A stretch of DNA of 64,000 bases, from the NCBI RefSeq assembly GCF_024213555.1, contig NZ_JANAVO010000001.1, positions 2,852,001-2,916,000 on the forward strand, written 5' to 3'. The notes below the pieces were generated by a model. It was not told the DNA's origin. It searched no databases and worked only from the letters and a program-made list of their open reading frames with translations. This document shows, piece after piece, positions 1 through 64,000 of this stretch (its first letter is position 1; the number at the start of each line of letters is the position of its first letter). The DNA is from Allokutzneria sp. A3M-2-11 16 (lineage in GTDB: Bacteria; Actinomycetota; Actinomycetes; Mycobacteriales; Pseudonocardiaceae). The translations under genes and the position numbers were made by a program.

Positions 1-243
1 CTGGTTGGTGATGCCGACCGCGACGACGTCGGCCGTGGTCAGGTCGGCCTTGGCCAGCGCGCCCGCGGCGACCCGGCGGGTGTTCTCCCAGATCTCCTCG
101 GCGTTGTGCTCGACCCAGCCCGCCTTCGGGAAGATCTGCTCGTGCTCCACCTGGTCGGAGGAGACGACCCGGCCGGAGTGGTTGAAGATCATGCAGCGGG
201 TGGAGGTTGTCCCCTGGTCGATCGCTGCCACGTACTGCGTCAT
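1..243 (-). CDS. glpK: Glycerol kinase, N-terminal part (runs off the left edge)
   Basis: Only the first 81 codons are present; the gene continues beyond the left edge. The enzyme phosphorylates glycerol with ATP to sn-glycerol 3-phosphate in the cytoplasm. The N-terminus carries the FGGY-kinase phosphate-binding loop DQGTTSTR at residues 9-16, then the typical IFNHSGRVV and [12 protein letters not shown] stretches of glycerol kinases. It reads in the same direction as the upstream aquaglyceroporin gene, 41 bases away, so the two are very probably one operon: uptake, then trapping of glycerol. Family identification is secure; completeness cannot be judged. Confidence 0.93.
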
Positions 244-284
244 CTGCGCTCTCGCCTTTCTGCGTTGGCTGGGGAGTGGGCGGG

Positions 285-1019
285 TCAGACCAGGGCCAGC
301 GCGAGCAGGCCGGCCAGCGCGCCGCCGATGAGCGGGCCGACAACGGGAACCCAGGAGTAGCCCCAGTTCGCCGCGCCCTTGCCCTTGATCGGCAGCACCG
401 CGTAGGCGATGCGCGGACCGAGGTCGCGGGCCGGGTTGATCGCGTAGCCGGTGGGCCCGCCGAGGGAGTTGCCGATGCCGATCACCAGGAACGCCACGGC
501 CGCGTACCCGAGCGCGGAGTTGCCAAGCGACAGCACGCCGTCGACGGTCTTGGCGCCGGGGCTCAGCAGGATCCAGAGCACCAGCACGAACGTGCCGATG
601 ACCTCGGTGACGACGTTCCACGGCTTGTTGTCCACGGTCGGACCGGTGGAGAAGATGCCGAGGGTGTTCTCCGGGGCGTCGTGGTTGTCGAACTGGAGCT
701 TGTAGGTCAGCCAGCACAGGGTTGCGCCGAGGAACGCGCCGACCATCTGCCCGGCGATGAAGATCGGCACGGTGCCCCACTCGACCTTCTCGGCCACCGC
801 GAGGCCGAGCGTGACCGCGGGGTTGAGGTGCGCACCGCTGGGGGCCGCGATGCTGGCGCCCGCGAAGACCGCGAAGCCCCAGCCGAAGTTGATCAGCAGC
901 CAGCCGCCGTTGTGGCCGAGCGAGTCCTTCAGGGTGACGTTGGCCACCACTCCGGCACCCAGCAGGATCAGGATCGCCGTCCCGATCAGTTCCCAGACGA
1001 AGATTTCTCCGCCAGTCAT
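285..1019 (-). CDS. glpF: Aquaglyceroporin (MIP family glycerol facilitator)
   Basis: A 244-residue integral membrane channel of the MIP family, which lets glycerol and other small uncharged solutes cross the membrane. Both signature NPA half-helices are visible: HLNPAVT (NPA 66-68) and [10 protein letters not shown] (195-198). The Asp after the second NPAR is typical of glycerol-conducting rather than water-only channels. Hydrophobic stretches fit the usual six membrane helices, and the length is normal. It precedes glpK on the same strand and is divergent from glpD, so uptake, phosphorylation and oxidation of glycerol sit together. The start ATG at 1019 opens directly on the first hydrophobic helix. 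Confidence 0.93.
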
Positions 1020-1187
1020 CGCAGCCCCTCTGTGTCGCTACCCGGACCCGCATGCGGCAGCGCGACCCACGTCAGGGCTGCGGCGGCGCATCCTCGAACT
1101 CGGCGGACCGTACTTCCGCGAGCGAGTGGATGTCCACGACTTGTTTCTGAACCGAGTGATTCCGTTACCCCGATGACATGGGTGTTC

Positions 1188-1199
1188 GTCCGATCGGAC
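1188..1199. promoter_or_regulatory. Palindrome GTCCGATCGGAC in the glpF-glpD divergent promoter region
   Basis: A perfect 12-base palindrome in the 237-base region between the divergent glpF and glpD genes, about 57 bases before the glpD start. Its position suits an operator for a glycerol regulator such as a GylR/IclR-type protein. No regulator gene is visible here and no motif match is claimed. Confidence 0.35.
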
Positions 1200-1256
1200 T
1201 GCCGAGTAGCGTGATTGCTGGTCCAATACGCGCCGGGCTCAGGGAGGCGATGCCGC

Positions 1257-3020
1257 GTGGCGAAGCGGGAATCACGAGGTTCGACCGGCAGGACGGCGTC
1301 CTCGGTCGGCGCGGCCGAGCTCGGCCCGGCCGACCGGGAGCGGAGCTGGCAGCAGCTCGGTTCGGAGCAGTTCGACGTCGTGGTGATCGGCGGTGGTGTC
1401 ACCGGTGCGGGCGCCGCGCTGGACGCGGCCACCCGTGGCCTGCGGGTCGCCCTGGTCGAGGCGCGCGACCTCGCGTCCGGGACGTCGAGCCGCTCCAGCA
1501 AGCTTTTCCATGGCGGATTGCGCTATCTGGAGCAACTGGAGTTCGGTCTGGTCCGAGAAGCCCTGCGTGAGCGCGAGCTGATGCTCACCCGGCTGGCGCC
1601 GCACCTGGTGAAGCCGGTGAGCTTCCTCTACCCGCTGACGCACCGGATCTGGGAGCGGCCGTACACCGCTGCCGGCCTGATGCTCTACGACACGATGGGC
1701 GGGGCGCGGTCGGTGCCCGGCCAGAAGCACCTCACCAGGGCGGGCGCGCTGCGCATGGTGCCCGCGCTGAAGCGGGACGCGCTGATCGGCGGCATCCGCT
1801 ACTTCGACGCGCAGGCCGATGACGCCCGGCACACCATGACGGTGGCCCGCACCGCGGCGCACTACGGCGCGGTCGTGCGGACCTCCACCCAGGTGATCGG
1901 GATGCTGCGCGAGTCCGACCGGGTCTGCGGTGTGCGCGTGCGCGATGTGGAGACCGGTGCGGAGACCGAGGTCCAGGCGCACGCGGTGATCAACTGCACG
2001 GGTGTCTGGACGGACGCGATCCAGAAGCTCTCCGGCAGCCGCGGCCGGTTCCGGGTGCGGGCGAGCAAGGGCGTGCACATCGTGGTCCCGCGCGACCGGA
2101 TCGTCTCCGAGAGCGGGATGATCCTGCGCACCACGAAGTCCGTGCTGTTCGTGATCCCGTGGCGCAACCACTGGATCGTCGGCACCACCGACACCGACTG
2201 GAACCTGGACCTGGCGCACCCGTCCGCGACCAAGCAGGACATCGACTACATCCTCGACCAGGTCAACACCGTGCTCGCGACGCCGTTGACCAAGGACGAC
2301 ATCGAGGGTGTCTACGCGGGTCTGCGACCGCTGCTCTCCGGCGAGAGCGACGACACCTCCAAGCTCTCCCGCGAGCACGCGGTCGCCCGGGTCTCGCCGG
2401 GCCTGGTGGCCATCGCGGGCGGGAAGTACACGACCTACCGGGTCATGGCCGCCGACGCGATCAACGCCGCCGCGGTGGACCTGCCCGGCCGGATCGCGCC
2501 GTCGATCACCGACAAGGTGCCGCTGCTGGGCGCGGACGGCTACCACGCGCTGGTGAACCAGGCCGACCAGCTGGCGTCGAAGCACGGCCTGCACCCGTAC
2601 CGGGTCCGGCACCTGCTCGACCGCTACGGCTCGCTGGTGCACGAGGTGCTGGCCGAGGCGGACGGCAAGCCGGAGCTGCTGCGGCCCGTGCCCGGCGCGC
2701 CGGACTACCTCCAGATCGAGGTGGTCTACGCGGCCAGCCACGAGGGCGCGCTGCACCTGGAGGACGTGCTCACCAGGCGCACCAGGATCTCCATCGAGTA
2801 CCCGCACCGCGGTGTGGAGTGCGCGGAGAAGGTGGCCGAGCTGATGGCGGGCGTGCTCGGCTGGAACGACAAGACGATCAAGCGCGAGGTGGAGGTCTAC
2901 ACCGCGCGGGTCGAGGCGGAGCGGGATTCCCAGACGCAGCCCGACGACCAGGCCGCCGACGCGAAGCGGACCGCTGCCCCGGAGGCGCGGCAGCAGATGC
3001 TGGAGCCCGCCGCGAACTGA
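1257..3020 (+). CDS. glpD: FAD-dependent glycerol-3-phosphate dehydrogenase
   Basis: A 587-residue protein that oxidises sn-glycerol 3-phosphate to dihydroxyacetone phosphate and passes electrons to the quinone pool at the membrane. The dinucleotide-binding motif VVVIGGGVTGAG lies at residues 42-53, followed by the DAO-family segment with the family string SSRSSKLFHGGLRYLE. A C-terminal GlpD helical domain follows, and the last 30 residues are a charged, low-complexity tail. I chose GTG at 1257 because AGGGAGG ends ten bases upstream; the frame is open back to 1215 but has no better site. It is divergent from glpF-glpK, which completes a glycerol regulon. Confidence 0.93.
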   Translation: MAKRESRGSTGRTASSVGAAELGPADRERSWQQLGSEQFDVVVIGGGVTGAGAALDAATRGLRVALVEARDLASGTSSRSSKLFHGGLRYLEQLEFGLVREALRERELMLTRLAPHLVKPVSFLYPLTHRIWERPYTAAGLMLYDTMGGARSVPGQKHLTRAGALRMVPALKRDALIGGIRYFDAQADDARHTMTVARTAAHYGAVVRTSTQVIGMLRESDRVCGVRVRDVETGAETEVQAHAVINCTGVWTDAIQKLSGSRGRFRVRASKGVHIVVPRDRIVSESGMILRTTKSVLFVIPWRNHWIVGTTDTDWNLDLAHPSATKQDIDYILDQVNTVLATPLTKDDIEGVYAGLRPLLSGESDDTSKLSREHAVARVSPGLVAIAGGKYTTYRVMAADAINAAAVDLPGRIAPSITDKVPLLGADGYHALVNQADQLASKHGLHPYRVRHLLDRYGSLVHEVLAEADGKPELLRPVPGAPDYLQIEVVYAASHEGALHLEDVLTRRTRISIEYPHRGVECAEKVAELMAGVLGWNDKTIKREVEVYTARVEAERDSQTQPDDQAADAKRTAAPEARQQMLEPAAN

Positions 3021-3025
3021 CGAGT

Positions 3026-3063
3026 CGATCCCGATCTGCGGGGTGACCTACAGATCGGGATCG
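3026..3063. terminator. Bidirectional hairpin between glpD and espG
   Basis: A perfect 13-base stem (CGATCCCGATCTG and its complement) with a 12-base loop. It lies between the convergent glpD stop and the espG stop; the right arm is within the last codons of espG. There is no T-tract, as is usual in high-GC actinobacteria. Confidence 0.6.
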
Positions 3064-3848
3064 GTCAGTTCGGTGAGCAGTTCGTCCAGGTGCTGGGTGA
3101 GCCTGCGGATGTCGGCGGGCGAGATCGTGCTCCACGGAACGCCGCTGGGCGAGGGACTGCGGGTCTGGAGGTAGCGCCCCGCCGGGGTGTCGAAGAAGGC
3201 GATCACGCGGTCCGCGCGCTGCCGTTTGCCGCGCTCGTCCCGGGCCGCCACGCCGAACTGGCCGCGATCGCCGACCTCACCGACCACAGTGGACAGTGCG
3301 TGGGCGTCCTCGGCGCGCACCCCGTACTGGCGCAGCGCGGCTTCGAGCGCCTCGACCGAGTTCCCGGCCTGCGCGGCCGCGGCGTCCAGTTCGGAGCTGG
3401 GCAGCGTGATCGACCGGCCGGGACCGGCGGGCAGCGTGGGCAGCACCGACAGCGCGAGGCGGGGGAGCCCGAAGTCGGCGGTCTGCCGGAGCTTGAGCTG
3501 TGAACCTTCAAGCACCGCAAGCACTCCGTCGCCGCCGCGGGCCGCGCAGAGCACCCGGACGCTGTGCCCGAGCCACACCCGGCCGTCGACCTCGCGGTCC
3601 GGGACCGCGAGCACTTCGAGCATCCGCTCCAGTTCGGCGTCGAGCCGGATCGGCCTGCCGAGGCCGCGTTCGCCGATGCCGTCCCACACGGCGTGCTCCA
3701 GCTCCGCGCGCTCCTGGTGGGTCTTGCCCGGCGACGGGACCTTGATCACCAGCGGCATCTCCGGCAGGCCCAGGTGGTTCCAGAGGACGTCGAACTCCAC
3801 CGAGGAGAGCACGACCTCCCTGGCCGGGGCCTCGCCGAACAGGGTCAC
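3048..3848 (-). CDS. ESX secretion-associated protein EspG
   Basis: A 266-residue protein of the EspG family, cytosolic chaperones that bind PE/PPE-type substrates of ESX (type VII) secretion systems. Support is the N-terminal family pattern VVLSSVEFDVLWNHLGL, then the GKTHQERAELE stretch, and a C-terminal region ending PAGRYLQTRSP, as in other actinobacterial EspG proteins. The start is GTG at 3848, four bases overlapping (GTGA) the stop of the upstream PPE-like gene, so translation is probably coupled. The neighbouring PPE-like protein is its likely client. No EccB/C/D/E core genes are in the window, so the secretion machine must be elsewhere. Confidence 0.82.
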   Translation of the reverse strand: MTLFGEAPAREVVLSSVEFDVLWNHLGLPEMPLVIKVPSPGKTHQERAELEHAVWDGIGERGLGRPIRLDAELERMLEVLAVPDREVDGRVWLGHSVRVLCAARGGDGVLAVLEGSQLKLRQTADFGLPRLALSVLPTLPAGPGRSITLPSSELDAAAAQAGNSVEALEAALRQYGVRAEDAHALSTVVGEVGDRGQFGVAARDERGKRQRADRVIAFFDTPAGRYLQTRSPSPSGVPWSTISPADIRRLTQHLDELLTELTDPDL

Positions 3849-4897
3849 GACTCCCCGATCACCGGCGGGGCGACGAGGAAGGAGTCCCCGAAGATGTCCT
3901 CGGTCTCGACCAGGTAGTCGGCGCTGCGGTGCTCGCGGTCCTCCTCGCGCCGGGCCGAGACCCCCGACAGCGCGGTGCCGGACTGGGCCTGCTCGACGCC
4001 GATCACGCTGTAACTGCTCGGCGGCGGGGCCTGCGGGGTGGGGAGGGAGACCGCGGAAGCCTGGGTGACCACGCCCAACGGCGCGGAGGGCGGAGCCGGG
4101 GACAGCGACGGCACGCCGGGCAGCGCGGCGGCGGGGCGCACCCCGGGCGGCGGGCTGACGTGCGCGGCGGTCGGCGTCACCGCGCGCGGGCCGGGCGTGA
4201 TCTGCTTCGCGGCCGGTGCGCCGGTGGTCGGCCGGGTGGGCTGGCTCGTCGTGCCGCGGTTGACCGGCGTGCGCTGCGTGGGCAGCGAGCCGCCCCTCGG
4301 CCGGGTGACCGGACGACCGTGCCCGGGAACGGGGGCGCCGTCCACGCGCGGGTTCATCGGCTCGACGGAGAGCTGCGGCGGCTGGGTGAACTGCCCGAGC
4401 GTGCTGGTGTTGCTGGTCGTCTTGGACTGGTAGGCCGACATGACCTCGACGGCCTGGCGCTCGGCCGCGGACCGGGAAGCCTCCTGGACCTCGTAGTCGG
4501 TCTGCCCGCCGAAGAGGTGCACCAACCCGGACACCAGCGCGTTGGGCTGCTCGGCGCTGACCTTGACCGGGCGCGGCATGTCGGCGCGGGCCTTGCCGAC
4601 GTGCTCGGCCTGCTGCTCGGCGGACAGGCGCATCACCTCGGCGCCGGTCTTGGCGTCGCGCGCCCACTGCACCAGCGGGCTGAGCTTGCCCTGGGCCGCG
4701 TCGGCCGCCTTGCCCTCCCAGGCCGAACCGCCCCTGGCGAGCGCCTCCTTGATGTCCTTGTCGATCTCTTCGAGCGCCTTGGACATCTCCGACCAGCGCC
4801 GGATCGAGGCCGCCGACGCGGCCGGGCCGGGCCCGCTGTGCAACTGCCGGTACAGCTCCTCGTGCGAGTAGCCCTGCCAGCGGTGGTCGGCGTTCAT
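3845..4897 (-). CDS. PPE/WXG100-like ESX substrate with proline-rich tail
   Basis: A 350-residue protein. Its first 150 or so residues look like the PPE-type helical hairpin domain: HEELYRQLHSGPG near the start, a SAWEG turn (WEG at 60-62) between two long helices, then amphipathic helices rich in Ala, Glu and Lys. Residues from about 170 to 320 form a Pro/Thr/Ala-rich low-complexity region without recognised domains, as in many non-mycobacterial PPE-like proteins. The gene is sandwiched between a PE-like partner upstream and EspG downstream, with a four-base overlap to EspG. I infer that it is an ESX substrate handled by that EspG. Its function outside the cell is unknown. Confidence 0.7.
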   Translation of the reverse strand: MNADHRWQGYSHEELYRQLHSGPGPAASAASIRRWSEMSKALEEIDKDIKEALARGGSAWEGKAADAAQGKLSPLVQWARDAKTGAEVMRLSAEQQAEHVGKARADMPRPVKVSAEQPNALVSGLVHLFGGQTDYEVQEASRSAAERQAVEVMSAYQSKTTSNTSTLGQFTQPPQLSVEPMNPRVDGAPVPGHGRPVTRPRGGSLPTQRTPVNRGTTSQPTRPTTGAPAAKQITPGPRAVTPTAAHVSPPPGVRPAAALPGVPSLSPAPPSAPLGVVTQASAVSLPTPQAPPPSSYSVIGVEQAQSGTALSGVSARREEDREHRSADYLVETEDIFGDSFLVAPPVIGES

Positions 4898-4929
4898 CTC
4901 TTCGCCTCCTGCAACCGGGAAGTCGGGGT

Positions 4930-5334
4930 TCAGCAGCCGGACTGCTTGTCGTTCATCAGGTCCCGGTTACCGCTCTCGATGCGCCGGTAGCCGCGTTCGA
5001 TCTGGTCGAGGGCGAGCACGGCGTTGTTCAGCTGCTGCTGGTAGCCCTCGAGGGCGCCCAGCGCGGCCTCACCGCTGTCCATGGAGCGGTCGTTGAACTT
5101 GGCGGCGGCCTCGGCGCTGACCGGGTCCCCGGCCCACGGCCGGATGCGCAGGTCGGACCGGGCCTGGCCGACCTCGGGGGTGAGCCGGTCCAGCGCGCGC
5201 TGGAACGCCTTGCGCATCGTCGGGATCGCGGTCTTCTCGACCTTCATCCGCTGCTGCCCGGAACCACCGGAGATCGCCTCCGAATCGGCGAGCCGGCGGG
5301 ACAGGTCGCCATTCGGGGCGTTGGAGAACGGCAC
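4930..5334 (-). CDS. Small helical PE-like partner protein of the ESX cluster
   Basis: A 134-residue, mostly helical protein without signal peptide, starting at GTG 5334 with GGGAG six bases upstream. Residues 35-110 form two amphipathic helices separated by a short turn (GDPVSAEAAAKFNDRS), which suits a PE/WXG100-like partner; a classical WXG or PE motif is not evident. It is the first gene of a three-gene run (this, PPE-like, EspG), which is the usual order of ESX substrate pair and chaperone. The role as heterodimer partner is inferred from position and helicity. The C-terminus ends in a Cys (KQSGC). Confidence 0.5.
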   Translation of the reverse strand: MPFSNAPNGDLSRRLADSEAISGGSGQQRMKVEKTAIPTMRKAFQRALDRLTPEVGQARSDLRIRPWAGDPVSAEAAAKFNDRSMDSGEAALGALEGYQQQLNNAVLALDQIERGYRRIESGNRDLMNDKQSGC

Positions 5335-5459
5335 AGTGCACTCCCGATCCCTGCGCGCGGACGTCTTGCCGGGGTCACTGTAGCGACTGTGCGTGATCAC
5401 TTGGAACGGTTCCCGTGACGAACCCCGGACCGGGCTAGTCACTCACCGCTCAGGGTCAT

Positions 5460-6041
5460 TCACTTTGCGCTGATCAGGGTGCGCATGGCGGCTTGGGCAA
5501 CCTCCTGAGCGCGAGAGCACATTTGCTCGAGCGACGGCGGGTGAGCGCTGCCGGAGTTGCCGAACTGGACGTCGAGGAACTGCCCCGCCGCGACGTCGAC
5601 GTCGACGTTGCAGAACGCGGTCTGGGCGGCGGTGCGCACCACGACGGCTGGGAAGCCCGCGATCTGGGTCTGCGTCACGTCGGCCTGCGCGGTCTCGTCC
5701 AGCCACACCTCGACGCCCTGGATCAGCACCAGGCCGATCCGCACCGAGAGCGCCCGCGTGCTGTCCCGGAAGTCGCAGACCTTGGCCTCGCCCATGTTCG
5801 GGTTGCGGCCCGGCTGCGGCGGCCGGTCCATGCCGAGTTCCCTGCGCTGCCCCGAGGTCAGCAGCTTGCACGGGTCGGCCCGGTCCAGCTTCACCTCGCG
5901 CGGCCGGGGCGGCAGCGTGATCGGCGTCGTCGTCGGCAGCGGCTCGTCCACCCGCGTCCGCTTCTGCCGCGTGCCGTCGGTCGGAGCCGCCGTGCACCCC
6001 GCGAGGAGCAGGATGGCGATGAGGGCTCCGAGCGCGCGCAT
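5460..6041 (-). CDS. DUF3558 lipoprotein
   Basis: A 193-residue secreted lipoprotein. The N-terminal hydrophobic helix ends in the lipobox LLLAGC, with the lipidated Cys at 16. A Thr/Pro-rich linker follows (residues 25-48), then a domain starting DRADPCKLLTSGQRRELG. This 'DPC..L' opening with three further Cys residues is characteristic of DUF3558, a family common in actinobacteria and of unknown function. The start ATG at 6041 places the signal peptide at the very N-terminus. It lies upstream of the ESX genes on the same strand, a frequent arrangement in this order, but separated by 125 bases that probably hold the ESX promoter. Confidence 0.8.
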   Translation of the reverse strand: MRALGALIAILLLAGCTAAPTDGTRQKRTRVDEPLPTTTPITLPPRPREVKLDRADPCKLLTSGQRRELGMDRPPQPGRNPNMGEAKVCDFRDSTRALSVRIGLVLIQGVEVWLDETAQADVTQTQIAGFPAVVVRTAAQTAFCNVDVDVAAGQFLDVQFGNSGSAHPPSLEQMCSRAQEVAQAAMRTLISAK

Positions 6042-6063
6042 GCGACGTACCGTAGCGACGCCC

Positions 6064-6603
6064 CTACGGCCGGAGCCGCCAGACCACCAGCGCGGCGGGC
6101 TCGCCGTCGACCTCGGTCTCGCCGGGGAGCTGGCCGAGCAGGGTGAACCCGCACTTGTGGGCGACCCTGGCGGAGGCCGTGTTGCCCTCTGCGTGGGCGT
6201 AGCGGATCTCTTTGAGCTCCAGGGCCCCGAAGCCGAAGCGCAGTGCGGCACCGAGCGCCGTCGTCACGACACCCCGGCCCCTGGCCAGCGGGTGCGTCCA
6301 GCACGCGACCTCGGCGGTGCCCGCGTTCAGGTCGAGGTTCTTCAACCCGACCTCGCCGAGCAGTTCGCCCGTGGTCGGTTCCGCGACCGCCCACGAGCAG
6401 CGTTCGTCGTCGGCCCACTCCCGGGTGCGCAGTGCGACGTAGCGCCCGGCGGCCTCCAGGTCGGGCACGCTGTAGTGGTAGATCCAGCGGCGCATCGCCT
6501 CGTCGGCGAACGCGGTCACCAGCGCGGGCCGGTCGTCCATGCGGTCGTCCGCGCGCAGGGCCCGCAGGTAGTGGTCGCCCGCGTTGATCTCGATCGGCTC
6601 CAC
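6064..6603 (-). CDS. RimJ/RimL-type GNAT N-acetyltransferase
   Basis: A 179-residue acetyltransferase of the GNAT fold, probably acetylating an amino group of a protein or small molecule with acetyl-CoA. The acetyl-CoA pyrophosphate loop appears as HPLARGRGVVTTAL, preceded by the beta strand LGEVGLKNLDL and followed by the RimJ/L-type segment RYAHAEGNTASARVAHKCGF. The substrate cannot be predicted. Start is GTG at 6603, four bases after the stop of the preceding DUF1707 gene, so it is probably co-transcribed. Confidence 0.85.
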   Translation of the reverse strand: MEPIEINAGDHYLRALRADDRMDDRPALVTAFADEAMRRWIYHYSVPDLEAAGRYVALRTREWADDERCSWAVAEPTTGELLGEVGLKNLDLNAGTAEVACWTHPLARGRGVVTTALGAALRFGFGALELKEIRYAHAEGNTASARVAHKCGFTLLGQLPGETEVDGEPAALVVWRLRP

Positions 6604-6607
6604 GCGG

Positions 6608-7177
6608 TCAGTCCTCGTCGTCGGAGCGCCGCCGGTCCCGCATCTCGCGGTGCCGGTCGTGGATCTCCCGGTGGTGCTCGCGCATCTCCCGGTGCTTGAG
6701 CTGCTTCTTCGCCCGCTTGCGCGCCTGCTTCGCGCGTTCGTGGGGGTCGTTCCAGTTCGGCCCCCAGACCGCGCCGAGGAAGATCGACAGCGCGAGCGGG
6801 GCGAGGAAGACCATCCAGGTGCCGAGGATGAAGAACAGCGGCACCATCGCGACCCAGGACACGGCCATGACGCCCGCGGTGACCCGCTGCGCCTTCGTCA
6901 TGCCCGGCACGTCGAGTTCGGCGTCCCCGGCCACCGCGGGCACTGTGGTCGCGGCAGCGCGGGGGACCAGCCCGCTGAGGTCGGGGTGCGGCTCCGGCAG
7001 GTCGGTGAAGACGGCCAACAGCTCGCCCTGGGTGCGCGCGGTGGTGACCTTCGCCGTCCGTTCGCCGTACTCGTCGACGTCCAGCCGCCCGGCGGTGAAG
7101 TGCTTGCCGAGGGCCTGGACGGCGGCTTCCCGTTCCGTGTCGCCGACGCGGAGCAGGGAGGGATCGGGTTCGCTCAC
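6608..7177 (-). CDS. DUF1707 protein with two-helix (2TM) membrane domain
   Basis: A 189-residue protein with the DUF1707 domain in residues 9-60 (RVGDTEREAAVQALGKHF, then AGRLDVDEYGERT). That domain has a helix-turn-like shape related to SHOCT. A hydrophobic pair of membrane helices covers about residues 95-140, resembling the 2TM domain, and the tail is very basic, full of Arg/His/Lys repeats (residues 145-189). The function is unknown. It is the first of three DUF1707 paralogues in a row, followed by the GNAT gene with a four-base gap. Confidence 0.75.
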   Translation of the reverse strand: MSEPDPSLLRVGDTEREAAVQALGKHFTAGRLDVDEYGERTAKVTTARTQGELLAVFTDLPEPHPDLSGLVPRAAATTVPAVAGDAELDVPGMTKAQRVTAGVMAVSWVAMVPLFFILGTWMVFLAPLALSIFLGAVWGPNWNDPHERAKQARKRAKKQLKHREMREHHREIHDRHREMRDRRRSDDED

Positions 7178-7213
7178 AAGAACGAATGGTAGGCGCGCGG
7201 CGACCCGCGGCGG

Positions 7214-7654
7214 TCAGCCTCCGCCGAACAGCAGGAGCAACACCACACCGACCACGACGAGCCCGATGAGGAACGAGGTGGAGCCGAACGTGCCGAGGAT
7301 GGTGACCACGACGCCGAGCACGATGATCGGCACGGTGATCGCGGCGATCATCCACGTGCTGGGGCCGCGTTTGGCGGGCGGGTGCTCGATCCGCGGCTCG
7401 TAGGCCACCGGCGGGGGCGGCGGGGTGTAGGCGTCCGCCGAACGCGGCATCCCGAAGGCCGGGTGCGGCGCGGGCAGGTCGGTGAACAGCCGGAGCAGAT
7501 CGCCCTGGGTGCGCGCGCCCGCGGCCTGCGTCGCGCGGTCGCCGTACTCCTCCGGGGTCAGCCTGCCCGCGGTCAGGTGCTCGTTCAGCAGGCGCTGCGC
7601 GTCGGCGCGCTCGACATCGCCGATCCGGACGTCCGGGAAGGAAGAGTCACCCAC
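7214..7654 (-). CDS. DUF1707 protein with two membrane helices
   Basis: A 146-residue paralogue of the neighbouring DUF1707 genes. Residues 7-60 carry the domain (RIGDVERADAQRLLNEHL, AGRLTPEEYGDRA). A proline-rich linker follows (about 75-95), then two hydrophobic helices in 100-145 ending at a short GGG tail. The N-terminal domain faces the cytoplasm if the helices insert as a hairpin. Its start overlaps the stop of the upstream paralogue by eight bases, so the two are translationally linked. No biochemical role is known for the family. Confidence 0.75.
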   Translation of the reverse strand: MGDSSFPDVRIGDVERADAQRLLNEHLTAGRLTPEEYGDRATQAAGARTQGDLLRLFTDLPAPHPAFGMPRSADAYTPPPPPVAYEPRIEHPPAKRGPSTWMIAAITVPIIVLGVVVTILGTFGSTSFLIGLVVVGVVLLLLFGGG

Positions 7655-8123
7655 CCTGCTGATCGTAGGGGCGGGAGGGAGTCGGCCGCAGCATGCGCAC
7701 CAGGCCGAGCGCGACGAAGAGCATCGAGGACAGCACCCCGGCCACCGCGACGAGCTCGAACATCCCGCGCAACGACATCCCGGTGAGCACCGTCAGCCCG
7801 AACGCGCCGACGCAGCCCATCATGAACACGGCCGCGGAGATCGCGAGGGCCTGGATCGGCCCGCTGACCTCGGAGCGCACCCCGTGCTGCTGCTGCGGTC
7901 GCGGGGCGAAGGACACGGGCACCGCGGGGCGGTGGTGGCCGGGCAGGTCGGCGAACAGCGGCAGCAGGTCGGCGGTGCACCTCGCGGTACCGGCGAGCGC
8001 GGCGCGCTCCCCGTACTCCTCCGTGGTGAGTCGGCCCGCTTCCAGGTGTTCGGCGAGCATCCGTTGTGCTTCGGCCCTCTCGGTGTCGCCGATGCGGGTC
8101 TGCGGGTCCAGCGGCTGCGTCAT
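7647..8123 (-). CDS. DUF1707 protein with two membrane helices
   Basis: The third DUF1707 paralogue, 158 residues from ATG 8123 (an in-frame GTG at 8129 would add two residues). The domain is clear in residues 8-60 (RIGDTERAEAQRMLAEHL and AGRLTTEEYGERA). Hydrophobic helices occupy about 88-108 and 115-138. Sequence similarity to the two downstream genes is confined to the first 60 residues, while the membrane parts differ; this fits tandem duplication followed by divergence of the membrane module. Function unknown. Confidence 0.75.
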   Translation of the reverse strand: MTQPLDPQTRIGDTERAEAQRMLAEHLEAGRLTTEEYGERAALAGTARCTADLLPLFADLPGHHRPAVPVSFAPRPQQQHGVRSEVSGPIQALAISAAVFMMGCVGAFGLTVLTGMSLRGMFELVAVAGVLSSMLFVALGLVRMLRPTPSRPYDQQGG

Positions 8124-8193
8124 GCGCACGACGCTAGCCAGCCGGACCGCGCCGCCCCTCGGCCGATCGGCCAGTACTACCTCATCCGGGTGG

Positions 8194-8451
8194 TCACCCG
8201 GCGTCGGTGACGAAGCCGCCGTAGCGGTCGGCCAGGAACTCCAGCTCGTCCTGCTCGTGGATCGCGGGCAGGCCGTCCGGCGTCGTCTCCACCAGGATCA
8301 GCCAGTCCGCGTCCTCGGCGTCGTCCTCCCCGGCGAGCAGCTCGCGGTGGACCGTGCACGGCACCCAGCCCGCGGCGAGCATCTCCTCGGCGAGGTCCTG
8401 CGCCTCGTCCTTGTCGTGCAACACGACCAGCAGCTGATGCGAAACGTCCAC
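8194..8451 (-). CDS. Small acidic hypothetical protein downstream of accA3
   Basis: An 85-residue acidic protein from GTG 8451 (VDVSHQLLVVLHDKDEAQ). An ATG at 8481, overlapping the carboxylase stop, would add ten residues. The visible pattern is an alternating strand-helix fold with LLVVLHDKDEAQDLAEEM and DWLILVETTPDG, which looks like a small ferredoxin-like or RNaseE-inhibitor-like alpha/beta protein, but I do not recognise the family. It sits 11 bases after accA3 on the same strand. The palindromic word GTCCACTGTGGAC covers its start region. Confidence 0.6.
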   Translation of the reverse strand: MDVSHQLLVVLHDKDEAQDLAEEMLAAGWVPCTVHRELLAGEDDAEDADWLILVETTPDGLPAIHEQDELEFLADRYGGFVTDAG

Positions 8452-8462
8452 TGTGGACTCTT

Positions 8463-10280
8463 TCAGTCCTTCAGCTCGCACAGCACGACGCCCTGGCCGA
8501 TCGGGTCGCCCGGGGCGGCGGTGAGCCCGGCGACGGTGCCCGCCTTGTGCGCGGTGACCGGGTTCTCCATCTTCATCGCCTCCAGCACCACGAGCAGGTC
8601 GCCCGCCTCGACGTGCTGGCCGTCCTCGACGGCGACCTTGACGATGGTGCCCTGCATCGGCGCGGCGACCGCGTCACCCGAGGCGGCAGCGGCCGCCTTG
8701 CCGCCGGAACGCTTGCGGGGCTTGGCCTTCACGGCCGCGCCACCGCCGTTGCCGCCGAGCGCCAGGTCTCCGGGCAGCGTGACCTCAAGGCGGCGCCCGC
8801 CGACCTCGACGACCACGCTCTGCCGGGGGATCTCGACGTCCTCGGTGCCCGCGGCGCCGCCGAAGGGCTCGATGGTGTTGTCGAACTCCGTCTCGATCCA
8901 CCGAGTATGAACAGCGAAGCGTTCAGCTGTGCCGATGCTCGATCCCGCAAGCGGATCTTCGGCGGTGAACGCCGGGTCGCGCAAGATAGCGCGGTGGAAC
9001 GGGAGCACGGTCGCCATGCCTTCGACGACCATTTCGTCCAGTGCGCGCCGGGCCCGCTCGATGGCCTGCTCCCGGGTCTCACCGGTGACGATCAGCTTGG
9101 CCAGCAACGAATCGAACTGACCGCCGATCACGCTGCCGGACTCCACGCCCGCGTCCACCCGGACCCCGGGGCCGGAGGGCGCGACGAACGTGGTCACCGT
9201 GCCGGGCGCGGGCAGGAAGTTGCGGCCCGCGTCCTCGCCGTTGATCCGGAACTCGATCGAGTGCCCGCGCGGGGCGGGGTCCTCGGTGAACCGCAGCTTC
9301 TCCCCGGCGGCGATGCGGAACTGCTCGCGCACCAGGTCGATGCCGGTGGTCTCCTCGCTGACCGGGTGCTCGACCTGGAGCCGGGTGTTGACCTCCAGGA
9401 AGGAGATCGTGCCGTCGAGGCCGACGAGGAACTCCACCGTGCCCGCGCCGTGGTAGCCCGCCTCGGCGCAGATCGCGCGGGCGGCCTCGTGGATGCCGCG
9501 GTGCTGCTCCTCGCTGAGGAACGGCGCCGGGGCCTCCTCGACCAGCTTCTGGTGCCTGCGCTGCAACGAGCAGTCGCGGGTGCCGACCACGACCACGGTG
9601 CCGTGCTGGTCGGCGAGCACCTGGGCCTCGACGTGGCGGGGCTTGTCCAGGTAGCGCTCCACGAAGCACTCGCCGCGGCCGAAGGCGGCGACCGCCTCGC
9701 GCACCGCGCTGTCGAAGAGCTCCGGGATCTCCTCCATGGTGCGGGCGACCTTGAGGCCGCGGCCGCCGCCGCCGAACGCGGCCTTGATCGCGATCGGCAG
9801 CCCGTGCTCGGAGGCGAAGGCGATGATCTCGTCGGGACCGCTGACCGGCTCCTTGGTCCCGGGCACCAGCGGGGCGCCCGCGCGCATCGCGATGTGCCGC
9901 GCGGTGACCTTGTCGCCGAGGTCGCGGATCGCCTGGGGCGTCGGCCCGATCCAGATCAGGTCCGCGTCGATGACGGCCTGGGCGAAGTCGGCGTTCTCGG
10001 AGAGGAAGCCGTAGCCGGGGTGCACCGCGTCGGCGCCCGCGCGCTTGGCGACGTCGAGCAGCTTGTCGACGCTGAGGTAGGACTCCGCGGCGGTGCTGCC
10101 GCCGAGCGCGAACGCCTCATCGGCGAGCCTGGCGAAGGGCGCGTCGCGGTCGGGGTCGGCGTAGACGGCCACACTGGCCAGTCCCGCGTCCCGGCAGGCC
10201 CTGATCACCCGCACGGCGATCTCGCCGCGGTTGGCTACGAGCACCTTGGTGATGGCTCGCCCCTGCGTGTCGCTGCGCAC
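8463..10280 (-). CDS. accA3: Acyl-CoA carboxylase alpha subunit (biotin carboxylase + BCCP)
   Basis: About 605 residues. The N-terminal biotin carboxylase domain ([17 protein letters not shown], the ATP-grasp glycine loop FGGGGRGLK, and the catalytic segment [12 protein letters not shown]) carboxylates biotin with ATP and bicarbonate. The C-terminal BCCP domain carries the biotinyl lysine in EAMKM. It serves beta subunits such as the AccD5 encoded nearby to make malonyl-, methylmalonyl- or longer acyl-CoAs. AGGAGG precedes two GTG codons; I chose 10280 for its spacing (10286 is possible). Unusually, about 10-14 residues reading [15 protein letters not shown] interrupt the region before [10 protein letters not shown], where relatives have a short linker (see the 8934-8963 repeat). 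Confidence 0.95.
8934..8963 (-). repeat. In-frame palindromic element, copy 1 (inside accA3)
   Basis: One of three near-identical units of about 28 bases with consensus CCGAAGAYYCGCTYGCGGGR followed by TCGAGCA. The centre GATCCGCTTGCGGGATC is close to palindromic. Here it encodes EDPLAGSSI in the linker between the carboxylase core and the BCCP region. Other copies lie in accE (15591-15618) and, in opposite orientation, cbiZ (22362-22391). Confidence 0.7.
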
Positions 10281-10447
10281 TGACACCGCACCTCCTCGTG
10301 ACGACGCGTCGGTCAACAGACTGGCGCGTCGGCGAGTCTAGGGTCCAGGTGAGGGGTGCTACTGGAGAGCAACCTCACGTGTCGCGCAGGCGTCGTTGCA
10401 GTTGCTGTTTCCAGCCGGTAACCATTCAGGCGAAGGGGGTGTGCGAG

Positions 10448-11143
10448 GTGTCGTCCGCGCCGAAGTCGGTCGTCGTGACCATGTGGGCCAGCGCGGTGGT
10501 GACCGTCGCGGCCCTGCTCGCCGTCGCCGCGCTGCGCTGGACCCACGACGGTTCGCCGCCCGGCACCGGACCCTCGCCCACCACGACGTCCGCGGCCCAG
10601 GGACAGCTCTACTGCAACACCGGGCCGTGCAAGGTGCTGGCCACCCAGCGCATCGAGGGCGACCAGATCGAGCTGCTGACCGACAAGAACGGCGGCAACG
10701 GGCGCATCCGGGTGGGGCGGGACAACGCGCACAGCATCTTCGAGGTCACCATCGGCCAGTACTCGGCGCGGCTGACCCCGCAGTCGCTGAGCTGCGCCCC
10801 CGGCCGCACCGCGGTCTGCCTGGTCTCCGGTGAGGCCGGGGACACCGTGACCGGGGAGCTGTTCGTGCGCGGTCCGGAGGCGTGGGAGCGCGCGCAGTCG
10901 GCCTACGTGGCCACCGCGGGCCTGATGAACCTGCACGACGTGGACGGCAACGGCGTCGCCGAGCTGGTGACCGCGCAGAGCCGCTGCGGCAGCGGGGCCA
11001 CGCTCTGCGAGGCCTACTTCATCGAGGTGTGGTCGACCGAGACGGAGCAGATGGGCTGCACGGCCACGGTGAACAGGCTGGACCGGCTGCCCGGATACCC
11101 CTCAGCACTCGCGCCCGCGAAGTCCGCGCTGCGCAAGTGCTGA
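10448..11143 (+). CDS. Membrane-anchored extracytoplasmic hypothetical protein
   Basis: A 231-residue protein from GTG 10448, with AAGGGGG eight bases upstream. A single hydrophobic helix (about residues 8-28) anchors the N-terminus. A Pro/Ser/Thr linker follows, then a soluble domain that starts YCNTGPCKVLATQRI and has several Cys pairs suggesting disulfides. A segment DVDGNGVAELVT looks like one calcium-binding beta-propeller (FG-GAP-type) repeat, so the domain may be all-beta. I do not recognise a named family. It is divergent from accA3 and converges on the symporter with an eleven-base gap. Confidence 0.7.
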   Translation: MSSAPKSVVVTMWASAVVTVAALLAVAALRWTHDGSPPGTGPSPTTTSAAQGQLYCNTGPCKVLATQRIEGDQIELLTDKNGGNGRIRVGRDNAHSIFEVTIGQYSARLTPQSLSCAPGRTAVCLVSGEAGDTVTGELFVRGPEAWERAQSAYVATAGLMNLHDVDGNGVAELVTAQSRCGSGATLCEAYFIEVWSTETEQMGCTATVNRLDRLPGYPSALAPAKSALRKC

Positions 11144-11153
11144 CGAGCTGGGG

Positions 11154-12446
11154 TCAGGCCGGGACCGGTTCCGAGTCGGAGTCGGAGTCCAGGACGTCGG
11201 TCCGCGGCGCGTTGTAGACCTCGTCGTCCAGGGTGCCCTCGCTGCGCGCGACGAGGACCGGGACGACCATCTGGCCCGCCACGTTCGTCGCGGTGCGCAT
11301 CATGTCCAGGATCGGGTCGATCGCCAGCAGCAGGCCGACACCGGCCAGCGGCAGGCCCACCGTCGACAGGGTCAGCGTGAGCATCACCGTGGCGCCGGTG
11401 AGCCCGGCGGTGGCCGCGGAACCGACCACGGACACGAACGCGATCAGCACGTAGTCCCACAGCGACAGCGGCACGTTGAAGACCTGCGACACGAAGATCG
11501 CGGCGATGGCGGGGTAGACCGCCGCGCAGCCGTCCATCTTGGTGCTCGCGCCGAACGGCACCGCGAAGCTCGCGTACTCCCTCGGCACGCCGAGGTTGTC
11601 GATGGTGGTGCGCTGCGTCAGCGGGAGCGTGCCGATCGAGGACCGGGACACGAACGCCAGCTGGATCGCGGGCCAGGCGTTGGCGAAGAACTTCGCCGGG
11701 CTGACCTTGCCGACCACGCGCAGCAGGACCGGGTAGACCACGAACAGCACCACGGCGCACGCGACGTAGACGCCGATCACGAACGTCGCGAGTGGACGGA
11801 GCAGGTCGAAGCCGTACTGGGAGGCGGCCTTGCCGATCAGGCCGAGGGTGCCGAGCGGGGCGAGCCGGATGACCCACCACAGCGCCTTCTGCACGACCTC
11901 CAGCAGCGAGCGGTTGAACGCGACGAACGGCTCGGCCTTCTCGCCCACCTTGTACGCGGCGATGCCGATCACCACGGCGAGGAAGACGATCTGCAGCACC
12001 TTGCCGTTGGAGGTGAACGCGTCGACCGGGTTGCTCGGGATGATCCCCTTGAGGAAGTCGAGCCAGCTGCCCTGCGTCTTCGGCGTGTAACCGGTGTCCG
12101 GGGTGAGCGCGACGCCCTGGCCGGGGTTGCTGACCAGCCCGGTCGCGATGCCGACGAGCACCGCGATCAGCGAGGTGATCCCGAACCACAGCAGGGTCTT
12201 GCCGGTCAGCCTGGCGACCGTGCCGGGCCCGCCGTTGATGTGCCGGAGGTTGGCGATGCTCACCACGATCGCGGTGAACACCAGCGGCACCACGGCGAGC
12301 ATGAGCAGCTGCACGAAGGTGCCGCCGATCGTGCTCAGCGCGGTGCCGAGCCAGGTCAGGTCGCCGACCCTGGCGATCACGCCCAGCGCGATGCCGAGCA
12401 CGAGGCCCGCCACGATCTGGACCCAGAAGGGGATCTTCTTGAGCAC
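11154..12446 (-). CDS. Sodium/proton-coupled DAACS family symporter (dicarboxylate, amino acid or cystine)
   Basis: A 430-residue membrane transporter of the dicarboxylate/amino acid:cation symporter family (DctA, GltP, TcyP). Eight or so hydrophobic helices are visible; the substrate region contains the re-entrant loop SRSSIGTLPLTQ and, further on, GASTKMDGCAAVYP and GLTGATVMLT, which align with the family's serine-rich loop and cation site. The family covers C4-dicarboxylates, glutamate/aspartate and L-cystine. The upstream leader peptide of the sulfur-linked actinobacterial type (12494-12574) makes an L-cystine role plausible, but that is inference. It ends in an acidic Ser/Asp repeat tail. 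Confidence 0.88.
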   Translation of the reverse strand: MLKKIPFWVQIVAGLVLGIALGVIARVGDLTWLGTALSTIGGTFVQLLMLAVVPLVFTAIVVSIANLRHINGGPGTVARLTGKTLLWFGITSLIAVLVGIATGLVSNPGQGVALTPDTGYTPKTQGSWLDFLKGIIPSNPVDAFTSNGKVLQIVFLAVVIGIAAYKVGEKAEPFVAFNRSLLEVVQKALWWVIRLAPLGTLGLIGKAASQYGFDLLRPLATFVIGVYVACAVVLFVVYPVLLRVVGKVSPAKFFANAWPAIQLAFVSRSSIGTLPLTQRTTIDNLGVPREYASFAVPFGASTKMDGCAAVYPAIAAIFVSQVFNVPLSLWDYVLIAFVSVVGSAATAGLTGATVMLTLTLSTVGLPLAGVGLLLAIDPILDMMRTATNVAGQMVVPVLVARSEGTLDDEVYNAPRTDVLDSDSDSEPVPA

Positions 12447-12493
12447 GGGGATTCCTTGGCGTGTAAGGGAACGGGGTTCGGTGTCGGGGCGGG

Positions 12494-12574
12494 TCAGCCA
12501 GGACAGAGCGAACTCGCCTGCCGTCGCAGATCGACGTGCAGGCGCCTGGTGAGCAGAAGCCGAGGAATCTTCAT
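12494..12574 (-). CDS. Putative regulatory leader peptide, 26 residues
   Basis: A short open frame from ATG 12574 to TGA 12494, 47 bases before the symporter start on the same strand. It contains the string LTRRLHVDLRRQASSLC. This matches the actinobacterial 'putative leader peptide' pattern (basic run, HVDL, R-Q-A-S, Cys near the end), which from general knowledge usually lies in front of sulfur uptake or assimilation genes and is thought to sense cysteine through translation of its own Cys codon. Here the Cys is the third residue from the end. No clear terminator hairpin is visible between the leader and the symporter. Confidence 0.6.
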   Translation of the reverse strand: MKIPRLLLTRRLHVDLRRQASSLCPG

Positions 12575-12585
12575 CGCGCCCTCAA

Positions 12586-13245
12586 CTAACCATCGGCGCC
12601 CGCGCGGCCTTCCTGGTCCCGCCAAAGTGTGACGACACCCACCCCCACCTGCGCAAGGAGCTTCCGGGTGAGGGGAAGGCTGATGCCGATGACGCTGGAC
12701 GGGTCGCCGTCAACGCCCTCGACGAACCAGCCGCCGAGCCCGTCCAGGGTGAAGCCGCCCGCGACCGCCAGCGGCTCCTCGGTCGCCAGGTAGGCCTCCA
12801 GTTCCTCGCCGGTGACGTCGGCGAAGCGGACCGTGGTCGACGCCGAGCCCTTGGCGCGCGCGACGACCTCGCCGTCGCGGAACAGCGCCACCGCGTGCCC
12901 GGTGAGCAGGTCGCCGGTGCCGCCCGCCATGTGCTTCCACCGCTCGCGGGCCACCTCGACCGCGCCCGGTTTGCCGACCACCTTCGGCCCGTCGCCGAAG
13001 TCCATCAGCAGCATCGAGTCGCAGGCGACGACCACGCAGTCCGGGAACTCCGCGGCCACGTCCTGGCAGACGGCCGCCGCTTTGGCCTCGGCGAGCGCCA
13101 CGACCAGGTCGGTCGGGGAGGCGTCGCCGAGCGCCGCGGTGACGGCGTCCTCGTCCACACCGGAGACGCGGACGATCGGGTCGATCCCGGCGGCACCGAG
13201 CACGGCGCGGCGGGCGGGGGAGGCTGAGGCAAGCACGAATCGCAC
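12586..13245 (-). CDS. maf: Maf-like nucleotide pyrophosphatase
   Basis: About 219 residues from GTG 13245. Maf proteins hydrolyse non-canonical or excess nucleoside triphosphates (dTTP, UTP, m5UTP) to monophosphates and have been linked to septum control. Signature features are FVLASASPARRAVLG at the N-terminus, the VDED segment, the catalytic ACDSMLLMD, the conserved KPG after it and a late GGFTLDGLGGWFVEGVDGD motif. No strong ribosome site precedes the start, so it may be leaderless. In mycobacteria maf also lies between accA3 and accE/accD5, so this is conserved gene order. Confidence 0.92.
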   Translation of the reverse strand: MRFVLASASPARRAVLGAAGIDPIVRVSGVDEDAVTAALGDASPTDLVVALAEAKAAAVCQDVAAEFPDCVVVACDSMLLMDFGDGPKVVGKPGAVEVARERWKHMAGGTGDLLTGHAVALFRDGEVVARAKGSASTTVRFADVTGEELEAYLATEEPLAVAGGFTLDGLGGWFVEGVDGDPSSVIGISLPLTRKLLAQVGVGVVTLWRDQEGRAGADG

Positions 13246-13308
13246 GAGCCGCGAGGGTAGCCAGTCCGCCGCTCCGCGTCTCGCTCCGTCCCAGCGCGGC
13301 GGTTCGGC

Positions 13309-13364
13309 GGTCTTCAAGTACAGCGAACCCCCTCCCCAGCGGTCTCAAACCGCCCCCAACCCCC
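13309..13364. repeat. Long intergenic palindromic repeat, half copy (A)
   Basis: The left arm only of the repeat family seen complete at 15221-15360, 31132-31260 and 34339-34477. It begins GGTCTTCAAGTACAGCGAAC and runs through CCCCTCCCCAGCGG and CCGCCCCCAACCCCC. The matching right arm ending GTACTTGAAGACGCC is absent. It sits between maf and the broken peptidase gene. Confidence 0.75.
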
Positions 13365-13386
13365 GCGCACTCTCGGGATGAGTCGC

Positions 13387-14954
13387 TCAGCGCTCGCCGT
13401 TGAGCAGTGCGGTGGGCGCGGGCATCCCGGAACGTGCTTCCGGAGCCGATTCGCCGCCCGTGGTGGGCAGTTCGCCGACCAGGGGGAGGCTGAACGCGGT
13501 GCGGCTCAGGTCGACGGTGATCTGGGGCAGCTGCGCCGGAGCGGTGATGAACGAGTTGTCCGTGCCGCCGATGATCACCGCGAGCTGGTGGCCCGCCGGG
13601 ATCACGTGGTCGAGCGCGGAGAGCCGGAACGTCATCGTGTAGTTCTGCCCCGAGCGCAACGGTGTGCTGCTGTTCAGCGACGTGTGGTTGCTCAGGTCGG
13701 CCCAACCCCGCGCCAGCACCTCGTGGTCGACCTGTTTCGTCGTGGTCGCGGTGTCCTTGTAACAAGCGTTGTCGCCGTCGCGGTTCTCGCCCCAGCACGA
13801 CTCCGTCGACAGCGTCCTGATGCCTTCCCCGCTACCCCGGTAGTCGCGGATCGTGTTGGGGCCGTAGTGAACCAGCGCGGCGGTCAGCCGGTGCCGGAGA
13901 GACGGAGTTCCCTGCTCAGCGAACCCGTGGTGAACAGCACCCGGGACGGTAAGGAAGTGTTGGGCTGCAACGCCCGCGAGAACTCGTTGGCCCGGCCGTT
14001 GTCGGTCAGCTGCTCGGTTTTCCCAGCCGCGGCAGGGGTTGCGGCGAGCTTGCCGAGGCCCGCGGTGGTGCCTGGCTGCGGGCGCACGGAGGTCAGCTTC
14101 GTCGCGGGCGGCCAGACCTCGTCGGTGGCCCACGTGTCCGGGGCGCGCTCCACGTCGGCCATCGGCTCGGTGTCGATGACGTTCACGTCGCCGAGCCCGT
14201 GCACGACGAAGACGCTGGCCTTCACCTTGCTCGCGTCCGGGACGTGGTTGCGCTCCGCCCACATCGGGGTGAAGTCGCCGTTGGCCTTGGTGCCCTGGTC
14301 GAGCGCGGTCTTGGCGTGACCGCAGTCGGCCCGCCCGCCGCCCTCGACCCGGCTCGCGAGACCGGAGGGGCCGCTGCGGCGGAACGGGACGCCGTCACCG
14401 CGGTAGTAGTCGTACCAGGAGCTGATCGCGCCGATCGGCACGATGGTGCGCAGTCCCTCGACACCCGTGGCCGCGACACCGTTGGCGACGGTGCCGTCGT
14501 AGGACTTGCCGATCATGCCGACCGCGCCGGTCGACCACGTGGCCTGCACCGGCTTGCCGCCCGCGAGGTCGACGAGCACGACGGAGTAGCCGCGCGGCAC
14601 GAAGTAGTTGTCGTAGAAGAGCGGGAAGCCGACCGGTCGCCCGTTCGCGTCGTAGGTCTTGAGCTCGGATTCGTTGCCGCGCCCGCAGCACGAGTAGTAC
14701 GGGCTGGCGTCCATGATCACCGGGACCCTGGCGGTGGTCTGCGGCCGCACGATGTCCGCGGCCACCCGGTCGCGCACACCGTCCCGGTCGCCGTCCAGGC
14801 CGATGTCCACCCACACCGTCTCGCGCACCGCGTCGGCGAGCGCGTGCACGGGCTGGCTGAGCCCTCCCGAAAGGGGCCGCGCCGACGCGGGCGGCACCAC
14901 CGTCGATGTGATGAGGGCCAGTAGCCCGACCAGGACGCTGATCCGTGTGAGCAA
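13387..14954 (-). pseudogene. Broken S15-family Xaa-Pro dipeptidyl-peptidase gene
   Basis: A secreted S15 peptidase (alpha/beta hydrolase fold) interrupted by several deletions. It starts at TTG 14954 (GGAGG six bases upstream) with a signal peptide ending PPASA. The nucleophile motif GKSYDGT is kept. Relative to the family as I know it, segments are missing after VDLAG and after HGLGDVNV; the second gap removes the region with the catalytic His (GHVDPF-type motif). At about 13890 the frame shifts: frame one ends RLSGTG-stop at 13884, and the rest continues in another frame from LTAALVHYGPNTIRDY through SCWGE to LLNGER, ending at 13387. About 530 residues can be read where relatives have over 600. 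A full protein cannot be made. Confidence 0.82.
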
Positions 14955-15087
14955 AGCGCACCTCCGCCTGATGACCTGGAACAACGCTATTCACCCTGCC
15001 CAGGCACCGGACAGAGCCGATCGTTGTCGGCCGTCGTGAGTAGTCGTGCGGATGCGGGCGGTGTCCGCGCGGGTCAACCATGGCCGG

Positions 15088-15204
15088 ATGTATTTGATCA
15101 CCAAGGTGCGCCGCCACGCGTGGCTGCTGTCGATGCTCGGAGCAGCCGTGGTTGGCGGTCTCGCCGGTCTGCTGATGCTCGCCGACCCCGCGCTCTTCCC
15201 CTGA
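15088..15204 (+). CDS. Possible 38-residue single-helix membrane protein
   Basis: A short open frame beginning MYLITKVRRHAW, with one clear hydrophobic helix (residues 13-32, rich in Gly, Ala, Leu, Val) after a basic N-terminus, and ending ADPALFP. The positive-inside pattern suits a real small membrane protein with its N-terminus in the cytoplasm. No convincing ribosome site is seen. It lies divergent from the broken peptidase and just before the 15221-15360 repeat. Codon use suits the genome, but evidence is limited to composition. Confidence 0.4.
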   Translation: MYLITKVRRHAWLLSMLGAAVVGGLAGLLMLADPALFP

Positions 15205-15220
15205 ACCTTGTGCTCGCCGG

Positions 15221-15360
15221 GTTGGCCGGTCTTCAAGTACCGCGAACCCCGGCCCCAGCAACCGCTAACGGCCCCCAACCCCGCTCTGCGGCTGGGGTTG
15301 AGGGCGGTTAGCGACTTTGTGGGCGGGGGTGCGGTGTACTTGAAGACGCCCTAACCACCG
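15221..15360. repeat. Long intergenic palindromic repeat, full copy (B)
   Basis: An inverted repeat of about 140 bases. The left arm starts GTTGGCCGGTCTTCAAGTAC and continues CGCGAACCCCGGCCCCAGC, CGCTAACGGCC and CCCAACCCC. After a short GCTCTGCGG loop the right arm returns GGGGTTGAGGGCGGTTAGCG, then GGGCGGGGGTGCGG and GTACTTGAAGACGCC. It can fold into one long hairpin. Location: between the small membrane protein and the 3' end of accE. Confidence 0.85.
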
Positions 15361-15375
15361 TGCGCAATGTTTCGG

Positions 15376-15624
15376 TCAGAAGCGGTGGGCGGAGGCTCGC
15401 CAGGCTCCTGGGCCGGGGTGGTGCGGGCGTCGTTGCAGCGAGGATCGGTCGGCCCAGAGGGAGCGCGGCTGCGGCGGGGGTTCGGGCGCCTGCTGGCTCG
15501 CCATGGCCGTGATCACCGCCGCGAGGGCAGCGAGTTCTTCGTCGGTCGGCTCGCCCCGGACGACGCGCAGCAGCGGTTCGCCGGTGCTCTTGCTCGACCC
15601 CGCGAGCGGGTCTTCGGCGCTCAC
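15376..15624 (-). CDS. accE: Acyl-CoA carboxylase epsilon subunit
   Basis: An 82-residue AccE protein, which binds the beta subunit and stabilises the actinobacterial acyl-CoA carboxylase complex. The core [20 protein letters not shown] followed by a Pro-rich stretch and a Trp/Arg tail ending [13 protein letters not shown] is typical. GTG 15624 overlaps the accD5 stop by four bases (GTGA), so the two are coupled. Its N-terminus is unusual: relatives go almost directly from Met to EPLLRVV, while here [13 protein letters not shown] comes first, encoded by copy 2 of the in-frame palindromic element. Confidence 0.85.
15591..15618 (-). repeat. In-frame palindromic element, copy 2 (start of accE)
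   Basis: The second copy of the CCGAAGAYYCGCTYGCGGGR-TCGAGCA unit. It begins five bases downstream of the accE GTG and encodes EDPLAGSSK. The same reading frame is used as in copy 1 in accA3, so both proteins gain EDPLAGSS. Confidence 0.7.
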
Positions 15625-17261
15625 AGCGGGATGTTCCCGTGCTTCTTGGGCGGAAGCGTCTCCCGCTTCTCCTTCAACAGGTTCAGCGCGCGGGCCACGT
15701 AACCGCGGGTGTAGGACGGCGGGATCACCGAGTCCACGTAGCCGCGCTCGGCCGCCACGTACGGGTTGCACAGGGTGTCCTCGTACTCCTGCTGGAGCTT
15801 GGCGCGCAAGGCATCCACGTCCTCGCCACGCTCCGCCGCCTGCGCCAAAGTCTTGCGGTGCACGATGTTCGCGGCCCCGGAGGCGCCCATGACCGCGATC
15901 TGGGCGGTCGGCCACGCCAGGTTCACGTCCGCGCCGAGGTGCTTGGAGCCCATGACGTCGTAGGCGCCGCCGTACGCCTTGCGGGTGATCACCGTGACCA
16001 GCGGGACGGTGGCCTCGGCGTAGGCGTAGATCAGCTTCGCGCCGCGGCGGATGATGCCGTTCCACTCCTGGTCGGTGCCGGGGAGGAAGCCCGGGACGTC
16101 CACGAACGTCAGCACGGGGATGTTGAAGGCGTCGCAGGTGCGGACGAAGCGCGCGGCCTTCTCGCTGGCGTCGATGTCCAGGCAGCCGGCGAACTGGGTG
16201 GGCTGGTTGGCCACCACGCCGACGCTCTGCCCGTCCACCCGGCCGAGGCCGATCAGGATGTTCGGCGCGAACAACGGCTGCACCTCAAGGAATTCGCCGT
16301 CGTCGAGCACGCGGGTGATGACCTCGTGCATGTCGTAGGGCTGGTTCGCCGAGTCCGGGATGAGCGCGTCCAGCTCCCGGTCCTCGTCGGTCAGCGCCTC
16401 GGCGATCGAGGTCTCGGTGAGCGCCGGGGAGTCGTGGACCGGCGGCTCGGACAGGTTGTTCGACGGCAGGTAGCTCAGCAGCGCCTTGACGTAGCCGATC
16501 GCGTCGTCCTCGTCGGCGCCCATGTAGTGCGCGTTGCCGGACTTGGTGTTGTGCGTCCGCGCGCCGCCGAGGTCCTCGAAGCCGACGTCCTCACCGGTGA
16601 CCGTCTTGATCACGTCGGGGCCGGTGATGAACATGTGCGAGGTCTGGTCGACCATCACCGTGAAGTCGGTCAGCGCGGGGGAGTACACGTGCCCGCCCGC
16701 GCACGGCCCCATGATCAGCGAGATCTGCGGGATCACGCCGGAGGCCTGGGTGTTGCGGCGGAAGATCTCCCCGTAGAGGCCGAGCGAGACCACGCCCTCC
16801 TGGATGCGCGCCCCGCCGCCCTCGTTGATGCCCACGATCGGCCTGCCGGTCTTGAGCGCCAGCTCCATCACCTTGACGATCTTCTCGCCGTACACCTCGC
16901 CGAGCGAGCCGCCGAAGATCGTCACGTCCTGGCTGAACACGCACACCGGCCGCCCGTCCACGGTGCCGTAGCCGGTGACGACGCCGTCGCCGTAGGGCCG
17001 GTTGCGCTCCTGGCCGAAGTTGATCGAGCGGTGCCGCGCCAGCTCGTCCAGCTCGACGAACGACCCGGGATCGAGCAGCTTCTCGATCCGCTCGCGGGCA
17101 GTCATCTTGCCCTTGGCGTGCTGCTTCTCCACCGCGCGGGCGGAACCGGCGTGCACGGCCTCGTCGTTGCGGCGGTACAGGTCGGCGAGCTTGCCGGCGG
17201 TGGTGTGCGTGTCCGGCTCCGCGCTCGGTGCCACGCCGATCGGTTCGGTGGCGCTGCTCAT
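15621..17261 (-). CDS. accD5: Acyl-CoA (propionyl-CoA) carboxylase beta subunit
   Basis: A 546-residue carboxyltransferase that moves CO2 from carboxybiotin on AccA3 to an acyl-CoA, in this subfamily mostly propionyl-CoA, giving methylmalonyl-CoA. The N-terminal domain has [27 protein letters not shown], the oxyanion glycines of [12 protein letters not shown] and [16 protein letters not shown]. The C-terminal domain has the second oxyanion segment, with [14 protein letters not shown] and [15 protein letters not shown]. Length is normal. It is followed with overlap by accE; birA is divergent about 1.8 kb away. The start ATG 17261 is the only suitable one near the conserved N-terminus. Confidence 0.95.
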
Positions 17262-17316
17262 GACCGGTGAGCGTATCCACCCCGGCCAGGAGTGGTTACT
17301 GATGCGTATCCCACAT

Positions 17317-17521
17317 CACTCGTTCAGCGTTGACCACCGGCTTCTAGAGCGATTCAGGGCCGAGTTCGCGCGCGGATGTGCGGCGTGCGCTGTCCGGTCG
17401 CGCATGCCGACGACGCTTCGTCACGGCACAGCTGGGGAGGCGGCGTGAACATCCGGCGACACGTGATCGCGTCGGCCGCTTCCAGAATGTCCCGCAGGCG
17501 CTCGTCGGAGTCGCGCTTCAC
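17317..17521 (-). pseudogene. hepT: Remnant of a HepT-type HEPN toxin gene
   Basis: GTG 17521 overlaps the MNT antitoxin stop by four bases and reads VKRDSDERLRDILEAADAI, the usual N-terminus of DUF86/HepT HEPN toxins. The frame then loses resemblance to the family and stops at 17354. In another frame, between about 17410 and 17317, the sequence VGMRDRTAHA appears; it carries the HEPN ribonuclease motif R-x4-H (RDRTAH). The middle of the protein (the 'VRLIEIGEAV'-type segment) is missing. I read this as a toxin gene broken by a deletion plus frameshift, leaving the antitoxin intact. Confidence 0.65.
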
Positions 17522-17841
17522 ACCGCGACCGCTTCGTTGAGGATGCGCTCGCGCATGCGTTCCTTGATCCCGTTCGGCGTGGCGACCTGCGTGAACACGC
17601 CGAGCAACTCTTCGACCCTGAGCGCGAAGCCGGTCAGCGCGAAGTAGCCGCCGTCAATTTCGACGAGCAGGTCCAGATCGCTGTCGTCGTCCGCCTCGCC
17701 CCTGGCGACCGAGCCGAAGACGCGGATGTTGCTGACGCCGTAGCGGGACGCGATTTCATAGATCTCGTCGCGGTGTGCGCGGACTTCGTCGAGGGTGACT
17801 CGGCGGTGCGGGGCGTCGTTGACTTCGACATTGGGGTCCAT
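17518..17841 (-). CDS. MNT-domain nucleotidyltransferase antitoxin (MntA-like)
   Basis: A 107-residue minimal nucleotidyltransferase. The signature GSVARGEADDDSDLDLLVE carries the Gly-Ser pair and the metal-binding Asp-x-Asp. In HEPN/MNT (type VII) toxin-antitoxin pairs such proteins AMPylate and silence the HEPN toxin. The toxin normally follows with overlapping codons, and its broken remnant is found exactly there. The N-terminal 25 residues (VTLDEVRAHRDEIYEIASRY) and the C-terminal helix (TPNGIKERMRERILNEAV) are standard for the family. With no toxin, this gene is probably an orphan. Confidence 0.85.
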   Translation of the reverse strand: MDPNVEVNDAPHRRVTLDEVRAHRDEIYEIASRYGVSNIRVFGSVARGEADDDSDLDLLVEIDGGYFALTGFALRVEELLGVFTQVATPNGIKERMRERILNEAVAV

Positions 17842-17886
17842 GGCTCCTCCTTCCGCCGTGCACCGCCGATCATCCCAGACACGCCG

Positions 17887-18933
17887 TCAGACCGGGGTGG
17901 CGCGGAGGACGCTCATCGCGACGGGGAACGCGCAGCGGCTGACCGACGCGATGCCGAGACCGGCCTCCGCGAGCAGCGCGGCGAACTCCTCCTGGGTGCG
18001 CTCCTTGCCGGTGGTGCACACCATCATGTTGAGGTCGCTCATCACCACGAACGGCTCATCGGCGAAGTCGGTGATGCCCGACGGCATGAGCTGCTCGACG
18101 ATCAGGAGCTCGCTGTCGGGGCGCATCGCCCGCGCACAGCTGCGCAGGATGCGGACAGCGCTGGAGTCGTCCCAGTCGTGCAGGACGCTCTTGAGCACGT
18201 ACGTGTCGTGGCCCGCGGGCACGGACTCGAAGAAGTCCCCCGGCAGCGCGCGGCAGCGGTCCGTGACCGACGCGAGCACGGGAGCCGACTCGGCGAGCCC
18301 CATCGGCAGGTCGTAGAGGATGCCCGTCACGTGCGGGTTCGCCGCCAGCAGACCCGCGATGAGCGTGCCGTTGCCGCCACCGACGTCGACGAGCGTCGTG
18401 GTGGCCGACAGGTCGCACGCGGCGACGACGGCCGGGTTCTGCGTCTCGGTCGTCTCCGCCATGGCGCCGTTGAAGTGCGCCTCGGCCTCGGGGTGCTCGG
18501 CCAGCCACTCGAACGGTTCGCGGCCGTACTCCAGCTCGATCCCGGAGCGACCGGTCCGCACGCTTTCCGCCATGCGGCCCCAGGAGTTCCACGTCGGCTC
18601 GCCGCCGAAGGTGAGCGCGAGGTTGCGCACGGAGCCCGGCACGCCTTCGCGCAGCATCTCGCCCGCGCCGGTGAGCACGTAGACGTCCTTCTCGGTCTCC
18701 TTCACCAGTCCGACCTGCGTCGCTCCGCGCATCAGCCGTTTCAGCGACGGCTCGTGCACGGTCAGGTCGGTGGCGAGCTGCGAGGTGGTGCGAGCGCCGT
18801 CCGCGAGCGCGTCGGCGACGCCGAGCCTCGTGACGGTGTGCACGACCTGTGCGGGGCAGAAGGCGAACAGCATTCCCACGACGTACGCGCGGTCGGCGTG
18901 CACATCCGCGCCCGCGAGCTGGTCAGTGCTCAT
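17887..18933 (-). CDS. SAM-dependent O-methyltransferase of the dimerising (AcnA/tcmN-like) type
   Basis: A 348-residue methyltransferase from ATG 18933 with GAGAGAGG upstream. The first 100 residues form the winged-helix dimerisation domain (AQVVHTVTRLGVADALADGA). The catalytic domain has the SAM glycine loop VDVGGGNGTL, the acidic end of strand two (ILYDLP), and the catalytic segment LKSVLHDWDD typical of small-molecule O-methyltransferases from polyketide and aromatic pathways. No biosynthetic cluster surrounds it, so the substrate is unknown. It is divergent from birA. Confidence 0.88.
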   Translation of the reverse strand: MSTDQLAGADVHADRAYVVGMLFAFCPAQVVHTVTRLGVADALADGARTTSQLATDLTVHEPSLKRLMRGATQVGLVKETEKDVYVLTGAGEMLREGVPGSVRNLALTFGGEPTWNSWGRMAESVRTGRSGIELEYGREPFEWLAEHPEAEAHFNGAMAETTETQNPAVVAACDLSATTTLVDVGGGNGTLIAGLLAANPHVTGILYDLPMGLAESAPVLASVTDRCRALPGDFFESVPAGHDTYVLKSVLHDWDDSSAVRILRSCARAMRPDSELLIVEQLMPSGITDFADEPFVVMSDLNMMVCTTGKERTQEEFAALLAEAGLGIASVSRCAFPVAMSVLRATPV

Positions 18934-19081
18934 CGAATTCCTCTCTCGGCGAGGGCCTCGGCGGAGAATGTCCCCCAGCGCGGCCAAACCCGCTCGCCGA
19001 GGGGTTACCCGAAAGAGTGTCCACAGTGGACTATTCGCCCCCGGAGCGCCGACTGTTCCCCGGCGACTACCCTGACCAGGC

Positions 19082-19939
19082 GTGATCGCCGATCTCGCCG
19101 CCCTGCCCGCGGACGCGCTGCGCGCCGAGCTGTTGGCCCCGAACGGGCCGTACACCGCGCTCGACGTGCTGGACCGCACCGGCTCGACCAACACCGACCT
19201 CGCCGCCGCGGCCCGGGAGGGCGCGCCGGACCGGACGGTGCTCATCGCCGAGGAGCAGACGGCGGGGCGCGGCCGGAACACCCGGTCGTGGGTTTCTCCC
19301 GCGCGGGCGGGCATCCACGTGTCGGTGCTGCTGCGCCCGGCCGGGGTGCCGGTTGCCCGGTTCGGGTGGTTGATGATGCTCGGCGGCGTCGTGGTGCAGC
19401 GCGTGCTCAGCGGGCTCTGCGCGGTCGACGCGGTGCTCAAGTGGCCGAACGACCTGCTGGTCGGCCCCGATCGGGCGAAGTGCTGCGGAGTGCTCGCCGA
19501 AGCGGTCGGCGGGTCGAGTCCGGCGGTCGTGCTCGGCATCGGGGTGAACGTGCACCAACGAGCGGATGAACTTCCAGTCGGCCCCGGCGGGCTCCCGCCG
19601 ACCTCGCTGGCCCTCCAGGGCGCGGACTGCCTGGAGCGCGACCGCATTCTGGTGGAGTTGTTGCGGGAGCTGGATTTCGCCGAGCGGCAGTGGCGCGAGC
19701 ACTCCGGCGACCCGGTGCGCAGCGGGCTGGTCGAGCAGTACCGGCAGGTCTGCGGCACGTTGGGCCAGCGAGTCCGGGTGGAGTTGCCCGCGAGCGGGGG
19801 CGCCACCCGCTTCCTGCTCGGCGTCGCCGAGGACGTCGACGACGACGGCAGGCTCGTCGTGCGGACCGCGGACGGTTCGGCGCAACCGATCTCCGCCGGT
19901 GACGTCATCCATTTGCGCCCGGCCACCCATCCCGGGTGA
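19082..19939 (+). CDS. birA: Biotin-[acetyl-CoA-carboxylase] ligase
   Basis: A 285-residue enzyme that makes biotinyl-AMP and attaches biotin to the AccA3 lysine. The motifs TGSTNTDL (34-41), the biotin/AMP loop GRGRNTR (62-68) and KWPNDLLV (120-127) are all present. There is no N-terminal helix-turn-helix, so it is a group I enzyme without repressor function. The C-terminal SH3-like domain is complete, ending around AGDVIHL. It opens a five-gene run on the plus strand and lies divergent from the methyltransferase, in the accD5 neighbourhood as in mycobacteria. Confidence 0.95.
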   Translation: MIADLAALPADALRAELLAPNGPYTALDVLDRTGSTNTDLAAAAREGAPDRTVLIAEEQTAGRGRNTRSWVSPARAGIHVSVLLRPAGVPVARFGWLMMLGGVVVQRVLSGLCAVDAVLKWPNDLLVGPDRAKCCGVLAEAVGGSSPAVVLGIGVNVHQRADELPVGPGGLPPTSLALQGADCLERDRILVELLRELDFAERQWREHSGDPVRSGLVEQYRQVCGTLGQRVRVELPASGGATRFLLGVAEDVDDDGRLVVRTADGSAQPISAGDVIHLRPATHPG

Positions 19940-19989
19940 TCCGGCGGGGCCGGTACCGTGTGGCCGTCGCACACCCCAGGAGGATTGCC

Positions 19990-20505
19990 GTGGCATACCC
20001 GGACGACCTGCTTTCCGACGACGAGCAGGTCGTGGTGCACAAGCACCCGCACTGGAAGATGCTGTTCTTCCCCGTGATCGTGCTGCTCGTCGTTGTCGGC
20101 GGCGGCATCTACCTCGCCACGCTGGTGGAGGCGACGGACTGGCGGATGATCGGCCAGATCGGGATCGCCGTCGTGGGCGGCATCCTGCTCGTCTGGTTCG
20201 TCTTCGCGCCGTTCGTGCGCTGGCGCACCACGCATTTCGTGGTGACCACCCACCGGCTGATGGTGCGCGAGGGCGTGCTCAAGCGGACCGGCATCGACCT
20301 GCCGATGTCCAAGATCAACAGTGTCCGCTCGAACCAGTCGCTCTCCGACCGGCTGTTCGGCTGCGGCACGCTCGTCGTCGAGTCAGCCTCCGACGAACCG
20401 CTGGAGTTCGACGACATCCCCAAGGTCGAGTACGTCCGCACGGTGCTCTACCGCGAGACCAACGACGACCCGAACGACGACTTCGCCCCGAAGCAGGCTC
20501 GCTGA
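19990..20505 (+). CDS. Membrane protein with bacterial PH domain
   Basis: A 171-residue protein from GTG 19990, with AGGAGG five bases upstream. Two membrane helices (about residues 25-45 and 55-75) form a hairpin. A bacterial pleckstrin-homology domain (bPH2 type) follows: RWRTTHFVVTTHRLMVREGV, then PMSKINSVRSNQSLSDRLFGCGTLVVESA, the hallmark of this family. The role is unknown, perhaps in membrane stress. In M. tuberculosis a homologue lies right after birA, so the pair is conserved. The stop overlaps the next start by one base. Confidence 0.85.
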   Translation: MAYPDDLLSDDEQVVVHKHPHWKMLFFPVIVLLVVVGGGIYLATLVEATDWRMIGQIGIAVVGGILLVWFVFAPFVRWRTTHFVVTTHRLMVREGVLKRTGIDLPMSKINSVRSNQSLSDRLFGCGTLVVESASDEPLEFDDIPKVEYVRTVLYRETNDDPNDDFAPKQAR

Positions 20506-21440
20506 TGGGGGCTCGCGAGGTCGGCCTGCCGACCAGGTCGGTCCCGCTGGAGTCCTTCTACCCGCAGCGGGTGACGATCTGGGAGGTCGGCGCCCGCGAC
20601 GGGCTGCAGAACGAGAAGACGACCGTCCCGGTCGCCACCAAGCTGGAGTTCCTCGGGCGCCTCGCCGACGCGGGGCTGACCACGTTGGAGGCGACCAGCT
20701 TCGTGCACCCGAAGTGGGTGCCGCAGCTGGCCGACGCCGAGGAGCTGCTGGCCGGGCTGGACCGCCGCCCCGGCGTCGACTACCCGGTGCTGGTGCCGAA
20801 CGAGCGCGGGCTGGAGCGTGCGCTCGCGTCGGGCGTCGGCCACATCGCGATCTTCGCCAGCGCCACCGAGAGCTTCGCCAAGCGCAACCTCAACCGCACT
20901 CTGGACGAGCAGTTCGAGATGTTCGAGCCGGTGGTCGTCAGGGCGCTGGCCGAGGGGCTGCGGGTGCGCGGCTACATCTCGATGTGCTTCGGCGACCAGT
21001 GGGAGGGCGACGTCGAACCGGAGCAGGTGCACCGGGTCGGCGAACGGCTGCTGGACATGGGCTGCTGGCAGATCTCCCTCGGCGACACGATCGGCGTGGC
21101 CACGCCCGGACTGGTCGAGGACGTCATCGCGGGCTTCGACGAGATCGACCGGCTCGCCGTGCACTTCCACGACACCTACGGCCAGGCGCTGGCCAACACG
21201 CTGACCGCGCTGCGCTGCGGCGTGTCCACTGTGGACTCTTCGGCTGGCGGGCTCGGCGGCTGCCCCTACGCGGAGTCGGCCACCGGCAACCTCGCCACCG
21301 AGGATCTGGTGTGGGCGTTGGAGGGCATGGGCATCGAGCACGGCGTCGACCTGGACGCGCTCGCCAGGACCAGCGCGTGGATGGCGCAGCAGCTCGGCAG
21401 GCCGAGCCCGTCGCGGGTGGTCCAGGCGCTCACGGGATGA
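20505..21440 (+). CDS. Hydroxymethylglutaryl-CoA lyase family enzyme
   Basis: A 311-residue TIM-barrel aldolase-type enzyme of the HMGL-like family, cleaving 3-hydroxy-3-methylglutaryl-CoA to acetoacetate and acetyl-CoA in leucine breakdown. It carries WEVGARDGLQNE with the catalytic Arg, the metal-binding VHFHDTYGQA, and the G-loop GGLGGCPYAESATGN with the active-site Cys. The start ATG overlaps the upstream stop by one base, and the end overlaps the next ATG by four bases, so the run is tightly coupled. A paralogue lies at 54449-55348. A related specificity such as another 3-hydroxyacyl-CoA lyase is possible. Confidence 0.88.
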   Translation: MGAREVGLPTRSVPLESFYPQRVTIWEVGARDGLQNEKTTVPVATKLEFLGRLADAGLTTLEATSFVHPKWVPQLADAEELLAGLDRRPGVDYPVLVPNERGLERALASGVGHIAIFASATESFAKRNLNRTLDEQFEMFEPVVVRALAEGLRVRGYISMCFGDQWEGDVEPEQVHRVGERLLDMGCWQISLGDTIGVATPGLVEDVIAGFDEIDRLAVHFHDTYGQALANTLTALRCGVSTVDSSAGGLGGCPYAESATGNLATEDLVWALEGMGIEHGVDLDALARTSAWMAQQLGRPSPSRVVQALTG

Positions 21441-22003
21441 ACGTCCAGCCGCTCGACCGGAGCACGTGGCCACTGCTGGAGGAGCTGTTCGGGCCACGGG
21501 GTGCGGTCGAGGGCTGCTGGTGCATGTGGTTCCGGCAGAGCAATGCCGGGCAGCGCGAGAACGCGGGTGAAGGTAACCGGAAAGCCTTGAAGGGCCTCGT
21601 GCACGCCGGTACGCCGCTCGGATTGCTTGCCATACAAGAAGATCACGCGGTCGGTTGGGTGGCGGTCGCGCCTCGGTCGGACTATTCGCGACTCGAACGC
21701 TCGCAGGTCGCCAAACCCGTTGAGCGCGAAGAAGATCTGACCGATGTGTGGTCGGTGACGTGCTTCTTCGTCCACCGTTCCGCGCGTCGCCAGGGCGTGA
21801 CCGCGGCGCTGTTGGAAGCCGCTGTCGAGCACGCTCGGGAGGGCGACGCGCGGGTCGTCGAGGGTTATCCTGTGGACACCGAGGGGGCCAAGCGGGAATC
21901 CAGCTCGCTCTACCACGGGACGTTGAACCTGTTCCTGGCCAACGGTTTTGAAGTTGTACAGAGGCGTGGCACGCGGCGCGCGCTGGTTCGTAGAGTGTTC
22001 TGA
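21437..22003 (+). CDS. GNAT N-acetyltransferase
   Basis: A 188-residue protein of the GNAT fold from ATG 21437, overlapping the previous gene by four bases. The N-terminal CWCMWFRQSNAGQRENAGEG segment is characteristic of a common actinobacterial GNAT subfamily of unknown substrate. The acetyl-CoA part reads VTCFFVHRSARRQGVTAALLEAAVEHA, and a C-terminal YHGTLNLFLANGFEVVQRRG follows. It shares an operon with birA, the PH protein, HMG-CoA lyase and cbiZ, but nothing ties it biochemically to them. Confidence 0.85.
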   Translation: MNVQPLDRSTWPLLEELFGPRGAVEGCWCMWFRQSNAGQRENAGEGNRKALKGLVHAGTPLGLLAIQEDHAVGWVAVAPRSDYSRLERSQVAKPVEREEDLTDVWSVTCFFVHRSARRQGVTAALLEAAVEHAREGDARVVEGYPVDTEGAKRESSSLYHGTLNLFLANGFEVVQRRGTRRALVRRVF

Positions 22004-22698
22004 TGAGCGAGTGGACCGCGCCGGCGCCGGTGCTGCACTGGGTGGAGTCGTATCCGGTGCTGACCTGGCAGGCCGAGCGACCGTGGCTGGCGATCTCCTC
22101 CGGTGTGCATGGCGGCGGCATCGGAGAGCGGTCGTGGGTGGTCAACGCGTCGGTCGGGACGAACTACGAGCGCGACGACCCGGACGTGCACGTGGCCGAA
22201 CTCGCTGCCGCGTCAGGGCTTTCCGGTGCGGGCACGGGGTTGCTGACCGCCGTGGACGTCCGCCTCGCGGTGACCAACGCGGACAACGGCGTGGTGGCGT
22301 CGGCGACGACCGGCGTCGGCCTGCACCCCACATGGGCCGCCGCGAAATCGTCCACAGCATCGATGCTCGACCCCGCAAGCGAGTCTTCGGTGGACACAAC
22401 GCCAGGGACCATCAACGTGGTCTGCTGGCTCCCCGTGCGGATGTCGGAGGCGGCATTGGTGAACGCGGTCGCCACGGTCGCGGAGGCCAAGGCGCAGGCG
22501 TTGCGCGAGGCTGAGATCCCCGGCACCGGGACCGTCACCGACGCGATTGTGTTGCTGTGCCCCACAAACGGGCCCGCCGAGTCCTACGGCGGGCCACGTT
22601 CGCGGATCGGCTCGGCGATGGCGCGCGCCGTACACGCCTCGATCGAGGAGGGCCTCCGCGTGAAGTCCCCGCGCTACGAGCCCTGGACCGCCCCCTGA
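22003..22698 (+). CDS. cbiZ: Adenosylcobinamide amidohydrolase (CbiZ family)
   Basis: A 231-residue enzyme that salvages cobinamide by hydrolysing adenosylcobinamide to adenosylcobyric acid. Family strings are VNASVGTNYERDDPDVHV, GLHPTWAAA, then PGTINVVCWLPVRMSEAALVNAV and a late PAESYGGPRSRIGSAMARAVHA. Start ATG overlaps the upstream stop by one base. Between HPTWAAA and PGTINVV relatives have a short linker; here KSSTASMLDPASESSVDTT is present, encoded by copy 3 of the in-frame palindromic element. Whether the enzyme stays active is unknown. No cobalamin riboswitch is seen. Confidence 0.85.
   Translation: MSEWTAPAPVLHWVESYPVLTWQAERPWLAISSGVHGGGIGERSWVVNASVGTNYERDDPDVHVAELAAASGLSGAGTGLLTAVDVRLAVTNADNGVVASATTGVGLHPTWAAAKSSTASMLDPASESSVDTTPGTINVVCWLPVRMSEAALVNAVATVAEAKAQALREAEIPGTGTVTDAIVLLCPTNGPAESYGGPRSRIGSAMARAVHASIEEGLRVKSPRYEPWTAP
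22362..22391 (+). repeat. In-frame palindromic element, copy 3 (inside cbiZ, reverse orientation)
   Basis: The third copy of the element. Relative to its host gene it is inverted compared with the accA3 and accE copies, so it is translated as MLDPASESS rather than EDPLAGSS. Both reading directions of the unit lack stop codons in the frames used, which allows insertion in either direction. Confidence 0.7.
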
Positions 22699-22714
22699 CC
22701 CAGCGTGGCTTTTC

Positions 22715-22777
22715 CCCGTTTCGTACTCATAGCAGCAAAAAGAGCGCTCCCAAACCCCGTTATGAGTACGAAACGGG
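22715..22777. repeat. Intergenic palindrome type 2, copy 1
   Basis: Perfect 17-base arms, CCCGTTTCGTACTCATA and its complement, around a core containing AAAAAGAGCGCTCCCAAA. It lies between the convergent cbiZ and the small secreted protein gene and may act as a bidirectional terminator. The right flank GGGAGTTCTCTAGG is shared with the copy at 39897-39959. Confidence 0.75.
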
Positions 22778-22862
22778 AGTTCTCTAGGCCGCCTGGGCCC
22801 ACGGGGAGTGGGAGGGGCGGTTGAGCGTCATGGGGTGGAGTGTAGCCCTGGTCCGGTCCTGA

Positions 22863-23273
22863 CTACGCCTTCTTCGAGGGGCTGCCGTACTGCCTCCCGG
22901 GGTAGTTCTCGAAGTAGAAGGTCATCCATCCGCTGTGGTAGTTCTTGTGACCCTTGGCAGCTGCTTTGAGGGTCTTGGTCTTGCCCTTCTTGCAGTGGAG
23001 GGTTTCCTCGTCGCGCGAGCCCTGGCTGTACTCGTTCAGGGAGAAAATGCTGTTCGTGCAGCCCTTGGGCACGTTCTTGATGTCGGCGTACGCCTCGAAG
23101 TTGCCTTTGTGGATGCGGATGCACGCCTTGTTGCCGTCGTTGACCGGATCGCCGTACGGGGTTCGCCACGAGCAGTCCCACTTCGGGGCGGCCTCCGCCG
23201 GAGTGGTGAGAGCGAGGGCGCTGCCCGTCGCCAAGCAGAGCGCGACGAGGGTTGAGCTGAACCTGTTGGCCAT
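22863..23273 (-). CDS. Small secreted basic protein with four cysteines
   Basis: A 136-residue exported protein from ATG 23273. The signal peptide MANRFSSTLVALCLATGSAL ends at about AEA (residues 27-29). The mature part is Lys-rich and has four Cys residues (in WDCSW, KACIR, KGCTN, LHCKK), enough for two disulfides, and an aromatic C-terminal stretch WMTFYFENYPGRQYGSP. I do not recognise the family; size and composition suggest a small beta-rich extracellular protein. GC content is lower than in neighbouring genes. It converges on cbiZ, with the type 2 palindrome between them. Confidence 0.7.
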   Translation of the reverse strand: MANRFSSTLVALCLATGSALALTTPAEAAPKWDCSWRTPYGDPVNDGNKACIRIHKGNFEAYADIKNVPKGCTNSIFSLNEYSQGSRDEETLHCKKGKTKTLKAAAKGHKNYHSGWMTFYFENYPGRQYGSPSKKA

Positions 23274-23347
23274 GATCAGAATGCTGGACTCCTTGCGGCG
23301 CAAGGACAATCGTCCGCACCGCCCTTTCGGTCGTACCCGTGCGTAGC

Positions 23348-23791
23348 TCAGTCGCGGGTGCCGAACATGCCGGTGAAGGTGAAGCTCATGACGCAGTCGT
23401 TACCCCGGTCGGCGGTTCCGTTGATCTCCACGAGGCCCAGGTTCGGCCGGGATTTCGACAGGCGCGCGGAGAGCACTTCGATCTGACACCGCAACACATC
23501 GCCGGGGAAGACGGGGGCGCGCCACGACAGGTCCTTGCCGCCGGGCGAGCCCTGGGAGGTGGAACCGGCGAGCACGTGGTCGACGTACTGGCGCATCCAC
23601 AGCGACGCGGTGAACCAGCCGGACGCGCAGAGCCCGCCGAGCACGGAGTCGCGCCCGGCCTCCTCGTCGAGGTGGAACGGCTGCGGGTCGAAGCGTTCGT
23701 TGAAGGCGAGCATCTCCGTCTTGTCCACGACGATCTCGCCAAGGTCGATGACCCTTCCGGGAGTCAGGTCCTCGTACGCAATCGATGCCAT
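23348..23791 (-). CDS. MaoC-like hydratase (hot-dog fold)
   Basis: A 147-residue single hot-dog domain of the MaoC family, which hydrates 2-enoyl-CoA. The hydratase-2 motif is present as DPQPFHLDEEAG with catalytic Asp35 and His40, and the helix LGGLCASGWFTASLWMR and strand WRAPVFPGDVLRCQIEVL follow the family pattern. It is divergent from the neighbouring carboxylase beta gene and probably belongs to the same acyl-CoA metabolism. The specific substrate is not deducible. Confidence 0.88.
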   Translation of the reverse strand: MASIAYEDLTPGRVIDLGEIVVDKTEMLAFNERFDPQPFHLDEEAGRDSVLGGLCASGWFTASLWMRQYVDHVLAGSTSQGSPGGKDLSWRAPVFPGDVLRCQIEVLSARLSKSRPNLGLVEINGTADRGNDCVMSFTFTGMFGTRD

Positions 23792-23872
23792 GGCTCGAGT
23801 GTTACACCATTTCGCACGGAATGGTGAGGGGTGTCATACGCGGTCGATGGGGGCAGCCCGTAGCCTGCTGGT

Positions 23873-25429
23873 GTGAGTCAGACCATCAATGACGCTGGTA
23901 CCGATCTCCCGGTTGATCACCTCGGCGAGGTGAACGACCGCGTCACCGCGGGCGGAGCGGAGAAGTACCACAAGGCCAACGCGGCCAAGGGCAAGCTGTT
24001 CGCCCGCGAGCGGGTCGAGCGCCTGGTCGACGCGGGCAGCTTCGTCGAGGACGGGCTGTACGCGAACGCGCTGGCCGAGGGCCTGCCCGCGGACGGCGTG
24101 ATCACCGGGACGGCGACCATCGACGGGCGCCCGGTCTGCCTGATGGCCAACGACTCCACGGTGAAGGCGGGCTCCTGGGGCGCGCGCACCGTCGAGAAGA
24201 TCATCCGGATCATCGAGGTCGCCTACGCCACCAGCGTGCCCATGGTCTACCTCGTCGACTCCGCGGGCGCCCGGATCACCGACCAGGTCGACCTGTTCCC
24301 CGGCCGCCGCGGCGCCGGCAAGATCTTCCACAACCAGGTCCGCGCGTCCGGTTCGATCCCGCAGGTCTGCGCGCTGTTCGGGCCGAGCGCGGCCGGTGGC
24401 GCCTACATCCCCGCGTTCTGCGACGTGGTGATCATGGTCGAGGGCAACGCGTCGATGTACCTGGGCTCGGACCGGATGGTCGAGATGGTCACCGGCGAGA
24501 AGACCACCCTGGAGGAGATGGGCGGCGCCGCCGTGCACTGCACCACCTCCGGCGTCGGCCACTTCCTGGCCAAGACCGAGGACGAGGCGCTGGGCACCGT
24601 CCGGAGCTACCTGTCCTACCTGCCGTCGAACTGGCAGGGGGAGCCGCCGGTCGCCGAGCCCGCCGAGCCGGGCAAGGGCAACCTGCGCAAGCTCGTGCCG
24701 GAGAGCGAGCGGCAGGCGTTCGACATGCGCCGCTACGTCAAGGCGCTGCTCGACGACGGCTCGTTCTTCGAGATCCACGCGCTGTGGGCGAAGGAGCTGA
24801 CGGTCGGCTTCGGCAGGCTGGACGGCCGGGTCGTCGGTGTCGTCGCGAACAACTCGATGTTCAAGGGCGGCGTGCTCTTCGTCGACTCCGCGGACAAGGC
24901 GAGCCGGTTCATCCAGCTCTGCGACGCGTTCAACGTGCCGCTGCTGTTCCTCTCCGACGTGCCGGGCTTCATGGTCGGCACGGCCGTGGAGAAGCAGGGA
25001 ATCATCCGGCACGGCGCGAAGATGATCACTGCGGTCTCCGAGGCCACCGTGCCGAAGATGTGCGTCGTGGTGCGCAAGGCCTACGGCGCGGGCCTGTACG
25101 CGATGGCCGGACCGGGCTTCGAGCCGGACGCCACGATCGCGCTGCCCACCGCCAAGATCGCGGTGATGGGCGCGGAGGCGGCGGTGAACGCGGTCTACGC
25201 CAACAAGATCGCGGCCATCGCCGACGAGGCGGAGCGGGCGGCGTTCGTCCAGGCCAAGCGCGCCGAGTACGAGCAGGACATCGACATCCTCCGGCTGGCG
25301 AGCGAGCTGGTGATCGACACCATCACCCAGCCGGAAGACCTGCGCGCCGAGCTGATCCGGCGGTACCGGGCGGCAGCGGGCAAGGAACGGCACTTCTCCC
25401 GCCGCCGCCACGGCGTCACTCCCGTGTGA
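23873..25429 (+). CDS. Acyl-CoA carboxylase beta subunit (second AccD paralogue)
   Basis: A 518-residue carboxyltransferase subunit, start GTG 23873. It has the two crotonase-like domains with DSAGARITDQVDLFPG, GPSAAGGAYIPAFCDVV, FLSDVPGFMVG and RKAYGAGLYAMAGPGF. These strings group with the methylcrotonyl/geranyl-type or 'orphan' actinobacterial AccD proteins more than with AccD5; exact substrate is uncertain. No alpha subunit is adjacent, so it probably shares AccA3. Its 3' end overlaps the convergent hisN end by 14 bases. Confidence 0.88.
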   Translation: MSQTINDAGTDLPVDHLGEVNDRVTAGGAEKYHKANAAKGKLFARERVERLVDAGSFVEDGLYANALAEGLPADGVITGTATIDGRPVCLMANDSTVKAGSWGARTVEKIIRIIEVAYATSVPMVYLVDSAGARITDQVDLFPGRRGAGKIFHNQVRASGSIPQVCALFGPSAAGGAYIPAFCDVVIMVEGNASMYLGSDRMVEMVTGEKTTLEEMGGAAVHCTTSGVGHFLAKTEDEALGTVRSYLSYLPSNWQGEPPVAEPAEPGKGNLRKLVPESERQAFDMRRYVKALLDDGSFFEIHALWAKELTVGFGRLDGRVVGVVANNSMFKGGVLFVDSADKASRFIQLCDAFNVPLLFLSDVPGFMVGTAVEKQGIIRHGAKMITAVSEATVPKMCVVVRKAYGAGLYAMAGPGFEPDATIALPTAKIAVMGAEAAVNAVYANKIAAIADEAERAAFVQAKRAEYEQDIDILRLASELVIDTITQPEDLRAELIRRYRAAAGKERHFSRRRHGVTPV

Positions 25430-26198
25430 GCAGCGCCAGGGCCCGGTCGTGGAGGCGCGCGTTCGAGGTCAGGACGCTGCCCGCGGTGTAGTCGGCGGAG
25501 CCGTCCAGTGCGGTGAACCGGCCGCCCGCCTCCTCGACCAGGACCTGGACCGAGGCGACGTCCCACGGGTTGACGATCGCCTCGGCGGCGAGGTCGAGCG
25601 CGCCCTCGGCGACCAGGCAGTGCTGCCAGAAGTCGCCGAACGCGCGGGTCTCCCAGCACGCGTCGGCCAGCCGCAGGTACGCCTCCCGTGAGTGGAACTC
25701 CACCCAGGCGCCGAGGTGAGTGGTCGACAGGTAGGCGTCGGCCATAGTGTCGACCCCGGACACCGAGATCCGGCGTTCGGACCCGTCGGGATCGGTCGTC
25801 CACGCACCCGTGCCCCGGGCCGCCCACCACCGGCGGCCCAGGGCGGGCGCGCTGATCAGGCCCAGCTCCGGGGTGCCGTCGACGACCAGAGCGATCAGCG
25901 TCGCCCAAGCGGGTACACCGCGGAGGAAGTTCTTCGTGCCGTCGATCGGGTCGAGCACCCACGCGCGCCCGGCTCCGGCGGTGCCGCCGCGCTCCTCGCC
26001 CGCGACGGTGTCGGTGGGCCGCGCTTCGGCGAGCAGTTCGCGGACCGCGTCCTCGACGGCCAGGTCGGCGTCGGTGACCGGGGTGCGGTCGGGCTTGCGG
26101 TCCACCCGCAGGTCCCGCGCGAGGAAGCGGTGCGTGGTGATCGCGTCGGCCGCGTCGGCGAGGCGGTGTGCAAGATCGAGATCAGCCGTGAGGTCCAC
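25416..26198 (-). CDS. hisN: Histidinol-phosphatase (inositol monophosphatase family)
   Basis: A 260-residue metal-dependent phosphatase. Family motifs are GEERGG with the metal-binding Glu, WVLDPIDGTKNFLRGVP with the DPIDGT metal site, and NPWDVASVQVLVEEAGG near the C-terminus. The combination with FWQHCLVAEGALDLAAEAIVNPWD matches actinobacterial HisN, which makes histidinol from histidinol phosphate, rather than inositol phosphatases. Other his genes are not here. It is divergent from the response regulator with a short 23-base gap. Confidence 0.88.
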   Translation of the reverse strand: MDLTADLDLAHRLADAADAITTHRFLARDLRVDRKPDRTPVTDADLAVEDAVRELLAEARPTDTVAGEERGGTAGAGRAWVLDPIDGTKNFLRGVPAWATLIALVVDGTPELGLISAPALGRRWWAARGTGAWTTDPDGSERRISVSGVDTMADAYLSTTHLGAWVEFHSREAYLRLADACWETRAFGDFWQHCLVAEGALDLAAEAIVNPWDVASVQVLVEEAGGRFTALDGSADYTAGSVLTSNARLHDRALALLTRE

Positions 26199-26221
26199 GC
26201 GGATGAGCCTAGGCTGGCACC

Positions 26222-26896
26222 GTGAGCGTCGTGCTGCTGGCCGAGGACGATCCGGCCATCGCTGAACCCCTTTCCCGCGCCCTCGGCCGGGAGGGCTACT
26301 CGGTCCAGGTCGTCTCCGAGGGCCCGGCCGCCCTGGCCGCCGCGGTCAACGGCGGGGTCGACCTGCTGGTGCTCGACCTCGGCCTGCCGGGGCTGGACGG
26401 CCTGGAGGTCTGCCGCCGCCTGCGCGCGGCCGGGCGCGGCATCCCGGTGCTGATGCTCACCGCGCGGGTCGACGAGGTGGACTTCGTCGTCGGCCTCGAC
26501 GCGGGCGCCGACGACTACGTGGCCAAGCCGTTCCGGCTCGCCGAGCTGATGGCCCGCATCCGGGCGCTGCTGCGCCGCCGCGCGCACAGCAGCCTGGAGG
26601 CCAACGGCGTGCGCATCGACTTCGCGGCCCGCCGCGTGCAGGTCGACGGGCGCGAGGTGCAGTTGGCCAACAAGGAGTTCGAGCTGCTGCGGGTGCTGAT
26701 GGAGCGCGCGGGCCAGGTGGTCAGCCGCGACGACATCCTCGAAGAGGTGTGGAACGACCCGGAGCTGCGCGGCAGCAAGACGCTGGACATGCACATCTCC
26801 TGGCTGCGCAGGAAGATCGGCGACGCCCACACGGGCACCGCCGAGCGCCGCATCGCGACCGTGCGCGGCGTCGGCTTCCGGTTCAACGCCGACTGA
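26222..26896 (+). CDS. OmpR/PhoB-type response regulator
   Basis: A 224-residue regulator. The receiver domain (1-118) has the acidic pair in AEDDP, the phosphorylated Asp52 in LDLGLPGLDG and Lys102 in AKPFR. The C-terminal winged helix (about 128-222) has KEFELLRVLMERAGQVVSR and SKTLDMHISWLRRKIG, ending with the TVRGVGFRF signature. The partner kinase lies two genes down (27349-28623). GTG 26222 is the start. The palindrome just after the gene (26904-26918) may be its own target. Confidence 0.95.
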   Translation: MSVVLLAEDDPAIAEPLSRALGREGYSVQVVSEGPAALAAAVNGGVDLLVLDLGLPGLDGLEVCRRLRAAGRGIPVLMLTARVDEVDFVVGLDAGADDYVAKPFRLAELMARIRALLRRRAHSSLEANGVRIDFAARRVQVDGREVQLANKEFELLRVLMERAGQVVSRDDILEEVWNDPELRGSKTLDMHISWLRRKIGDAHTGTAERRIATVRGVGFRFNAD

Positions 26897-26903
26897 TTTC
26901 CCC

Positions 26904-26918
26904 TTACCCGCGGGGTAA
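26904..26918. promoter_or_regulatory. Inverted repeat TTACCC-GCG-GGGTAA
   Basis: Six-base perfect arms with a three-base spacer in the 57-base gap between the response regulator and the NTF2-like gene. It is unusually AT-rich for the region. It could be an operator for this or another regulator, or part of a promoter for the next two genes. Confidence 0.4.
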
Positions 26919-26953
26919 TTGCGGTGGTCCGCGGCGTGCAGAACGCTCGTGGC

Positions 26954-27340
26954 ATGGCTGCGAAGAAGAACTTCACCGTCGAATTCTGGGCCGACTTCTG
27001 GAAGGACCCGCTCGCGGCGACGGGCGGCGAGACCGTGCTCGCCGACGACATCGTCGGGCACTGGCCGGGCGAGCCGGAGCCGGTGCGCGGGCTGCGCGAC
27101 TACTACGCGCGCATCCAGCGGCTGCTCACCGAGATGCCAACGCTCCGCCTGGAACTGCTGTCGCACGCGACCAGCGGTGACGCGGTCTTCCTGCACTACC
27201 TCGCCCGCGGCACCGGGGTCGACGGCCCGTTCGAGAGCGAGGGCATGGACCGGCTGACCGTGCGCGACGGCCTGGTGGTGGAGAACCTCATCCGGTACGA
27301 CGAGTCGGCCTTCACGCGGGCGCTGGGCCGGGCCTGCTAG
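26954..27340 (+). CDS. NTF2/SnoaL-like protein between response regulator and kinase
   Basis: A 128-residue protein with the cone-shaped NTF2 fold pattern: N-terminal helices FTVEFWADFWKDP, then alternating strands with LRLELLSHATSGDAVFLHYLARGTG and ESEGMDRLTVRDGLVVENLIRYD. Such proteins act as small hydrolases/isomerases or ligand-binding accessory proteins. ATG 26954 is preferred over a GTG at 26924. It is placed between the two partners of a two-component system, only eight bases before the kinase, so it is likely co-transcribed and might be an accessory ligand-binding factor. This is inference. Confidence 0.75.
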   Translation: MAAKKNFTVEFWADFWKDPLAATGGETVLADDIVGHWPGEPEPVRGLRDYYARIQRLLTEMPTLRLELLSHATSGDAVFLHYLARGTGVDGPFESEGMDRLTVRDGLVVENLIRYDESAFTRALGRAC

Positions 27341-27348
27341 ACAGGCGC

Positions 27349-28623
27349 ATGCGCCGCCGCATCCTCCGCGCCATCCTGCTCGCCGTCCTGGTGACGGGGT
27401 TCGCGCTGGGCATCCCCCTGGGCTACAGCGCGCTCCAGGTCGTCGAGGACCTCACGCGCAAGGAGCTGACCACCAGGGCGCGGCAGATCGCCACGGTGCT
27501 CGACGACCAGCTGGCCAGGGGCGCCAAGATCGACCTCGCCGAGGTCCAGCTGGTGCCGCCGGGCGGCGAGCTGCTGGTGACGATGCCGGGGGAACCGGAC
27601 CGGAGGCTCGGCCCGGACCTGGCCGAGGCGGACACGCTCACCGAGCGCCAGCCGATCGTGCGCCAGGGCGAGGTCCTGCTCACCATCCCCGACGCGAACC
27701 TGCGCCGCGAACAGCTGGAGATGGCCGGACTGGTGATGCTGCTGGTCGTGCTGTCCATGGGCATCGGGACCGCGGTGGCCACGGTGACCGCGCGCCGCCT
27801 CGCCGACCCGCTGCGGCACGTGGCCAACCGCGCGGCCCGGCTGGGCGCGGGCGACTTCCGGCCCGACCGCCGCCGCTACGAGGTGCCCGAGCTGGACCGG
27901 CTCGCCGAGGCGCTGGACACCTCAGCCTCCGCGCTCGCCGAGCTGATGCAGCGGGAACGGGAACTGATCGGCGACGTCTCGCACCAGCTGCGCAGCCGCC
28001 TCACCGCGATGCGGCTGCGGCTGGAGAGCCTGGCCATGCACCCCGAGGAGGCCACCTCCAGCGAGGCCGCGGCGGCGCTGGAGCAGGTCGACCACCTGGT
28101 TACCGTGCTGGAGGAGCTGCTCGCGGCGGCGCACAAGGCCCGGTCGGTCGGCGCGGAGCCGGTCGACCTGGCCGTCGAACTGCCCGCGATCGCCGCCGAG
28201 TGGCGCGAACCGCTGCGCAAGGACGGCAGGGCGCTGCGCATCCGGGTCACTTCGGGGCTGCTGGCCAGGGCCACTCCGTCCCGGCTGCGCGAGGCGGTCG
28301 GTGTGTTGCTGGACAACGCGAGCAGGCACGGCGACGGCACGGTGACGATGTCGGCGCGGCACGGGGACGGCATGGTGACCGTGGAGATCACCGATGGCGG
28401 GGCCGGGGTGCCGGACGAACTGGTCGCGCACGTCTTCGAGCGCGGGGTCTCCGGCTCGGGCTCGACCGGTGTCGGCCTGGCTCTGGCGCGTGCTCTGGTG
28501 GAGGCGGACGGCGGGCGGCTTGAGCTGTCCTCGACCCGCCGCGCGACCTTCGTGATCTTCCTGCCGGTGCCGCGCGCCGATGACGTCCTCGGCCAGCCCT
28601 GGCCCGCGGAGACGCCGCGCTAG
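27349..28623 (+). CDS. Membrane sensor histidine kinase
   Basis: A 424-residue kinase. Membrane helices at about 8-28 and 125-146 enclose a small extracytoplasmic domain of about 95 residues. A HAMP domain (about 147-200, with RRLADPLRHVANRAARLGAGD) follows, then the phosphoacceptor helix GDVSHQLRSRLTAM with His212, and the ATPase domain: N-box LLDNASRHGDG, G1 DGGAGVP, and GSTGVGLALARALVEADGG. It is the probable partner of the regulator at 26222-26896. The signal is unknown. Confidence 0.93.
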   Translation: MRRRILRAILLAVLVTGFALGIPLGYSALQVVEDLTRKELTTRARQIATVLDDQLARGAKIDLAEVQLVPPGGELLVTMPGEPDRRLGPDLAEADTLTERQPIVRQGEVLLTIPDANLRREQLEMAGLVMLLVVLSMGIGTAVATVTARRLADPLRHVANRAARLGAGDFRPDRRRYEVPELDRLAEALDTSASALAELMQRERELIGDVSHQLRSRLTAMRLRLESLAMHPEEATSSEAAAALEQVDHLVTVLEELLAAAHKARSVGAEPVDLAVELPAIAAEWREPLRKDGRALRIRVTSGLLARATPSRLREAVGVLLDNASRHGDGTVTMSARHGDGMVTVEITDGGAGVPDELVAHVFERGVSGSGSTGVGLALARALVEADGGRLELSSTRRATFVIFLPVPRADDVLGQPWPAETPR

Positions 28624-28665
28624 TCGCGCGCGGTCCGCCTCGCCATGGCCAAGTGGACGGCGGGC

Positions 28666-29223
28666 TCAGGAGTGACCGAACTCCTCGTCCTCAGCGTCGC
28701 CGTTGCGGCCGATCGAGCCGGGCTGGGTGCGGGGGCGCGCGTTCTCCTCCGGGAAGACGAACTTCCGGAACGCCCACCAGCGGAACACCATGCCGACCAG
28801 CACGCCGCCGATCTGGCCGATGAAGAAGTCGCCCAGCTCCTGGTAGGTCACGGTGACGTCGGGGAAGCGCAGGTCCAGCACGTACCGGGAGAAGAACAGC
28901 GGGAACGCGTAGATGCCCACGCCGATGCCGCTGACCAGGAAGTACAGCGCGGCCTCGTGCCGCTTCTCCCGGCCGCCGCGCTGGCGGAAGGACCACTCGC
29001 GGTTGAGCACGTAGGACACGATCGTCGCGACCAGCACGGCGATCACCTTCGAGGTGACCGGGCGGTCGTGCAGGATCGTCAGCTTCAGGCCGTAGAAGAT
29101 GGCCGTGTCGATGACGAACGTGGTTCCGCCGACGAAGCCGAACTTGAGCAGCTCGCGGTGCTTGAGCATCAGCTCGCGCACGGGCTTGGGGAACTTGCCG
29201 ACGACCGTGTGGATCAGGGACAC
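28666..29223 (-). CDS. GtrA-family membrane protein (paralogue 1)
   Basis: A 185-residue protein with four hydrophobic helices. The GtrA (PF04138) pattern is LLKFGFVGGTTFVIDTAIFYGL at the first helix, the highly conserved VSYVLNREWSFR between helices two and three, and FRWWAFRKFVFPEE after the last. GtrA proteins are thought to flip or handle lipid-linked sugars for cell-wall polysaccharides. A homologue stands between the PH-domain gene and purK in mycobacteria, so the position is conserved. The tail is acidic (DAEDEEFGHS). Confidence 0.88.
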   Translation of the reverse strand: MSLIHTVVGKFPKPVRELMLKHRELLKFGFVGGTTFVIDTAIFYGLKLTILHDRPVTSKVIAVLVATIVSYVLNREWSFRQRGGREKRHEAALYFLVSGIGVGIYAFPLFFSRYVLDLRFPDVTVTYQELGDFFIGQIGGVLVGMVFRWWAFRKFVFPEENARPRTQPGSIGRNGDAEDEEFGHS

Positions 29224-29248
29224 CCGCGCGAGTCTACGTACGCGGAAT

Positions 29249-29800
29249 TCACTCGGATGCCGAATGGGCCCGCGCGGTGTCCTTGAGCAGCTTCTCCGCG
29301 TCCTGGACGACCCGGGCGCCCTCGTCCGGGAAGACGTACTTCCGGAACGCCCACCAGCGGAAGACCATGGCGAGCACGGTGCCCAGCAGCATGCCGCTTG
29401 CGAAGTCGGCCAGCTCCTGCGTCAGGGCGCTGACGTGCGGTTCCTCCAGCATCAGCCAGTAGCGGGAGGCGTAGAGCGGGGCCGAGTTGATCAGCACGCC
29501 GACGCCGCTGATCAGGAAGTAGAGCGCGGCCTCGTGGTGCCGCTCGCGGCCACCGCGGGTGCGGAAGGACCACTCGCGGTTGAGCACGTAGCCGACGATC
29601 GTGGCCACGATCACCGCGACCGCGAGGGCGCTGACCGGCTTGGGCTCCAGGATCGTCCACTTCAGCCCGTAGAACACGACCGTGTTCACGATGAAGGTGA
29701 TCGAGCCGACGACCGCGAACTTCAGCAGTTCCTGGTGCTTCACCACCAGATCGCGGTACGGCTGGGGCAGGCGGACGAGTACGGCATCCAGTGCGGCCAC
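29249..29800 (-). CDS. GtrA-family membrane protein (paralogue 2)
   Basis: A 183-residue paralogue of the downstream gene, 25 bases away and in the same direction. It shares LLKFAVVGSITFIVNTVVFYGL, VGYVLNREWSFRTRGGRE and FRWWAFRKYVFPDE, while the rest has diverged. Four membrane helices are predicted by eye. Tandem duplication is the simplest explanation; both copies look intact. Role as for the neighbour: probable lipid-linked sugar translocation in the arabinogalactan/rhamnan pathway. Confidence 0.88.
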   Translation of the reverse strand: MAALDAVLVRLPQPYRDLVVKHQELLKFAVVGSITFIVNTVVFYGLKWTILEPKPVSALAVAVIVATIVGYVLNREWSFRTRGGRERHHEAALYFLISGVGVLINSAPLYASRYWLMLEEPHVSALTQELADFASGMLLGTVLAMVFRWWAFRKYVFPDEGARVVQDAEKLLKDTARAHSASE

Positions 29801-29879
29801 CGGCGCAGTCTACGGAGGGGCGTTCACCCGTCCGGACGCAACCCCTCATCGCACGGGTCCTGGCGCGGCGCGGGCTTGG

Positions 29880-29920
29880 ATGTGACACTTGAGCCAACTA
29901 TTCAGCAAGGGGTGTCACAT
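29880..29920. promoter_or_regulatory. Inverted repeat ATGTGACAC...GTGTCACAT over the start of the acyl-CoA dehydrogenase
   Basis: Perfect nine-base arms, 23 bases apart. The right arm includes the ATG start codon and follows the AAGGGG ribosome site. Either a two-part operator for a repressor or an mRNA hairpin that would hide the start codon. Confidence 0.5.
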
Positions 29921-31058
29921 GCCTGACTACCGGCTCGATGCCGAGCAGGAGGACTTCCGCAAGACCGTCGCGGATTTCGCCAGCACCGTGGTGGCGCCAC
30001 AAGCGCACGCCAGCGACGCCGCTGGGACCTTCCCCTACGACGTCGTGCGCCAGATGGGCGAGATGGGCCTGTTCGGCCTGCCCTTCCCGGAGGAGTACGG
30101 GGGCATGGGCGGCGACTACTTCGCGCTCTGCCTGGCGCTGGAGGAGCTGGCCCGCGCCGACTCCTCGGTGGCGATCACGCTGGAGGCCGGGGTGTCGCTG
30201 GGCGCGATGCCGGTCTACCGCTTCGGCTCCGACGAGCAGAAGCGGCAGTGGCTGCCCGACCTGGTCGCCGGGACCAAGCTCGCCGCGTTCGGGCTGACCG
30301 AGCCCGGCAGCGGTTCGGACGCGGCCGCGCTGCGCAGCACCGCGCGGCTGGACGGCGGGGAGTGGGTGATCAACGGCTCGAAGTGCTTCATCACCAACTC
30401 CGGCACCGACATCACCTCGATGATCACCGTGGCCGCGCGCACCGGGGAGGACGAGATCTCCTCGATCATCGTGCCCGCGGGCACGCCGGGGCTGACCGTG
30501 GCGCCGAAGTACCAGAAGGTCGGCTGGCGCGCGTCGGACACCCGCGAGCTGTCCTTCGACGACCTGCGCGTGCCCGAGGAGAACCTGCTCGGGCAGCGCG
30601 GCAGGGGCTTCGCCCAGTTCCTGTCCACTTTGGACGAAGGGCGGGTGGCGATCGCCGCGCTCAGCGTCGGCCTGGCCCAGGGCTGCCTCGACGAGTGCGT
30701 CCGCTACGCCGCCGAGCGCACCGCCTTCGGCCACAACATCGGCCACTACCAGGCGATCCAGTTCAAGATCGCCGACATGGAGATGCGCACCCACGTCGCC
30801 CGCCTGGCCTGGTACGACGCGGCAGCGCGGCTCGTCGCGGGGCAGCCGTTCAAGAAGCAGGCGGCCATCGCCAAGCTCTACGCCTCGACCATCGCCGTGG
30901 ACAACGCCCGCGACGCCACGCAGATCTTCGGCGGCTACGGGTTCATGGACGAGTACCCGGTCGCCCGGCACTGGCGCGACGCCAAGATCCTGGAGATCGG
31001 CGAGGGCACCAGCGAGGTGCAGCGCATGGTCATCGCCCGCGAACTGGGCGTCCGCTGA
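29919..31058 (+). CDS. Acyl-CoA dehydrogenase
   Basis: A 379-residue FAD enzyme that introduces the 2,3-double bond into acyl-CoA. ATG 29919 with AAGGGG six bases upstream starts MPDYRLDAEQEDFRKTV. The N-terminal alpha domain, the beta domain (AFGLTEPGSGSDAAALRSTA, KCFITNSG) and the C-terminal helical domain (FGGYGFMDEYPVARHWRDAK, then the catalytic Glu in ILEIGEGTSEVQ) are all present. Length is standard. It follows two GtrA genes divergently and is not obviously in an operon. Substrate is unknown (branched or short chain are both possible). Confidence 0.93.
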   Translation: MPDYRLDAEQEDFRKTVADFASTVVAPQAHASDAAGTFPYDVVRQMGEMGLFGLPFPEEYGGMGGDYFALCLALEELARADSSVAITLEAGVSLGAMPVYRFGSDEQKRQWLPDLVAGTKLAAFGLTEPGSGSDAAALRSTARLDGGEWVINGSKCFITNSGTDITSMITVAARTGEDEISSIIVPAGTPGLTVAPKYQKVGWRASDTRELSFDDLRVPEENLLGQRGRGFAQFLSTLDEGRVAIAALSVGLAQGCLDECVRYAAERTAFGHNIGHYQAIQFKIADMEMRTHVARLAWYDAAARLVAGQPFKKQAAIAKLYASTIAVDNARDATQIFGGYGFMDEYPVARHWRDAKILEIGEGTSEVQRMVIARELGVR

Positions 31059-31064
31059 CGCGCG

Positions 31065-31089
31065 GGGGGAGTCGTCCGGCGACTCCCCC
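31065..31089 (+). terminator. Terminator hairpin after the acyl-CoA dehydrogenase
   Basis: A ten-base perfect stem (GGGGGAGTCG and its complement) with a five-base loop, seven bases after the stop codon. Confidence 0.7.
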
Positions 31090-31131
31090 TACGTCGTCAG
31101 ACCTCGATCTTCCCGTCCCAGCCGGGGTTCC

Positions 31132-31260
31132 GCCGTCTTCAAGTACCCCCGACCCCCTCCCCAGCGGTCGCAAACGACAGCTAACCCCCTTGAACTCCAA
31201 GGGGGTTAGCTGCGGTTAGCGGTGGTTGTGGGCGGGGTCGGGGGTACTTGAAGACGCCCC
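31132..31260. repeat. Long intergenic palindromic repeat, full copy (C)
   Basis: The same family as 15221-15360. It opens GTCTTCAAGTAC, continues with CCCTCCCCAGCGGTCG and CTAACCCCCTTGAA, then folds back through AAGGGGGTTAGCTGCGG, GTTAGCGGTGGTTGTGGGCG and closes GGGGTACTTGAAGACGCC. It fills the gap between the acyl-CoA dehydrogenase terminator and the sigma-factor gene. Confidence 0.85.
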
Positions 31261-31265
31261 GACCT

Positions 31266-33329
31266 CTAGCCGCCTGAGGTGGTGGTGGGTTTCGGAGTGG
31301 TGGTCGTGGGGCGCGGCGGGGTGGTTGAGGAGGGTGGGGGAGTGGTGGGTCTCGGCGGCTCGGGAGTCGGGTCGCCGGGGACGCGGAGGCCGCCGGGGAC
31401 CGGGGGCACGCTGTTGATGTTCGGGCTCAGCCCGGGGATGCCGACCTTGTGCTCGGGCAGGTCCACCGGCACCGCGAGCGACTTGGACGCCGAGCCGAGG
31501 CTGGCGCGCAGCTGCACCGTGCCCTTGTCCGCGCCGAGCGAGAGCAGCCACAGCTGCACCGTGTACTGGCTCCCCGGGTTGACCACCTTCTCGCAGTGCA
31601 GCGTGGTGCCCTGGCCGGTGCACGGGGCGGGCCAGCCGATGCCGACGAAGCCCTTCGGGATGCCGATCTCGACGTGCATCTCCCCGCGCTGCGAGCCGCG
31701 GTTCGTGGCGACGATGTCCAGCCGCGCGGGCCACCGGCCGATGTAGCGCACCCGGGCCGAGAGGTCGATCGCGTCCACGGGCTTCACCTCGACCGGCACG
31801 GTCGGGATGTTGACGTTCGGCAGCGCGCCCGCGTTGATGGTCCCGGTGATCTGGCCCGGCTTCGCGTCCGGCGCCGCGTAGAGCTTGAACCGGAACGTCG
31901 CGGTGTCACCGGGCGCGATGCCGCCGGAGCTGGTGCACGTGGCGCTGGCGCACTCGATGATCGAGCGCGAGCTCATCGGCGCGAAGCGCGGTGCGGGCTT
32001 GCCGACGGTCACGCCGGGCGGCAGGTTCAGCTTCACCGTGACCGGGTCGGAGGTCTTCTCCCCGTTGTTGGCCACGGTGATGCCCATCTCCTGCGGCGGA
32101 CCGCCGGGCACCAGCGGCCCCTGCGGCGCGGACACCGAGGGCACCAGCCGCGCGGGCTGCGGCTCCGGAGGCGGAGGCGGAGGCGGCGCGGGCGGAGGCG
32201 TCGGTGCCGGGGGCGGCGGCGGAGGTGGTGCGGGCGGAGGCGGCTGCACCGGCGGGGGTGCCGGGGGCGGCGGCTCCGGCTTGGGAGGAGGCGGCGCCAC
32301 CGGCTTCACGGGTTGCTGCGCGACGATTTTCGGCGGTTCCTGGCCCTGGTCCGCGGTCATCCCGACCGCGATGGCCGCGCCGAGCGCGACCGCGGAGACC
32401 GCGCTGCCCACGACCTGCCTGGGCAACGCGCTCGCCGCTCCGCCCACACCGCCACCGGCGCCGCTCCCGGCGCCCGCGGCGGCGCCCGCCATGGCCAGCC
32501 CGGCCGCGGCGGCCTTGGCCGAGCCCGCGCCAGCGGCCGCGAGGTACGCGGTGACCGCGCCTCCGAGCACGAGCGGGGCGATGACCAGGCGCAACGCGCC
32601 GTTGACCTCGCCGAGCTCGGCGGCGAGGACGCGGCAGCGGTCGCAGCTGTCGAGGTGCGTCTCGACCTGCGCGGTCTCCCTGCGGGACAGGCCGTCGCGG
32701 GTCCAGGCGCCGAGCCGGTCGATCGTGGCCCGGCAGTGCTCCTCGGTCCCGGCGCCGACGTGCACCTGGAGGTACGCCTGGCGCAGGCCCTCGCGGGCGC
32801 GGTAGGCGAGCGCCGAGACGCCGTTCGGGGTCAGTCCCAGGATGGGGGCGACCTCGGCGGGGGACTGTCCCTCGATCTCGGTATGCCAGAGCACCGCCTG
32901 CCACCGCTCCGGCAGCCTGGCGAATGCCTTAGCCGCCAGCGAGCGGTCCAGCCCGGCGACCGCGGTGTCGGTGAACGGCACCACCGCGGCGGCCGCGTCG
33001 GCGACCCCGGAGATGTCGTCGGAGAACTCGACCTTCCGGTCCCGGCGGGTCTTGTCGTAGGCGGTGTGCCGGAGGGCGGTGAGCAAGTAAGCGCGAAACG
33101 CCGCGTCGGGCCCGCGGCCCGCCCGAAGCGTGTCGAGGACCTTGGCGAAAGCCTCGGAGACCAGGTCATCCGCTTCCGCGTTTGAGCGCGCGAGCTGGCG
33201 CGCGAGGTTGTAAGCAGCCGCCACATGCCGTTCGTAGAGCTGCCCGTACGCCTCGGTCGACCCGCTGCGGACATCGATGATCAGCTCGGCGTCACCGCGG
33301 CCCGGTGTGTCCCCCTGCACGCTCGCCAC
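31266..33329 (-). CDS. ECF sigma factor fused to zinc-finger, membrane helix and surface domains
   Basis: A 687-residue protein with an unusual domain string. Residues 18-95 are sigma region 2 (EADDLVSEAFAKVLDTLRAG), 125-185 sigma region 4 (RLPERWQAVLWHTEIEGQSP). Residues 198-240 carry an anti-sigma zinc finger with His225, Cys229 and Cys232 (HLDSCDRC). Hydrophobic stretches at about 245-266 and 305-325 enclose an Ala/Gly-rich linker. Then comes a proline-rich wall-spanning stretch (340-392) and two all-beta domains outside the cell (395-640), ending in a Pro/Thr-rich tail. It resembles ECF groups with built-in anti-sigma and extracellular modules (ECF52-like). Release of the sigma part probably needs proteolysis or a signal through the membrane. 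Confidence 0.88.
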   Translation of the reverse strand: MASVQGDTPGRGDAELIIDVRSGSTEAYGQLYERHVAAAYNLARQLARSNAEADDLVSEAFAKVLDTLRAGRGPDAAFRAYLLTALRHTAYDKTRRDRKVEFSDDISGVADAAAAVVPFTDTAVAGLDRSLAAKAFARLPERWQAVLWHTEIEGQSPAEVAPILGLTPNGVSALAYRAREGLRQAYLQVHVGAGTEEHCRATIDRLGAWTRDGLSRRETAQVETHLDSCDRCRVLAAELGEVNGALRLVIAPLVLGGAVTAYLAAAGAGSAKAAAAGLAMAGAAAGAGSGAGGGVGGAASALPRQVVGSAVSAVALGAAIAVGMTADQGQEPPKIVAQQPVKPVAPPPPKPEPPPPAPPPVQPPPPAPPPPPPPAPTPPPAPPPPPPPEPQPARLVPSVSAPQGPLVPGGPPQEMGITVANNGEKTSDPVTVKLNLPPGVTVGKPAPRFAPMSSRSIIECASATCTSSGGIAPGDTATFRFKLYAAPDAKPGQITGTINAGALPNVNIPTVPVEVKPVDAIDLSARVRYIGRWPARLDIVATNRGSQRGEMHVEIGIPKGFVGIGWPAPCTGQGTTLHCEKVVNPGSQYTVQLWLLSLGADKGTVQLRASLGSASKSLAVPVDLPEHKVGIPGLSPNINSVPPVPGGLRVPGDPTPEPPRPTTPPPSSTTPPRPTTTTPKPTTTSGG

Positions 33330-33494
33330 ACTTGCCCTCTCGTTGGGGCGACCGGTCTGATGGCTCCGGTCGTCCGTTGTGCTTGCTCAGTGTGACGGAG
33401 TGACACCGGAAACGTCACGCCGAACGGCGTCACGAGTTCTCCAGAGCTGCGTCGTAGAAGTCGACAGCGATCGAGGTCGGGAAGGGATGCAACG

Positions 33495-34325
33495 GTGGGT
33501 ACGCGCGAATTCACGCCACGGGTGGACCGTGAGCGTGATGACGGCGCGATACGCACTCTCCGTACACGGTGGCGCGAGGCGAGCCGGGCCTGCGGCTGGC
33601 CGTTCCCGAGCGACTGGGCCCTGGCCGAGGTCGACGAGGTCTGCCGGGCGTTCGTGGTGCACGGCGACACCGCGCCCGCGCTGAACCGGCTCGCCAGGGC
33701 CCGCGCGCAGACCGGGGCCGGCCTCGCCGAGAGCTTGCAGGACCTCGCCGCGCTGCACGCCGTGCTCACCACGCCGCCGGGCCAGGACGGCGTCCCCACC
33801 GCTGTCGACCCGGACGCCGTGCCCGTGGAGCTGCTCCGCGAATACGCGCTGGCGTGGGCGGACGTGCTCTCCCACCAGGTCGGCGAGCGGGAGGCCGAGG
33901 ACGGGCTGACCGGCCTCGCCACCACCGCCTACCTGCGGACGCGGCTGCGCGAGGTCTACCGGGAGACGCGGTCGCGGGAGCAGCGTTGCGGGGACGAGTT
34001 CTGCCTGGTCCTCGTCGCGCCCGACCTCTCGAAGGCCACGGGCTGGTCGCGGCTGGTGGTGATGGTGCTCATCGCCGAGGTGATCCGCCTGGTCTTCGAC
34101 TCCGGGGAGACCCTCGCCGCGGTCGGCCCCTCGGTCGCGGCCGTGCTGGTCCGCCGCGACGACCGGTTACGCAAGCGCATCGCCGCGACCGCGTGGCTGG
34201 TCAAGCGGCGCCTCTCGGTGGATCCGGACCTGGACGACGCCGGGCCCGTGCGGGTGTGGCAGGAACGCCTCCCCGCCACCCCCGAAGCCGCGGGCGACCT
34301 CATCACCCACCTCGCCCGCACCTAA
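33495..34325 (+). CDS. Hypothetical protein with a degenerate GGDEF-like C-terminal half
   Basis: A 276-residue soluble protein from GTG 33495 (GAAGGGA upstream). The N-terminal half is helical and opens with many charged residues. From about residue 135 the string EDGLTGLATTAYLRTRLREV resembles the opening of GGDEF domains (usually D-x-LTGLxNR). The signature GGDEF and its surroundings are missing; CGDEFCLVLV at about 172 may be its degenerate equivalent. A diguanylate cyclase activity is therefore unlikely, and this may instead be a sensor-like or dead enzyme. It is divergent from the sigma-fusion gene, which could suggest a link. Function unknown. Confidence 0.65.
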   Translation: MGTREFTPRVDRERDDGAIRTLRTRWREASRACGWPFPSDWALAEVDEVCRAFVVHGDTAPALNRLARARAQTGAGLAESLQDLAALHAVLTTPPGQDGVPTAVDPDAVPVELLREYALAWADVLSHQVGEREAEDGLTGLATTAYLRTRLREVYRETRSREQRCGDEFCLVLVAPDLSKATGWSRLVVMVLIAEVIRLVFDSGETLAAVGPSVAAVLVRRDDRLRKRIAATAWLVKRRLSVDPDLDDAGPVRVWQERLPATPEAAGDLITHLART

Positions 34326-34338
34326 CAACACTGGCGTT

Positions 34339-34477
34339 GTTGGCCGGTCTTCAAGTACCGCGCACCCCCTCCCCAGTAGTCGCTAACCGCAGCTAACCCC
34401 CGTGAAACTCAAGGGGGTTAGCTGCGGTTAGCGGTGGTGGTAGGCGGGGTTGGGGGTACTTGAAGACGCCCCAACCA
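34339..34477. repeat. Long intergenic palindromic repeat, full copy (D)
   Basis: The copy closest to B: it also begins GTTGGCCGGTCTTCAAGTAC. Inner arms read CGCTAACCGCAGCTAACCCC and GGGGTTAGCTGCGGTTAGCG; it closes GTACTTGAAGACGCCCCAAC. It fills most of the gap before purK. Confidence 0.85.
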
Positions 34478-34531
34478 CGGTGGTGCTGCACGCGCTGAGG
34501 ACCTGCGGCTATCCAGTAATGTCATCGCACC

Positions 34532-35740
34532 GTGGACTCCCGCACCGGCACCCCCGTCGTCGGCATGGTTGGCGGCGGCCAACTGGCCAGAATGACCCAC
34601 CAGGCCGCCATCGCCCTCGGCCAGTCACTGCACGTGCTCGCCGTCTCACCGGAGGACCCCGCCGCGCTGGTCGCGCCCTCGGTCACGCTCGGCGAGCACA
34701 CCGATCTGGACGCCCTGCGCGCCTTCGCGAAGTCCTGCGACGTGCTCACCTTCGACCACGAGCACGTGCCGGGTGAGCACCTGCGGGTGCTCGTCGACGA
34801 GGGCGTCAAGGTGCACCCCGGGCCGGACGCGCTGCTGCACGCGCAGGACAAGCTGGTGATGCGGACCAGGCTCGCCGAGCTGGGCCTCCCGGTGCCGCCG
34901 TTCGCCCCCGTCACCGAGGTCGCCGACGCGCTGCGGTTCGGCGGCGAGCACGGCTGGCCCTGCGTGCTGAAGGCCGTCCGCGGCGGCTACGACGGCAAGG
35001 GCGTGTGGATGCTGAACACGCCGAGCAGCGCCGAACGAGTGATTCCCGAGCTGCTCGCCGCCGGGACTTCTCTCATGGTCGAACAGTGCGTCCCGATGCG
35101 CCGCGAACTGGCCGCGCTCGTCGCCCGCTCGCCGTTCGGCCAGGGCGGGGCGTGGCCGGTGGTGGAGACCGTGCAGCGCGAAGGCATCTGCGTCGAGGTG
35201 TTGGCGCCCGCACCCGATCTGTCCGAGGAGTTGGCGCACGCGGCGCAGGAGCTGGCGCTGCGCGTCGCGAACGAGCTCGGGGTCGTCGGCGTGCTCGCGG
35301 TCGAGCTGTTCGAGACCGCGGACGGCGTCGTGGTCAACGAGCTGGCGATGCGCCCGCACAACTCCGGCCACTGGACCATCGAGGGCGCGCGGACCTCGCA
35401 GTTCGAGCAGCACGTGCGCGCCGTGCTGGACTACCCGCTCGGCGTGACCGACACCGTCGCGCCCGCCGTGGTGATGGCGAACGTCCTTGGGGCGCCTGAA
35501 CTTCCGGGCATGACCGTGGACGAGCGGCTGCACCACCTGTACGCCCGCTTCCCCGACGCGCACGTGCACCTCTACGGCAAGGCCGAGCGCCCGGGGCGCA
35601 AGGTCGGGCACGTGACTGTGCTCGGCACCGATCTCGCGGAGGTCCGGCGCCGGGCCGGGCTCGCCGCGCACTGGCTCTCCCACGCCGAATGGCCGGACGG
35701 TTACGACATCCACGGTGCAGACATCCACGGAGGCAGATAG
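34532..35740 (+). CDS. purK: N5-carboxyaminoimidazole ribonucleotide synthase
   Basis: A 402-residue ATP-grasp enzyme that makes N5-CAIR from AIR, ATP and bicarbonate in purine synthesis. Motifs include VGMVGGGQLARMTHQA at the N-terminus, FDHEHVPGEHLRVL, the ATP-grasp loop VLKAVRGGYDGKGVW, and the metal-binding NELAMRPHNSGHWTIEGARTSQFEQH. Start is GTG 34532, possibly leaderless because there is little room for a leader between the AT-rich patch at 34514 and the codon. It ends exactly where purE begins. Confidence 0.95.
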   Translation: MDSRTGTPVVGMVGGGQLARMTHQAAIALGQSLHVLAVSPEDPAALVAPSVTLGEHTDLDALRAFAKSCDVLTFDHEHVPGEHLRVLVDEGVKVHPGPDALLHAQDKLVMRTRLAELGLPVPPFAPVTEVADALRFGGEHGWPCVLKAVRGGYDGKGVWMLNTPSSAERVIPELLAAGTSLMVEQCVPMRRELAALVARSPFGQGGAWPVVETVQREGICVEVLAPAPDLSEELAHAAQELALRVANELGVVGVLAVELFETADGVVVNELAMRPHNSGHWTIEGARTSQFEQHVRAVLDYPLGVTDTVAPAVVMANVLGAPELPGMTVDERLHHLYARFPDAHVHLYGKAERPGRKVGHVTVLGTDLAEVRRRAGLAAHWLSHAEWPDGYDIHGADIHGGR

Positions 35741-36256
35741 ATGGCAGGCACCCCGCTCGTCGGCGTGATCATGGGCAGCGACTCGGACTGGCCGGTGATG
35801 CAGGCCGCGGCCGACGCGCTGACCGAGTTCGACGTGCCGCACGAGGTGAGCGTGGTCTCCGCCCACCGCACGCCGCAGCGGATGCTCGACTACGCGGCGA
35901 CCGCGGCCGACCGGGGCATTCGAGTGATCATCGCGGGCGCGGGCGGGGCGGCGCACCTGCCGGGCATGGTCGCCTCCGCGACGGTGCTGCCGGTGATCGG
36001 CGTCCCCGTGCCGCTGAAGTACCTGGACGGCATGGACTCGCTGCTGTCGATCGTGCAGATGCCCGCGGGCGTCCCGGTCGCCACGGTCTCGGTCGGCGGC
36101 GCGCGCAACGCGGGTCTGCTCGCGGTGCGCACCCTCGCGGCCGGAACGGACGAGCTCGCGGCCGGGCTGCGCGGCCGGATGGCCCAGTTCCAGGCGGACC
36201 TGGAGCGGCTCGTCCTGGACAAGGACAAGGCGTTGCGCGAGCGGATCGGCCACTGA
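35741..36256 (+). CDS. purE: N5-carboxyaminoimidazole ribonucleotide mutase
   Basis: A 171-residue class I PurE, which rearranges N5-CAIR to CAIR. Motifs [30 protein letters not shown] and [15 protein letters not shown] match the family's active site, including the Ser, Asp and His residues. The ATG directly follows the purK stop, so the genes are translationally coupled. Gene order purK-purE then FadE25 further down is the actinobacterial standard. Confidence 0.95.
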
Positions 36257-36300
36257 GAGCAATTCGCATCCGAGAAGCTGAAGTGAGAGTGATTCACATC
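36255..36300 (+). promoter_or_regulatory. Direct repeats TGAGAGYRATTCRCATC upstream of the PLD gene
   Basis: Two 16-base copies (36255-36270 and 36285-36300) that agree at 13 positions and are 30 bases apart, about three helical turns. They lie in the AT-rich 67-base gap before the secreted PLD-like gene and the first overlaps the purE stop. Candidate binding site for an activator or repressor. Confidence 0.4.
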
Positions 36301-36323
36301 TCTCGTGAACTTACTTTCGCTTC

Positions 36324-37496
36324 ATGGGTGCAAAAATCTCCGCAGGTAAAGCAGGGTGGCGCCGCGCCGCCGCCCTGCTCTTCGCCGGAACCCTGAGCCT
36401 GGGGGCGGTTCCGGCACAGGCAGCCGTGTCCCATGGGGTGGCTGCTCCTGGCGCGTACACGGTGTTCAACAACCCGACCGCGAGCACACCCGACTACCGC
36501 ATCGAGAACGACCTCGTCAGCCTCGTCGACGGCGCACCGGCGGGCTCGGAGATCCACGGCGAGATGTTCACCTGGACCAGGACCCCGGTCGCAACTGCGC
36601 TGAAGAACGCGCAGGCGCGCGGGGTGAAGGTGTACCTGGCGATCGACCGCGAGGGCTCCGGCGGCGCCAACCTGAAGCCGGACAACGAGGCCGTCAAGAT
36701 CCTCAAGGCCGCCGGGCTGACCCGGCTGGTGTTCTGCGGGAACGCCACCTACTCCTCGTGCATCAGCAACCGGGCGGGTGCGATCAACCACAACAAGGTG
36801 TTCATGTTCTCCGCGACGAAGGGCATGACCAACGCGGTGTGGGTGGCCTCGCAGAACCTGACGAGCACCCAGAACACCCAGTTCAACAACGCGGTCGTGG
36901 TGCACGGCGACAAACCGCTCTACGACTTCTTCGACCAGCACCTCGACTCGATGCTGAACCAGAAGCGCACATCGGACTACAACAAGTACTTCAACTCCGA
37001 GACCGCCCAGGTCCGGGCCTACCTGTCACCACGAGCGGATTCATCGGGCGGGACCTCCGCGGAGCACGCCACCGACACGGTCGCCCAGGTGCTGAAATAC
37101 GTGAAGTTCGAGTCCGGCTGCACCGTCGACGTCGCGCACGCGCAGTTCACCGGACCGCGCAAGCCGGTGATCGACGAACTGATCCGCATCGGAAAACTCG
37201 GCTGCAAGGTGCGCGTGCTGATCGGGGAGAACCTGAGCCAGTACGTGCGCGACGCGCTCAAGGGCCAGACGAACATCACCGTCCGCCAGCTGACGAACCT
37301 GCACTCGAAATACATCGTGGTGAAGTCGCACTACAACACCACGGCTAAGCGGCAGCTGGTGTTCACGGGCTCGCACAACCTGACCGGTCCGGCGTTGCGC
37401 ACGCACGACGAGACCCTCATCCGCGTGGAGCGCCCAGAGGTGTCGAAGGGTTACTCCGACAACTTCTCCGCGATCTGGGCCAAGGGCACCGCCTAA
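36324..37496 (+). CDS. Secreted phospholipase D-like protein
   Basis: A 390-residue exported protein. The signal peptide (residues 10-33) ends AQA; ATG 36324 opens it. Two PLD-type active-site motifs are seen: HNK at 156-158, in AINHNKVFMFS followed by ASQNLTSTQN, and HSK at 327-329, in LHSKYIVVKS followed by GSHNLTGPALRTHDE. Both have His-x-Lys and the downstream Asn/Ser, although the Asp of the classic HKD is not obvious. Possible activities are phosphodiesterase on phospholipids or nucleic acids. The gene ends with a four-base overlap to the convergent P450. Confidence 0.85.
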   Translation: MGAKISAGKAGWRRAAALLFAGTLSLGAVPAQAAVSHGVAAPGAYTVFNNPTASTPDYRIENDLVSLVDGAPAGSEIHGEMFTWTRTPVATALKNAQARGVKVYLAIDREGSGGANLKPDNEAVKILKAAGLTRLVFCGNATYSSCISNRAGAINHNKVFMFSATKGMTNAVWVASQNLTSTQNTQFNNAVVVHGDKPLYDFFDQHLDSMLNQKRTSDYNKYFNSETAQVRAYLSPRADSSGGTSAEHATDTVAQVLKYVKFESGCTVDVAHAQFTGPRKPVIDELIRIGKLGCKVRVLIGENLSQYVRDALKGQTNITVRQLTNLHSKYIVVKSHYNTTAKRQLVFTGSHNLTGPALRTHDETLIRVERPEVSKGYSDNFSAIWAKGTA

Positions 37497-38704
37497 CGCC
37501 GGTTCAGGTTGACCGGCACCGCGGCGGGGCCGTAGGTGACGAAGTTCGGTTGGTACGGAACGTCTTCTGGTGCGACTGCCAGATCCAGGTTCGGGAACCG
37601 GCGGAACAACTCCGACAACGCGATCCGCCCTTCGAGCCGCGCCAGTGGCGCACCGGCGCAGAAATGCGGGCCGTAGCCGAAGGAGAGGTGCGGGCGGGGC
37701 TGCCTGGTGATGTCGAACCGGCCCGCCGTGGGGCCGTACTGGTTCGGGTCGGTTCCCGCGCCGCCGAAGCACATCAGCAGTGCCTCGCCCGCCGGGATCT
37801 CGACGCCGCAGACCTTGGTGTCCTTGAGCGAGTAGCGGAACGGGTTCGCCTGCACCGGGGAGCTCACCCGCAGGCTCTCCTCGACCACCCTCGGCCACAG
37901 CCCGTCCCGCACCGCCAGGTCCAGCTGGTCCCGGTGGGCGCAGAGGCTGATGACCGAGTTGGCGAGCGCATGCGCGGTCGTCTCGTGCCCGGCCAGCAGC
38001 GTCAGCCAGAGCATGTCGACGAGTTCGGTCTGGGACAGCCGGTCCTCGCCCATCCGGGCGTGGACGAGGGCGCTGGCGAGGTCGTCGCCCGGCTCCTTCC
38101 GCTTGCGGTCGACCAGCTTGTCGATCGACGCGAGCAGACCGAGGTGGGCGCTGCGCACCTGCGCCGGAGTGCTGGTGTACGCGAGCATCGTCGCGGCGCG
38201 GCGGCGCAGGAGCGGGCGATCGTCCTCGGGGACGCCGTAGAGCTCGCAGATCACCCGCATCGGCACCTGCTCGGTGAGCGCGGGCACCAGGTCGACCTCG
38301 TCACCGCCCTCGGCGATGGAGTCCAGCAGCTCGTTGACGATGCCCCGGACCCGCGGCTCCAGCGCGGCGATCATGCGCGGGGAGAACGCGTTGCCGAAGT
38401 AGTCCCGCAGCCTGCGGTGGTCGGCGCCGTCGACGTTGTTGATGTGGCTGCCGTGGATGAGCGCCCGCATCGGCCAGTCCTCGGCGATCGTCCCGTCGTG
38501 CAGCGCGGGCCAGTGCTTCTTGTCCTTGCCGAAGATCTTGTTCTCGTTGCCAAGGACCTCCTTGACCGCGTCGTGGGTCAGCACGGCCCAGACCACCACG
38601 TTGCCCGGCAGCTCCACCGGCACCACGGGGGCGATCCCGCGCAGCCGCGCCAAGGCGTCCGGCACGGTCTCGTCGGCGGTGGGGAAGGGGACCGGGTGGG
38701 GCAT
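37493..38704 (-). CDS. Cytochrome P450
   Basis: A 403-residue bacterial class I P450 (soluble, needing ferredoxin). The I-helix AGHETTA, the K-helix E-x-x-R in EESLRV and the heme-binding loop FGYGPHFCAGAPLAR with the Cys ligand are intact. ATG 38704 starts MPHPVPFPT. The substrate is not known; the B-C loop and F-G region are typical of the CYP105/107-type secondary-metabolism enzymes. Regulator of the AraC type is divergent, with about 180 bases between; it may control the P450. Confidence 0.92.
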   Translation of the reverse strand: MPHPVPFPTADETVPDALARLRGIAPVVPVELPGNVVVWAVLTHDAVKEVLGNENKIFGKDKKHWPALHDGTIAEDWPMRALIHGSHINNVDGADHRRLRDYFGNAFSPRMIAALEPRVRGIVNELLDSIAEGGDEVDLVPALTEQVPMRVICELYGVPEDDRPLLRRRAATMLAYTSTPAQVRSAHLGLLASIDKLVDRKRKEPGDDLASALVHARMGEDRLSQTELVDMLWLTLLAGHETTAHALANSVISLCAHRDQLDLAVRDGLWPRVVEESLRVSSPVQANPFRYSLKDTKVCGVEIPAGEALLMCFGGAGTDPNQYGPTAGRFDITRQPRPHLSFGYGPHFCAGAPLARLEGRIALSELFRRFPNLDLAVAPEDVPYQPNFVTYGPAAVPVNLNRR

Positions 38705-38885
38705 CACGGGTGGCCTCCGGTTGCAGCGATCGGGTTCCGGGCTCCGAAGCCGTGGAGCCGACAGGTGAGGAGCCTCCTGCCAGGTGCGTTCCGCTGCCCA
38801 GGCTTTGCCTGAATCCCCGCCGCAACCCGTAACTACGGGGGAACAAAACCGCAACTCCGCACCCGGCTGGGTGCAGACTGGGCGC

Positions 38886-39824
38886 ATGCGGTTCCACGAC
38901 TGGATCGTCGACCACACCGAGGACTGGGCGGAGCTGAGCAACAGCATCGCTCCGATGGACCACCGCTTCCGTGCGCACGGCGACTGGTACGCGGGCCTCA
39001 CCGCGCAGGAATCCGACGTCTACAACCTGTTGCACTGGGACCAGGGCAACGAACGGATGGCCTACCGCACGCCCGCCCACGTCCGCCGCGTCCCCGACGA
39101 GGACCACTACTGGGTCGTCGTCCCGCAGCAGGGCGTGTATTCCATGTGGCACGACGACAATCTGACGCGCGTGCTGCCCGGCCTCGCCTACGTCCACGGG
39201 CTCGACGAGCCGCTCCACATGCACGTGCCGGTATCGCAGGCATATGCGCTCCGGGTGCCCAAGAGCGAGATCCACCTCCGGATCAAGCCGCCGGGGCGCG
39301 TGCGGTTGCTGCTCGACGTGCGCACCGGCCTCGGCCGGATCACCCAGGACATCATCCGCGGCCTGCACTCGGAGCGGGGGCGCGTCACCGAGCAGGAGTT
39401 CAACGCCGTCTGCGACCGGATCTGCGAGCTGCTGTGCATGATGGCCAACGGCGACACGCCCGCCCAGCCCAGCCACCTCGCCGAGACCGCCGAGGCCGTC
39501 CGCCGCTACGTCCGGGAGAACGTCGGCGACGGTGACGTGCGGCTGCCCGCCGTGGCGCAGGCCCTCGGCTGGTCCCCGCGCCAGGTGCGGTCCATCCTCC
39601 AGCAGTCCGGGACCACGTTCCGCGAGCTGCGCCAGGAGGAGGCGTTCCGCGCCGCCCGGGACATGCTCGCCGACCCCGCCGCCAGGGCGATGGCGATCAG
39701 CGACATCGCGCTGCGCACCGGCCTCACCCCGACGTGGTTCTCCACCGCCTTCAAGGCGCGCTACGGCGAGGCCCCGCGGGACTTCCGCCACCGCCGCCTC
39801 GGCGGCTCACCCCACGACGACTAA
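38886..39824 (+). CDS. AraC-family transcriptional regulator
   Basis: A 312-residue protein. The C-terminal 100 residues hold two helix-turn-helix units (VRLPAVAQALGWSPRQVRSILQ and ISDIALRTGLTPTWFSTAFKA with a final FRHRR). The N-terminal 200 residues contain a predicted sensor domain, with a cupin-like strand set (DEDHYWVVVPQQGVYSM), typical of AraC/AfsR-type substrate sensors. It is divergent from the P450, so control of that gene is likely. ATG 38886 is the first in-frame start after the intergenic region. Confidence 0.88.
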   Translation: MRFHDWIVDHTEDWAELSNSIAPMDHRFRAHGDWYAGLTAQESDVYNLLHWDQGNERMAYRTPAHVRRVPDEDHYWVVVPQQGVYSMWHDDNLTRVLPGLAYVHGLDEPLHMHVPVSQAYALRVPKSEIHLRIKPPGRVRLLLDVRTGLGRITQDIIRGLHSERGRVTEQEFNAVCDRICELLCMMANGDTPAQPSHLAETAEAVRRYVRENVGDGDVRLPAVAQALGWSPRQVRSILQQSGTTFRELRQEEAFRAARDMLADPAARAMAISDIALRTGLTPTWFSTAFKARYGEAPRDFRHRRLGGSPHDD

Positions 39825-39896
39825 GCAGCCGCATCCCGCAAGCGCCCCCCAGCGATCGTGGCGCCCCTCGAACCATCACCAGCGCAGCCGAAATCA

Positions 39897-39959
39897 CCCG
39901 TTTCGTACTCTTGTCGGGATTTGGGAGCGCTCTTTTTCCCGTTATGAGTACGAAACGGG
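39897..39959. repeat. Intergenic palindrome type 2, copy 2 (core flipped)
   Basis: Fourteen-base perfect arms CCCGTTTCGTACTC / GAGTACGAAACGGG, with the same outer sequence as 22715-22777 and the same right flank GGGAG-TCTCTAGG. The core TTTGGGAGCGCTCTTTTT is the exact reverse complement of the core in copy 1. It stands after the AraC gene and before the vapC stop. Confidence 0.75.
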
Positions 39960-40046
39960 AGATCTCTAGGTTGCGTCCGCCTCGCGTTGGGTGCGGGGGC
40001 GGATGTGAGGCATGGGCACAGTTTACGTGGTGTGCGGGTGCCCCGG

Positions 40047-40454
40047 TCAGTCGAGCATCTGCGTGCGCAGGTTCGGGGCGACCGCGGCGATGCGTTCGTA
40101 GTCGACGTCCTTGTACATCAGAACCACGTCGTGGCGAAGCGCGACGGATGCGATGAGGCAGTCGATGGCGGAGCGCACCGTGTGCCCGCTCCGGCGAACC
40201 GCGCGGAACAGGTCGGCCGCCTGGTGGAAGTCGATGGCCGGGTCGACATCGAGCTGCACCAAGGAATTCATCACCTGCTCGATCCTGGAGAGCGCGGCGG
40301 GAGCGGCGCCGAACCGGAGCTCCATCAAGACCGGCTGGGTCGTCGCTAGGACCTCGGGTTGCCGCACCAGCCGTTCGACGGTGGCGGTGGCCGGTGATTC
40401 ACGGCCGCGAAACCAGTCGATCCAGACGGAGCTGTCGATCAGGCAGAGTGCCAC
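40047..40454 (-). CDS. vapC: VapC-type PIN-domain ribonuclease toxin
   Basis: A 135-residue PIN domain toxin. Acidic active-site residues occur in [28 protein letters not shown] and the C-terminal DVDYERIA. VapC proteins cut specific RNAs. Its start overlaps the antitoxin end by 16 bases, as is usual for vapBC pairs. Complete and apparently intact. Confidence 0.9.
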
Positions 40455-40660
40455 TTGTGTTCCGGGTTGTCGTCGCGGATCTCGTCGAGGTCGCCGTCCC
40501 AGCCGATGCCGCGGAGCGAGAGCAGGTCCTCCGTGGTGACCTTCGTGCCGACGAGGCGGCGCAGCGCGAGGTCCACCGCTTCCCGCTTGGTGGTCAACCC
40601 GTAGCGCCGCATCGCCTCCGCTACGAGCTCGTCATCGATGTCGATGTTTGTGCGCGCCAT
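40439..40660 (-). CDS. vapB: VapB-type ribbon-helix-helix antitoxin
   Basis: A 73-residue protein whose first half ([20 protein letters not shown] then [15 protein letters not shown]) is the ribbon-helix-helix DNA-binding domain of the type II antitoxin VapB. The C-terminal tail ([21 protein letters not shown]) would lie across the toxin's active site. ATG 40660 is chosen because the RHH domain starts there. It most likely binds the direct repeats overlapping its own start codon and represses the pair. Confidence 0.88.
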
Positions 40661-40676
40661 ACACCAACGATACACC
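40659..40676. promoter_or_regulatory. Tandem ATACACC half-sites at the vapB start
   Basis: Two copies of ATACACC (40659-40665 and 40670-40676), 11 bases apart, one helical turn. The first covers the vapB start codon. This is the arrangement expected for an autoregulating RHH antitoxin. Confidence 0.45.
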
Positions 40677-41540
40677 TCACGGGTGGTAGGTGTTGAAGGC
40701 CACGAGCAGCTCCTCCTGGCGGCGCAGGGCTTCGGGGGCCTGGTCGGCGCGCCGGCCCGCGACGCCCGCGGCCATCGCCTGGGCGAGGCCCACGAGGGCG
40801 GTCACCGAGCGGAGCAGGCCCGCGCCCGCGGTGTCGGCGAAGAAGACGGAGTCGGCCAGGTCGGCCAAGGGGGACGCCGCGGTGTCGGTGAGGGCGATCG
40901 TGGTGGCACCGGCGGACTTGGCCTGGCGCACGGCGCGCACGGTGTCGGCGGCGTAGCGGTGCAGCGACACGGCGACGAGGACGTCGGTGGATTCCAAGCG
41001 CCGCAACCGATCGGTGAGCGTGCCGGGGCCGGGGATCACCAGGGAGACGTCGTCGAGGACCAGGTCAAGCAGGTAGGCCAGCAGGTAGGCCACGGAGTGC
41101 GACTTGCGCAGCCCCATCACGTGCACCCGGCGCGCTCCGGCCAGGGCCCCGACGGCCCGGCGCCACGCGTCCGGGTCGACCCTGGCCAGGGTGCGGGTGA
41201 GGTTCTGCTTGTCCAGCTCGACGGCCTTGCTGAGCAGTTCGTCCGGCGCGTCCGCCAGCGATCCGAGCCTGCGGACCAGCTGCGCCTGACCGGAGAGGTG
41301 CTCACGGCAGAGCTTCACCAGCGCGGGGTAGCCGGACAGGCCGCACCGCTGGGCGAAGCGGACCACGGTCGCCTCGTTCACCCCGACGTCGCGGGCCAGT
41401 TCGCTGACCGTCTTGAAGGCGATGCCCTCGGGATCGGTCAGCACGCGTTCGGCCAGCGTCCGCTGCGAGGGGGTGAACCCCTCTGACTCGCTCCGCAGCA
41501 GTTCGCTCAGCTCGGCGAACGACGTCGGCGCGTCGCTCAC
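40677..41540 (-). CDS. RpiR/MurR-family transcriptional regulator
   Basis: A 287-residue protein. The N-terminal helix-turn-helix ([20 protein letters not shown] and [33 protein letters not shown]) is typical for RpiR. The C-terminal SIS domain (about 130-260), which binds phospho-sugars, has [20 protein letters not shown] and [20 protein letters not shown]. It follows the aminotransferase on the same strand, 25 bases after, and vapB is 16 bases further on. It may recognise TGCAAATCTGTTTGCA at 42891. Confidence 0.9.
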
Positions 41541-41565
41541 CGGGCTCGCCGCCTCAAGCAGAAGA

Positions 41566-42849
41566 TCACCCAGTGCTCCCTCCGGTGAGGTCGTCGACGG
41601 CTTCGGCGAGGCGGTTCAGCGCGTCGGCGATCCAGGGCAGCGCCACCGGATCCGCGCTGTGCAGGGCTTCCCACCGCTGCACGTCGTTGGTCCCGTAGAG
41701 CAGGCTCGTCGCCATCCGGAAGCGCAGTACCCTCGGATCATCGCCGAACGCCTCACCGCAGAGCACACCGACCCGGTACTTCGTCAGCAGCACCTCGGCC
41801 AGGTCCATCCCGGACCGCAGCTGGAACCGCTCCCTCGCGGGCTCCAGATCCGGGTAGAGGTAGAAGCCGCCGCCCGGCGCCCGGCACGCGGCCCCCGCGG
41901 CGACGATCAGCCGGTACGCCTCGGTGACGACCTTGCGGTGCAGCTCACGGCCCATCCGGACGTACTCGCGCACCTCCGTCGGCTCGTCCAGCAGGTACCC
42001 GGCGGCCGTCTGCACCGGCATCGCCGGGTTCGACCACACCTCGCTGGCCACGCCGACCAGCCGCTCCCGCAGCTGCGCGCCCTCCCTGGTGGCCGGAATC
42101 CGGCAGAAGCCCAGCCGCCAGCCGCCGAGCGCGGTGGCCTTGCTCAGCCCGGTGGTGACGATCGTGCGCTCCGGGAACACCGTGGCCGGGCTCAGCAGCG
42201 CGTCCGGGTCGTGCGCCAGGTCGCGGTAGATCTCGTCGGAGATCACCACCAGCCCGTAGCGCTCGGCGACCGCGCACACCTGGCGCACCAGCTCGGCGTT
42301 CGGGGTGGTTCCGGTCGGGTTGTCCGGCGAGGTGACCACGAGGACGCCGGGCCGCTGCCCCTTCCACCGCGCCTCCAGCAGCGCGTTCTCCAGCGCCTCC
42401 GGATCGGGCACGCCGCCGGTGTGCTCCGGCACGTCGACCCAGATGACGTCCTTGCCCGCCAGCGCGGCCTGCGCGGCGTAGCTGACCCAGCTCGGCCGCG
42501 GCAGCACGATGTCCCCCGGCAGCACGGTGAGCAGCGCGTACAGCAGCGGCTTGCTGCCGGGCCCGGCGACGATCTGGTCCGGCTCCGTCGGCACACCGCG
42601 GCGGCTGAGGTAACCCGCGGCCGCAGCGCGCACGGCCTCGGTGCCCGCGGTGGGGCCGTAGGAGTTCTCGGTGGCGGCGGCGGAGAGCGCGGCGGCGACC
42701 TCGGGCAGCACCGGCAGTCCCGCCTCGCCGAACGCGAGGTGCACCACCGACTCGCCGGTGGCCTGGATGGCGCGGATGCGTTCGTTCGCGGCGAGTGTCG
42801 CCGACTGCGGCAGGCCGGTGCGGGCCGGCGCGCTCTGGTAGCTGAGCAT
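41566..42849 (-). CDS. PLP-dependent class I/II aminotransferase
   Basis: A 427-residue fold-type I aminotransferase of the aspartate aminotransferase-like group. Markers are FGEAGLPVLPEV near the N-terminus, ENSYGPTAGTEAVR, the PLP-contacting VVTSPDNPTGTTP and VVISDEIYRDL, and the Schiff-base lysine in TTGLSKATALGGWRLG. Substrate is unknown; an aspartate/tyrosine range is typical. It is divergent from the FadE25-like gene and precedes the RpiR regulator. The start ATG 42849 opens the conserved N-terminal MLSYQSAPARTGLP. Confidence 0.88.
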   Translation of the reverse strand: MLSYQSAPARTGLPQSATLAANERIRAIQATGESVVHLAFGEAGLPVLPEVAAALSAAATENSYGPTAGTEAVRAAAAGYLSRRGVPTEPDQIVAGPGSKPLLYALLTVLPGDIVLPRPSWVSYAAQAALAGKDVIWVDVPEHTGGVPDPEALENALLEARWKGQRPGVLVVTSPDNPTGTTPNAELVRQVCAVAERYGLVVISDEIYRDLAHDPDALLSPATVFPERTIVTTGLSKATALGGWRLGFCRIPATREGAQLRERLVGVASEVWSNPAMPVQTAAGYLLDEPTEVREYVRMGRELHRKVVTEAYRLIVAAGAACRAPGGGFYLYPDLEPARERFQLRSGMDLAEVLLTKYRVGVLCGEAFGDDPRVLRFRMATSLLYGTNDVQRWEALHSADPVALPWIADALNRLAEAVDDLTGGSTG

Positions 42850-42890
42850 GGGGATGAGGCTACAAGTCGCGGTGCAGGAAACAAGGGCTT

Positions 42891-42906
42891 TGCAAATCTG
42901 TTTGCA
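42891..42906. promoter_or_regulatory. Palindrome TGCAAATCTGTTTGCA between aminotransferase and fadE25
   Basis: Six-base perfect arms (TGCAAA / TTTGCA) with a four-base spacer in the divergent promoter region, standing out as AT-rich. It is a good candidate operator. The RpiR regulator encoded after the aminotransferase is the nearest candidate protein. Confidence 0.5.
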
Positions 42907-42993
42907 CCGATGGTTGTACAGCTTGCCCCTACGGGGGGACTGGCGGGGGCGGCTAGCATCCTGGGCAGGAACGGCTACTCGGAGGTAACAAGC

Positions 42994-44157
42994 GTGGACC
43001 CGAGCTTCGGCACCTACCAACTGGCCGAGGAGCACGACGCCCTCCGCGATGCGGTGCGCGCGTTGGCAGAGAAGGAGATCGCCCCGCACGCCGCCGAGGT
43101 CGACGAGCAGGAGCGGTTCCCCAGCGAGGCGCGCGACGCGCTGGTCAAGGCCGGTTTCGCCGCCGTGCACGTGCCGGACGCCTACGGCGGTGAGGGCGCG
43201 GACTCGATCGCGACCTGCATCGTCATCGAGGAGGTCGCCCGCGTCTGCGGCTCCTCCTCGCTGATCCCGGCGGTCAACAAGCTCGGCACCATGCCGATCC
43301 TGCTCTCCGGCTCCGAGGAGCTGAAGCAGAAGGTGATGCCGTCCATCGCCAGCGGCGAGTCGATGGCCTCCTACGCGCTGTCCGAGCGCGAGGCGGGCTC
43401 GGACACCGCGTCGATGCGCACCCGCGCGCGGCTCGACGGCGACAACTGGGTGCTCAACGGCACCAAGTGCTGGATCACCAACGCGGGCATCTCCGACTGG
43501 TACACCGTCATGGCGGTCACCGACCCGGACGCCGAGAAGAAGTCCAACGGCATCTCCGCGTTCGTGGTGCACAAGGACGACCCGGGCTTCGAGGTCGGCC
43601 CGAAGGAGAAGAAGCTCGGCATCAAGGGTTCACCGACCCGGGAGATCTACTTCTCCGACTGCGCGATCCCGGCGGACCGCATCATCGGCGAGCCCGGCAC
43701 CGGCCTGAAGACCGCGCTGCGCACGCTGGACCACACCCGCCCGACGATCGGCGCGCAGGCCGTCGGCATCGCGCAGGGCGCCCTCGACGCGGCGATCGCC
43801 TACGTCAAGGACCGCAAGCAGTTCGGCAAGACCATCTCGACGTTCCAGGGCGTGCAGTTCATGCTCGCCGACATGGCGATGAAGATCGAGGCCGCCCGGC
43901 ACATGGTCTACGTCGCCGCGGCCAAGGCGGAGCGCGGCGAGCCCAACCTGGGCTTCATCACCGCCGCCGCCAAGTGCTACGCCTCCGACGTGGCCATGGA
44001 GGTCACCACCGACGCCGTCCAGCTCTTCGGCGGCGCGGGCTACACGCGCGACTTCCCGGTGGAGCGGATGATGCGCGACGCCAAGATCACCCAGATCTAC
44101 GAGGGCACCAACCAGATCCAGCGCGTCGTGATGTCCCGCGCGCTGCTCAGGGGCTAG
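42994..44157 (+). CDS. fadE25: Acyl-CoA dehydrogenase, FadE25-like
   Basis: A 387-residue acyl-CoA dehydrogenase, start GTG 42994 with GGAGG eight bases upstream. FAD- and substrate-binding strings ALSEREAGSDTASM, GTKCWITNAGISDWYT, LFGGAGYTRDFPVERMMRDAK and catalytic Glu of QIYEGTNQIQRVV are present. The mycobacterial gene with this name follows purE in the same neighbourhood, supporting the assignment. It probably takes short- to medium-chain or branched acyl-CoA in beta-oxidation. It is followed by a strong hairpin. Confidence 0.93.
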   Translation: MDPSFGTYQLAEEHDALRDAVRALAEKEIAPHAAEVDEQERFPSEARDALVKAGFAAVHVPDAYGGEGADSIATCIVIEEVARVCGSSSLIPAVNKLGTMPILLSGSEELKQKVMPSIASGESMASYALSEREAGSDTASMRTRARLDGDNWVLNGTKCWITNAGISDWYTVMAVTDPDAEKKSNGISAFVVHKDDPGFEVGPKEKKLGIKGSPTREIYFSDCAIPADRIIGEPGTGLKTALRTLDHTRPTIGAQAVGIAQGALDAAIAYVKDRKQFGKTISTFQGVQFMLADMAMKIEAARHMVYVAAAKAERGEPNLGFITAAAKCYASDVAMEVTTDAVQLFGGAGYTRDFPVERMMRDAKITQIYEGTNQIQRVVMSRALLRG

Positions 44158-44175
44158 ATCAACGATCTCATGACC

Positions 44176-44218
44176 GGCCTGGAGGCTCCTGATTTCCATG
44201 ATCAGGCGCCTCCAGGCC
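44176..44218 (+). terminator. Hairpin after fadE25
   Basis: Eleven-base perfect outer stem GGCCTGGAGGC / GCCTCCAGGCC, with an additional inner pairing TCCTGAT / ATCAGG. It starts 19 bases after the stop codon. Confidence 0.7.
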
Positions 44219-44409
44219 GTCTTGCCGAGAAGCCCCTGTGTAGAGCCGTCCGGCCTCACCGGTCGCGAGCAGCCGCACAGTGACAGCCCGCCCCAAGCGG
44301 GCAGACGCCCGAAGGACGGCGTCAGTCCTTTGCGTACTGTCCTAAGTGGACGTCATCGGAGTGGGGTGGGCGCCGGGGTGCTTCACCGCCACCCATCCGA
44401 CGCCGTGGT

Positions 44410-44700
44410 TTAGCCCGGTCCTCTCTTCTCGGGCACGATCAATCCCTGTGGTGGCACCGTCAACCCGTGGTGGGCCTTGGCTTGGGCGTAGCGCTCTGCC
44501 TGATCGGCGAACTGTGCAGCCGCCTGCCGCAGCTCCCGCGCGAACATCACCAATTCCACTGGCGACTGGGGTGCATCCCCCACCCCGAATGTCACCGCCG
44601 TCCGGGCATCGGTGACCGACAGCAGCGGACGCCCTTCCGAGAGCAGCATCAGCGTGGCCTTGCTGAACTCGTCAGCGACCAGCGAGACATGCACCGCCAT
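44410..44700 (-). CDS. Hypothetical protein of the transferred module (96 aa)
   Basis: A 96-residue soluble protein from ATG 44700, overlapping the preceding stop by one base. The N-terminal part alternates strands (MAVHVSLVADEF, LLSVTDARTAVTFGV); the C-terminal half is one amphipathic helix rich in Ala/Gln (ELRQAAAQFADQAERYAQAKA). No family recognised. It is the last gene of a run of three small genes read from 45349 leftward, divergent from the GntR regulator. Such runs are frequent next to GntR/KorSA-type regulators in actinomycete integrative elements. Confidence 0.6.
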   Translation of the reverse strand: MAVHVSLVADEFSKATLMLLSEGRPLLSVTDARTAVTFGVGDAPQSPVELVMFARELRQAAAQFADQAERYAQAKAHHGLTVPPQGLIVPEKRGPG

Positions 44701-44921
44701 CAGCCGACACCGTCCAACCGGGCCATGCGGCACCACACCACGCCCATCACCCGGTACAGCCGATCGAAGTCGGCCCGGTTCATCACCAACCGCACCCGCT
44801 GCACCGCACCGCCGAACACCACGACCACCGTGTCGTCGTCTGACGGGTCCAGCCGGACCGTGATGTCCCCAAAGGCCGACAGCATCAGATCAAGACCCGC
44901 CTCATCTCGCCCCGCCCGCAC
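44700..44921 (-). CDS. Hypothetical protein of the transferred module (73 aa)
   Basis: A 73-residue protein from GTG 44921, two bases after the stop of the upstream gene, with the ATG of the downstream gene overlapping its stop. The fold looks like a small beta sheet (DITVRLDPSDDDTVVVVFGG, VQRVRLVMNRADFDRLYRVM). Similar short proteins occur beside GntR regulators in Streptomyces elements (from memory); the function is unknown. Confidence 0.55.
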   Translation of the reverse strand: MRAGRDEAGLDLMLSAFGDITVRLDPSDDDTVVVVFGGAVQRVRLVMNRADFDRLYRVMGVVWCRMARLDGVG

Positions 44922-44923
44922 GG

Positions 44924-45349
44924 CTACGCCGCCTTGCCCTGCTCCGGCGACTTCGACTCAGCGCCCCTGCCCGCCGACGCCTTGCCCGCCCCACTACCGG
45001 CAGCCTTGAACCCGGTCGCCCAGAACAACCAGCCCTGGTACTTCAACTCGCCACTACCCGAGACACGCGGCTCAACGGCCAAGCCGCCCAGCTCGACCGG
45101 CCGCATCCCCGGCAACACCTCACCCCTCACCGGACCCGGCTGCACGTCCGCCAGAAACGTGACCTGGAACGACGCCCGCTCGGCCTTCGTCTCGTCCTGG
45201 TCGGTCACCGCGTCCACCTTCTGGCGCGCGGGCTTGCTCCGGTTCTCCTGATACTCGTCATCCGGCGCCAACTCCCCCACCAACACCAAGCCCTGGGGGA
45301 ACGCCACATCAAACGGCACCTCCAACCGGTGCCCCTTCGGGATCGCCAT
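44924..45349 (-). CDS. Conserved hypothetical protein of actinomycete integrative elements (141 aa)
   Basis: A 141-residue protein from ATG 45349 (GAGGTG upstream). It contains GHRLEVPFDVAFPQGLVLVG, a charged middle (PDDEYQENRSKPARQKVDAV) and VLPGMRPVELGGLAVEPRVSG followed by FWATG; the last 25 residues are a low-complexity Gly/Lys/Ala tail. I recall such proteins from integrative and conjugative elements of actinomycetes beside a GntR regulator, so it may be involved in replication or transfer control. The middle reads as though a short stretch were missing. First gene of the three-gene run. Confidence 0.6.
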   Translation of the reverse strand: MAIPKGHRLEVPFDVAFPQGLVLVGELAPDDEYQENRSKPARQKVDAVTDQDETKAERASFQVTFLADVQPGPVRGEVLPGMRPVELGGLAVEPRVSGSGELKYQGWLFWATGFKAAGSGAGKASAGRGAESKSPEQGKAA

Positions 45350-45402
45350 CTCTGCACCTCTGCTCTCTTGGGCCCACGCCTGAACCTTTGGGCAGCTCCG
45401 CA

Positions 45403-45460
45403 ATAGAGCTAGCTCTATACGACATCAAGATAGCTCTGGGGTCAATAGAACTACGTCTAT
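45403..45460. promoter_or_regulatory. GntR operator region: palindrome ATAGAGCTAGCTCTAT and a related site
   Basis: A perfect 16-base palindrome at 45403-45418 and an imperfect one, ATAGAACTACGTCTAT, at 45445-45460, with centres 42 bases apart (four helical turns). A half-site ATAGCTCT lies between them at 45430-45437. The region is far more AT-rich than surroundings and separates the divergent 45349 and GntR genes, so the GntR protein probably binds here and controls both directions. Confidence 0.65.
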
Positions 45461-45522
45461 ATTCCAGATCTAGGCGTGGTGGGGCAGTAGCGCTAGCGTT
45501 AATGAAACGAAAGGAGGGCCAA

Positions 45523-46290
45523 GTGGGCACCGGGTACCGAGAGCTGGCGGGGATCCTCAGGGAAGCGATCCGCCGTGGTGACTACGCCCCAGACACCACC
45601 TTGCCCAAGCAAGACGAGCTGGCCGCACAGCACGGCGTCAACGTCGGCACCGTCCGCAAGGCCATCGGGGTACTCGAAGCCGAGGGGCTGGTCACGCCGA
45701 TCCGCCGACGAGGCACCGTGGTTCGCGCCCGTCCACCGATGAAGCGGTTGGGCACTGACCGCTACGCGAAGAGCAAGTGGAAGTACGGCGGTGTAGTGGC
45801 CTTCGCAGCCGACCGGGAGGCATCCGGCCGGGAGTGGACGGCCGGAGACCAGACCAACGTCATCACCAAGGTCGAGGCTGACGCCGAGGTCGCCCAGGCC
45901 CTGGGCGTCATGGTCGGGTCCCCGGTCTATGAGCGTGCTCGTCTGGTGAAGGACTCCGGCAAGCCCACTCACATGCTCACGAGTTACTACCGGCCCGCCG
46001 ATGTCGAGGGCACTCCCCTTGTGGATGAGGTAGCGGGTCCCGCCGGGCGTGGTGGCGGCTTCCTGGTGTTGACCCTCCAGGGGCTTGAGCCCGACCGGAT
46101 CACCGAGACGTTCTACTCGCGGATGCCGACACCGGCCGAAGTCGAGCAGTTGGAGCTACCGGCGGGCGAGCCGGTTATGGTCTTGCAGCGCCAGACCTTC
46201 ACCGAGGATGGACGGGTGGTCGAGTTTGCTCGTGGCGTCCACGCCGCCAGCCGTTTTTCCTGGTCGTACACCTTCAAGATTCCCGAGTGA
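45523..46290 (+). CDS. GntR/HutC-family regulator (KorSA-like)
   Basis: A 255-residue regulator from GTG 45523 with AAAGGAGGG six bases upstream. The N-terminal winged helix reads YRELAGILREAIRRGDYAPDT, LPKQDELAAQHGVNVGTVRKA and RRRGTVVRA. A UTRA ligand-binding domain follows (about 90-250) with KVEADAEVAQALGV, VYERARLVKDSGKPTHMLTSYYR and the final VVEFARGVHAASRFSWSY. KorSA regulators silence transfer and replication of pSAM2-type elements by binding palindromes at their own promoter, which fits the operators at 45403-45460. No integrase is found, so the element is probably a remnant. Confidence 0.85.
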   Translation: MGTGYRELAGILREAIRRGDYAPDTTLPKQDELAAQHGVNVGTVRKAIGVLEAEGLVTPIRRRGTVVRARPPMKRLGTDRYAKSKWKYGGVVAFAADREASGREWTAGDQTNVITKVEADAEVAQALGVMVGSPVYERARLVKDSGKPTHMLTSYYRPADVEGTPLVDEVAGPAGRGGGFLVLTLQGLEPDRITETFYSRMPTPAEVEQLELPAGEPVMVLQRQTFTEDGRVVEFARGVHAASRFSWSYTFKIPE

Positions 46291-46306
46291 CCCCCAGGAG
46301 AGAGCG

Positions 46307-46972
46307 TTGAGCGCAGGCCGGAAGTCCACGTTGCCCGCCTCTCTCCGTCACGATGTTCAGGTTCTGTGGGACTTCCACGACATGCACCACGAGATCCAGC
46401 CGACCGACGTCGGTATCGGTCTCGGCAGCCACGACCTGGGTGTGGCCACCTTCACCGCCGAGCTGTACGAGCGCGGAACATTCCCGCTCATCGTCTTCAC
46501 CGGCGCCAACGCACCCACCACCATCGACCGGTTCCCACGCGGCGAGGCCGTCCACTACTGCGAGCACGCCCTTGAACTGGGCGTTCCGAGTGAGGCGATC
46601 CTGGTGGAGCCCGAGGCGACCAACACCGGGGCCAATATCGAGCTGACCCGAAAACTGTTGGCGGACAAGGGAATCAACGTCCAGTCCGTCATCTTGATCT
46701 CACGGCCGTACCAGCAACGCCGCGCGTACGCGACATGCCGGAAGCTGTGGCCCGAGGTTGAGGTCCGGTGCGCTTCCCGTCCGCTCCCACTCGACGAGTA
46801 TGTGGCCAACATCGGAGACGCCGACCGTGTGATCAACATGCTGGTCGGTGACACCCAGCGGGTGACCGAGTACGCGAGACGTGGCTTCGCCATCCACCAG
46901 GACGTGCCCGCTCATGTCGAGGCCGCCTATCAACGGCTCGTTGACGCCGGATTTACCAGCCGACTCATCTGA
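46307..46972 (+). CDS. YdcF-like (DUF218) protein
   Basis: A 221-residue protein from TTG 46307, with AGGAG six bases upstream. It is a DUF218/YdcF-type alpha/beta protein: GIGLGSHDLGVATFTAELYER, LIVFTGANAP, ILVEPEATNTGANIELTRKLL and SVILISRPYQQRRAYATCRKL. Members are associated with envelope integrity or small-molecule binding, but there is no signal peptide or membrane helix here. It follows the GntR regulator with a 16-base gap and is commonly found beside it in actinomycete islands. Function unknown. Confidence 0.82.
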   Translation: MSAGRKSTLPASLRHDVQVLWDFHDMHHEIQPTDVGIGLGSHDLGVATFTAELYERGTFPLIVFTGANAPTTIDRFPRGEAVHYCEHALELGVPSEAILVEPEATNTGANIELTRKLLADKGINVQSVILISRPYQQRRAYATCRKLWPEVEVRCASRPLPLDEYVANIGDADRVINMLVGDTQRVTEYARRGFAIHQDVPAHVEAAYQRLVDAGFTSRLI

Positions 46973-46989
46973 CAATCGGCCCGCATCAG

Positions 46990-47187
46990 TCATCGGCGTC
47001 TCGCACGTCTCGCTTGCTCTGCTGAATTTGGCTCTATGTCCCGCGCGCTGCTGCGGTAGTCCGCGCGGGGAACGGCGGAACGGCCCGGGGGTAGAGCCTC
47101 CGGGCCGTTCGAGTGAGCGGGGTTCCGCTTGTCCGTGAGCGGCGTCTGCCTCACGGTATTCGCGGGTTTGATTGAGCGCTTGATCAT
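46990..47187 (-). CDS. Doubtful small Arg-rich ORF antisense to the terminator region
   Basis: A 65-residue frame from ATG 47187 with a good GAGGAAG ribosome site seven bases upstream, beginning MIKRSIKPANTVRQTPLTDK. It passes through the hairpin at 47078-47110, and the second half is Arg-rich low complexity. The translation signal is better than the protein content, so only the first 20 residues may be meaningful. Included because the 278-base gap between the YdcF-like and DoxX genes has no other gene. Confidence 0.25.
   Translation of the reverse strand: MIKRSIKPANTVRQTPLTDKRNPAHSNGPEALPPGRSAVPRADYRSSARDIEPNSAEQARRARRR
47078..47110. terminator. Hairpin after the YdcF-like gene
   Basis: Perfect 11-base arms GAACGGCCCGG / CCGGGCCGTTC, loop of 11 bases. 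It would terminate the GntR-YdcF transcript, about 105 bases after the stop. Confidence 0.6.
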
Positions 47188-47250
47188 CTTTACTTCCTCT
47201 TTAGTTCAAATTTGTACCGTTCACCGAGAGGAACAACGGGAGGAACCACT

Positions 47251-47679
47251 GTGGACAAGCTCGTGCACGCCCTTCGTGACGTGGTGCTGCTGATCGCCAG
47301 GATCGGCATCGGCATCGTGTTCATCGCGCACGGAGTCTCCAAGTTCAGCGGCATCGACGGCACGGCCGCGGGCTTCGGCAAGATGGGCGTCCCGATGCCG
47401 ACGCTGTCCGCCTACTTCGCCGCCACGGTGGAGACCCTGGGCGGGGCCGCGTTGATCGCCGGTGTGCTGATGCCGGTCGCCGGTGTGCTGCTCGCCGTGG
47501 TGATGGTCGGCGCGGGTGTCTTCGTCCACTTCAAGAACGGCTTCTTCGCCCAGACCGGCGGCTACGAGTTCGTGATGACGCTCGCCCTCGCCGCGCTGGC
47601 GCTGGGCTTCGGCGGCGGTGGCAAGTACTCGGTCGACGCCGCGCTCGCCGCGCGCAAGGAACAACCGGCCTCGGTCTGA
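47251..47679 (+). CDS. DoxX-family membrane protein
   Basis: A 142-residue protein, start GTG 47251 with GGGAGG eight bases upstream. Four hydrophobic helices; the first reads LLIARIGIGIVFIAHGVSKF, with the helix pair GGAALIAGVLMPVAGVLLAVVM and the DoxX pattern KNGFFAQTGGYEFVMTLALA. DoxX-like proteins are linked to redox homeostasis and membrane quinones; the exact reaction is unclear. A terminator hairpin follows at 47686. Confidence 0.88.
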   Translation: MDKLVHALRDVVLLIARIGIGIVFIAHGVSKFSGIDGTAAGFGKMGVPMPTLSAYFAATVETLGGAALIAGVLMPVAGVLLAVVMVGAGVFVHFKNGFFAQTGGYEFVMTLALAALALGFGGGGKYSVDAALAARKEQPASV

Positions 47680-47685
47680 GGCGTC

Positions 47686-47717
47686 CGGTGCCGGGCGGGG
47701 ACTCTCGCCCGGCACCG
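47686..47717. terminator. Hairpin between doxX and the TIGR03089 gene
   Basis: Perfect 12-base arms CGGTGCCGGGCG / CGCCCGGCACCG with an eight-base loop, between convergent genes, so it probably serves both. Confidence 0.7.
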
Positions 47718-47748
47718 AGCCGACGAGCAGCGCCCCTTCGCCTGGGGT

Positions 47749-48459
47749 CTAGTGCGAGGTCAGGTCGACGGTGATGCGCTCGGTGCGGCGTCGGTCGGCG
47801 AGCTTGGCCGGATCGGGGTTGGTGCACTGCACCAGGGCCGCGCCCGCCGCGACCACCGCGACCAGTCCGTCCACAATGGACTCAGGTGAGCGCCAGTCCA
47901 GGTCGGACAGCACGCGGTCGCCCTCGCCGATGCCCTGCTCCGCCGCGCGCGAGCGGGCCAGCTCGACCAGCCCGTCCACGCTCAGGTCGTTCAGCGCGGG
48001 CTGGTCGCCGGGAACCACGGCGTAGGAACGGAAGAAGTCGCCGTGCACCCGGATCTCGCCGATGTAGTCCACCGTTCCGGGCTCGGGGTTGCGGATGCCC
48101 CGGCCGAGCGGGTCGAGCGCCACTGCCGCGACGGTCTCCGCCTCCACCTCGAACCCTTGCGGCACAAAGGCGATCTCGAAGTCACCGGCGCCGGGATCGG
48201 TCGTCACCGACGCGCCCGCCCACCACGCGCCGAGCAGCACCCCGACCGTCTGCCAGTGCGCGGGCAGGGCGACCAGCACCCGCGCCCCCGGCTGCATGTC
48301 GACCTCGTCGCGCAGCCAGTTCGCCGTCTTCGCCGCCCAGTTCGCCACCGTCGCCCTGGACAGCTCGATGCGCGTGCCGTCCGCGTCGTCGTAGTGACTG
48401 ACCAGGGGCCGGGCCGAATCGGCCATCAGCGGGGCGAACAGGGCTTCGGTGACGTTCAT
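47749..48459 (-). CDS. TIGR03089-family protein (AMP-binding-like)
   Basis: A 236-residue protein resembling the N-terminal part of acyl-CoA synthetases (AMP-dependent ligases), with the family start MNVTEALFAPLMADSARPLV and SRATVANWAAKTANWL. It lacks the usual adenylate-forming core motifs, as expected for TIGR03089. Function unknown. It is conserved next to LCP genes in actinobacteria, as here, where it lies 38 bases after the LCP gene. Confidence 0.85.
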   Translation of the reverse strand: MNVTEALFAPLMADSARPLVSHYDDADGTRIELSRATVANWAAKTANWLRDEVDMQPGARVLVALPAHWQTVGVLLGAWWAGASVTTDPGAGDFEIAFVPQGFEVEAETVAAVALDPLGRGIRNPEPGTVDYIGEIRVHGDFFRSYAVVPGDQPALNDLSVDGLVELARSRAAEQGIGEGDRVLSDLDWRSPESIVDGLVAVVAAGAALVQCTNPDPAKLADRRRTERITVDLTSH

Positions 48460-48497
48460 CAGCTGGTCGTCTCCACTCTCGGTGCGGGGTAACGGCG

Positions 48498-49772
48498 TCA
48501 GTACACGCAGGGAATGCCGTCCGCGGTGATCGGCTCCTCGCTGGTGTTCGGTTGCCGTGCGGCCCCGTCCAGTCTGAGCGGCCCGCGCCCGGCCATCTTC
48601 GGCGGGGTGCCGCCGACGAGGCCGCTGACCCAGGCCCGGACCGCGGTGACGTCCACGGCGACGATGCTCTGGTTGCGGTCGTTGCGGGCGTTGATGTTCA
48701 CCACCGGGATGGTGCGGAACTCGAAATTTCCCGCCGCCAGGCCCTGGAACTGCCTGACCAGCGTCAGCGGCTCCCAGCCCTCGTCGAAGACCAGCGACTT
48801 GCGCGCGGCGTCGAAGAGCGCGGACAGCTTGGCGGTGTCGGTCAGCGTGCCGCTGGAGAGCATCTTTTTCACCACGGCCGCCATGAACACCTGCTGCCGG
48901 ACGACGCGGTCGATGTCGCCGCGGGGCAGGCCGGAGCGCTGCCGCACGAACGCCAGCGCGTCGCCGCCGGAGATGGACTGCCTGCCCCTGCGGAAGTTCG
49001 CGCCGGAGTCCTGGTCGCTGGTGGACTGGCGCAGGCAGACCTCCACGCCGCCGAGCGCCTCGGTCAGCAGGTAGAAGCCGTAGAGGTTGATCTCCGCGTA
49101 GTGGTCCACCCGCAGGCCGGTCAGTTCCTGCACCGCGCGGCCGAGTGCGAGCCTGCCCGCCTGGTCGGACTCGCGCTCCCGGCGGAGGCGGTCGGTGACG
49201 CGCTGCGCGTCCAGCTCGCCGAGCCGCCGGTTCTTGCCGAGCACGTAGGCAGCGTTGATCTTGGCGTCCTCGAAGCCGGGCACCTTCACGTAGGTGTCCC
49301 TGGGGATGGAGATCGCCGTGGCCTTGCCGCCGTTGTCGGGGATGCGCAGCACGATGACCGTGTCGGTGTTCAGGCTGGCGTTGGCCTCCGTGCGCAGCTT
49401 CCGCAGCACGGCCGCGGGCAGCTCGTTGCCCTGCGCGTCGGTGCGGCTGTCGCTGCCGACCAGCAGGATGTCCGTTGCCCCGTCGCGCGCGGGCGGCGCC
49501 CCGGGCTGGCTGCCGAGCTGGTTCACGATGTCGGTGGTGCTGACGTTGTCCTGCAAGCGTTCCAGGGTCGCCCAGCTCACCCCGCTCACCGCGAGCGCCA
49601 CCGCGGACAGCAGCGCGGCGAGGACGCGGACCGAGTTCACCGCGATCCGCTTCCCCTTGCCGCGTCGGGGTTGCGCCGGTTCCTCCGGCAGTTCGGCGGG
49701 GTCGAGCGGCACGAACTTCTCGGCCTGCTCGGACCCCTCGTCGTGGTCCTTCGGGCGCGGCCGGTCCGGCAC
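48498..49772 (-). CDS. LytR-CpsA-Psr (LCP) family cell-wall polymer ligase, shorter paralogue
   Basis: A 424-residue membrane enzyme of the LCP family, which attaches arabinogalactan or teichoic-like polymers to peptidoglycan. A cytoplasmic charged tail is followed by one membrane helix (about 45-65). The LCP domain has LLVGSDSRTDAQGNELP, ISIPRDTYVKVPGF with the phosphate-binding Arg, and ALAFVRQRSGLPRGDIDRVVRQQVFM, all hallmark residues. It ends GIPCVY, as does the larger paralogue (GIPCIS). It is downstream of that paralogue in the same direction. Confidence 0.9.
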   Translation of the reverse strand: MPDRPRPKDHDEGSEQAEKFVPLDPAELPEEPAQPRRGKGKRIAVNSVRVLAALLSAVALAVSGVSWATLERLQDNVSTTDIVNQLGSQPGAPPARDGATDILLVGSDSRTDAQGNELPAAVLRKLRTEANASLNTDTVIVLRIPDNGGKATAISIPRDTYVKVPGFEDAKINAAYVLGKNRRLGELDAQRVTDRLRRERESDQAGRLALGRAVQELTGLRVDHYAEINLYGFYLLTEALGGVEVCLRQSTSDQDSGANFRRGRQSISGGDALAFVRQRSGLPRGDIDRVVRQQVFMAAVVKKMLSSGTLTDTAKLSALFDAARKSLVFDEGWEPLTLVRQFQGLAAGNFEFRTIPVVNINARNDRNQSIVAVDVTAVRAWVSGLVGGTPPKMAGRGPLRLDGAARQPNTSEEPITADGIPCVY

Positions 49773-49908
49773 GTGCTCCTCCTAGCGGAAGTCTCGGCTT
49801 GGGATCGCGGCCGCTCCGCCGGGACCGAACGCCCGCGGGAGCCGCTACCTCAAGGTTAGCCAGCTCCACGCAGGTCACGGCACTTCTTAGTCCACTCGTT
49901 CGTGCGCT

Positions 49909-51663
49909 TTAGCTGATGCAGGGGATGCCGTCGGGCGTCATCTCCGGGCTCCCGCCCTGGTTCGGCGCCGCCGGACGGAGGCCGCCGAGCTCCAGGAGCT
50001 GGTGCCCCGCCACGTTGTTCTTCTTGCCCGGACCCGAGTAGTCCTTGCCGATGAACAGCCGCACCGTGCCCGGGGGGATCATCCGGTCCTTGTCCTCCTC
50101 CAGGACGGCGGTGCCGCCGATGGCCTCGGCGACCTTCTTGCCGAAGTCCTGCTGCCCCTTGGAGTAGCGCACCACGGTCTTCGCCCGCGCGACGGCGTTG
50201 TCCACGTTGCCCTTGGCGAAACCCTTGGACACCAAGGCGTCCAGCACGTCGTTGGCCAGCCCGGAGGCACCGGTGGCGTTGCGCACCTCAATGGTGATTG
50301 ACTTGGTGTCCGCCCCACCGCCGCCCGAGGGGGGCTGGGTCGAGGACGCGGGTGGCTGTTCCTTGGTCTGGTTGGTGACGAACGCCTTGACCTGCTTCGG
50401 GTCCACCTTGAGCGCGAGACCGTCGTCGGTCTTGATGTCGCCCTCGATCGGGATGGTCTTGAACTCCACCCCGCCGCTCATCACCGGCTGCATCTGCTGG
50501 GCGAACTGCAGCAGGTCCATGTTCTTGTCCACCACCACGGACTTCTTGACCGCGTTGACCAGCCCGGTCAGCTTGCCGGGATCGGTGAGGGTGCCCGCGG
50601 AGGTGATCTTCTTGGCCATCGCCTTGAGGAAGGTCTGCTGGCGCACGATCCGGTCCAGGTCGCTGGGCAGGCCGTGCCGCTGCCGGACGAAGGCGAGCGC
50701 CTGCGCGCCCTGGATGGTCTGCACGCCCTTGGGGAAGTTCGCCCCGGACATGTTGTCCTTGGTCGCCGCCTTAAGGCAGACCTCGACGCCGCCTATCGCC
50801 TTGGTGATCTCGTAGAAGCTCGCCAGGTTCACCTCGGCGTAGTGCTCGATCTTGACCCCGGTCAGCTCGGCGACCGTGTCGACCATGCCCTTGCGGCCCG
50901 CGGTGTTGGCCTCCTGCGCGACGACAGCCTTGCTCTTGCCCGCCTTGAGCAGCTTCTTCGTCGCGGCGTTCTTGTTGAACGAGTACGCCGCGTTGATCTT
51001 GTGCTTGCCGAAGCCGCCCGCGATGTCCACGTAGGAGTCGCGGGGCAGCGAGATGCCCACCGGCTTCCCGTCCACCGGGATGTGCACCAGGATCATCGAG
51101 TCCGTGGTGTCGCCACCGCTGTTGCTGCCGCCCGCGTGCAGCTCGCGCAGCACCTCCGGGGGCAGGTCGTTGCCCTGCGCGTCGGTGCGGCTGTCCAGGC
51201 CGACCATCAGGATGTCGAGCGCGCCGTCCAGCGGCTTCGGGCCCTGGGCCTCGGTCACGTCGTCGGTGGTGAAGTCGTTGAGCGTGCCCCAGGCGTAGCC
51301 GGTGACGCACAGCACGATCACCGAGACGAGTGCCGCGACCGTCTTGCCCGGGTGGATCCGGCGGTTCGGGGGTGCGGCGGGGACCGGGCGCTTGGTGGTC
51401 CGCGCGGACTCGCTGCGCACGCGCGCGGTCTTGCTCCGGGCCGGAGGAGGTCCCTGCGGCACGACGCGGGCATCACGCGCGCGCCCGCCCGCCTGGTCCT
51501 GGCGACGCGGCTGTTCGGGCGGCACCCTGCCACCTGGAGGGGGAACGGCTCGTCCGCGTCCGCCACCCGAGCCGGGCGGCTGGGACCGTCCCTGCTGCCC
51601 CGGCTGGTTCCTCGGGACCCCGCGCCGGGGGTTGCCCCCTGGCCGCATCGGACGGTCGTCCAC
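49909..51663 (-). CDS. LytR-CpsA-Psr family ligase with C-terminal LytR_C domain
   Basis: A 584-residue LCP protein. The first 110 residues are Arg/Gly/Pro-rich and cytoplasmic, followed by a membrane helix (about 112-132). The LCP catalytic domain has MVGLDSRTDAQGNDLP, ISLPRDSYVDIAGGFG and ALAFVRQRHGLPSDLDRIVRQQ. A LytR_C-type domain (about 440-540; VRNATGASGLANDVLDAL) follows, joined by a Gln/Pro/Ser/Gly linker. I prefer GTG 51663 over GTG 51669 because the GGAGG spacing is seven bases. It likely anchors arabinogalactan, and is the homologue of Rv3267 in this position. Confidence 0.9.
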   Translation of the reverse strand: MDDRPMRPGGNPRRGVPRNQPGQQGRSQPPGSGGGRGRAVPPPGGRVPPEQPRRQDQAGGRARDARVVPQGPPPARSKTARVRSESARTTKRPVPAAPPNRRIHPGKTVAALVSVIVLCVTGYAWGTLNDFTTDDVTEAQGPKPLDGALDILMVGLDSRTDAQGNDLPPEVLRELHAGGSNSGGDTTDSMILVHIPVDGKPVGISLPRDSYVDIAGGFGKHKINAAYSFNKNAATKKLLKAGKSKAVVAQEANTAGRKGMVDTVAELTGVKIEHYAEVNLASFYEITKAIGGVEVCLKAATKDNMSGANFPKGVQTIQGAQALAFVRQRHGLPSDLDRIVRQQTFLKAMAKKITSAGTLTDPGKLTGLVNAVKKSVVVDKNMDLLQFAQQMQPVMSGGVEFKTIPIEGDIKTDDGLALKVDPKQVKAFVTNQTKEQPPASSTQPPSGGGGADTKSITIEVRNATGASGLANDVLDALVSKGFAKGNVDNAVARAKTVVRYSKGQQDFGKKVAEAIGGTAVLEEDKDRMIPPGTVRLFIGKDYSGPGKKNNVAGHQLLELGGLRPAAPNQGGSPEMTPDGIPCIS

Positions 51664-51865
51664 GTTCACTCCTCCCCCACCACTTGGTCACACCGGTACG
51701 ACCTCCCAGGCTAACGGCGTGCCGTCTCCTGGCCGGGCGACTCCCCGGTCATTGGAGGACGTACCGCCCTTCTTCCGGGTTGCTTCGGCGTGTCCCGGCG
51801 CTGCTCAGGCCCGTGGCAGACTGCCAGGAGCGGGTACATCCGAGGGGGACTGGAGAGTGGGGACG

Positions 51866-52849
51866 ATGCGCGTACTGGTCACCGGTGGCGCCGGATTCAT
51901 CGGGTCGAACTACGTGCGCAAGGTGCTGACCGGCGCTTACCCGGCCTTCGCCGAGGCCGAGGTGGTGGTGCTGGACAAGCTCACCTACGCCGGGAACGAG
52001 GCCAACCTCGACCCCGTGGCAGGCGACCCCCGCTACCGGTTCGTCAAGGGCGACATCTGCGACGCGGCACTCGTGAGCGAAGTCATGTCCGGCGTGTCGA
52101 CCGTGGTGCACTTCGCCGCGGAGTCGCACGTGGACCGCTCCATCATGGGCGCGTCGGACTTCGTGCTGACCAACGTGCTCGGGACGCAGACCCTGCTCCA
52201 GGCCGCGCTCGACGCGGGCGTGTCGAAGTTCGTGCACGTGTCCACCGACGAGGTCTACGGCTCCATCGAGTCCGGTTCGTGGACCGAGGAGCACATCCTG
52301 GAGCCGAACTCGCCGTACTCCGCGTCGAAGGCGTCCTCCGACCTGCTGGCCCGCTCGTACTTCCGCACCCACGGGCTCCAGGTGTGCGTCACGCGCTGCT
52401 CGAACAACTACGGGCCGTACCACTTCCCGGAGAAGGTCATCCCGCTGTTCGTCACCAACCTGCTCGACGGGCACAAGGTGCCGCTCTACGGCGACGGCCT
52501 CAACGTCCGCGACTGGCTGCACGTCGACGACCACTGCCGGGGCATCCAGCTCGTCGCCGAGGGCGGCAGGGCCGGTGAGATCTACAACATCGGCGGCGGC
52601 ACCGAACTGACCAACCGCGAGCTGACCGAGAAGCTGATCGCCGCGACCGGCCGGGACTGGTCGATGGTGACGCCCGTCGCGGACCGCCTCGGCCACGACC
52701 GCCGCTACTCGGTGGACATCACCAAGATCGCCAACGAGCTGGGCTACGCGCCGCAGGTGCCGTTCGAACAGGGCCTCGCCGACGTGGTCGCCTGGTACCG
52801 GGACAACCGCTCCTGGTGGGAGCCCTTGAAGGCGCGCGCTGCCATCTAG
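51866..52849 (+). CDS. rmlB: dTDP-glucose 4,6-dehydratase
   Basis: A 327-residue short-chain dehydrogenase-type enzyme (second step of dTDP-L-rhamnose synthesis). N-terminal VTGGAGFIGSNYV binds NAD; HVSTDEVYGS supplies the catalytic Thr-Asp-Glu triad; YSASKASSD holds the Tyr and Lys pair; and YHFPEKVIPLFV is the family motif for nucleotide-sugar binding. ATG 51866 begins the protein. It lies divergent from the LCP operon and nine bases before rmlD, so the two are one unit. Confidence 0.94.
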   Translation: MRVLVTGGAGFIGSNYVRKVLTGAYPAFAEAEVVVLDKLTYAGNEANLDPVAGDPRYRFVKGDICDAALVSEVMSGVSTVVHFAAESHVDRSIMGASDFVLTNVLGTQTLLQAALDAGVSKFVHVSTDEVYGSIESGSWTEEHILEPNSPYSASKASSDLLARSYFRTHGLQVCVTRCSNNYGPYHFPEKVIPLFVTNLLDGHKVPLYGDGLNVRDWLHVDDHCRGIQLVAEGGRAGEIYNIGGGTELTNRELTEKLIAATGRDWSMVTPVADRLGHDRRYSVDITKIANELGYAPQVPFEQGLADVVAWYRDNRSWWEPLKARAAI

Positions 52850-52858
52850 GGTTGCGCT

Positions 52859-53764
52859 GTGACCGACTTCGCTCTTCTCGTTCCCGGCGGACGCGGCCAG
52901 CTCGGCGTGGACATCGCGGCGCTGGCCGAAGCCGCTGGGGCCGGGTTCGTGCACGCGCCCGGCTCGGCCGAACTGGACATCACCGACGCCGAGGCGGTCG
53001 CTGACGCGGTCAGCTCGCTCGCGGCCACGGCGCGCGACGCGGGCCTGCGCCCGGTAGTGATCAACGCGGCGGCGTACACGGCGGTCGACGCGGCGGAGAC
53101 CGATGAGGCCCGTGCGCTCGAAGTGAACGCGGACGGCCCGCGCAACCTGGCGACCGCGTGCGCGAAGCATCGTGTGCGGCTGCTCCACGTCTCCACGGAC
53201 TACGTGTTCCCGGGGGACGCCACGAGCCCCTACGAGCCGGACGACGCCACGGACCCGCGCACTGCCTACGGGCGCACGAAGCTCGCGGGGGAGCGCGCGG
53301 TGCTCGACTCCGGAGCCGAGGCGTGGGTTGTGCGCACCGCGTGGGTCTACGGCGCGGTCGGCACCAACTTCGTGAAGACGATGGTGAAGTTGGAGAGTCA
53401 GCGCGACCAGCTCTCCGTGGTCGGTGACCAGGTGGGTTGCCCGACGTGGTCGGCCGATCTCGCCCGTGGGCTGTTGGAGCTGGCCGCGCGTCCTGAAGGG
53501 CCGCGACAGCGCGTCCTGCACGCCGCGGGCGGTGGAGAGACCAGTTGGTACGGCTTCGCCCGCGCTGTCTTTGAAGAGCTCGGCGCGGACCCGACGAGGG
53601 TTTCTCCGTGCACTACGGCCGATTTCCCCCGCCCTGCGCCGCGCCCCGCGTACTCGGTGCTGTCCGCACGCGCGTGGCAGGAGGCGGGGCTGAGCCCACT
53701 ACGCCCGTGGCGTGAAGCACTGGCCGCTGCGTTCGCGGAGTGCGGGGAAGCGCTGCGATCCTGA
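52859..53764 (+). CDS. rmlD: dTDP-4-dehydrorhamnose reductase
   Basis: A 301-residue NADPH-dependent reductase (last step of dTDP-L-rhamnose synthesis). VPGGRGQLGVDIAAL is the nucleotide-binding loop, STDYVFPGDATSPYEPDD and YGRTKLAGERAV contain the conserved Asp and the Tyr-x-x-x-Lys pair, and VRTAWVYGAVGTNFV is a family marker. GTG start. It follows rmlB with a nine-base gap. The genes rmlA and rmlC must be elsewhere in the chromosome. Confidence 0.93.
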   Translation: MTDFALLVPGGRGQLGVDIAALAEAAGAGFVHAPGSAELDITDAEAVADAVSSLAATARDAGLRPVVINAAAYTAVDAAETDEARALEVNADGPRNLATACAKHRVRLLHVSTDYVFPGDATSPYEPDDATDPRTAYGRTKLAGERAVLDSGAEAWVVRTAWVYGAVGTNFVKTMVKLESQRDQLSVVGDQVGCPTWSADLARGLLELAARPEGPRQRVLHAAGGGETSWYGFARAVFEELGADPTRVSPCTTADFPRPAPRPAYSVLSARAWQEAGLSPLRPWREALAAAFAECGEALRS

Positions 53765-53798
53765 GCACCTACCTACGGCGATTGCGGGGAGCGCGCGG

Positions 53799-54350
53799 AT
53801 GGCGAAGTGGGGCAAGCAGTCCGAGGCGAAGCCGAAGCCGAAGCCGAAGCGACGCAAGGCGGGCTGGACCAGGCTGACCGGCACGCTGCTGCTGGTCGTG
53901 GTGGTGGGCGCGTTGGGGTACCTGCTGGCCAACACGGCCCTCACCGCCAACCGCCTCCCCAACCCGAGCGCGAGCGATCTACGCGGTACTGCCGTCACGC
54001 AGTCCTGCGCGGACGTGGGGCCGGTCAGCTCGAACGGCTTCGGCACGTACGCGCGCTGCACTGCCGAGGTGTCGTGGGAGAACGGCACGCGTGAGACCCG
54101 CGAGTTCGACGGCTCCGAGCTGACCGCGAAGGACGTGGGGCAGCCCGTGCGCGTGGTCCGCGTGACCACGTCGCCGTATCAGTGGCTGCCCGCGCCGGAG
54201 TCCTATCAGCGCGATGGCGGTGACCGCGGGGGCGAGTGGACCGCCACGATGATCTACGCGATCGTCGGCGCCGTGATCCTCTTCAGTGCCGCCGTAGTCC
54301 TCGGCGGACTGCTCTCCCTCATCCGAGGCGTCTTCGCCCGCTCCTCCTGA
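53799..54350 (+). CDS. Hypothetical two-helix membrane protein
   Basis: A 183-residue protein from ATG 53799. After a Lys/Pro-rich start (AKPKPKPKRRKAGWTRL) there is one membrane helix (about 30-48), an extracytoplasmic domain of around 90 residues with two Cys residues (QSCADVG, YARCTAEVSWENGTR), and a second helix near the C-terminus (about 150-175). The domain looks beta-rich; no family recognised. It lies 34 bases after rmlD in the same direction, so it may belong to the rhamnose-polymer module. Confidence 0.65.
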   Translation: MAKWGKQSEAKPKPKPKRRKAGWTRLTGTLLLVVVVGALGYLLANTALTANRLPNPSASDLRGTAVTQSCADVGPVSSNGFGTYARCTAEVSWENGTRETREFDGSELTAKDVGQPVRVVRVTTSPYQWLPAPESYQRDGGDRGGEWTATMIYAIVGAVILFSAAVVLGGLLSLIRGVFARSS

Positions 54351-54372
54351 CCCCACACGAAAGCCGCATTTG

Positions 54373-54438
54373 GGGCGTTAGATTCCCTGAACGGGTCGTT
54401 CAGGGAATCTAACGCCCCCAACGACCCGTTCAGGGAAA
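54373..54438. repeat. Three-arm hairpin between convergent genes
   Basis: A perfect 22-base stem (GGGGCGTTAGATTCCCTGAACG / CGTTCAGGGAATCTAACGCCCC shortened here: left 54373-54394, right 54398-54419) with a three-base loop. The next 16 bases, 54423-54438, are also complementary to 54385-54400, so the left arm can pair with either partner. It lies between the convergent membrane-protein gene and HMG-CoA lyase, and may act as a bidirectional terminator. Confidence 0.7.
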
Positions 54439-54448
54439 AGCGGTGGGG

Positions 54449-55348
54449 TCAGGTGGTGGGCGGGAACGTTCCGGCCCGGCCCAGGAGTGCGGGGACCTCG
54501 CGGCCGAGGCGTTCGGAGAGCCACGCGGAGATGTCCAGGACGGCGTTGACGTCGACTCCCGTGCGCACGCCCATCCGGTCCAGCGCGTAGAGCACGTCCT
54601 CGGTGGCCACGTTGCCCTGCGGCGACGGCGTGTACGGGCAGCCACCGATGCCACCAACCGTGACGTCCAGGGTCGCCACACCGCAGTCCAGTGCGGCCAG
54701 CGCGTTGGCGTAGCCGGTGTTGCGGGTGTTGTGGAAGTGCCCGCGCAACGGCACTCCGGGAGCGACGGCGCGCACCCCGTTGGCGAGCCTGCGCACCTGG
54801 TCGGGGGTGCCGACGCCGATCGTGTCGGCGAGCGAGATCTCGTCGGGGCGGGCCTCGGCGATCCGCCGGGCGATCCCGATGACCTCCTCGACCGCCACGT
54901 CGCCGCTGAACGGGCAGCCGAAGGCGGCCGCGAGCGTCACCGTGGTCCGCACGCCGGTGCTCGCCGCCTCGGCCGCGATCTCCGTCCAGCTGCGCAGCGC
55001 GTCCTCGACGCCGACGCCCAGGTTGCGCCTGCTGAACTCCTCGGTGGTCGCCACGACGACGTTGACCTCGTCGACGCCCGCGGCCAACGCGCGGTAGAGC
55101 CCCTTGCGGTTGAGCACCAGTCCGGCGTAGGAAACCCCTGGCACCCTTGGCACCGAGGCCATCACGTCCTCGGCGTCGGCCAGTTGGGGGACCTTCTCGG
55201 GACGGGCGAAGCTGACCGCCTCGATCCGCCGGAGCCCGGCGGCCACGCAGCACTCGATGAGTTCGATCTTGTCGACCGTGGAGAGCAGGCGCGACTCGTT
55301 CTGCAGGCCGTCCCTGGGCCCGACCTCGATCAACTCCACGCTGCGCAT
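54449..55348 (-). CDS. HMG-CoA lyase-like enzyme (paralogue 2)
   Basis: A 299-residue HMGL-like TIM-barrel enzyme from ATG 55348. Catalytic and metal motifs are VGPRDGLQNESRLL (Arg), HFHNTRNTGYANAL and GGIGGCPYTPSPQGN (Cys). It shares the fold and motifs with the gene at 20505-21440 but is quite diverged, so a different acyl-CoA substrate is likely. It is divergent from a GntR-FCD regulator with two matching operators in between, so it is probably the regulator's target. Confidence 0.85.
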   Translation of the reverse strand: MRSVELIEVGPRDGLQNESRLLSTVDKIELIECCVAAGLRRIEAVSFARPEKVPQLADAEDVMASVPRVPGVSYAGLVLNRKGLYRALAAGVDEVNVVVATTEEFSRRNLGVGVEDALRSWTEIAAEAASTGVRTTVTLAAAFGCPFSGDVAVEEVIGIARRIAEARPDEISLADTIGVGTPDQVRRLANGVRAVAPGVPLRGHFHNTRNTGYANALAALDCGVATLDVTVGGIGGCPYTPSPQGNVATEDVLYALDRMGVRTGVDVNAVLDISAWLSERLGREVPALLGRAGTFPPTT

Positions 55349-55358
55349 CGACCCGCCC

Positions 55359-55442
55359 TTGTATACAACTTCTTGGCTGTTTGAAGGATTGATTTCCGCA
55401 GACAGTTGTGTCAAGCCGAATTGGACTCTAATTTGCATACAA
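55359..55442. promoter_or_regulatory. Two operators, TTGTATACAA and TTGCATACAA, between HMGL and the FCD regulator
   Basis: Palindromic sites at 55359-55368 (perfect) and 55433-55442 (one mismatch), centres 74 bases apart, about seven helical turns. TTGTATACAA resembles known binding sites of GntR-FCD regulators. One site lies near each divergent start, so one regulator could control both genes. Confidence 0.65.
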
Positions 55443-55476
55443 AAGATCGGTAGGCTGGGGACCGACCGCGACGACG

Positions 55477-56130
55477 GTGGTGACTGAAGTGGCTCTGGCG
55501 GCCGAGAAGGCCTACGAGGTCGTCCGCACGGCGATCCTGGACGGCAGCTACCCGCCCGGCGAACGGCTCGGCGAGGTCGAGCTGGCCGAGGCGCTGGGGA
55601 TCAGCCGTACCCCGATCCGGGAGGCCCTGCGCAGGCTCGAGGTGGAGGGCCTGGTCGAGGTGCTGCCGCACCGCGGCGCCCGGGTGGCCAGCTGGTCCCG
55701 CGAGGACCTCGACGAGATCTACGAGCTGCGCATCCTGCTGGAGTCCTTCGCCGCGGCCAGGGCCGCCTCCCGGATCTCCGACGGCGAACTGGGCCGGATG
55801 GACGAGCTGCGCGAGGAGATGGACCGCGCGGTGCACTCCGGCGACGTCGAGCGGATCGCCGCCTGCAACGCCGAGTTCCACGGCATCATCCGGCGGGCCG
55901 CCTCCAGCACCCGGCTGGTCACCATGCTCAACGCGGTGATCCAGCTGCCCCTTGTGCTGCAGACGTTTCACCGATACACCCATGAGGACCTCCAGCGCAG
56001 TGTGGCCCACCACGGCGAACTGGTGCACGCGTTCCGAGCGAGGGATCCGGCATGGGCGGAGTCCGTGATGCGTTCTCATGTGCTGGCCGCGCGGCGGGTG
56101 CTCGCCGGCCGGTCGAGGGATGAGGAGTAG
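55477..56130 (+). CDS. GntR-family regulator with FCD domain
   Basis: A 217-residue regulator. The N-terminal winged helix is AILDGSYPPGERLGEVELAEALGISRTPIREALRRLEVEGLV. The FCD ligand domain (about 80-210) has ELRILLESFAAARAASRI, NAEFHGIIRRAA with its metal-binding Asp/His set, and VAHHGELVHAFRARDPAWAESVMRSHV. Several GTG codons near 55477-55489 could start translation. It lies directly before hyuA, and between two matching operators, so it probably controls the HMGL and hyuA genes. Confidence 0.88.
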   Translation: MVTEVALAAEKAYEVVRTAILDGSYPPGERLGEVELAEALGISRTPIREALRRLEVEGLVEVLPHRGARVASWSREDLDEIYELRILLESFAAARAASRISDGELGRMDELREEMDRAVHSGDVERIAACNAEFHGIIRRAASSTRLVTMLNAVIQLPLVLQTFHRYTHEDLQRSVAHHGELVHAFRARDPAWAESVMRSHVLAARRVLAGRSRDEE

Positions 56131-56137
56131 ACACGCC

Positions 56138-58156
56138 ATGGGGTACCGCCTCGGCGTCGACGTCGGTGGCACCTTCACCGACGTGCTGCTGGTCGACCAG
56201 GTCACCGGCCGCACGTTCCGCGTCAAGACTCCCTCCACCCCCGACAACGCCGGGCTGGGCGTGCGCAGGGGCATCGCCCTGGTCTGCGAGCAGGCCGGGA
56301 TCGGCCCGGACGAGATCAGCCAGGTGGTGCACGGCACGACCCTGGCCACCAACCTGATCCTGCAGGGCAAGGGCGCCCGGGTGGGCCTGGTGACCACGCA
56401 CGGCTTCCGCCGGATGCTGCAGATCGCCCGCTCCTACCTGCCCGGCCCGCTGGCGGGCTGGGTGCAGTGGCCGAAGCCGGAACCCTTGGCGCGCATGGAG
56501 AACACCATCGAGGTGGCCGAGCGCGTCGACGCCGAGGGCCGGATCGTGCAGCCGCTGGACGTGCCGGGCGCGCGGGAGGCGCTGCGCGGCCTGCGCGGGT
56601 CGGGCATCGAGGCGCTGACGATCTCGCTGCTCAACTCCTACGCCAACGACGTGCACGAGCGGATGCTCGCCGAGATCGCCGCCGAGGAACTGCCCGGCGT
56701 GCCGATCTCCTTGTCCGCCACGGTGATCGCCGAGCCGCGGGAGTACGAGCGCGCGCTCGCCGCGGTCGCCGACAGCTACGTGCGGCCCCGGGTCGCCCGG
56801 TACCTCGACGACCTCGGTGAGGTGCTGGCGAGCGCGGGGATCACCGCGCCGCTGTCGATCCTGCGCGGCGACGGCGTGCAGACCATGCCGGACCGCGCCG
56901 CCGACCACCCGCTGGGCCTGCTGCTGTCCGGGCCGGTCGGCGGGGTGGCCGGGGCGAGCTGGTTCGCCGAGCAGCTCGGCCTGCGCGACTTCCTGACCTT
57001 CGACATGGGCGGCACCTCCACCGACATCACCCTGGTCCGCGACGGCAGGCCCCGGCTGGCGAAGCAGGCGATCGTCGGCAGGCTGGAGGTCCGCACCAGC
57101 AGCGTGGACGTCCGCAGCGTCGGCGCGGGCGGCGGGTCGATCGCGCTGGTGGACGAGAACGGCGAGCTGGTCGTCGGGCCGGAGTCGGCGGGCGCGCGCC
57201 CCGGCCCGGTGGCCTACGGCCTCGGCGGCGACGAGCCCACGGTCACCGACGCGAACGTGCTGCTCGGCCACCTCCCGGGCAAGCTCGCGGGCGGCGAGAT
57301 CATGCTCGACCGGGCGGCGGCCCGCCGGGCGTTGAAGGGGCTCGCGCACGAGCTGGGCATCCCGCGCTCCTTCGAGGCCGCCGAGCAGGTCGTCGAGCTG
57401 GTCAACGACAACATGGCCGCGGCGCTGCGCCTGGTCAGCGTGCGCCAGGGCGCGGAGCCCAAGGATTTCGCGCTGCTGGCCTACGGGGGCGCGGGACCGT
57501 TGCACGCCAACGCGATCGGCGTGCTGACCGGCAGCTGGCCGGTGATCGTCCCGCCCGCCCCCGGTGTGCTGTGCGCGCACGGCGACGCGACCGCGGGCCT
57601 GCGCGACGAGGACACCGTGATCATTCGCCGGACCCTCGATGAAATCGATAACAGTGAGCTCAGGGCGTTGGTGGACGATCTGGAGAAGTCGGTGTGCCAC
57701 CGGCTCGAAGCCCTCGGCGTCGCCTGCGCGGAGCAGACCCTGTGCCGCTCGGCGGTGCTCCGGGACGGCGGCCGCGAGGTCCACGTGGAGCTCGCCGACG
57801 CGATCCTGGCCGCGCCCGATCCGCTCGCCGCGATCGGCCACCCGCCGTCAGCGGAGCTCGTGCGCATCGACCTTGTCGCCCAGGGGCCGCGCCTGAACTT
57901 CACCGCGACCGCGCTGCCGCCCGGCGAGGCCGTCCCGGTGACCGCGCTCGTGGCGCACACGGAGATCTGGCACGGCGGGCGCCCGGTGGACGCGCGCATC
58001 TACGACCGCGCGAAGTTGTTGGCGGGCAACGTGATCGTCGGTCCGGCGATCATCATGGAGATGGACTCCACGACCTTGGTGCTGCCCGACCACGCCGCCA
58101 CCGTGCACCCCACCGGCTGTCTCCTGCTCCGCCCGCACCGCTCACGGTTAAGCTGA
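56138..58156 (+). CDS. hyuA: Hydantoinase/oxoprolinase A-type protein
   Basis: A 672-residue protein of the HyuA/OplA family (ATP-dependent hydantoinase or acetone/acetophenone carboxylase-type subunits). N-terminal GVDVGGTFTDVLLVD and middle LTFDMGGTSTDITLV bind ATP; GAGGGSIALVDENGELVVGPESAGARPGP is the family-specific loop. HyuA proteins normally work with a HyuB encoded next to it; no HyuB follows here. The C-terminal part lacks the usual segment after 'AAIGH' that precedes the last domain, so the protein seems shorter by some residues. Start ATG 56138 with GAGGAG upstream. Confidence 0.85.
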   Translation: MGYRLGVDVGGTFTDVLLVDQVTGRTFRVKTPSTPDNAGLGVRRGIALVCEQAGIGPDEISQVVHGTTLATNLILQGKGARVGLVTTHGFRRMLQIARSYLPGPLAGWVQWPKPEPLARMENTIEVAERVDAEGRIVQPLDVPGAREALRGLRGSGIEALTISLLNSYANDVHERMLAEIAAEELPGVPISLSATVIAEPREYERALAAVADSYVRPRVARYLDDLGEVLASAGITAPLSILRGDGVQTMPDRAADHPLGLLLSGPVGGVAGASWFAEQLGLRDFLTFDMGGTSTDITLVRDGRPRLAKQAIVGRLEVRTSSVDVRSVGAGGGSIALVDENGELVVGPESAGARPGPVAYGLGGDEPTVTDANVLLGHLPGKLAGGEIMLDRAAARRALKGLAHELGIPRSFEAAEQVVELVNDNMAAALRLVSVRQGAEPKDFALLAYGGAGPLHANAIGVLTGSWPVIVPPAPGVLCAHGDATAGLRDEDTVIIRRTLDEIDNSELRALVDDLEKSVCHRLEALGVACAEQTLCRSAVLRDGGREVHVELADAILAAPDPLAAIGHPPSAELVRIDLVAQGPRLNFTATALPPGEAVPVTALVAHTEIWHGGRPVDARIYDRAKLLAGNVIVGPAIIMEMDSTTLVLPDHAATVHPTGCLLLRPHRSRLS

Positions 58157-58184
58157 GGCCACGGAACGCTCGTGCCGGAGTAGG

Positions 58185-58311
58185 GCGGTCTTCAAGACCA
58201 CCCGACCCCCCTTGTTGATCATCGTTAACCGCCCCCAACCTCGGGGCGGCCGAGGGTTTGTCGTCGTTGAAGACCGCGAGGAAGGGGGTGGGGCGGACTT
58301 GAAGACCGGCG
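58185..58311. repeat. Long intergenic palindromic repeat, diverged copy (E)
   Basis: A more diverged member of the family, beginning GGCGGTCTTCAAGACCACCC and ending GGGGCGGACTTGAAGACCGG, with inner arms CGTTAACCGCCCCCAACC and GTTTGTCGTCGTTGAAGACC. Arms have drifted. Together with the 13-mer at 58473-58485 and the hairpin at 58491-58545, it accounts for much of the 401-base gap between hyuA and the glycosyltransferase; nothing coding is seen there. Confidence 0.6.
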
Positions 58312-58490
58312 AACCCGGTGATCAGCACGGGGCACGGCCTGGCGGCACGACGGCGGGCGAGGGTGGCTTTCGCCCACTCCGGGGGACCCCCCACTTCAAG
58401 CGTTGCTTGACGTCGCGCGATCAGGCGAACCGCATCGACGCTTGGGCGGAATCCCTCTCAACCCACCAGAACGTCCACTGTGGACGATTG

Positions 58491-58545
58491 CGTACCCAAT
58501 GTGGCATTGGTTACGTCTAGCGAAACAAATGCCACATTGGGTACG
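58491..58545. terminator. Hairpin after the GT4 gene
   Basis: Perfect 18-base arms CGTACCCAATGTGGCATT / AATGCCACATTGGGTACG with a 19-base loop, 12 bases after the stop of the glycosyltransferase that reads leftward. AT-rich relative to the region. Confidence 0.65.
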
Positions 58546-58557
58546 TGAGAGGTGGTG

Positions 58558-59646
58558 TCAGGAGGCGGCGCGGTGATACGCCTCGACGGTCAGCTCGGCG
58601 CAGCGCCGCCAGGTGAACTCGGCGGCCCGCGTTCTGCGCGCGGCGAGGGTGGCGGCGTCGGCGGAGGACTTCACCACCGTCTCCAACGCGTCGGTCAGCG
58701 CCTCGACGTCACCCACGGGCACGTGCAGCGCCTGGCCGCCCGACACCTCGCGCAGTGACGGCACGTCGGAGCAGACCACGGGAACCCCGCAGGCCAGCGC
58801 CTCCAGCACGGGCAGGCCGAAGCCTTCGTCGCGCGACGGCAGGACCAGCGCGGACGCGCCCGCGACCACTCGGCGCAGGTCCAGCTCGGAGAGGTAGCCG
58901 GTGCGGATCACGTCACCGTCCACCCGCGCGGTACCCGGGCCCGCCAGCACCAGAGGCGGCAGCGCGGCGCTGGCCCCGTGCGCCTTCAACAGGTTCGGCA
59001 GTCCCTTGCGGGGGTTCTCCGCGCCGACGTAGAGCACGTAGCTCTCCGGCAGCTTCAGCCGCCTGCGCAGCGGCAGGCTCGGCGCCTGAGCCACGAACCA
59101 CGCCGGGTCCACGCCGAGCGGAGTCACGACGATCTTGTCCGAGGGCACCCGCAGCCGCTCGCGCACCACGTCCGCGACGGCCCGCGTCGGCGTGAGGATC
59201 ACCGCGGCGCGCTTGGCCGACACGCGCACGAGCTCCGGCAGGTCACTCTCCACTTGGGACAGTTCGTCCGCGGCGTCGAGGAACGCCAGGTCGTGGATGG
59301 TCAGCACCCCGCCCGCCCGCAACGACGGCGGCAGCACGAAGTTGGTGCCGTGCACGACATCCGTCGGTCCGGCGAACAGCTCGATCGGCGGAAGCGAGGA
59401 CTTCAACCAACAAGCCCGCAACGCCCGCGCGGGCACCGGTAGGCCGCGGGCCTTCACACCGTGCGGCACCACGGTGCGCAGCTGCCGCCAGCCGCGGGTG
59501 GTGAACGCCACCGCGCGAACCTGGATCTCTGCCATCGACGCGAGTTCCTCGGCCAGCGCGGAGGTGTAGCGGCCGACGCCGGTCCGGTCGCCCAGCAACG
59601 GGTTGCCGTCCAACAGGACCCGCAACGGCTTGGTGTGGTCAGCCAT
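58558..59646 (-). CDS. Glycosyltransferase family 4 protein
   Basis: A 362-residue GT4 with the GT-B fold. N-terminal domain: RVLLDGNPLLGDRTGVGRYTS; C-terminal nucleotide-sugar site: YVLYVGAENPRKGLPNLLKAH, SALVLPSRDEGFGLPVLEALACGVPVVCSD with the E-x7-E pair. It probably transfers mannose, rhamnose or galactose to a lipid-linked acceptor. ATG 59646 overlaps the stop of the larger glycosyltransferase by one base, so the two are coupled. Confidence 0.9.
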   Translation of the reverse strand: MADHTKPLRVLLDGNPLLGDRTGVGRYTSALAEELASMAEIQVRAVAFTTRGWRQLRTVVPHGVKARGLPVPARALRACWLKSSLPPIELFAGPTDVVHGTNFVLPPSLRAGGVLTIHDLAFLDAADELSQVESDLPELVRVSAKRAAVILTPTRAVADVVRERLRVPSDKIVVTPLGVDPAWFVAQAPSLPLRRRLKLPESYVLYVGAENPRKGLPNLLKAHGASAALPPLVLAGPGTARVDGDVIRTGYLSELDLRRVVAGASALVLPSRDEGFGLPVLEALACGVPVVCSDVPSLREVSGGQALHVPVGDVEALTDALETVVKSSADAATLAARRTRAAEFTWRRCAELTVEAYHRAAS

Positions 59647-62129
59647 CAACGGCCCCGCAATCTCTCACGAACCAGTCGGCGGAGGCGGCCGGAGGCGCGC
59701 TTGGCGACCTCGGCGGCTCCACCGGCTTCAAGGTATTCCTTCACCAGGCCGACATCCCGGCGCACGCGCTGCGCCACCCCGACCGGCAGCAGCGCGGGGG
59801 CCGGAGCGCCCGTCCTGCGGTCGGCGGCGGGCAGCGGGTTGCGGCAGAACTCCACCAGCGGAGCCAGCACCTGCTCCCAGGTGAACCGCTCGCGCACCAC
59901 GGCGATGTTCTCCGAGCAGCGCTTGGCGAACTCCGCGTCGTAGAGCACCTTCTCCAGCGCGTCGGCCAGCGCCTGCGGGTCCTCGGCGGGCACGACCAGG
60001 CCGAGGCCCTCCGTGCGCACCATGTCCGCGAACGCGTCGCCGTCCGTGGTGATGATCGGCAACCCCGCCCACAGGTAGTCCAGCGTCCTGGTGCGGAAGG
60101 CGAACGTCGTCTCCACGTGCTCGTAGTGCGTCGTGACGCCGCAGTTCGCGTCCAGCAACCAGTTCTGGCGCTCGTCGTAGGGCACCCAGCCCTCGTTGAA
60201 GAAGACGTGGCGCCCCACGATGTCCAGCTGCTCGGCGAGCCGCCGGGTCTGGGTGGCCATGTCCATCTCGGGCACGTCCGGGTTCGGGTGGCGCATGCCG
60301 AGGAAGCAGAGCTTCACGTCGTCGCGCTTGTGCCGCAACCGGTCCACCGCGTGCACCAGGGTCAGCGGGTCGAACCAGGAGTAGACGCCCCCGGCCCACA
60401 GCACGACCTTGTCGGTCTCGCCGATACCGTCCACAGTGGACCGCAGTCCGGGGCCGGTGCGCTCGGCGGGCTTGGCGGACAGGCCGAACGGGGAGACCGC
60501 CAGCAGCGAGCGCACGGTCGGGTCGGCGTCGTAGAGCAGCGGCGTGAGCCTGCCGATCGCGCCGAGGTGACCCAGCCACAGGTGCCGCTGCCGCTCGGAG
60601 GCGCAGAGGAAGAAGTCGCCGCGCTCCAACTGGTTGCTCAGCACGGTGGTCACCACGTCGACCACGTGCGCGCGCTGGCCCGCGTCGAGGTCCTTGCCCT
60701 GCTCCAGCTGTTCGAGGTGCATCGGATCGTAGACGTCGCAGACCAGGACCTGGTCGGAGGTCTTCAGCCACGGCAGCATCTCCAGCACGTGGCCCTGCAA
60801 CACGATCACGTCCGCCCACGGCGTCTGCTCGTGCATCTTCGCCGCGGGGATGTAGCGCACTGGGAACGGCGCTTCCGGCGGCTGGCAGTGCCTGTTCAGC
60901 GTGACCAGGCGGACCTCGTGCTCGCGGCCCAGCACCTCGGCCATGTTCCACGCGCGGATCGCCGGACCCGCCATCTTCTTCGAGATGGAGTCGGCGGTGA
61001 TCACCATGATCTTGCGCGGGCGGCCGTAGACCTCGTCCACGCCAAGGGTTTCCACCAGCGCGTCGTGCGCCAGCAGGTACGGGACCTCCGGCGAGGCGCG
61101 CTCCATCGCGTTGCGCATCAACGGGAGCAGGTCCCGGTCGGAGCGACGGCGCGCGGCCTGCTCGGCCTCCCTGGACGCCTTCAGCGACGGCAGCATCTCC
61201 ACGAACCGGTCGATCGCCAGCACCCCGGCGAGCGTGATCCTGGGGACCTCGACCGCGGCGGTGAGGTCGGGGCCGTCGGGCTTGCGGGTGATCTCCAGCT
61301 GCTCCGGGTCGACACCGCCGCGCGCGGTCGCCCTGCGCACGGTCAACGCGAGCGCGGCGGGCAGCGCCTTCGCCAGCGTCTCGTCCTCGACGTTCTTGTA
61401 GAGCGCCGCGAGTGCGTTGCGCTCCAACAGGTACGCCTCCCGCGAATTGTCCACAGTGGACATGGAGGCGTGGTGCCGGTGGTAGGCGAGGCAGCGCGGC
61501 TCGAAGCGGACCCGCCAGCCGCGCAGGTTCATCCGCCAGCCCAGGTCGACGTCCTCGTAGAACATGAAGAAGCGTTCGTCGAAACCGCCGAGCTCGCGGA
61601 AGACCTCCGAGCGGACGAACAGCGAGGAGCCGGTGCCGAAGAGCACGTCCTTCTGGCTGTCGTGGCTGCCGTCGTCCGGCTGCCCGCCGTGCAGCTTGTA
61701 GCCCGCGCCGTACCAGGCCAGCCCGCCGTCGACGAAGTCGATCTTCTCGCCGTCCCAGTCGAGCACCTTGCCCGCGACCGCGCCGATCGTGCGGTCCGCC
61801 GCCAGCACCGCGACCGCGGCCCGCGCCCAGTCCCGGTGCGGGCGGGCGTCGTTGTTCAGGAAGGCCAGCACCTGGCCCTTGGCGTGCTCGACGCCGAGGT
61901 TGCAGCCCCCGGCGAAACCGAGGTTGGCCGGGGACTCGACCACCCGCACACCCGGCTCGGCGCGCAGCCGCTCTGTCGACCCGTCGCCCGAGGCGTTGTC
62001 GACGCAGATGATTTCCAGTCGGTCGCTCGGGTAATCCAGGTCGGTGCGCAGGGCGCGCAGGCAGGTGAGGGTGTCCTCGACCCCGCGGTAGTTCACGACT
62101 ACCACCGAGACGACAGGCGCTTCCGCCAC
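59646..62129 (-). CDS. Two-domain glycosyltransferase (GT2 fused to GT4)
   Basis: An 827-residue protein from GTG 62129, with GGAAGGAG eight bases upstream (the frame is open to 62219). The N-terminal half is a GT-A domain: VSVVVVNYRGVEDTLTCLRA, ICVDNASGDGSTERL, FLNNDARPHRDW and FYEDVDLGWRMN. The C-terminal half is GT-B: MVITADSISKKMAGPAIRAW, VVLWAGGVYSWFDPLTLVHA and FRTRTLDYLWAGLPIITTDGDAF. Such bifunctional enzymes can build a disaccharide repeat in one chain. Neighbouring rml and LCP genes suggest a rhamnose-containing wall polymer. Confidence 0.9.
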   Translation of the reverse strand: MAEAPVVSVVVVNYRGVEDTLTCLRALRTDLDYPSDRLEIICVDNASGDGSTERLRAEPGVRVVESPANLGFAGGCNLGVEHAKGQVLAFLNNDARPHRDWARAAVAVLAADRTIGAVAGKVLDWDGEKIDFVDGGLAWYGAGYKLHGGQPDDGSHDSQKDVLFGTGSSLFVRSEVFRELGGFDERFFMFYEDVDLGWRMNLRGWRVRFEPRCLAYHRHHASMSTVDNSREAYLLERNALAALYKNVEDETLAKALPAALALTVRRATARGGVDPEQLEITRKPDGPDLTAAVEVPRITLAGVLAIDRFVEMLPSLKASREAEQAARRRSDRDLLPLMRNAMERASPEVPYLLAHDALVETLGVDEVYGRPRKIMVITADSISKKMAGPAIRAWNMAEVLGREHEVRLVTLNRHCQPPEAPFPVRYIPAAKMHEQTPWADVIVLQGHVLEMLPWLKTSDQVLVCDVYDPMHLEQLEQGKDLDAGQRAHVVDVVTTVLSNQLERGDFFLCASERQRHLWLGHLGAIGRLTPLLYDADPTVRSLLAVSPFGLSAKPAERTGPGLRSTVDGIGETDKVVLWAGGVYSWFDPLTLVHAVDRLRHKRDDVKLCFLGMRHPNPDVPEMDMATQTRRLAEQLDIVGRHVFFNEGWVPYDERQNWLLDANCGVTTHYEHVETTFAFRTRTLDYLWAGLPIITTDGDAFADMVRTEGLGLVVPAEDPQALADALEKVLYDAEFAKRCSENIAVVRERFTWEQVLAPLVEFCRNPLPAADRRTGAPAPALLPVGVAQRVRRDVGLVKEYLEAGGAAEVAKRASGRLRRLVRERLRGR

Positions 62130-62272
62130 TCGCTTCGCTCCTTCCGGCAGTGCCGTTCGAGGGGCATAAGCCTGCCCTATCCCGCGTTGATCACTACTGG
62201 GAGTCGGGTGCAACGCCACGTGATCTGGCGCTCACCGTATGGTGACCTGCGCACCCAGGTAGGGAGGCAGTG

Positions 62273-62863
62273 ATGGGCCAGCTTCGGATCCGGCCGCTGC
62301 ACAAGCTGTCGGATGACCAGTTCGATGTCGTCCAGGACATCTTTGAGCAGGCATATCCCGACTGGCTGCGGCTGTCCATCGACGAGCTCGACGGCGGGAA
62401 GGGCTCGGATCGGATCGCCGTCGCCGGGCTGTTCGGCGATGTCCCGGTGGGGTTCGCGGCCGTCCGCGTGCTCCCCCGATCGGGTTGGTCTTTCCTCCGG
62501 TACTTCGCGATCACCCCCGATCGCAGGCGCGAGGGCCTCGGCCGTCGGCTGTGGACCGAGGTGGTCGACTACCTGGCGATGAACGTCGCGCCACGCCGTC
62601 TGCTGTGGGAGGCGCAGCTGCCCGAGCGCGCCGCTCCCGGTTCGCCGCAGCACGACGCGCGCAGCACCGCGCTGGCGTTCTACGAGTCCATCGGCGGCGA
62701 GGTGCTGCCGGTGCACGACTACGTGATGCCGACGACCCTCGGGCTGCCAGCCGAGCCGATGCTGATCATGGCGCTCGACCCGAACAGCCCGGTGAAGGAC
62801 CCGAACGGCCTGGTCAAGGCGTTGCTGTCGGAGCACTACGGCGTCGAGCGCTACGAGGTCTGA
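62273..62863 (+). CDS. GNAT N-acetyltransferase
   Basis: A 196-residue protein from ATG 62273 (GGGAGG five bases upstream). The acetyl-CoA motif is FLRYFAITPDRRREGLGRRLWTEVVDYLA; the C-terminal half has ALAFYESIGGEVLPVHDY, typical of a GNAT domain. Substrate is unknown. Its last 13 bases overlap the 3' end of the convergent glycosyltransferase, so transcription on each strand may interfere. Confidence 0.83.
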   Translation: MGQLRIRPLHKLSDDQFDVVQDIFEQAYPDWLRLSIDELDGGKGSDRIAVAGLFGDVPVGFAAVRVLPRSGWSFLRYFAITPDRRREGLGRRLWTEVVDYLAMNVAPRRLLWEAQLPERAAPGSPQHDARSTALAFYESIGGEVLPVHDYVMPTTLGLPAEPMLIMALDPNSPVKDPNGLVKALLSEHYGVERYEV

Positions 62864-63750
62864 CCCGCCCACCTGGCCCAGACCGCGCGTCGCCGCGCGG
62901 AGTCCGCGGCGCGCCGGATTCGCGGCAGCCTGATCACCACCTCGCCGAGCACGCGCAGGCGCAGGCGGACGGAGAAGTTCAGCGCGTCCGGCCGTGACCT
63001 GCGCAGCGGCAGCACAGCGGTCAGCGCCGCGAACTTCGCGAGCTGCCGCAACGCGATTCCGGTCGGCGCGCAGCGCAGCAGCATGAGCAGGCGATTTCGC
63101 TCGTTCCACAGGTGAAAGCTCCGCGAACCGGGCTCGGTGCTGGCGCCGTGGAGGTGGAGCACGCGCGCGCTCGCGGTGGGAACGATCTCGTGCCCGTTGA
63201 GCCTGAGCCGCCACGCGGTGTCGGTGTCCTCGTAGTAGCAGAAGAAGTCCGCCGGAACCCCGCCCGCCGCGCGCAGGACATCGGTCCTGACCAGCGCCGC
63301 TCCACCGCAGAAACCGAATACCTCTCCTGTTTCCTGGTTGATGTCGGCCCCGTGCCCGTCGTCGGTCAGGCGCACGCCTCTCGACTGCACCGCTCCGGTC
63401 GAGGTGAGCAGGACCGAGCTGGCCGCCGCCGCGTCGGGACGGTCGTCGAGTGCGTCTTCAAGTGCGCCCAACCAGCCCGGCTCGGGTGCGGCGTCATCGT
63501 TCAGCCACGCCACGAACTCCGTCCGGACGCGGGGGAGAGCGGCGGCCATTCCGCCCGCGTAACCGAGATTCTTGTTGAGGCGCAACACTTCCACGTCGCG
63601 GAGCAGGTCCGCTGTCCCGTCGTCGGACGCGTTGTCGACCACGAGTGTCCTATGTGGACGATCTTGGACGTGAAGGGCGTTCAAGCACGCCTCGATGTGC
63701 TCGCGCCCCCGCCACGTCACCACGACCACTGTGCTCCGCGCACCGCTCAC
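62851..63750 (-). CDS. Glycosyltransferase family 2 protein
   Basis: A 299-residue GT-A enzyme. Motifs are VVVVTWRGREHIEACLNAL, LVVDNASDDGTADLL, VAWLNDDAAPEPGW (DXD-like metal site NDD) and CYYEDTDTAWRLRLNG with the catalytic-base region. It ends with a basic C-terminal tail. It resembles rhamnosyl- or galactosyltransferases that build wall polysaccharides. It is divergent from the partial GT4 gene 17 bases away, and its stop overlaps the GNAT gene convergently. Confidence 0.9.
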   Translation of the reverse strand: MSGARSTVVVVTWRGREHIEACLNALHVQDRPHRTLVVDNASDDGTADLLRDVEVLRLNKNLGYAGGMAAALPRVRTEFVAWLNDDAAPEPGWLGALEDALDDRPDAAAASSVLLTSTGAVQSRGVRLTDDGHGADINQETGEVFGFCGGAALVRTDVLRAAGGVPADFFCYYEDTDTAWRLRLNGHEIVPTASARVLHLHGASTEPGSRSFHLWNERNRLLMLLRCAPTGIALRQLAKFAALTAVLPLRRSRPDALNFSVRLRLRVLGEVVIRLPRIRRAADSARRRAVWARWAGQTS

Positions 63751-63767
63751 CCTGGGAAAGTACCCGC

Positions 63768-64000
63768 ATGCCGGAGTTGGTTGTGGTGGCGGAGCAGTTG
63801 CTGGCGCCCGTGCCTGGCGGGACAGCGCGGTACACCAGGGAGCTGGTGCGCGCGCTGGCCGCGACCGCGCCCACGGGGTGGGAGGTCGGCACGGTCGTCG
63901 CCCGGCACTCCGACCCGAGTGCCGCGATCATCCCCGGCGCGAACGGGCCACGGGTGCTCAGCCTGCCTCGGCGCGCGCTGACGGCCGCGTGGGAGCGGGG
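63768..64000 (+). CDS. Glycosyltransferase family 4, N-terminal part (runs off the right edge)
   Basis: The first 77 codons or so of a GT4. ATG 63768 starts MPELVVVAEQLLAPVPGGTA, followed by RYTRELVRALAA, typical of the N-terminal GT-B Rossmann domain with its donor-side GGTARY loop, as in the 58558-59646 gene (GVGRYTSALAEEL). It continues past the edge of the window. It is divergent from the GT2 gene and belongs to the same wall-polymer cluster. Confidence 0.8.
   Translation, partial: MPELVVVAEQLLAPVPGGTARYTRELVRALAATAPTGWEVGTVVARHSDPSAAIIPGANGPRVLSLPRRALTAAWER

Follow-up and report, generated by a model that had tools for sequence, protein, structure and literature searches.

The window analysed here, a stretch of 64,000 nucleotides from Allokutzneria sp. 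A3M-2-11 16, carries three copies of a short palindrome-like sequence, each within a different protein gene. The host genes and the inserted units are as follows.

8463..10316, minus strand: accA3 (encoding the biotin carboxylase / biotin carrier subunit); coordinates are those of the longest ORF
8931..8963, plus strand: inserted unit 1 (core, 8936-8962), in accA3 and read on the minus strand
15376..15624, minus strand: accE; 82 aa from the GTG at 15624, overlapping the stop of the upstream ORF; named from context and from the preliminary description
15586..15618, plus strand: inserted unit 2 (core, 15591-15617), in accE, a few codons past its GTG start and read on the minus strand
22003..22698, plus strand: cbiZ (adenosylcobinamide amidohydrolase; PF01955, E 3e-47)
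22359..22391, plus strand: inserted unit 3 (core, 22364-22390), within cbiZ, with the plus-strand reading SMLDPASESSV

All three cores were found on the plus strand where the preliminary description had placed the copies; since accA3 and accE are on the minus strand and cbiZ is on the plus strand, the third copy is opposite relative to its host, as had been stated. The peptides that had been read, EDPLAGSS in AccA3 and AccE and MLDPASESS in CbiZ, were also correct. However, the length of about 28 bases assigned to the unit was not retained: by comparison with orthologues without the element, the inserted unit is typically 33 bp. Unit 1 is absent from AccA3 of both Allokutzneria congeners (net gain of 39 bases against each), and the closest solved AccA3-type chain, 30hu_A3a, has a ten-residue gap at its place. 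Unit 2 is absent from AccE of both congeners (net gain of 33 bp). As for CbiZ, unit 3 is present in both congeners and absent in all six of the homologues from other genera of Pseudonocardiaceae. Thus, the segment is not common to all orthologues, and orthologues without it bear out the mobile element that had been proposed.

Core, unit and predicted hairpin

The 27-bp core is TGCTCGAYCCCGCRAGCGGRTCTTCGG. With up to three mismatches, 55 copies were found in the genome of the window (8.81 Mb); the two congeners have 148 (G001) and 34 (G002) copies. A reversed-pattern control gave 0 matches, which rules out a chance origin of the core. The core was present in 56 of 297 Pseudonocardiaceae genomes, with a sporadic distribution (16 of 46 genera), and in none of the 391 genomes of a class sample outside the family. 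The genome-wide search suggested in the preliminary description thus returned many further copies.

Each unit starts with about five variable bases, of which the last is mostly A, followed by the 27-base core and a single terminal base, in most cases T or C (consensus: GCYGA, core, Y). The five left bases are too variable for faithful copying together with the core, and little linkage was seen between them and the core variants. No clonal subfamilies were visible, and core positions 8 and 14 were unlinked. Variation is not confined to synonymous positions, as the wobble positions were no more variable than the others outside positions 8, 14 and 20. A search for an autonomous parent with the left half of the core gave 42 places. 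Four of those absent from the copy list were examined: three resemble ordinary coding sequence, and the fourth (L181) is a copy that has lost one base. A CRISPR array was rejected, as the near-identical units are mostly 33 bp apart with spacers of six bases.

The centre of the unit had been described as nearly palindromic. The palindrome is imperfect, with stem pairs 6-22, 7-21, 8-20, 9-19, 11-18, 12-17 and 13-16 and with C10 bulged. Among the 528 position pairs, the top two values of mutual information were those of the stem pairs 8-20 (0.716) and 11-18 (0.249), the shuffle maxima being 0.051 and 0.059, and the variable positions 8/20 retain base pairing. This covariation supports a putative hairpin with one bulged base. 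The folding energy was not significant (z-scores from -1.27 to 0.02 for six strands). An outer stem of GCCGA with TCGGC showed no covariation. No Rfam match was obtained at gathering scores in positions 8000-23000 of the window.

Insertion, inheritance and reading frame

The core was absent from at least one congener at 24 of 29 comparable sites. Data from both congeners were available for 22 sites: 15 copies occurred in the own genome only, five were common to one congener (G001) only, two were present in all three genomes, and none was shared with the other congener (G002) only. Because G001 is nearer than G002 (mean flank identity, 89.9 vs 86.9%), this pattern is as expected for insertion followed by inheritance; no loss of the element was seen among the 22 sites. 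The lineage-specific insertions include those in AccA3, AccE and genes for polyketide synthases; UvrC- and RuvC-type genes also contain copies. Note that the absences were not all clean: L008 and L034 are diverged noncoding regions, and a remnant-like stretch is kept at L011. Noncoding copies also exist (L024 and L037). An ancient shared segment lost from the relatives, or a motif arising by point mutation like HIP1, a chromosome-organisation motif, would likewise be consistent with an element that is genome-wide, GC-rich and palindromic; these explanations are contradicted by the 33-bp net differences, by a presence that follows kinship and by the CbiZ of six other genera, which lacks the element, and we give them practically no credence.

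The preferred insertion sites resemble C-N-G-Y^G-G. C at -8 was found at 10 of 14 empty and all 14 filled sites. T at -5 was found at 10 of 14 filled vs 4 of 14 empty sites, and the left junction is therefore not clean; it is variable, with bases -6/-5 altered on insertion in several events. Clean junctions were seen at several sites (L007, L012, L016 and L033). In the 14 insertion events compared, there was mostly no target-site duplication (a direct repeat of the flank occurred at L033 only), and terminal inverted repeats were not found, unlike in MITEs. As for neighbours within 300 bp, the loci examined gave 30 distinct same-orientation pairs (24 at 33-bp spacing) and one opposite pair. The 3' end of the element, CGGY, resembles the target site, which would explain the head-to-tail 33-bp arrays.

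The net gain was a multiple of three at all 20 sites classed as coding (33 at 13 sites, 36 at three, 39 at two and 30 at two), with one disagreement, L031, where it was 33 against G001 but 35 against G002; a net gain of 32 was found at a site beside a gene. There is one favoured phase per strand (phase 1), used at 65 of 77 in-gene sites (30 plus, 35 minus), the remaining 12 calls being in other phases. When shared sites were merged, phase 1 accounted for 58 of 69 (P = 7e-10 with the CNGT null and 3e-3 with the CNGTG null, under which phase 1 would be expected in about 48% and 69% of cases, respectively); in the own genome alone it accounted for 17 of 20 (P = 8e-4 with the CNGT null, and not significant, P = 0.09, with the CNGTG null). 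The phase bias owes part to the codon position of the target motif. A Pfam domain was found in the same frame in 38 of the 39 host frames scanned. Both flanks lay within one gene frame at 20 of 51 own sites, and a phase-1 ORF reading was obtained at 39 of 51, under a counting rule that favours phase 1. The consensus unit has no stop codon in any of its six frames, and the favoured-phase peptide is LDPASGSS or EDPLAGSS, depending on the orientation. The net lengths, the phase bias and the Pfam domains in the host frames agree with the earlier claim of in-frame insertion into unrelated genes. The implied preservation of the frame by the element alone applies only in part: most units measure 33 bp, but the net gains of 30, 36 and 39 within genes and of 32 next to a gene suggest that selection probably does part of the frame-keeping. 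Selection is also the probable main cause of the phase bias.

The phase bias in both orientations would fit a peptide that is functional in the host proteins (a tag or an interaction motif) and kept for that reason, and so would the lower divergence of the core relative to the flanks, seen in 13 of the 14 rows that compare shared copies, although several of these flanks are poorly aligned. However, the hosts are unrelated, the congener orthologues do without the segment, the two orientations give different peptides, L024 and L037 are noncoding, and base pairing is kept at positions 8/20. We thus regard such an adaptive role as very improbable.

Mode of spread and comparison with known systems

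Taken together, the sequence is very probably a non-autonomous mobile DNA element with a 33-bp unit that spreads by insertion and is then inherited, with a recognised hairpin and a selected phase. New copies would insert preferably at C-N-G-Y^G-G and pass on by inheritance, and the bulged core hairpin would probably be read, as single-stranded DNA or RNA, by some recognising factor. The favoured phase on each strand would encode a small hydrophilic linker, and insertions in this phase may persist where they fall in loops, in linkers or at the ends of proteins; the other phases would give Arg- or Cys-rich peptides and be mostly removed by selection. A dedicated recognising factor presumably exists, although a candidate was not found. 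The Y1 (RAYT-type) transposase PF01797 was matched in 0 of 3 genus genomes and in 5 of 14 control genomes, and a Y1-type transposase was present in 4 of 12 copy-bearing relatives; thus, no mover was identified. The search for a Y2 transposase was uninformative, as no control genome matched. The element had no exact match in viral contigs, no match in plasmids and two weak matches in phages (E 0.07).

A bulged hairpin and insertion 3' of a short sequence without duplication are traits of IS200/IS605 and REP. IS200/IS605 inserts 3' of a fixed tetranucleotide, without duplication and with a lagging-strand bias; the present element prefers C-N-G-Y, mostly without duplication, and shows no fork-direction bias (43 copies along, 48 against). 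Single-strand transposition of the REP kind, carried out in trans by an HUH/Y1 enzyme that the genus has since lost or that is too divergent to be matched by the model, would account for the GC-rich bulged hairpin, the insertion mode and the Y1 proteins in the relatives. We consider it unlikely, because copies are lineage-specific in a genus without a PF01797 match, the GTAG/GTGG head and a strand bias are absent, and pairs are head-to-tail, not inverted. According to the published descriptions (PMC3733652, PMC2817692), REP/REPIN sequences share with our element the 20-40 bp GC-rich imperfect hairpin, sometimes within genes, and in some REPs a similar CTTG loop. The Allokutzneria unit differs in having neither a GTAG/GTGG nor a CGTC tag at its ends, in the lack of a matched Y1 transposase in the genus, in lying mostly within genes (REPs are mostly extragenic) and in its close pairs, which are head-to-tail by 30 to 1, unlike the inverted pairs of BIME/REPIN. 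CGTC repeats also occur without a RAYT transposase, according to one of these papers (PMC3733652).

Spread may also be transposase-free: the hairpin would stall replication, and the polymerase, using short stretches of homology (C-N-G-T to the left and CGG to the right), would switch to another copy, synthesise about 33 bases from it and return. The variable left junction with its changed -6/-5 bases, the in-gene net gains of 30-39, the scarce linkage of left bases and core variants, the lack of a Y1 match in the genus and the absence of a fork-direction bias are in its favour. However, net gains of mostly exactly 33 and several clean junctions fit a fixed-end enzyme better, and the patchy occurrence across 16 of 46 genera calls for transfer or a long-lived enzyme; we consider this route possible rather than likely. 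As a tentative suggestion, the element may represent a new class adapted to life inside proteins, an 11-codon hairpin combining folding for mobility with a linker tolerated from both strands in the phase favoured by the target, and moved by an undescribed enzyme or by transposase-free template switching.

The best-known examples of in-frame palindromic elements come from Rickettsia, an obligate intracellular genus that is hard to work with, and to our knowledge the movement of the Rickettsia palindromic elements (RPEs) is unsettled. The Allokutzneria element is a 33-bp variant of in-frame palindromic elements in soil-type actinobacteria: a hairpin-forming sequence has come to occupy dozens of unrelated genes, usually with about 11 added residues that the proteins seemingly tolerate, which provides a natural test case of mobile DNA turning into protein. 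The filled and empty alleles in sister species make the mode of movement, the extent of protein change and the reason for frame-keeping testable. For annotation and engineering, the short linkers of this kind that polyketide synthases and core enzymes of such genomes contain are mobile DNA and not necessarily functional inserts. The analogy with RPEs drawn in the preliminary description holds for behaviour, not for several anatomical features. RPEs, as presented in the published accounts (PMC2229807, PMC10969869, PMC4316617), are likewise palindromic, dispersed and in frame in unrelated protein genes, with a conserved peptide. They are about 100-150 bp, with a long stem-loop and terminal inverted repeats, whereas our element is a unit of 33 bp with a short bulged stem; it occurs in GC-rich actinobacteria, favours a single phase on each strand and forms head-to-tail arrays. 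RPE-4/RPE-6 have been placed among short CGTC repeats in another study (PMC3733652).

In the titles and abstract openings of the open-licence literature, we recognised no earlier account of an actinobacterial element of this type. Enterobacterial RU/ERIC (PMC2759123) are also small mobile sequences that host genes carry in translated form, but are 103-168 bp and MITE-like. PARCEL repeats (PMC2996958) resemble our element as protein-coding repeats with dyad symmetry, tandem arrays and spread between taxa; they differ in being built of a 25-residue motif arrayed in tandem within ORFs that have no assigned function, many of them membrane-targeted, whereas the Allokutzneria element is a single linker in unrelated enzymes.

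Copies of the element in the genome and the family

The three segments that the preliminary description reported in accA3, accE and cbiZ were all present as claimed, and the whole-genome consensus search that it proposed yielded further copies: with the pattern TGCTCGAYCCCGCRAGCGGRTCTTCGG and up to 3 mismatches, the core of the 33-bp element was found 31 times in forward and 24 times in reverse orientation (55 places) in the genome of the window (8.81 Mb, 43 contigs), and at 0 places with the core read backwards as a control. The two congener genomes contained 148 (G001) and 34 (G002) core copies. The positions of exact copies match one of the two to Allokutzneria sp. NRRL B-24872, which sets the genus as Allokutzneria in the Pseudonocardiaceae. 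At least one copy (up to 2 mismatches) was found in 56 of 297 Pseudonocardiaceae genomes, representing 16 of 46 genera. With a class-wide pattern, in which four paired positions were freed and just one mismatch was tolerated elsewhere, the window's own genome was the sole match in a sample of 394 genomes (391 outside the family). A record labelled Rhodococcus rhodnii NRRL B-16535 (L073 5503; L076 7836-7928) corresponds by array positions to G093 (12.4 Mb), which was placed in Pseudonocardiaceae; thus, the label looks wrong.

Filled and empty sites, junctions and arrays

Thirty flanks were searched in G001 and G002, and the orthologous stretches were then aligned. The core was absent from at least one congener at 24 of 29 sites with data, which suggests that the element moves; the absences were not clean at L008 and L034 (noncoding, diverged regions) and at L011 (a short similar stretch was kept). 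For the 22 sites with data from both congeners, the core was confined to the window's genome at 15, shared with G001 at 5, common to all three at 2, and shared with G002 without G001 at 0. Since the flanks were closer to G001 (mean identity 89.9%, 24 rows) than to G002 (86.9%, 15 rows) and sharing was with G001, the presence pattern follows kinship, matching the prediction of insertion and inheritance.

The net gain at the 20 sites classed as coding, including L025, which was counted by our own reading and had no frame in the gene model, was 33 bp (13 sites), 36 bp (3), 39 bp (2, one of them AccA3) or 30 bp (2); at the coding site L031 it was 33 bp against G001 and 35 bp against G002, of which the start region was diverged. 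The remaining four sites (intergenic or before a gene start) gave 78/10, 32, -3 and 30/33. Near 1501 in L022, a 32-bp net insertion separates a methyltransferase gene from the 3' end of a gene that reads as metK-like; by reading, it breaks the former start frame, which overlapped, and bases at the element offer a new ATG start.

Positions were numbered 1-27 along the core in plus orientation, with 0 and negative numbers to its left. The inserted bases were -4 to 28 in the 14 events with a net of 33; of these, only L033, with a repeated stretch of flank, showed target duplication. Among the 14 empty sites, 10 had C at -8, 10 had G at -6, 11 had G at 30 and 4 had T at -5; all 14 filled sites had C at -8, and 10 of them had T at -5. 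The target can therefore be approximated as C-N-G-Y^G-G, and in some events the left bases were rewritten too. Movement by an undescribed enzyme with fixed ends remains one explanation, which the exact 33-bp units and clean junctions favor; spread by template switching at the hairpin remains another, for which the rewritten left bases, the nets of 30-39 bp and the little linkage (see below) speak.

Neighboring pairs within 300 bp in the loci examined comprised 30 distinct same-orientation pairs (spacing 33 bp in 24 and 32 bp in 2) and one opposite pair (L151 1500 and 1761, 261 bp apart). The end of the unit itself resembles the target, because the unit ends with CGGY. Kibdelosporangium philippinense has six or more units in a row, of which several are diverged (L096 2927-3335), and three identical units at G001:C1:7730074-7730164 were spaced by 32 bp, not 33 bp.

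Reading phase and host proteins

For the frame calls, a simple gene model with three-base periodicity was trained on the window and then run on 161 distinct sites (51 from the own genome, 69 from G001, 1 from G002 and 40 from named records). The count by frame and orientation suggested in the preliminary description placed 65 of the 77 sites with both flanks in the same frame in phase 1 (30 plus, LDPASGSS; 35 minus, EDPLAGSS), and the other 12 in +2 (7), -2 (3), -0 (2) and +0 (0). Some of the 77 were one insertion in two genomes; when sites with similar flanks were merged, phase 1 accounted for 58 of 69. The target motifs are uneven over codons, and the window's genes predict phase 1 at 48% for CNGT and 69% for CNGTG; 58/69 was above both nulls (P = 7e-10 and 3e-3, respectively), and the own genome alone (17/20) was above the CNGT null (P = 8e-4) and not above the CNGTG null (P = 0.09). 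Selection after insertion thus probably adds to the phase bias of the target itself. Stop codons were ruled out as the cause of the observed bias, because neither of the two most frequent units has a stop in any of its six frames; the non-favored phases encode Arg- or Cys-rich peptides.

Phase 1 of an ORF was assigned to 39 of the 51 own sites (38 by script and AccE by direct reading), a generous count, because the script took the phase-1 side, if any, when the flanks differed, with doubtful calls at L022, L049 and L056. The rest were in +2 phase (L032 and L040), just after a stop codon (L024, by reading) or without a frame call (9 sites). The +2 copies (ARSRERIF) lie in a GNAT-type protein (L032 near 1501, common to the window's genome and G001) and a cellulase-domain protein (L040 near 1527).

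Of 41 listed own host frames, 39 were scanned (L024 and L049 were left out), and 38 had a Pfam domain in the frame of the element. The hosts include polyketide synthase modules, UvrC, RuvC, a radical-SAM/TRAM protein, a CobN-type protein, an MFS transporter, an ABC ATPase with oligo_HPY, a SelR-domain protein and an aldehyde dehydrogenase. The element lies within the domain match in CbiZ, the methyltransferase of L012, CobN, MFS and oligo_HPY, and in other hosts between domain matches or near the N- and C-termini. A double unit (L042 1527-1560) is near the C-terminus of the RuvC frame, and the following gene is probably ruvA. The closest solved chain to AccA3, 30hu_A3a (acyl-CoA carboxylase alpha3 subunit), had a ten-residue gap in the alignment exactly at the element. 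The supposed absence of the segment from orthologues was borne out for CbiZ (homologues in 9 of 25 genomes searched): it was present in three Allokutzneria genomes and missing from all six homologues of other family genera, which were 6-11 residues shorter there.

Core anatomy and candidate means of movement

Outside the core, the strongest positions in own copies were C at -8 (51/55), A at 0 (48/55) and T at -5 (31/55). Among 528 position pairs in 200 distinct copies, mutual information was highest for 8-20 (C-G 121, T-A 60, A-T 4), followed by 11-18 (C-G 186, T-A 8); some other pairs, mostly neighboring bases, exceeded their shuffles by a far smaller margin. Both covarying pairs belong to one stem (6-22, 7-21, 8-20, 9-19, 11-18, 12-17 and 13-16), in which C10 forms a bulge and the loop spans two bases. 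The folding free energy of single copies was not unusual, and an outer stem (-4..0 with 24..28) is not claimed, because it had no covariation in the 200 copies. Positions 8 and 14 were unlinked, and the left bases were essentially unlinked to the core (lowest of eight p-values 0.017, -1 with 8); therefore, clonal subfamilies were not visible.

As far as the consulted parts of the reports describe them, the Rickettsia palindromic elements (RPE) are closest in behavior (PMC2229807, PMC10969869, PMC4316617); the element works like an RPE, yet is not classed as one. REP repeats are also known within genes, including CGTC repeats without a transposase (PMC3733652, in the part consulted); compared with REP as described there, the element has neither the end tags nor the inverted pairing, and no RAYT was matched in the genus. 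No earlier description in Actinobacteria was recognized in the literature search.

Fork direction showed no bias (43 along and 48 against; 91 sites from 100 listed places among the 148 of G001, oriented via dnaA). The genome search found no parent element, viral contigs and plasmids gave no match, and phage sequences gave two weak matches (E = 0.07). The Y1 transposase had no match in the genus genomes (5 of 14 controls matched) and was found in 4 of 12 copy-bearing relatives. Two near-complete Y1 transposase domains are located in the copy-bearing relative G093 (G093:C45:11112-11474, L192; G093:C43:965-1327).
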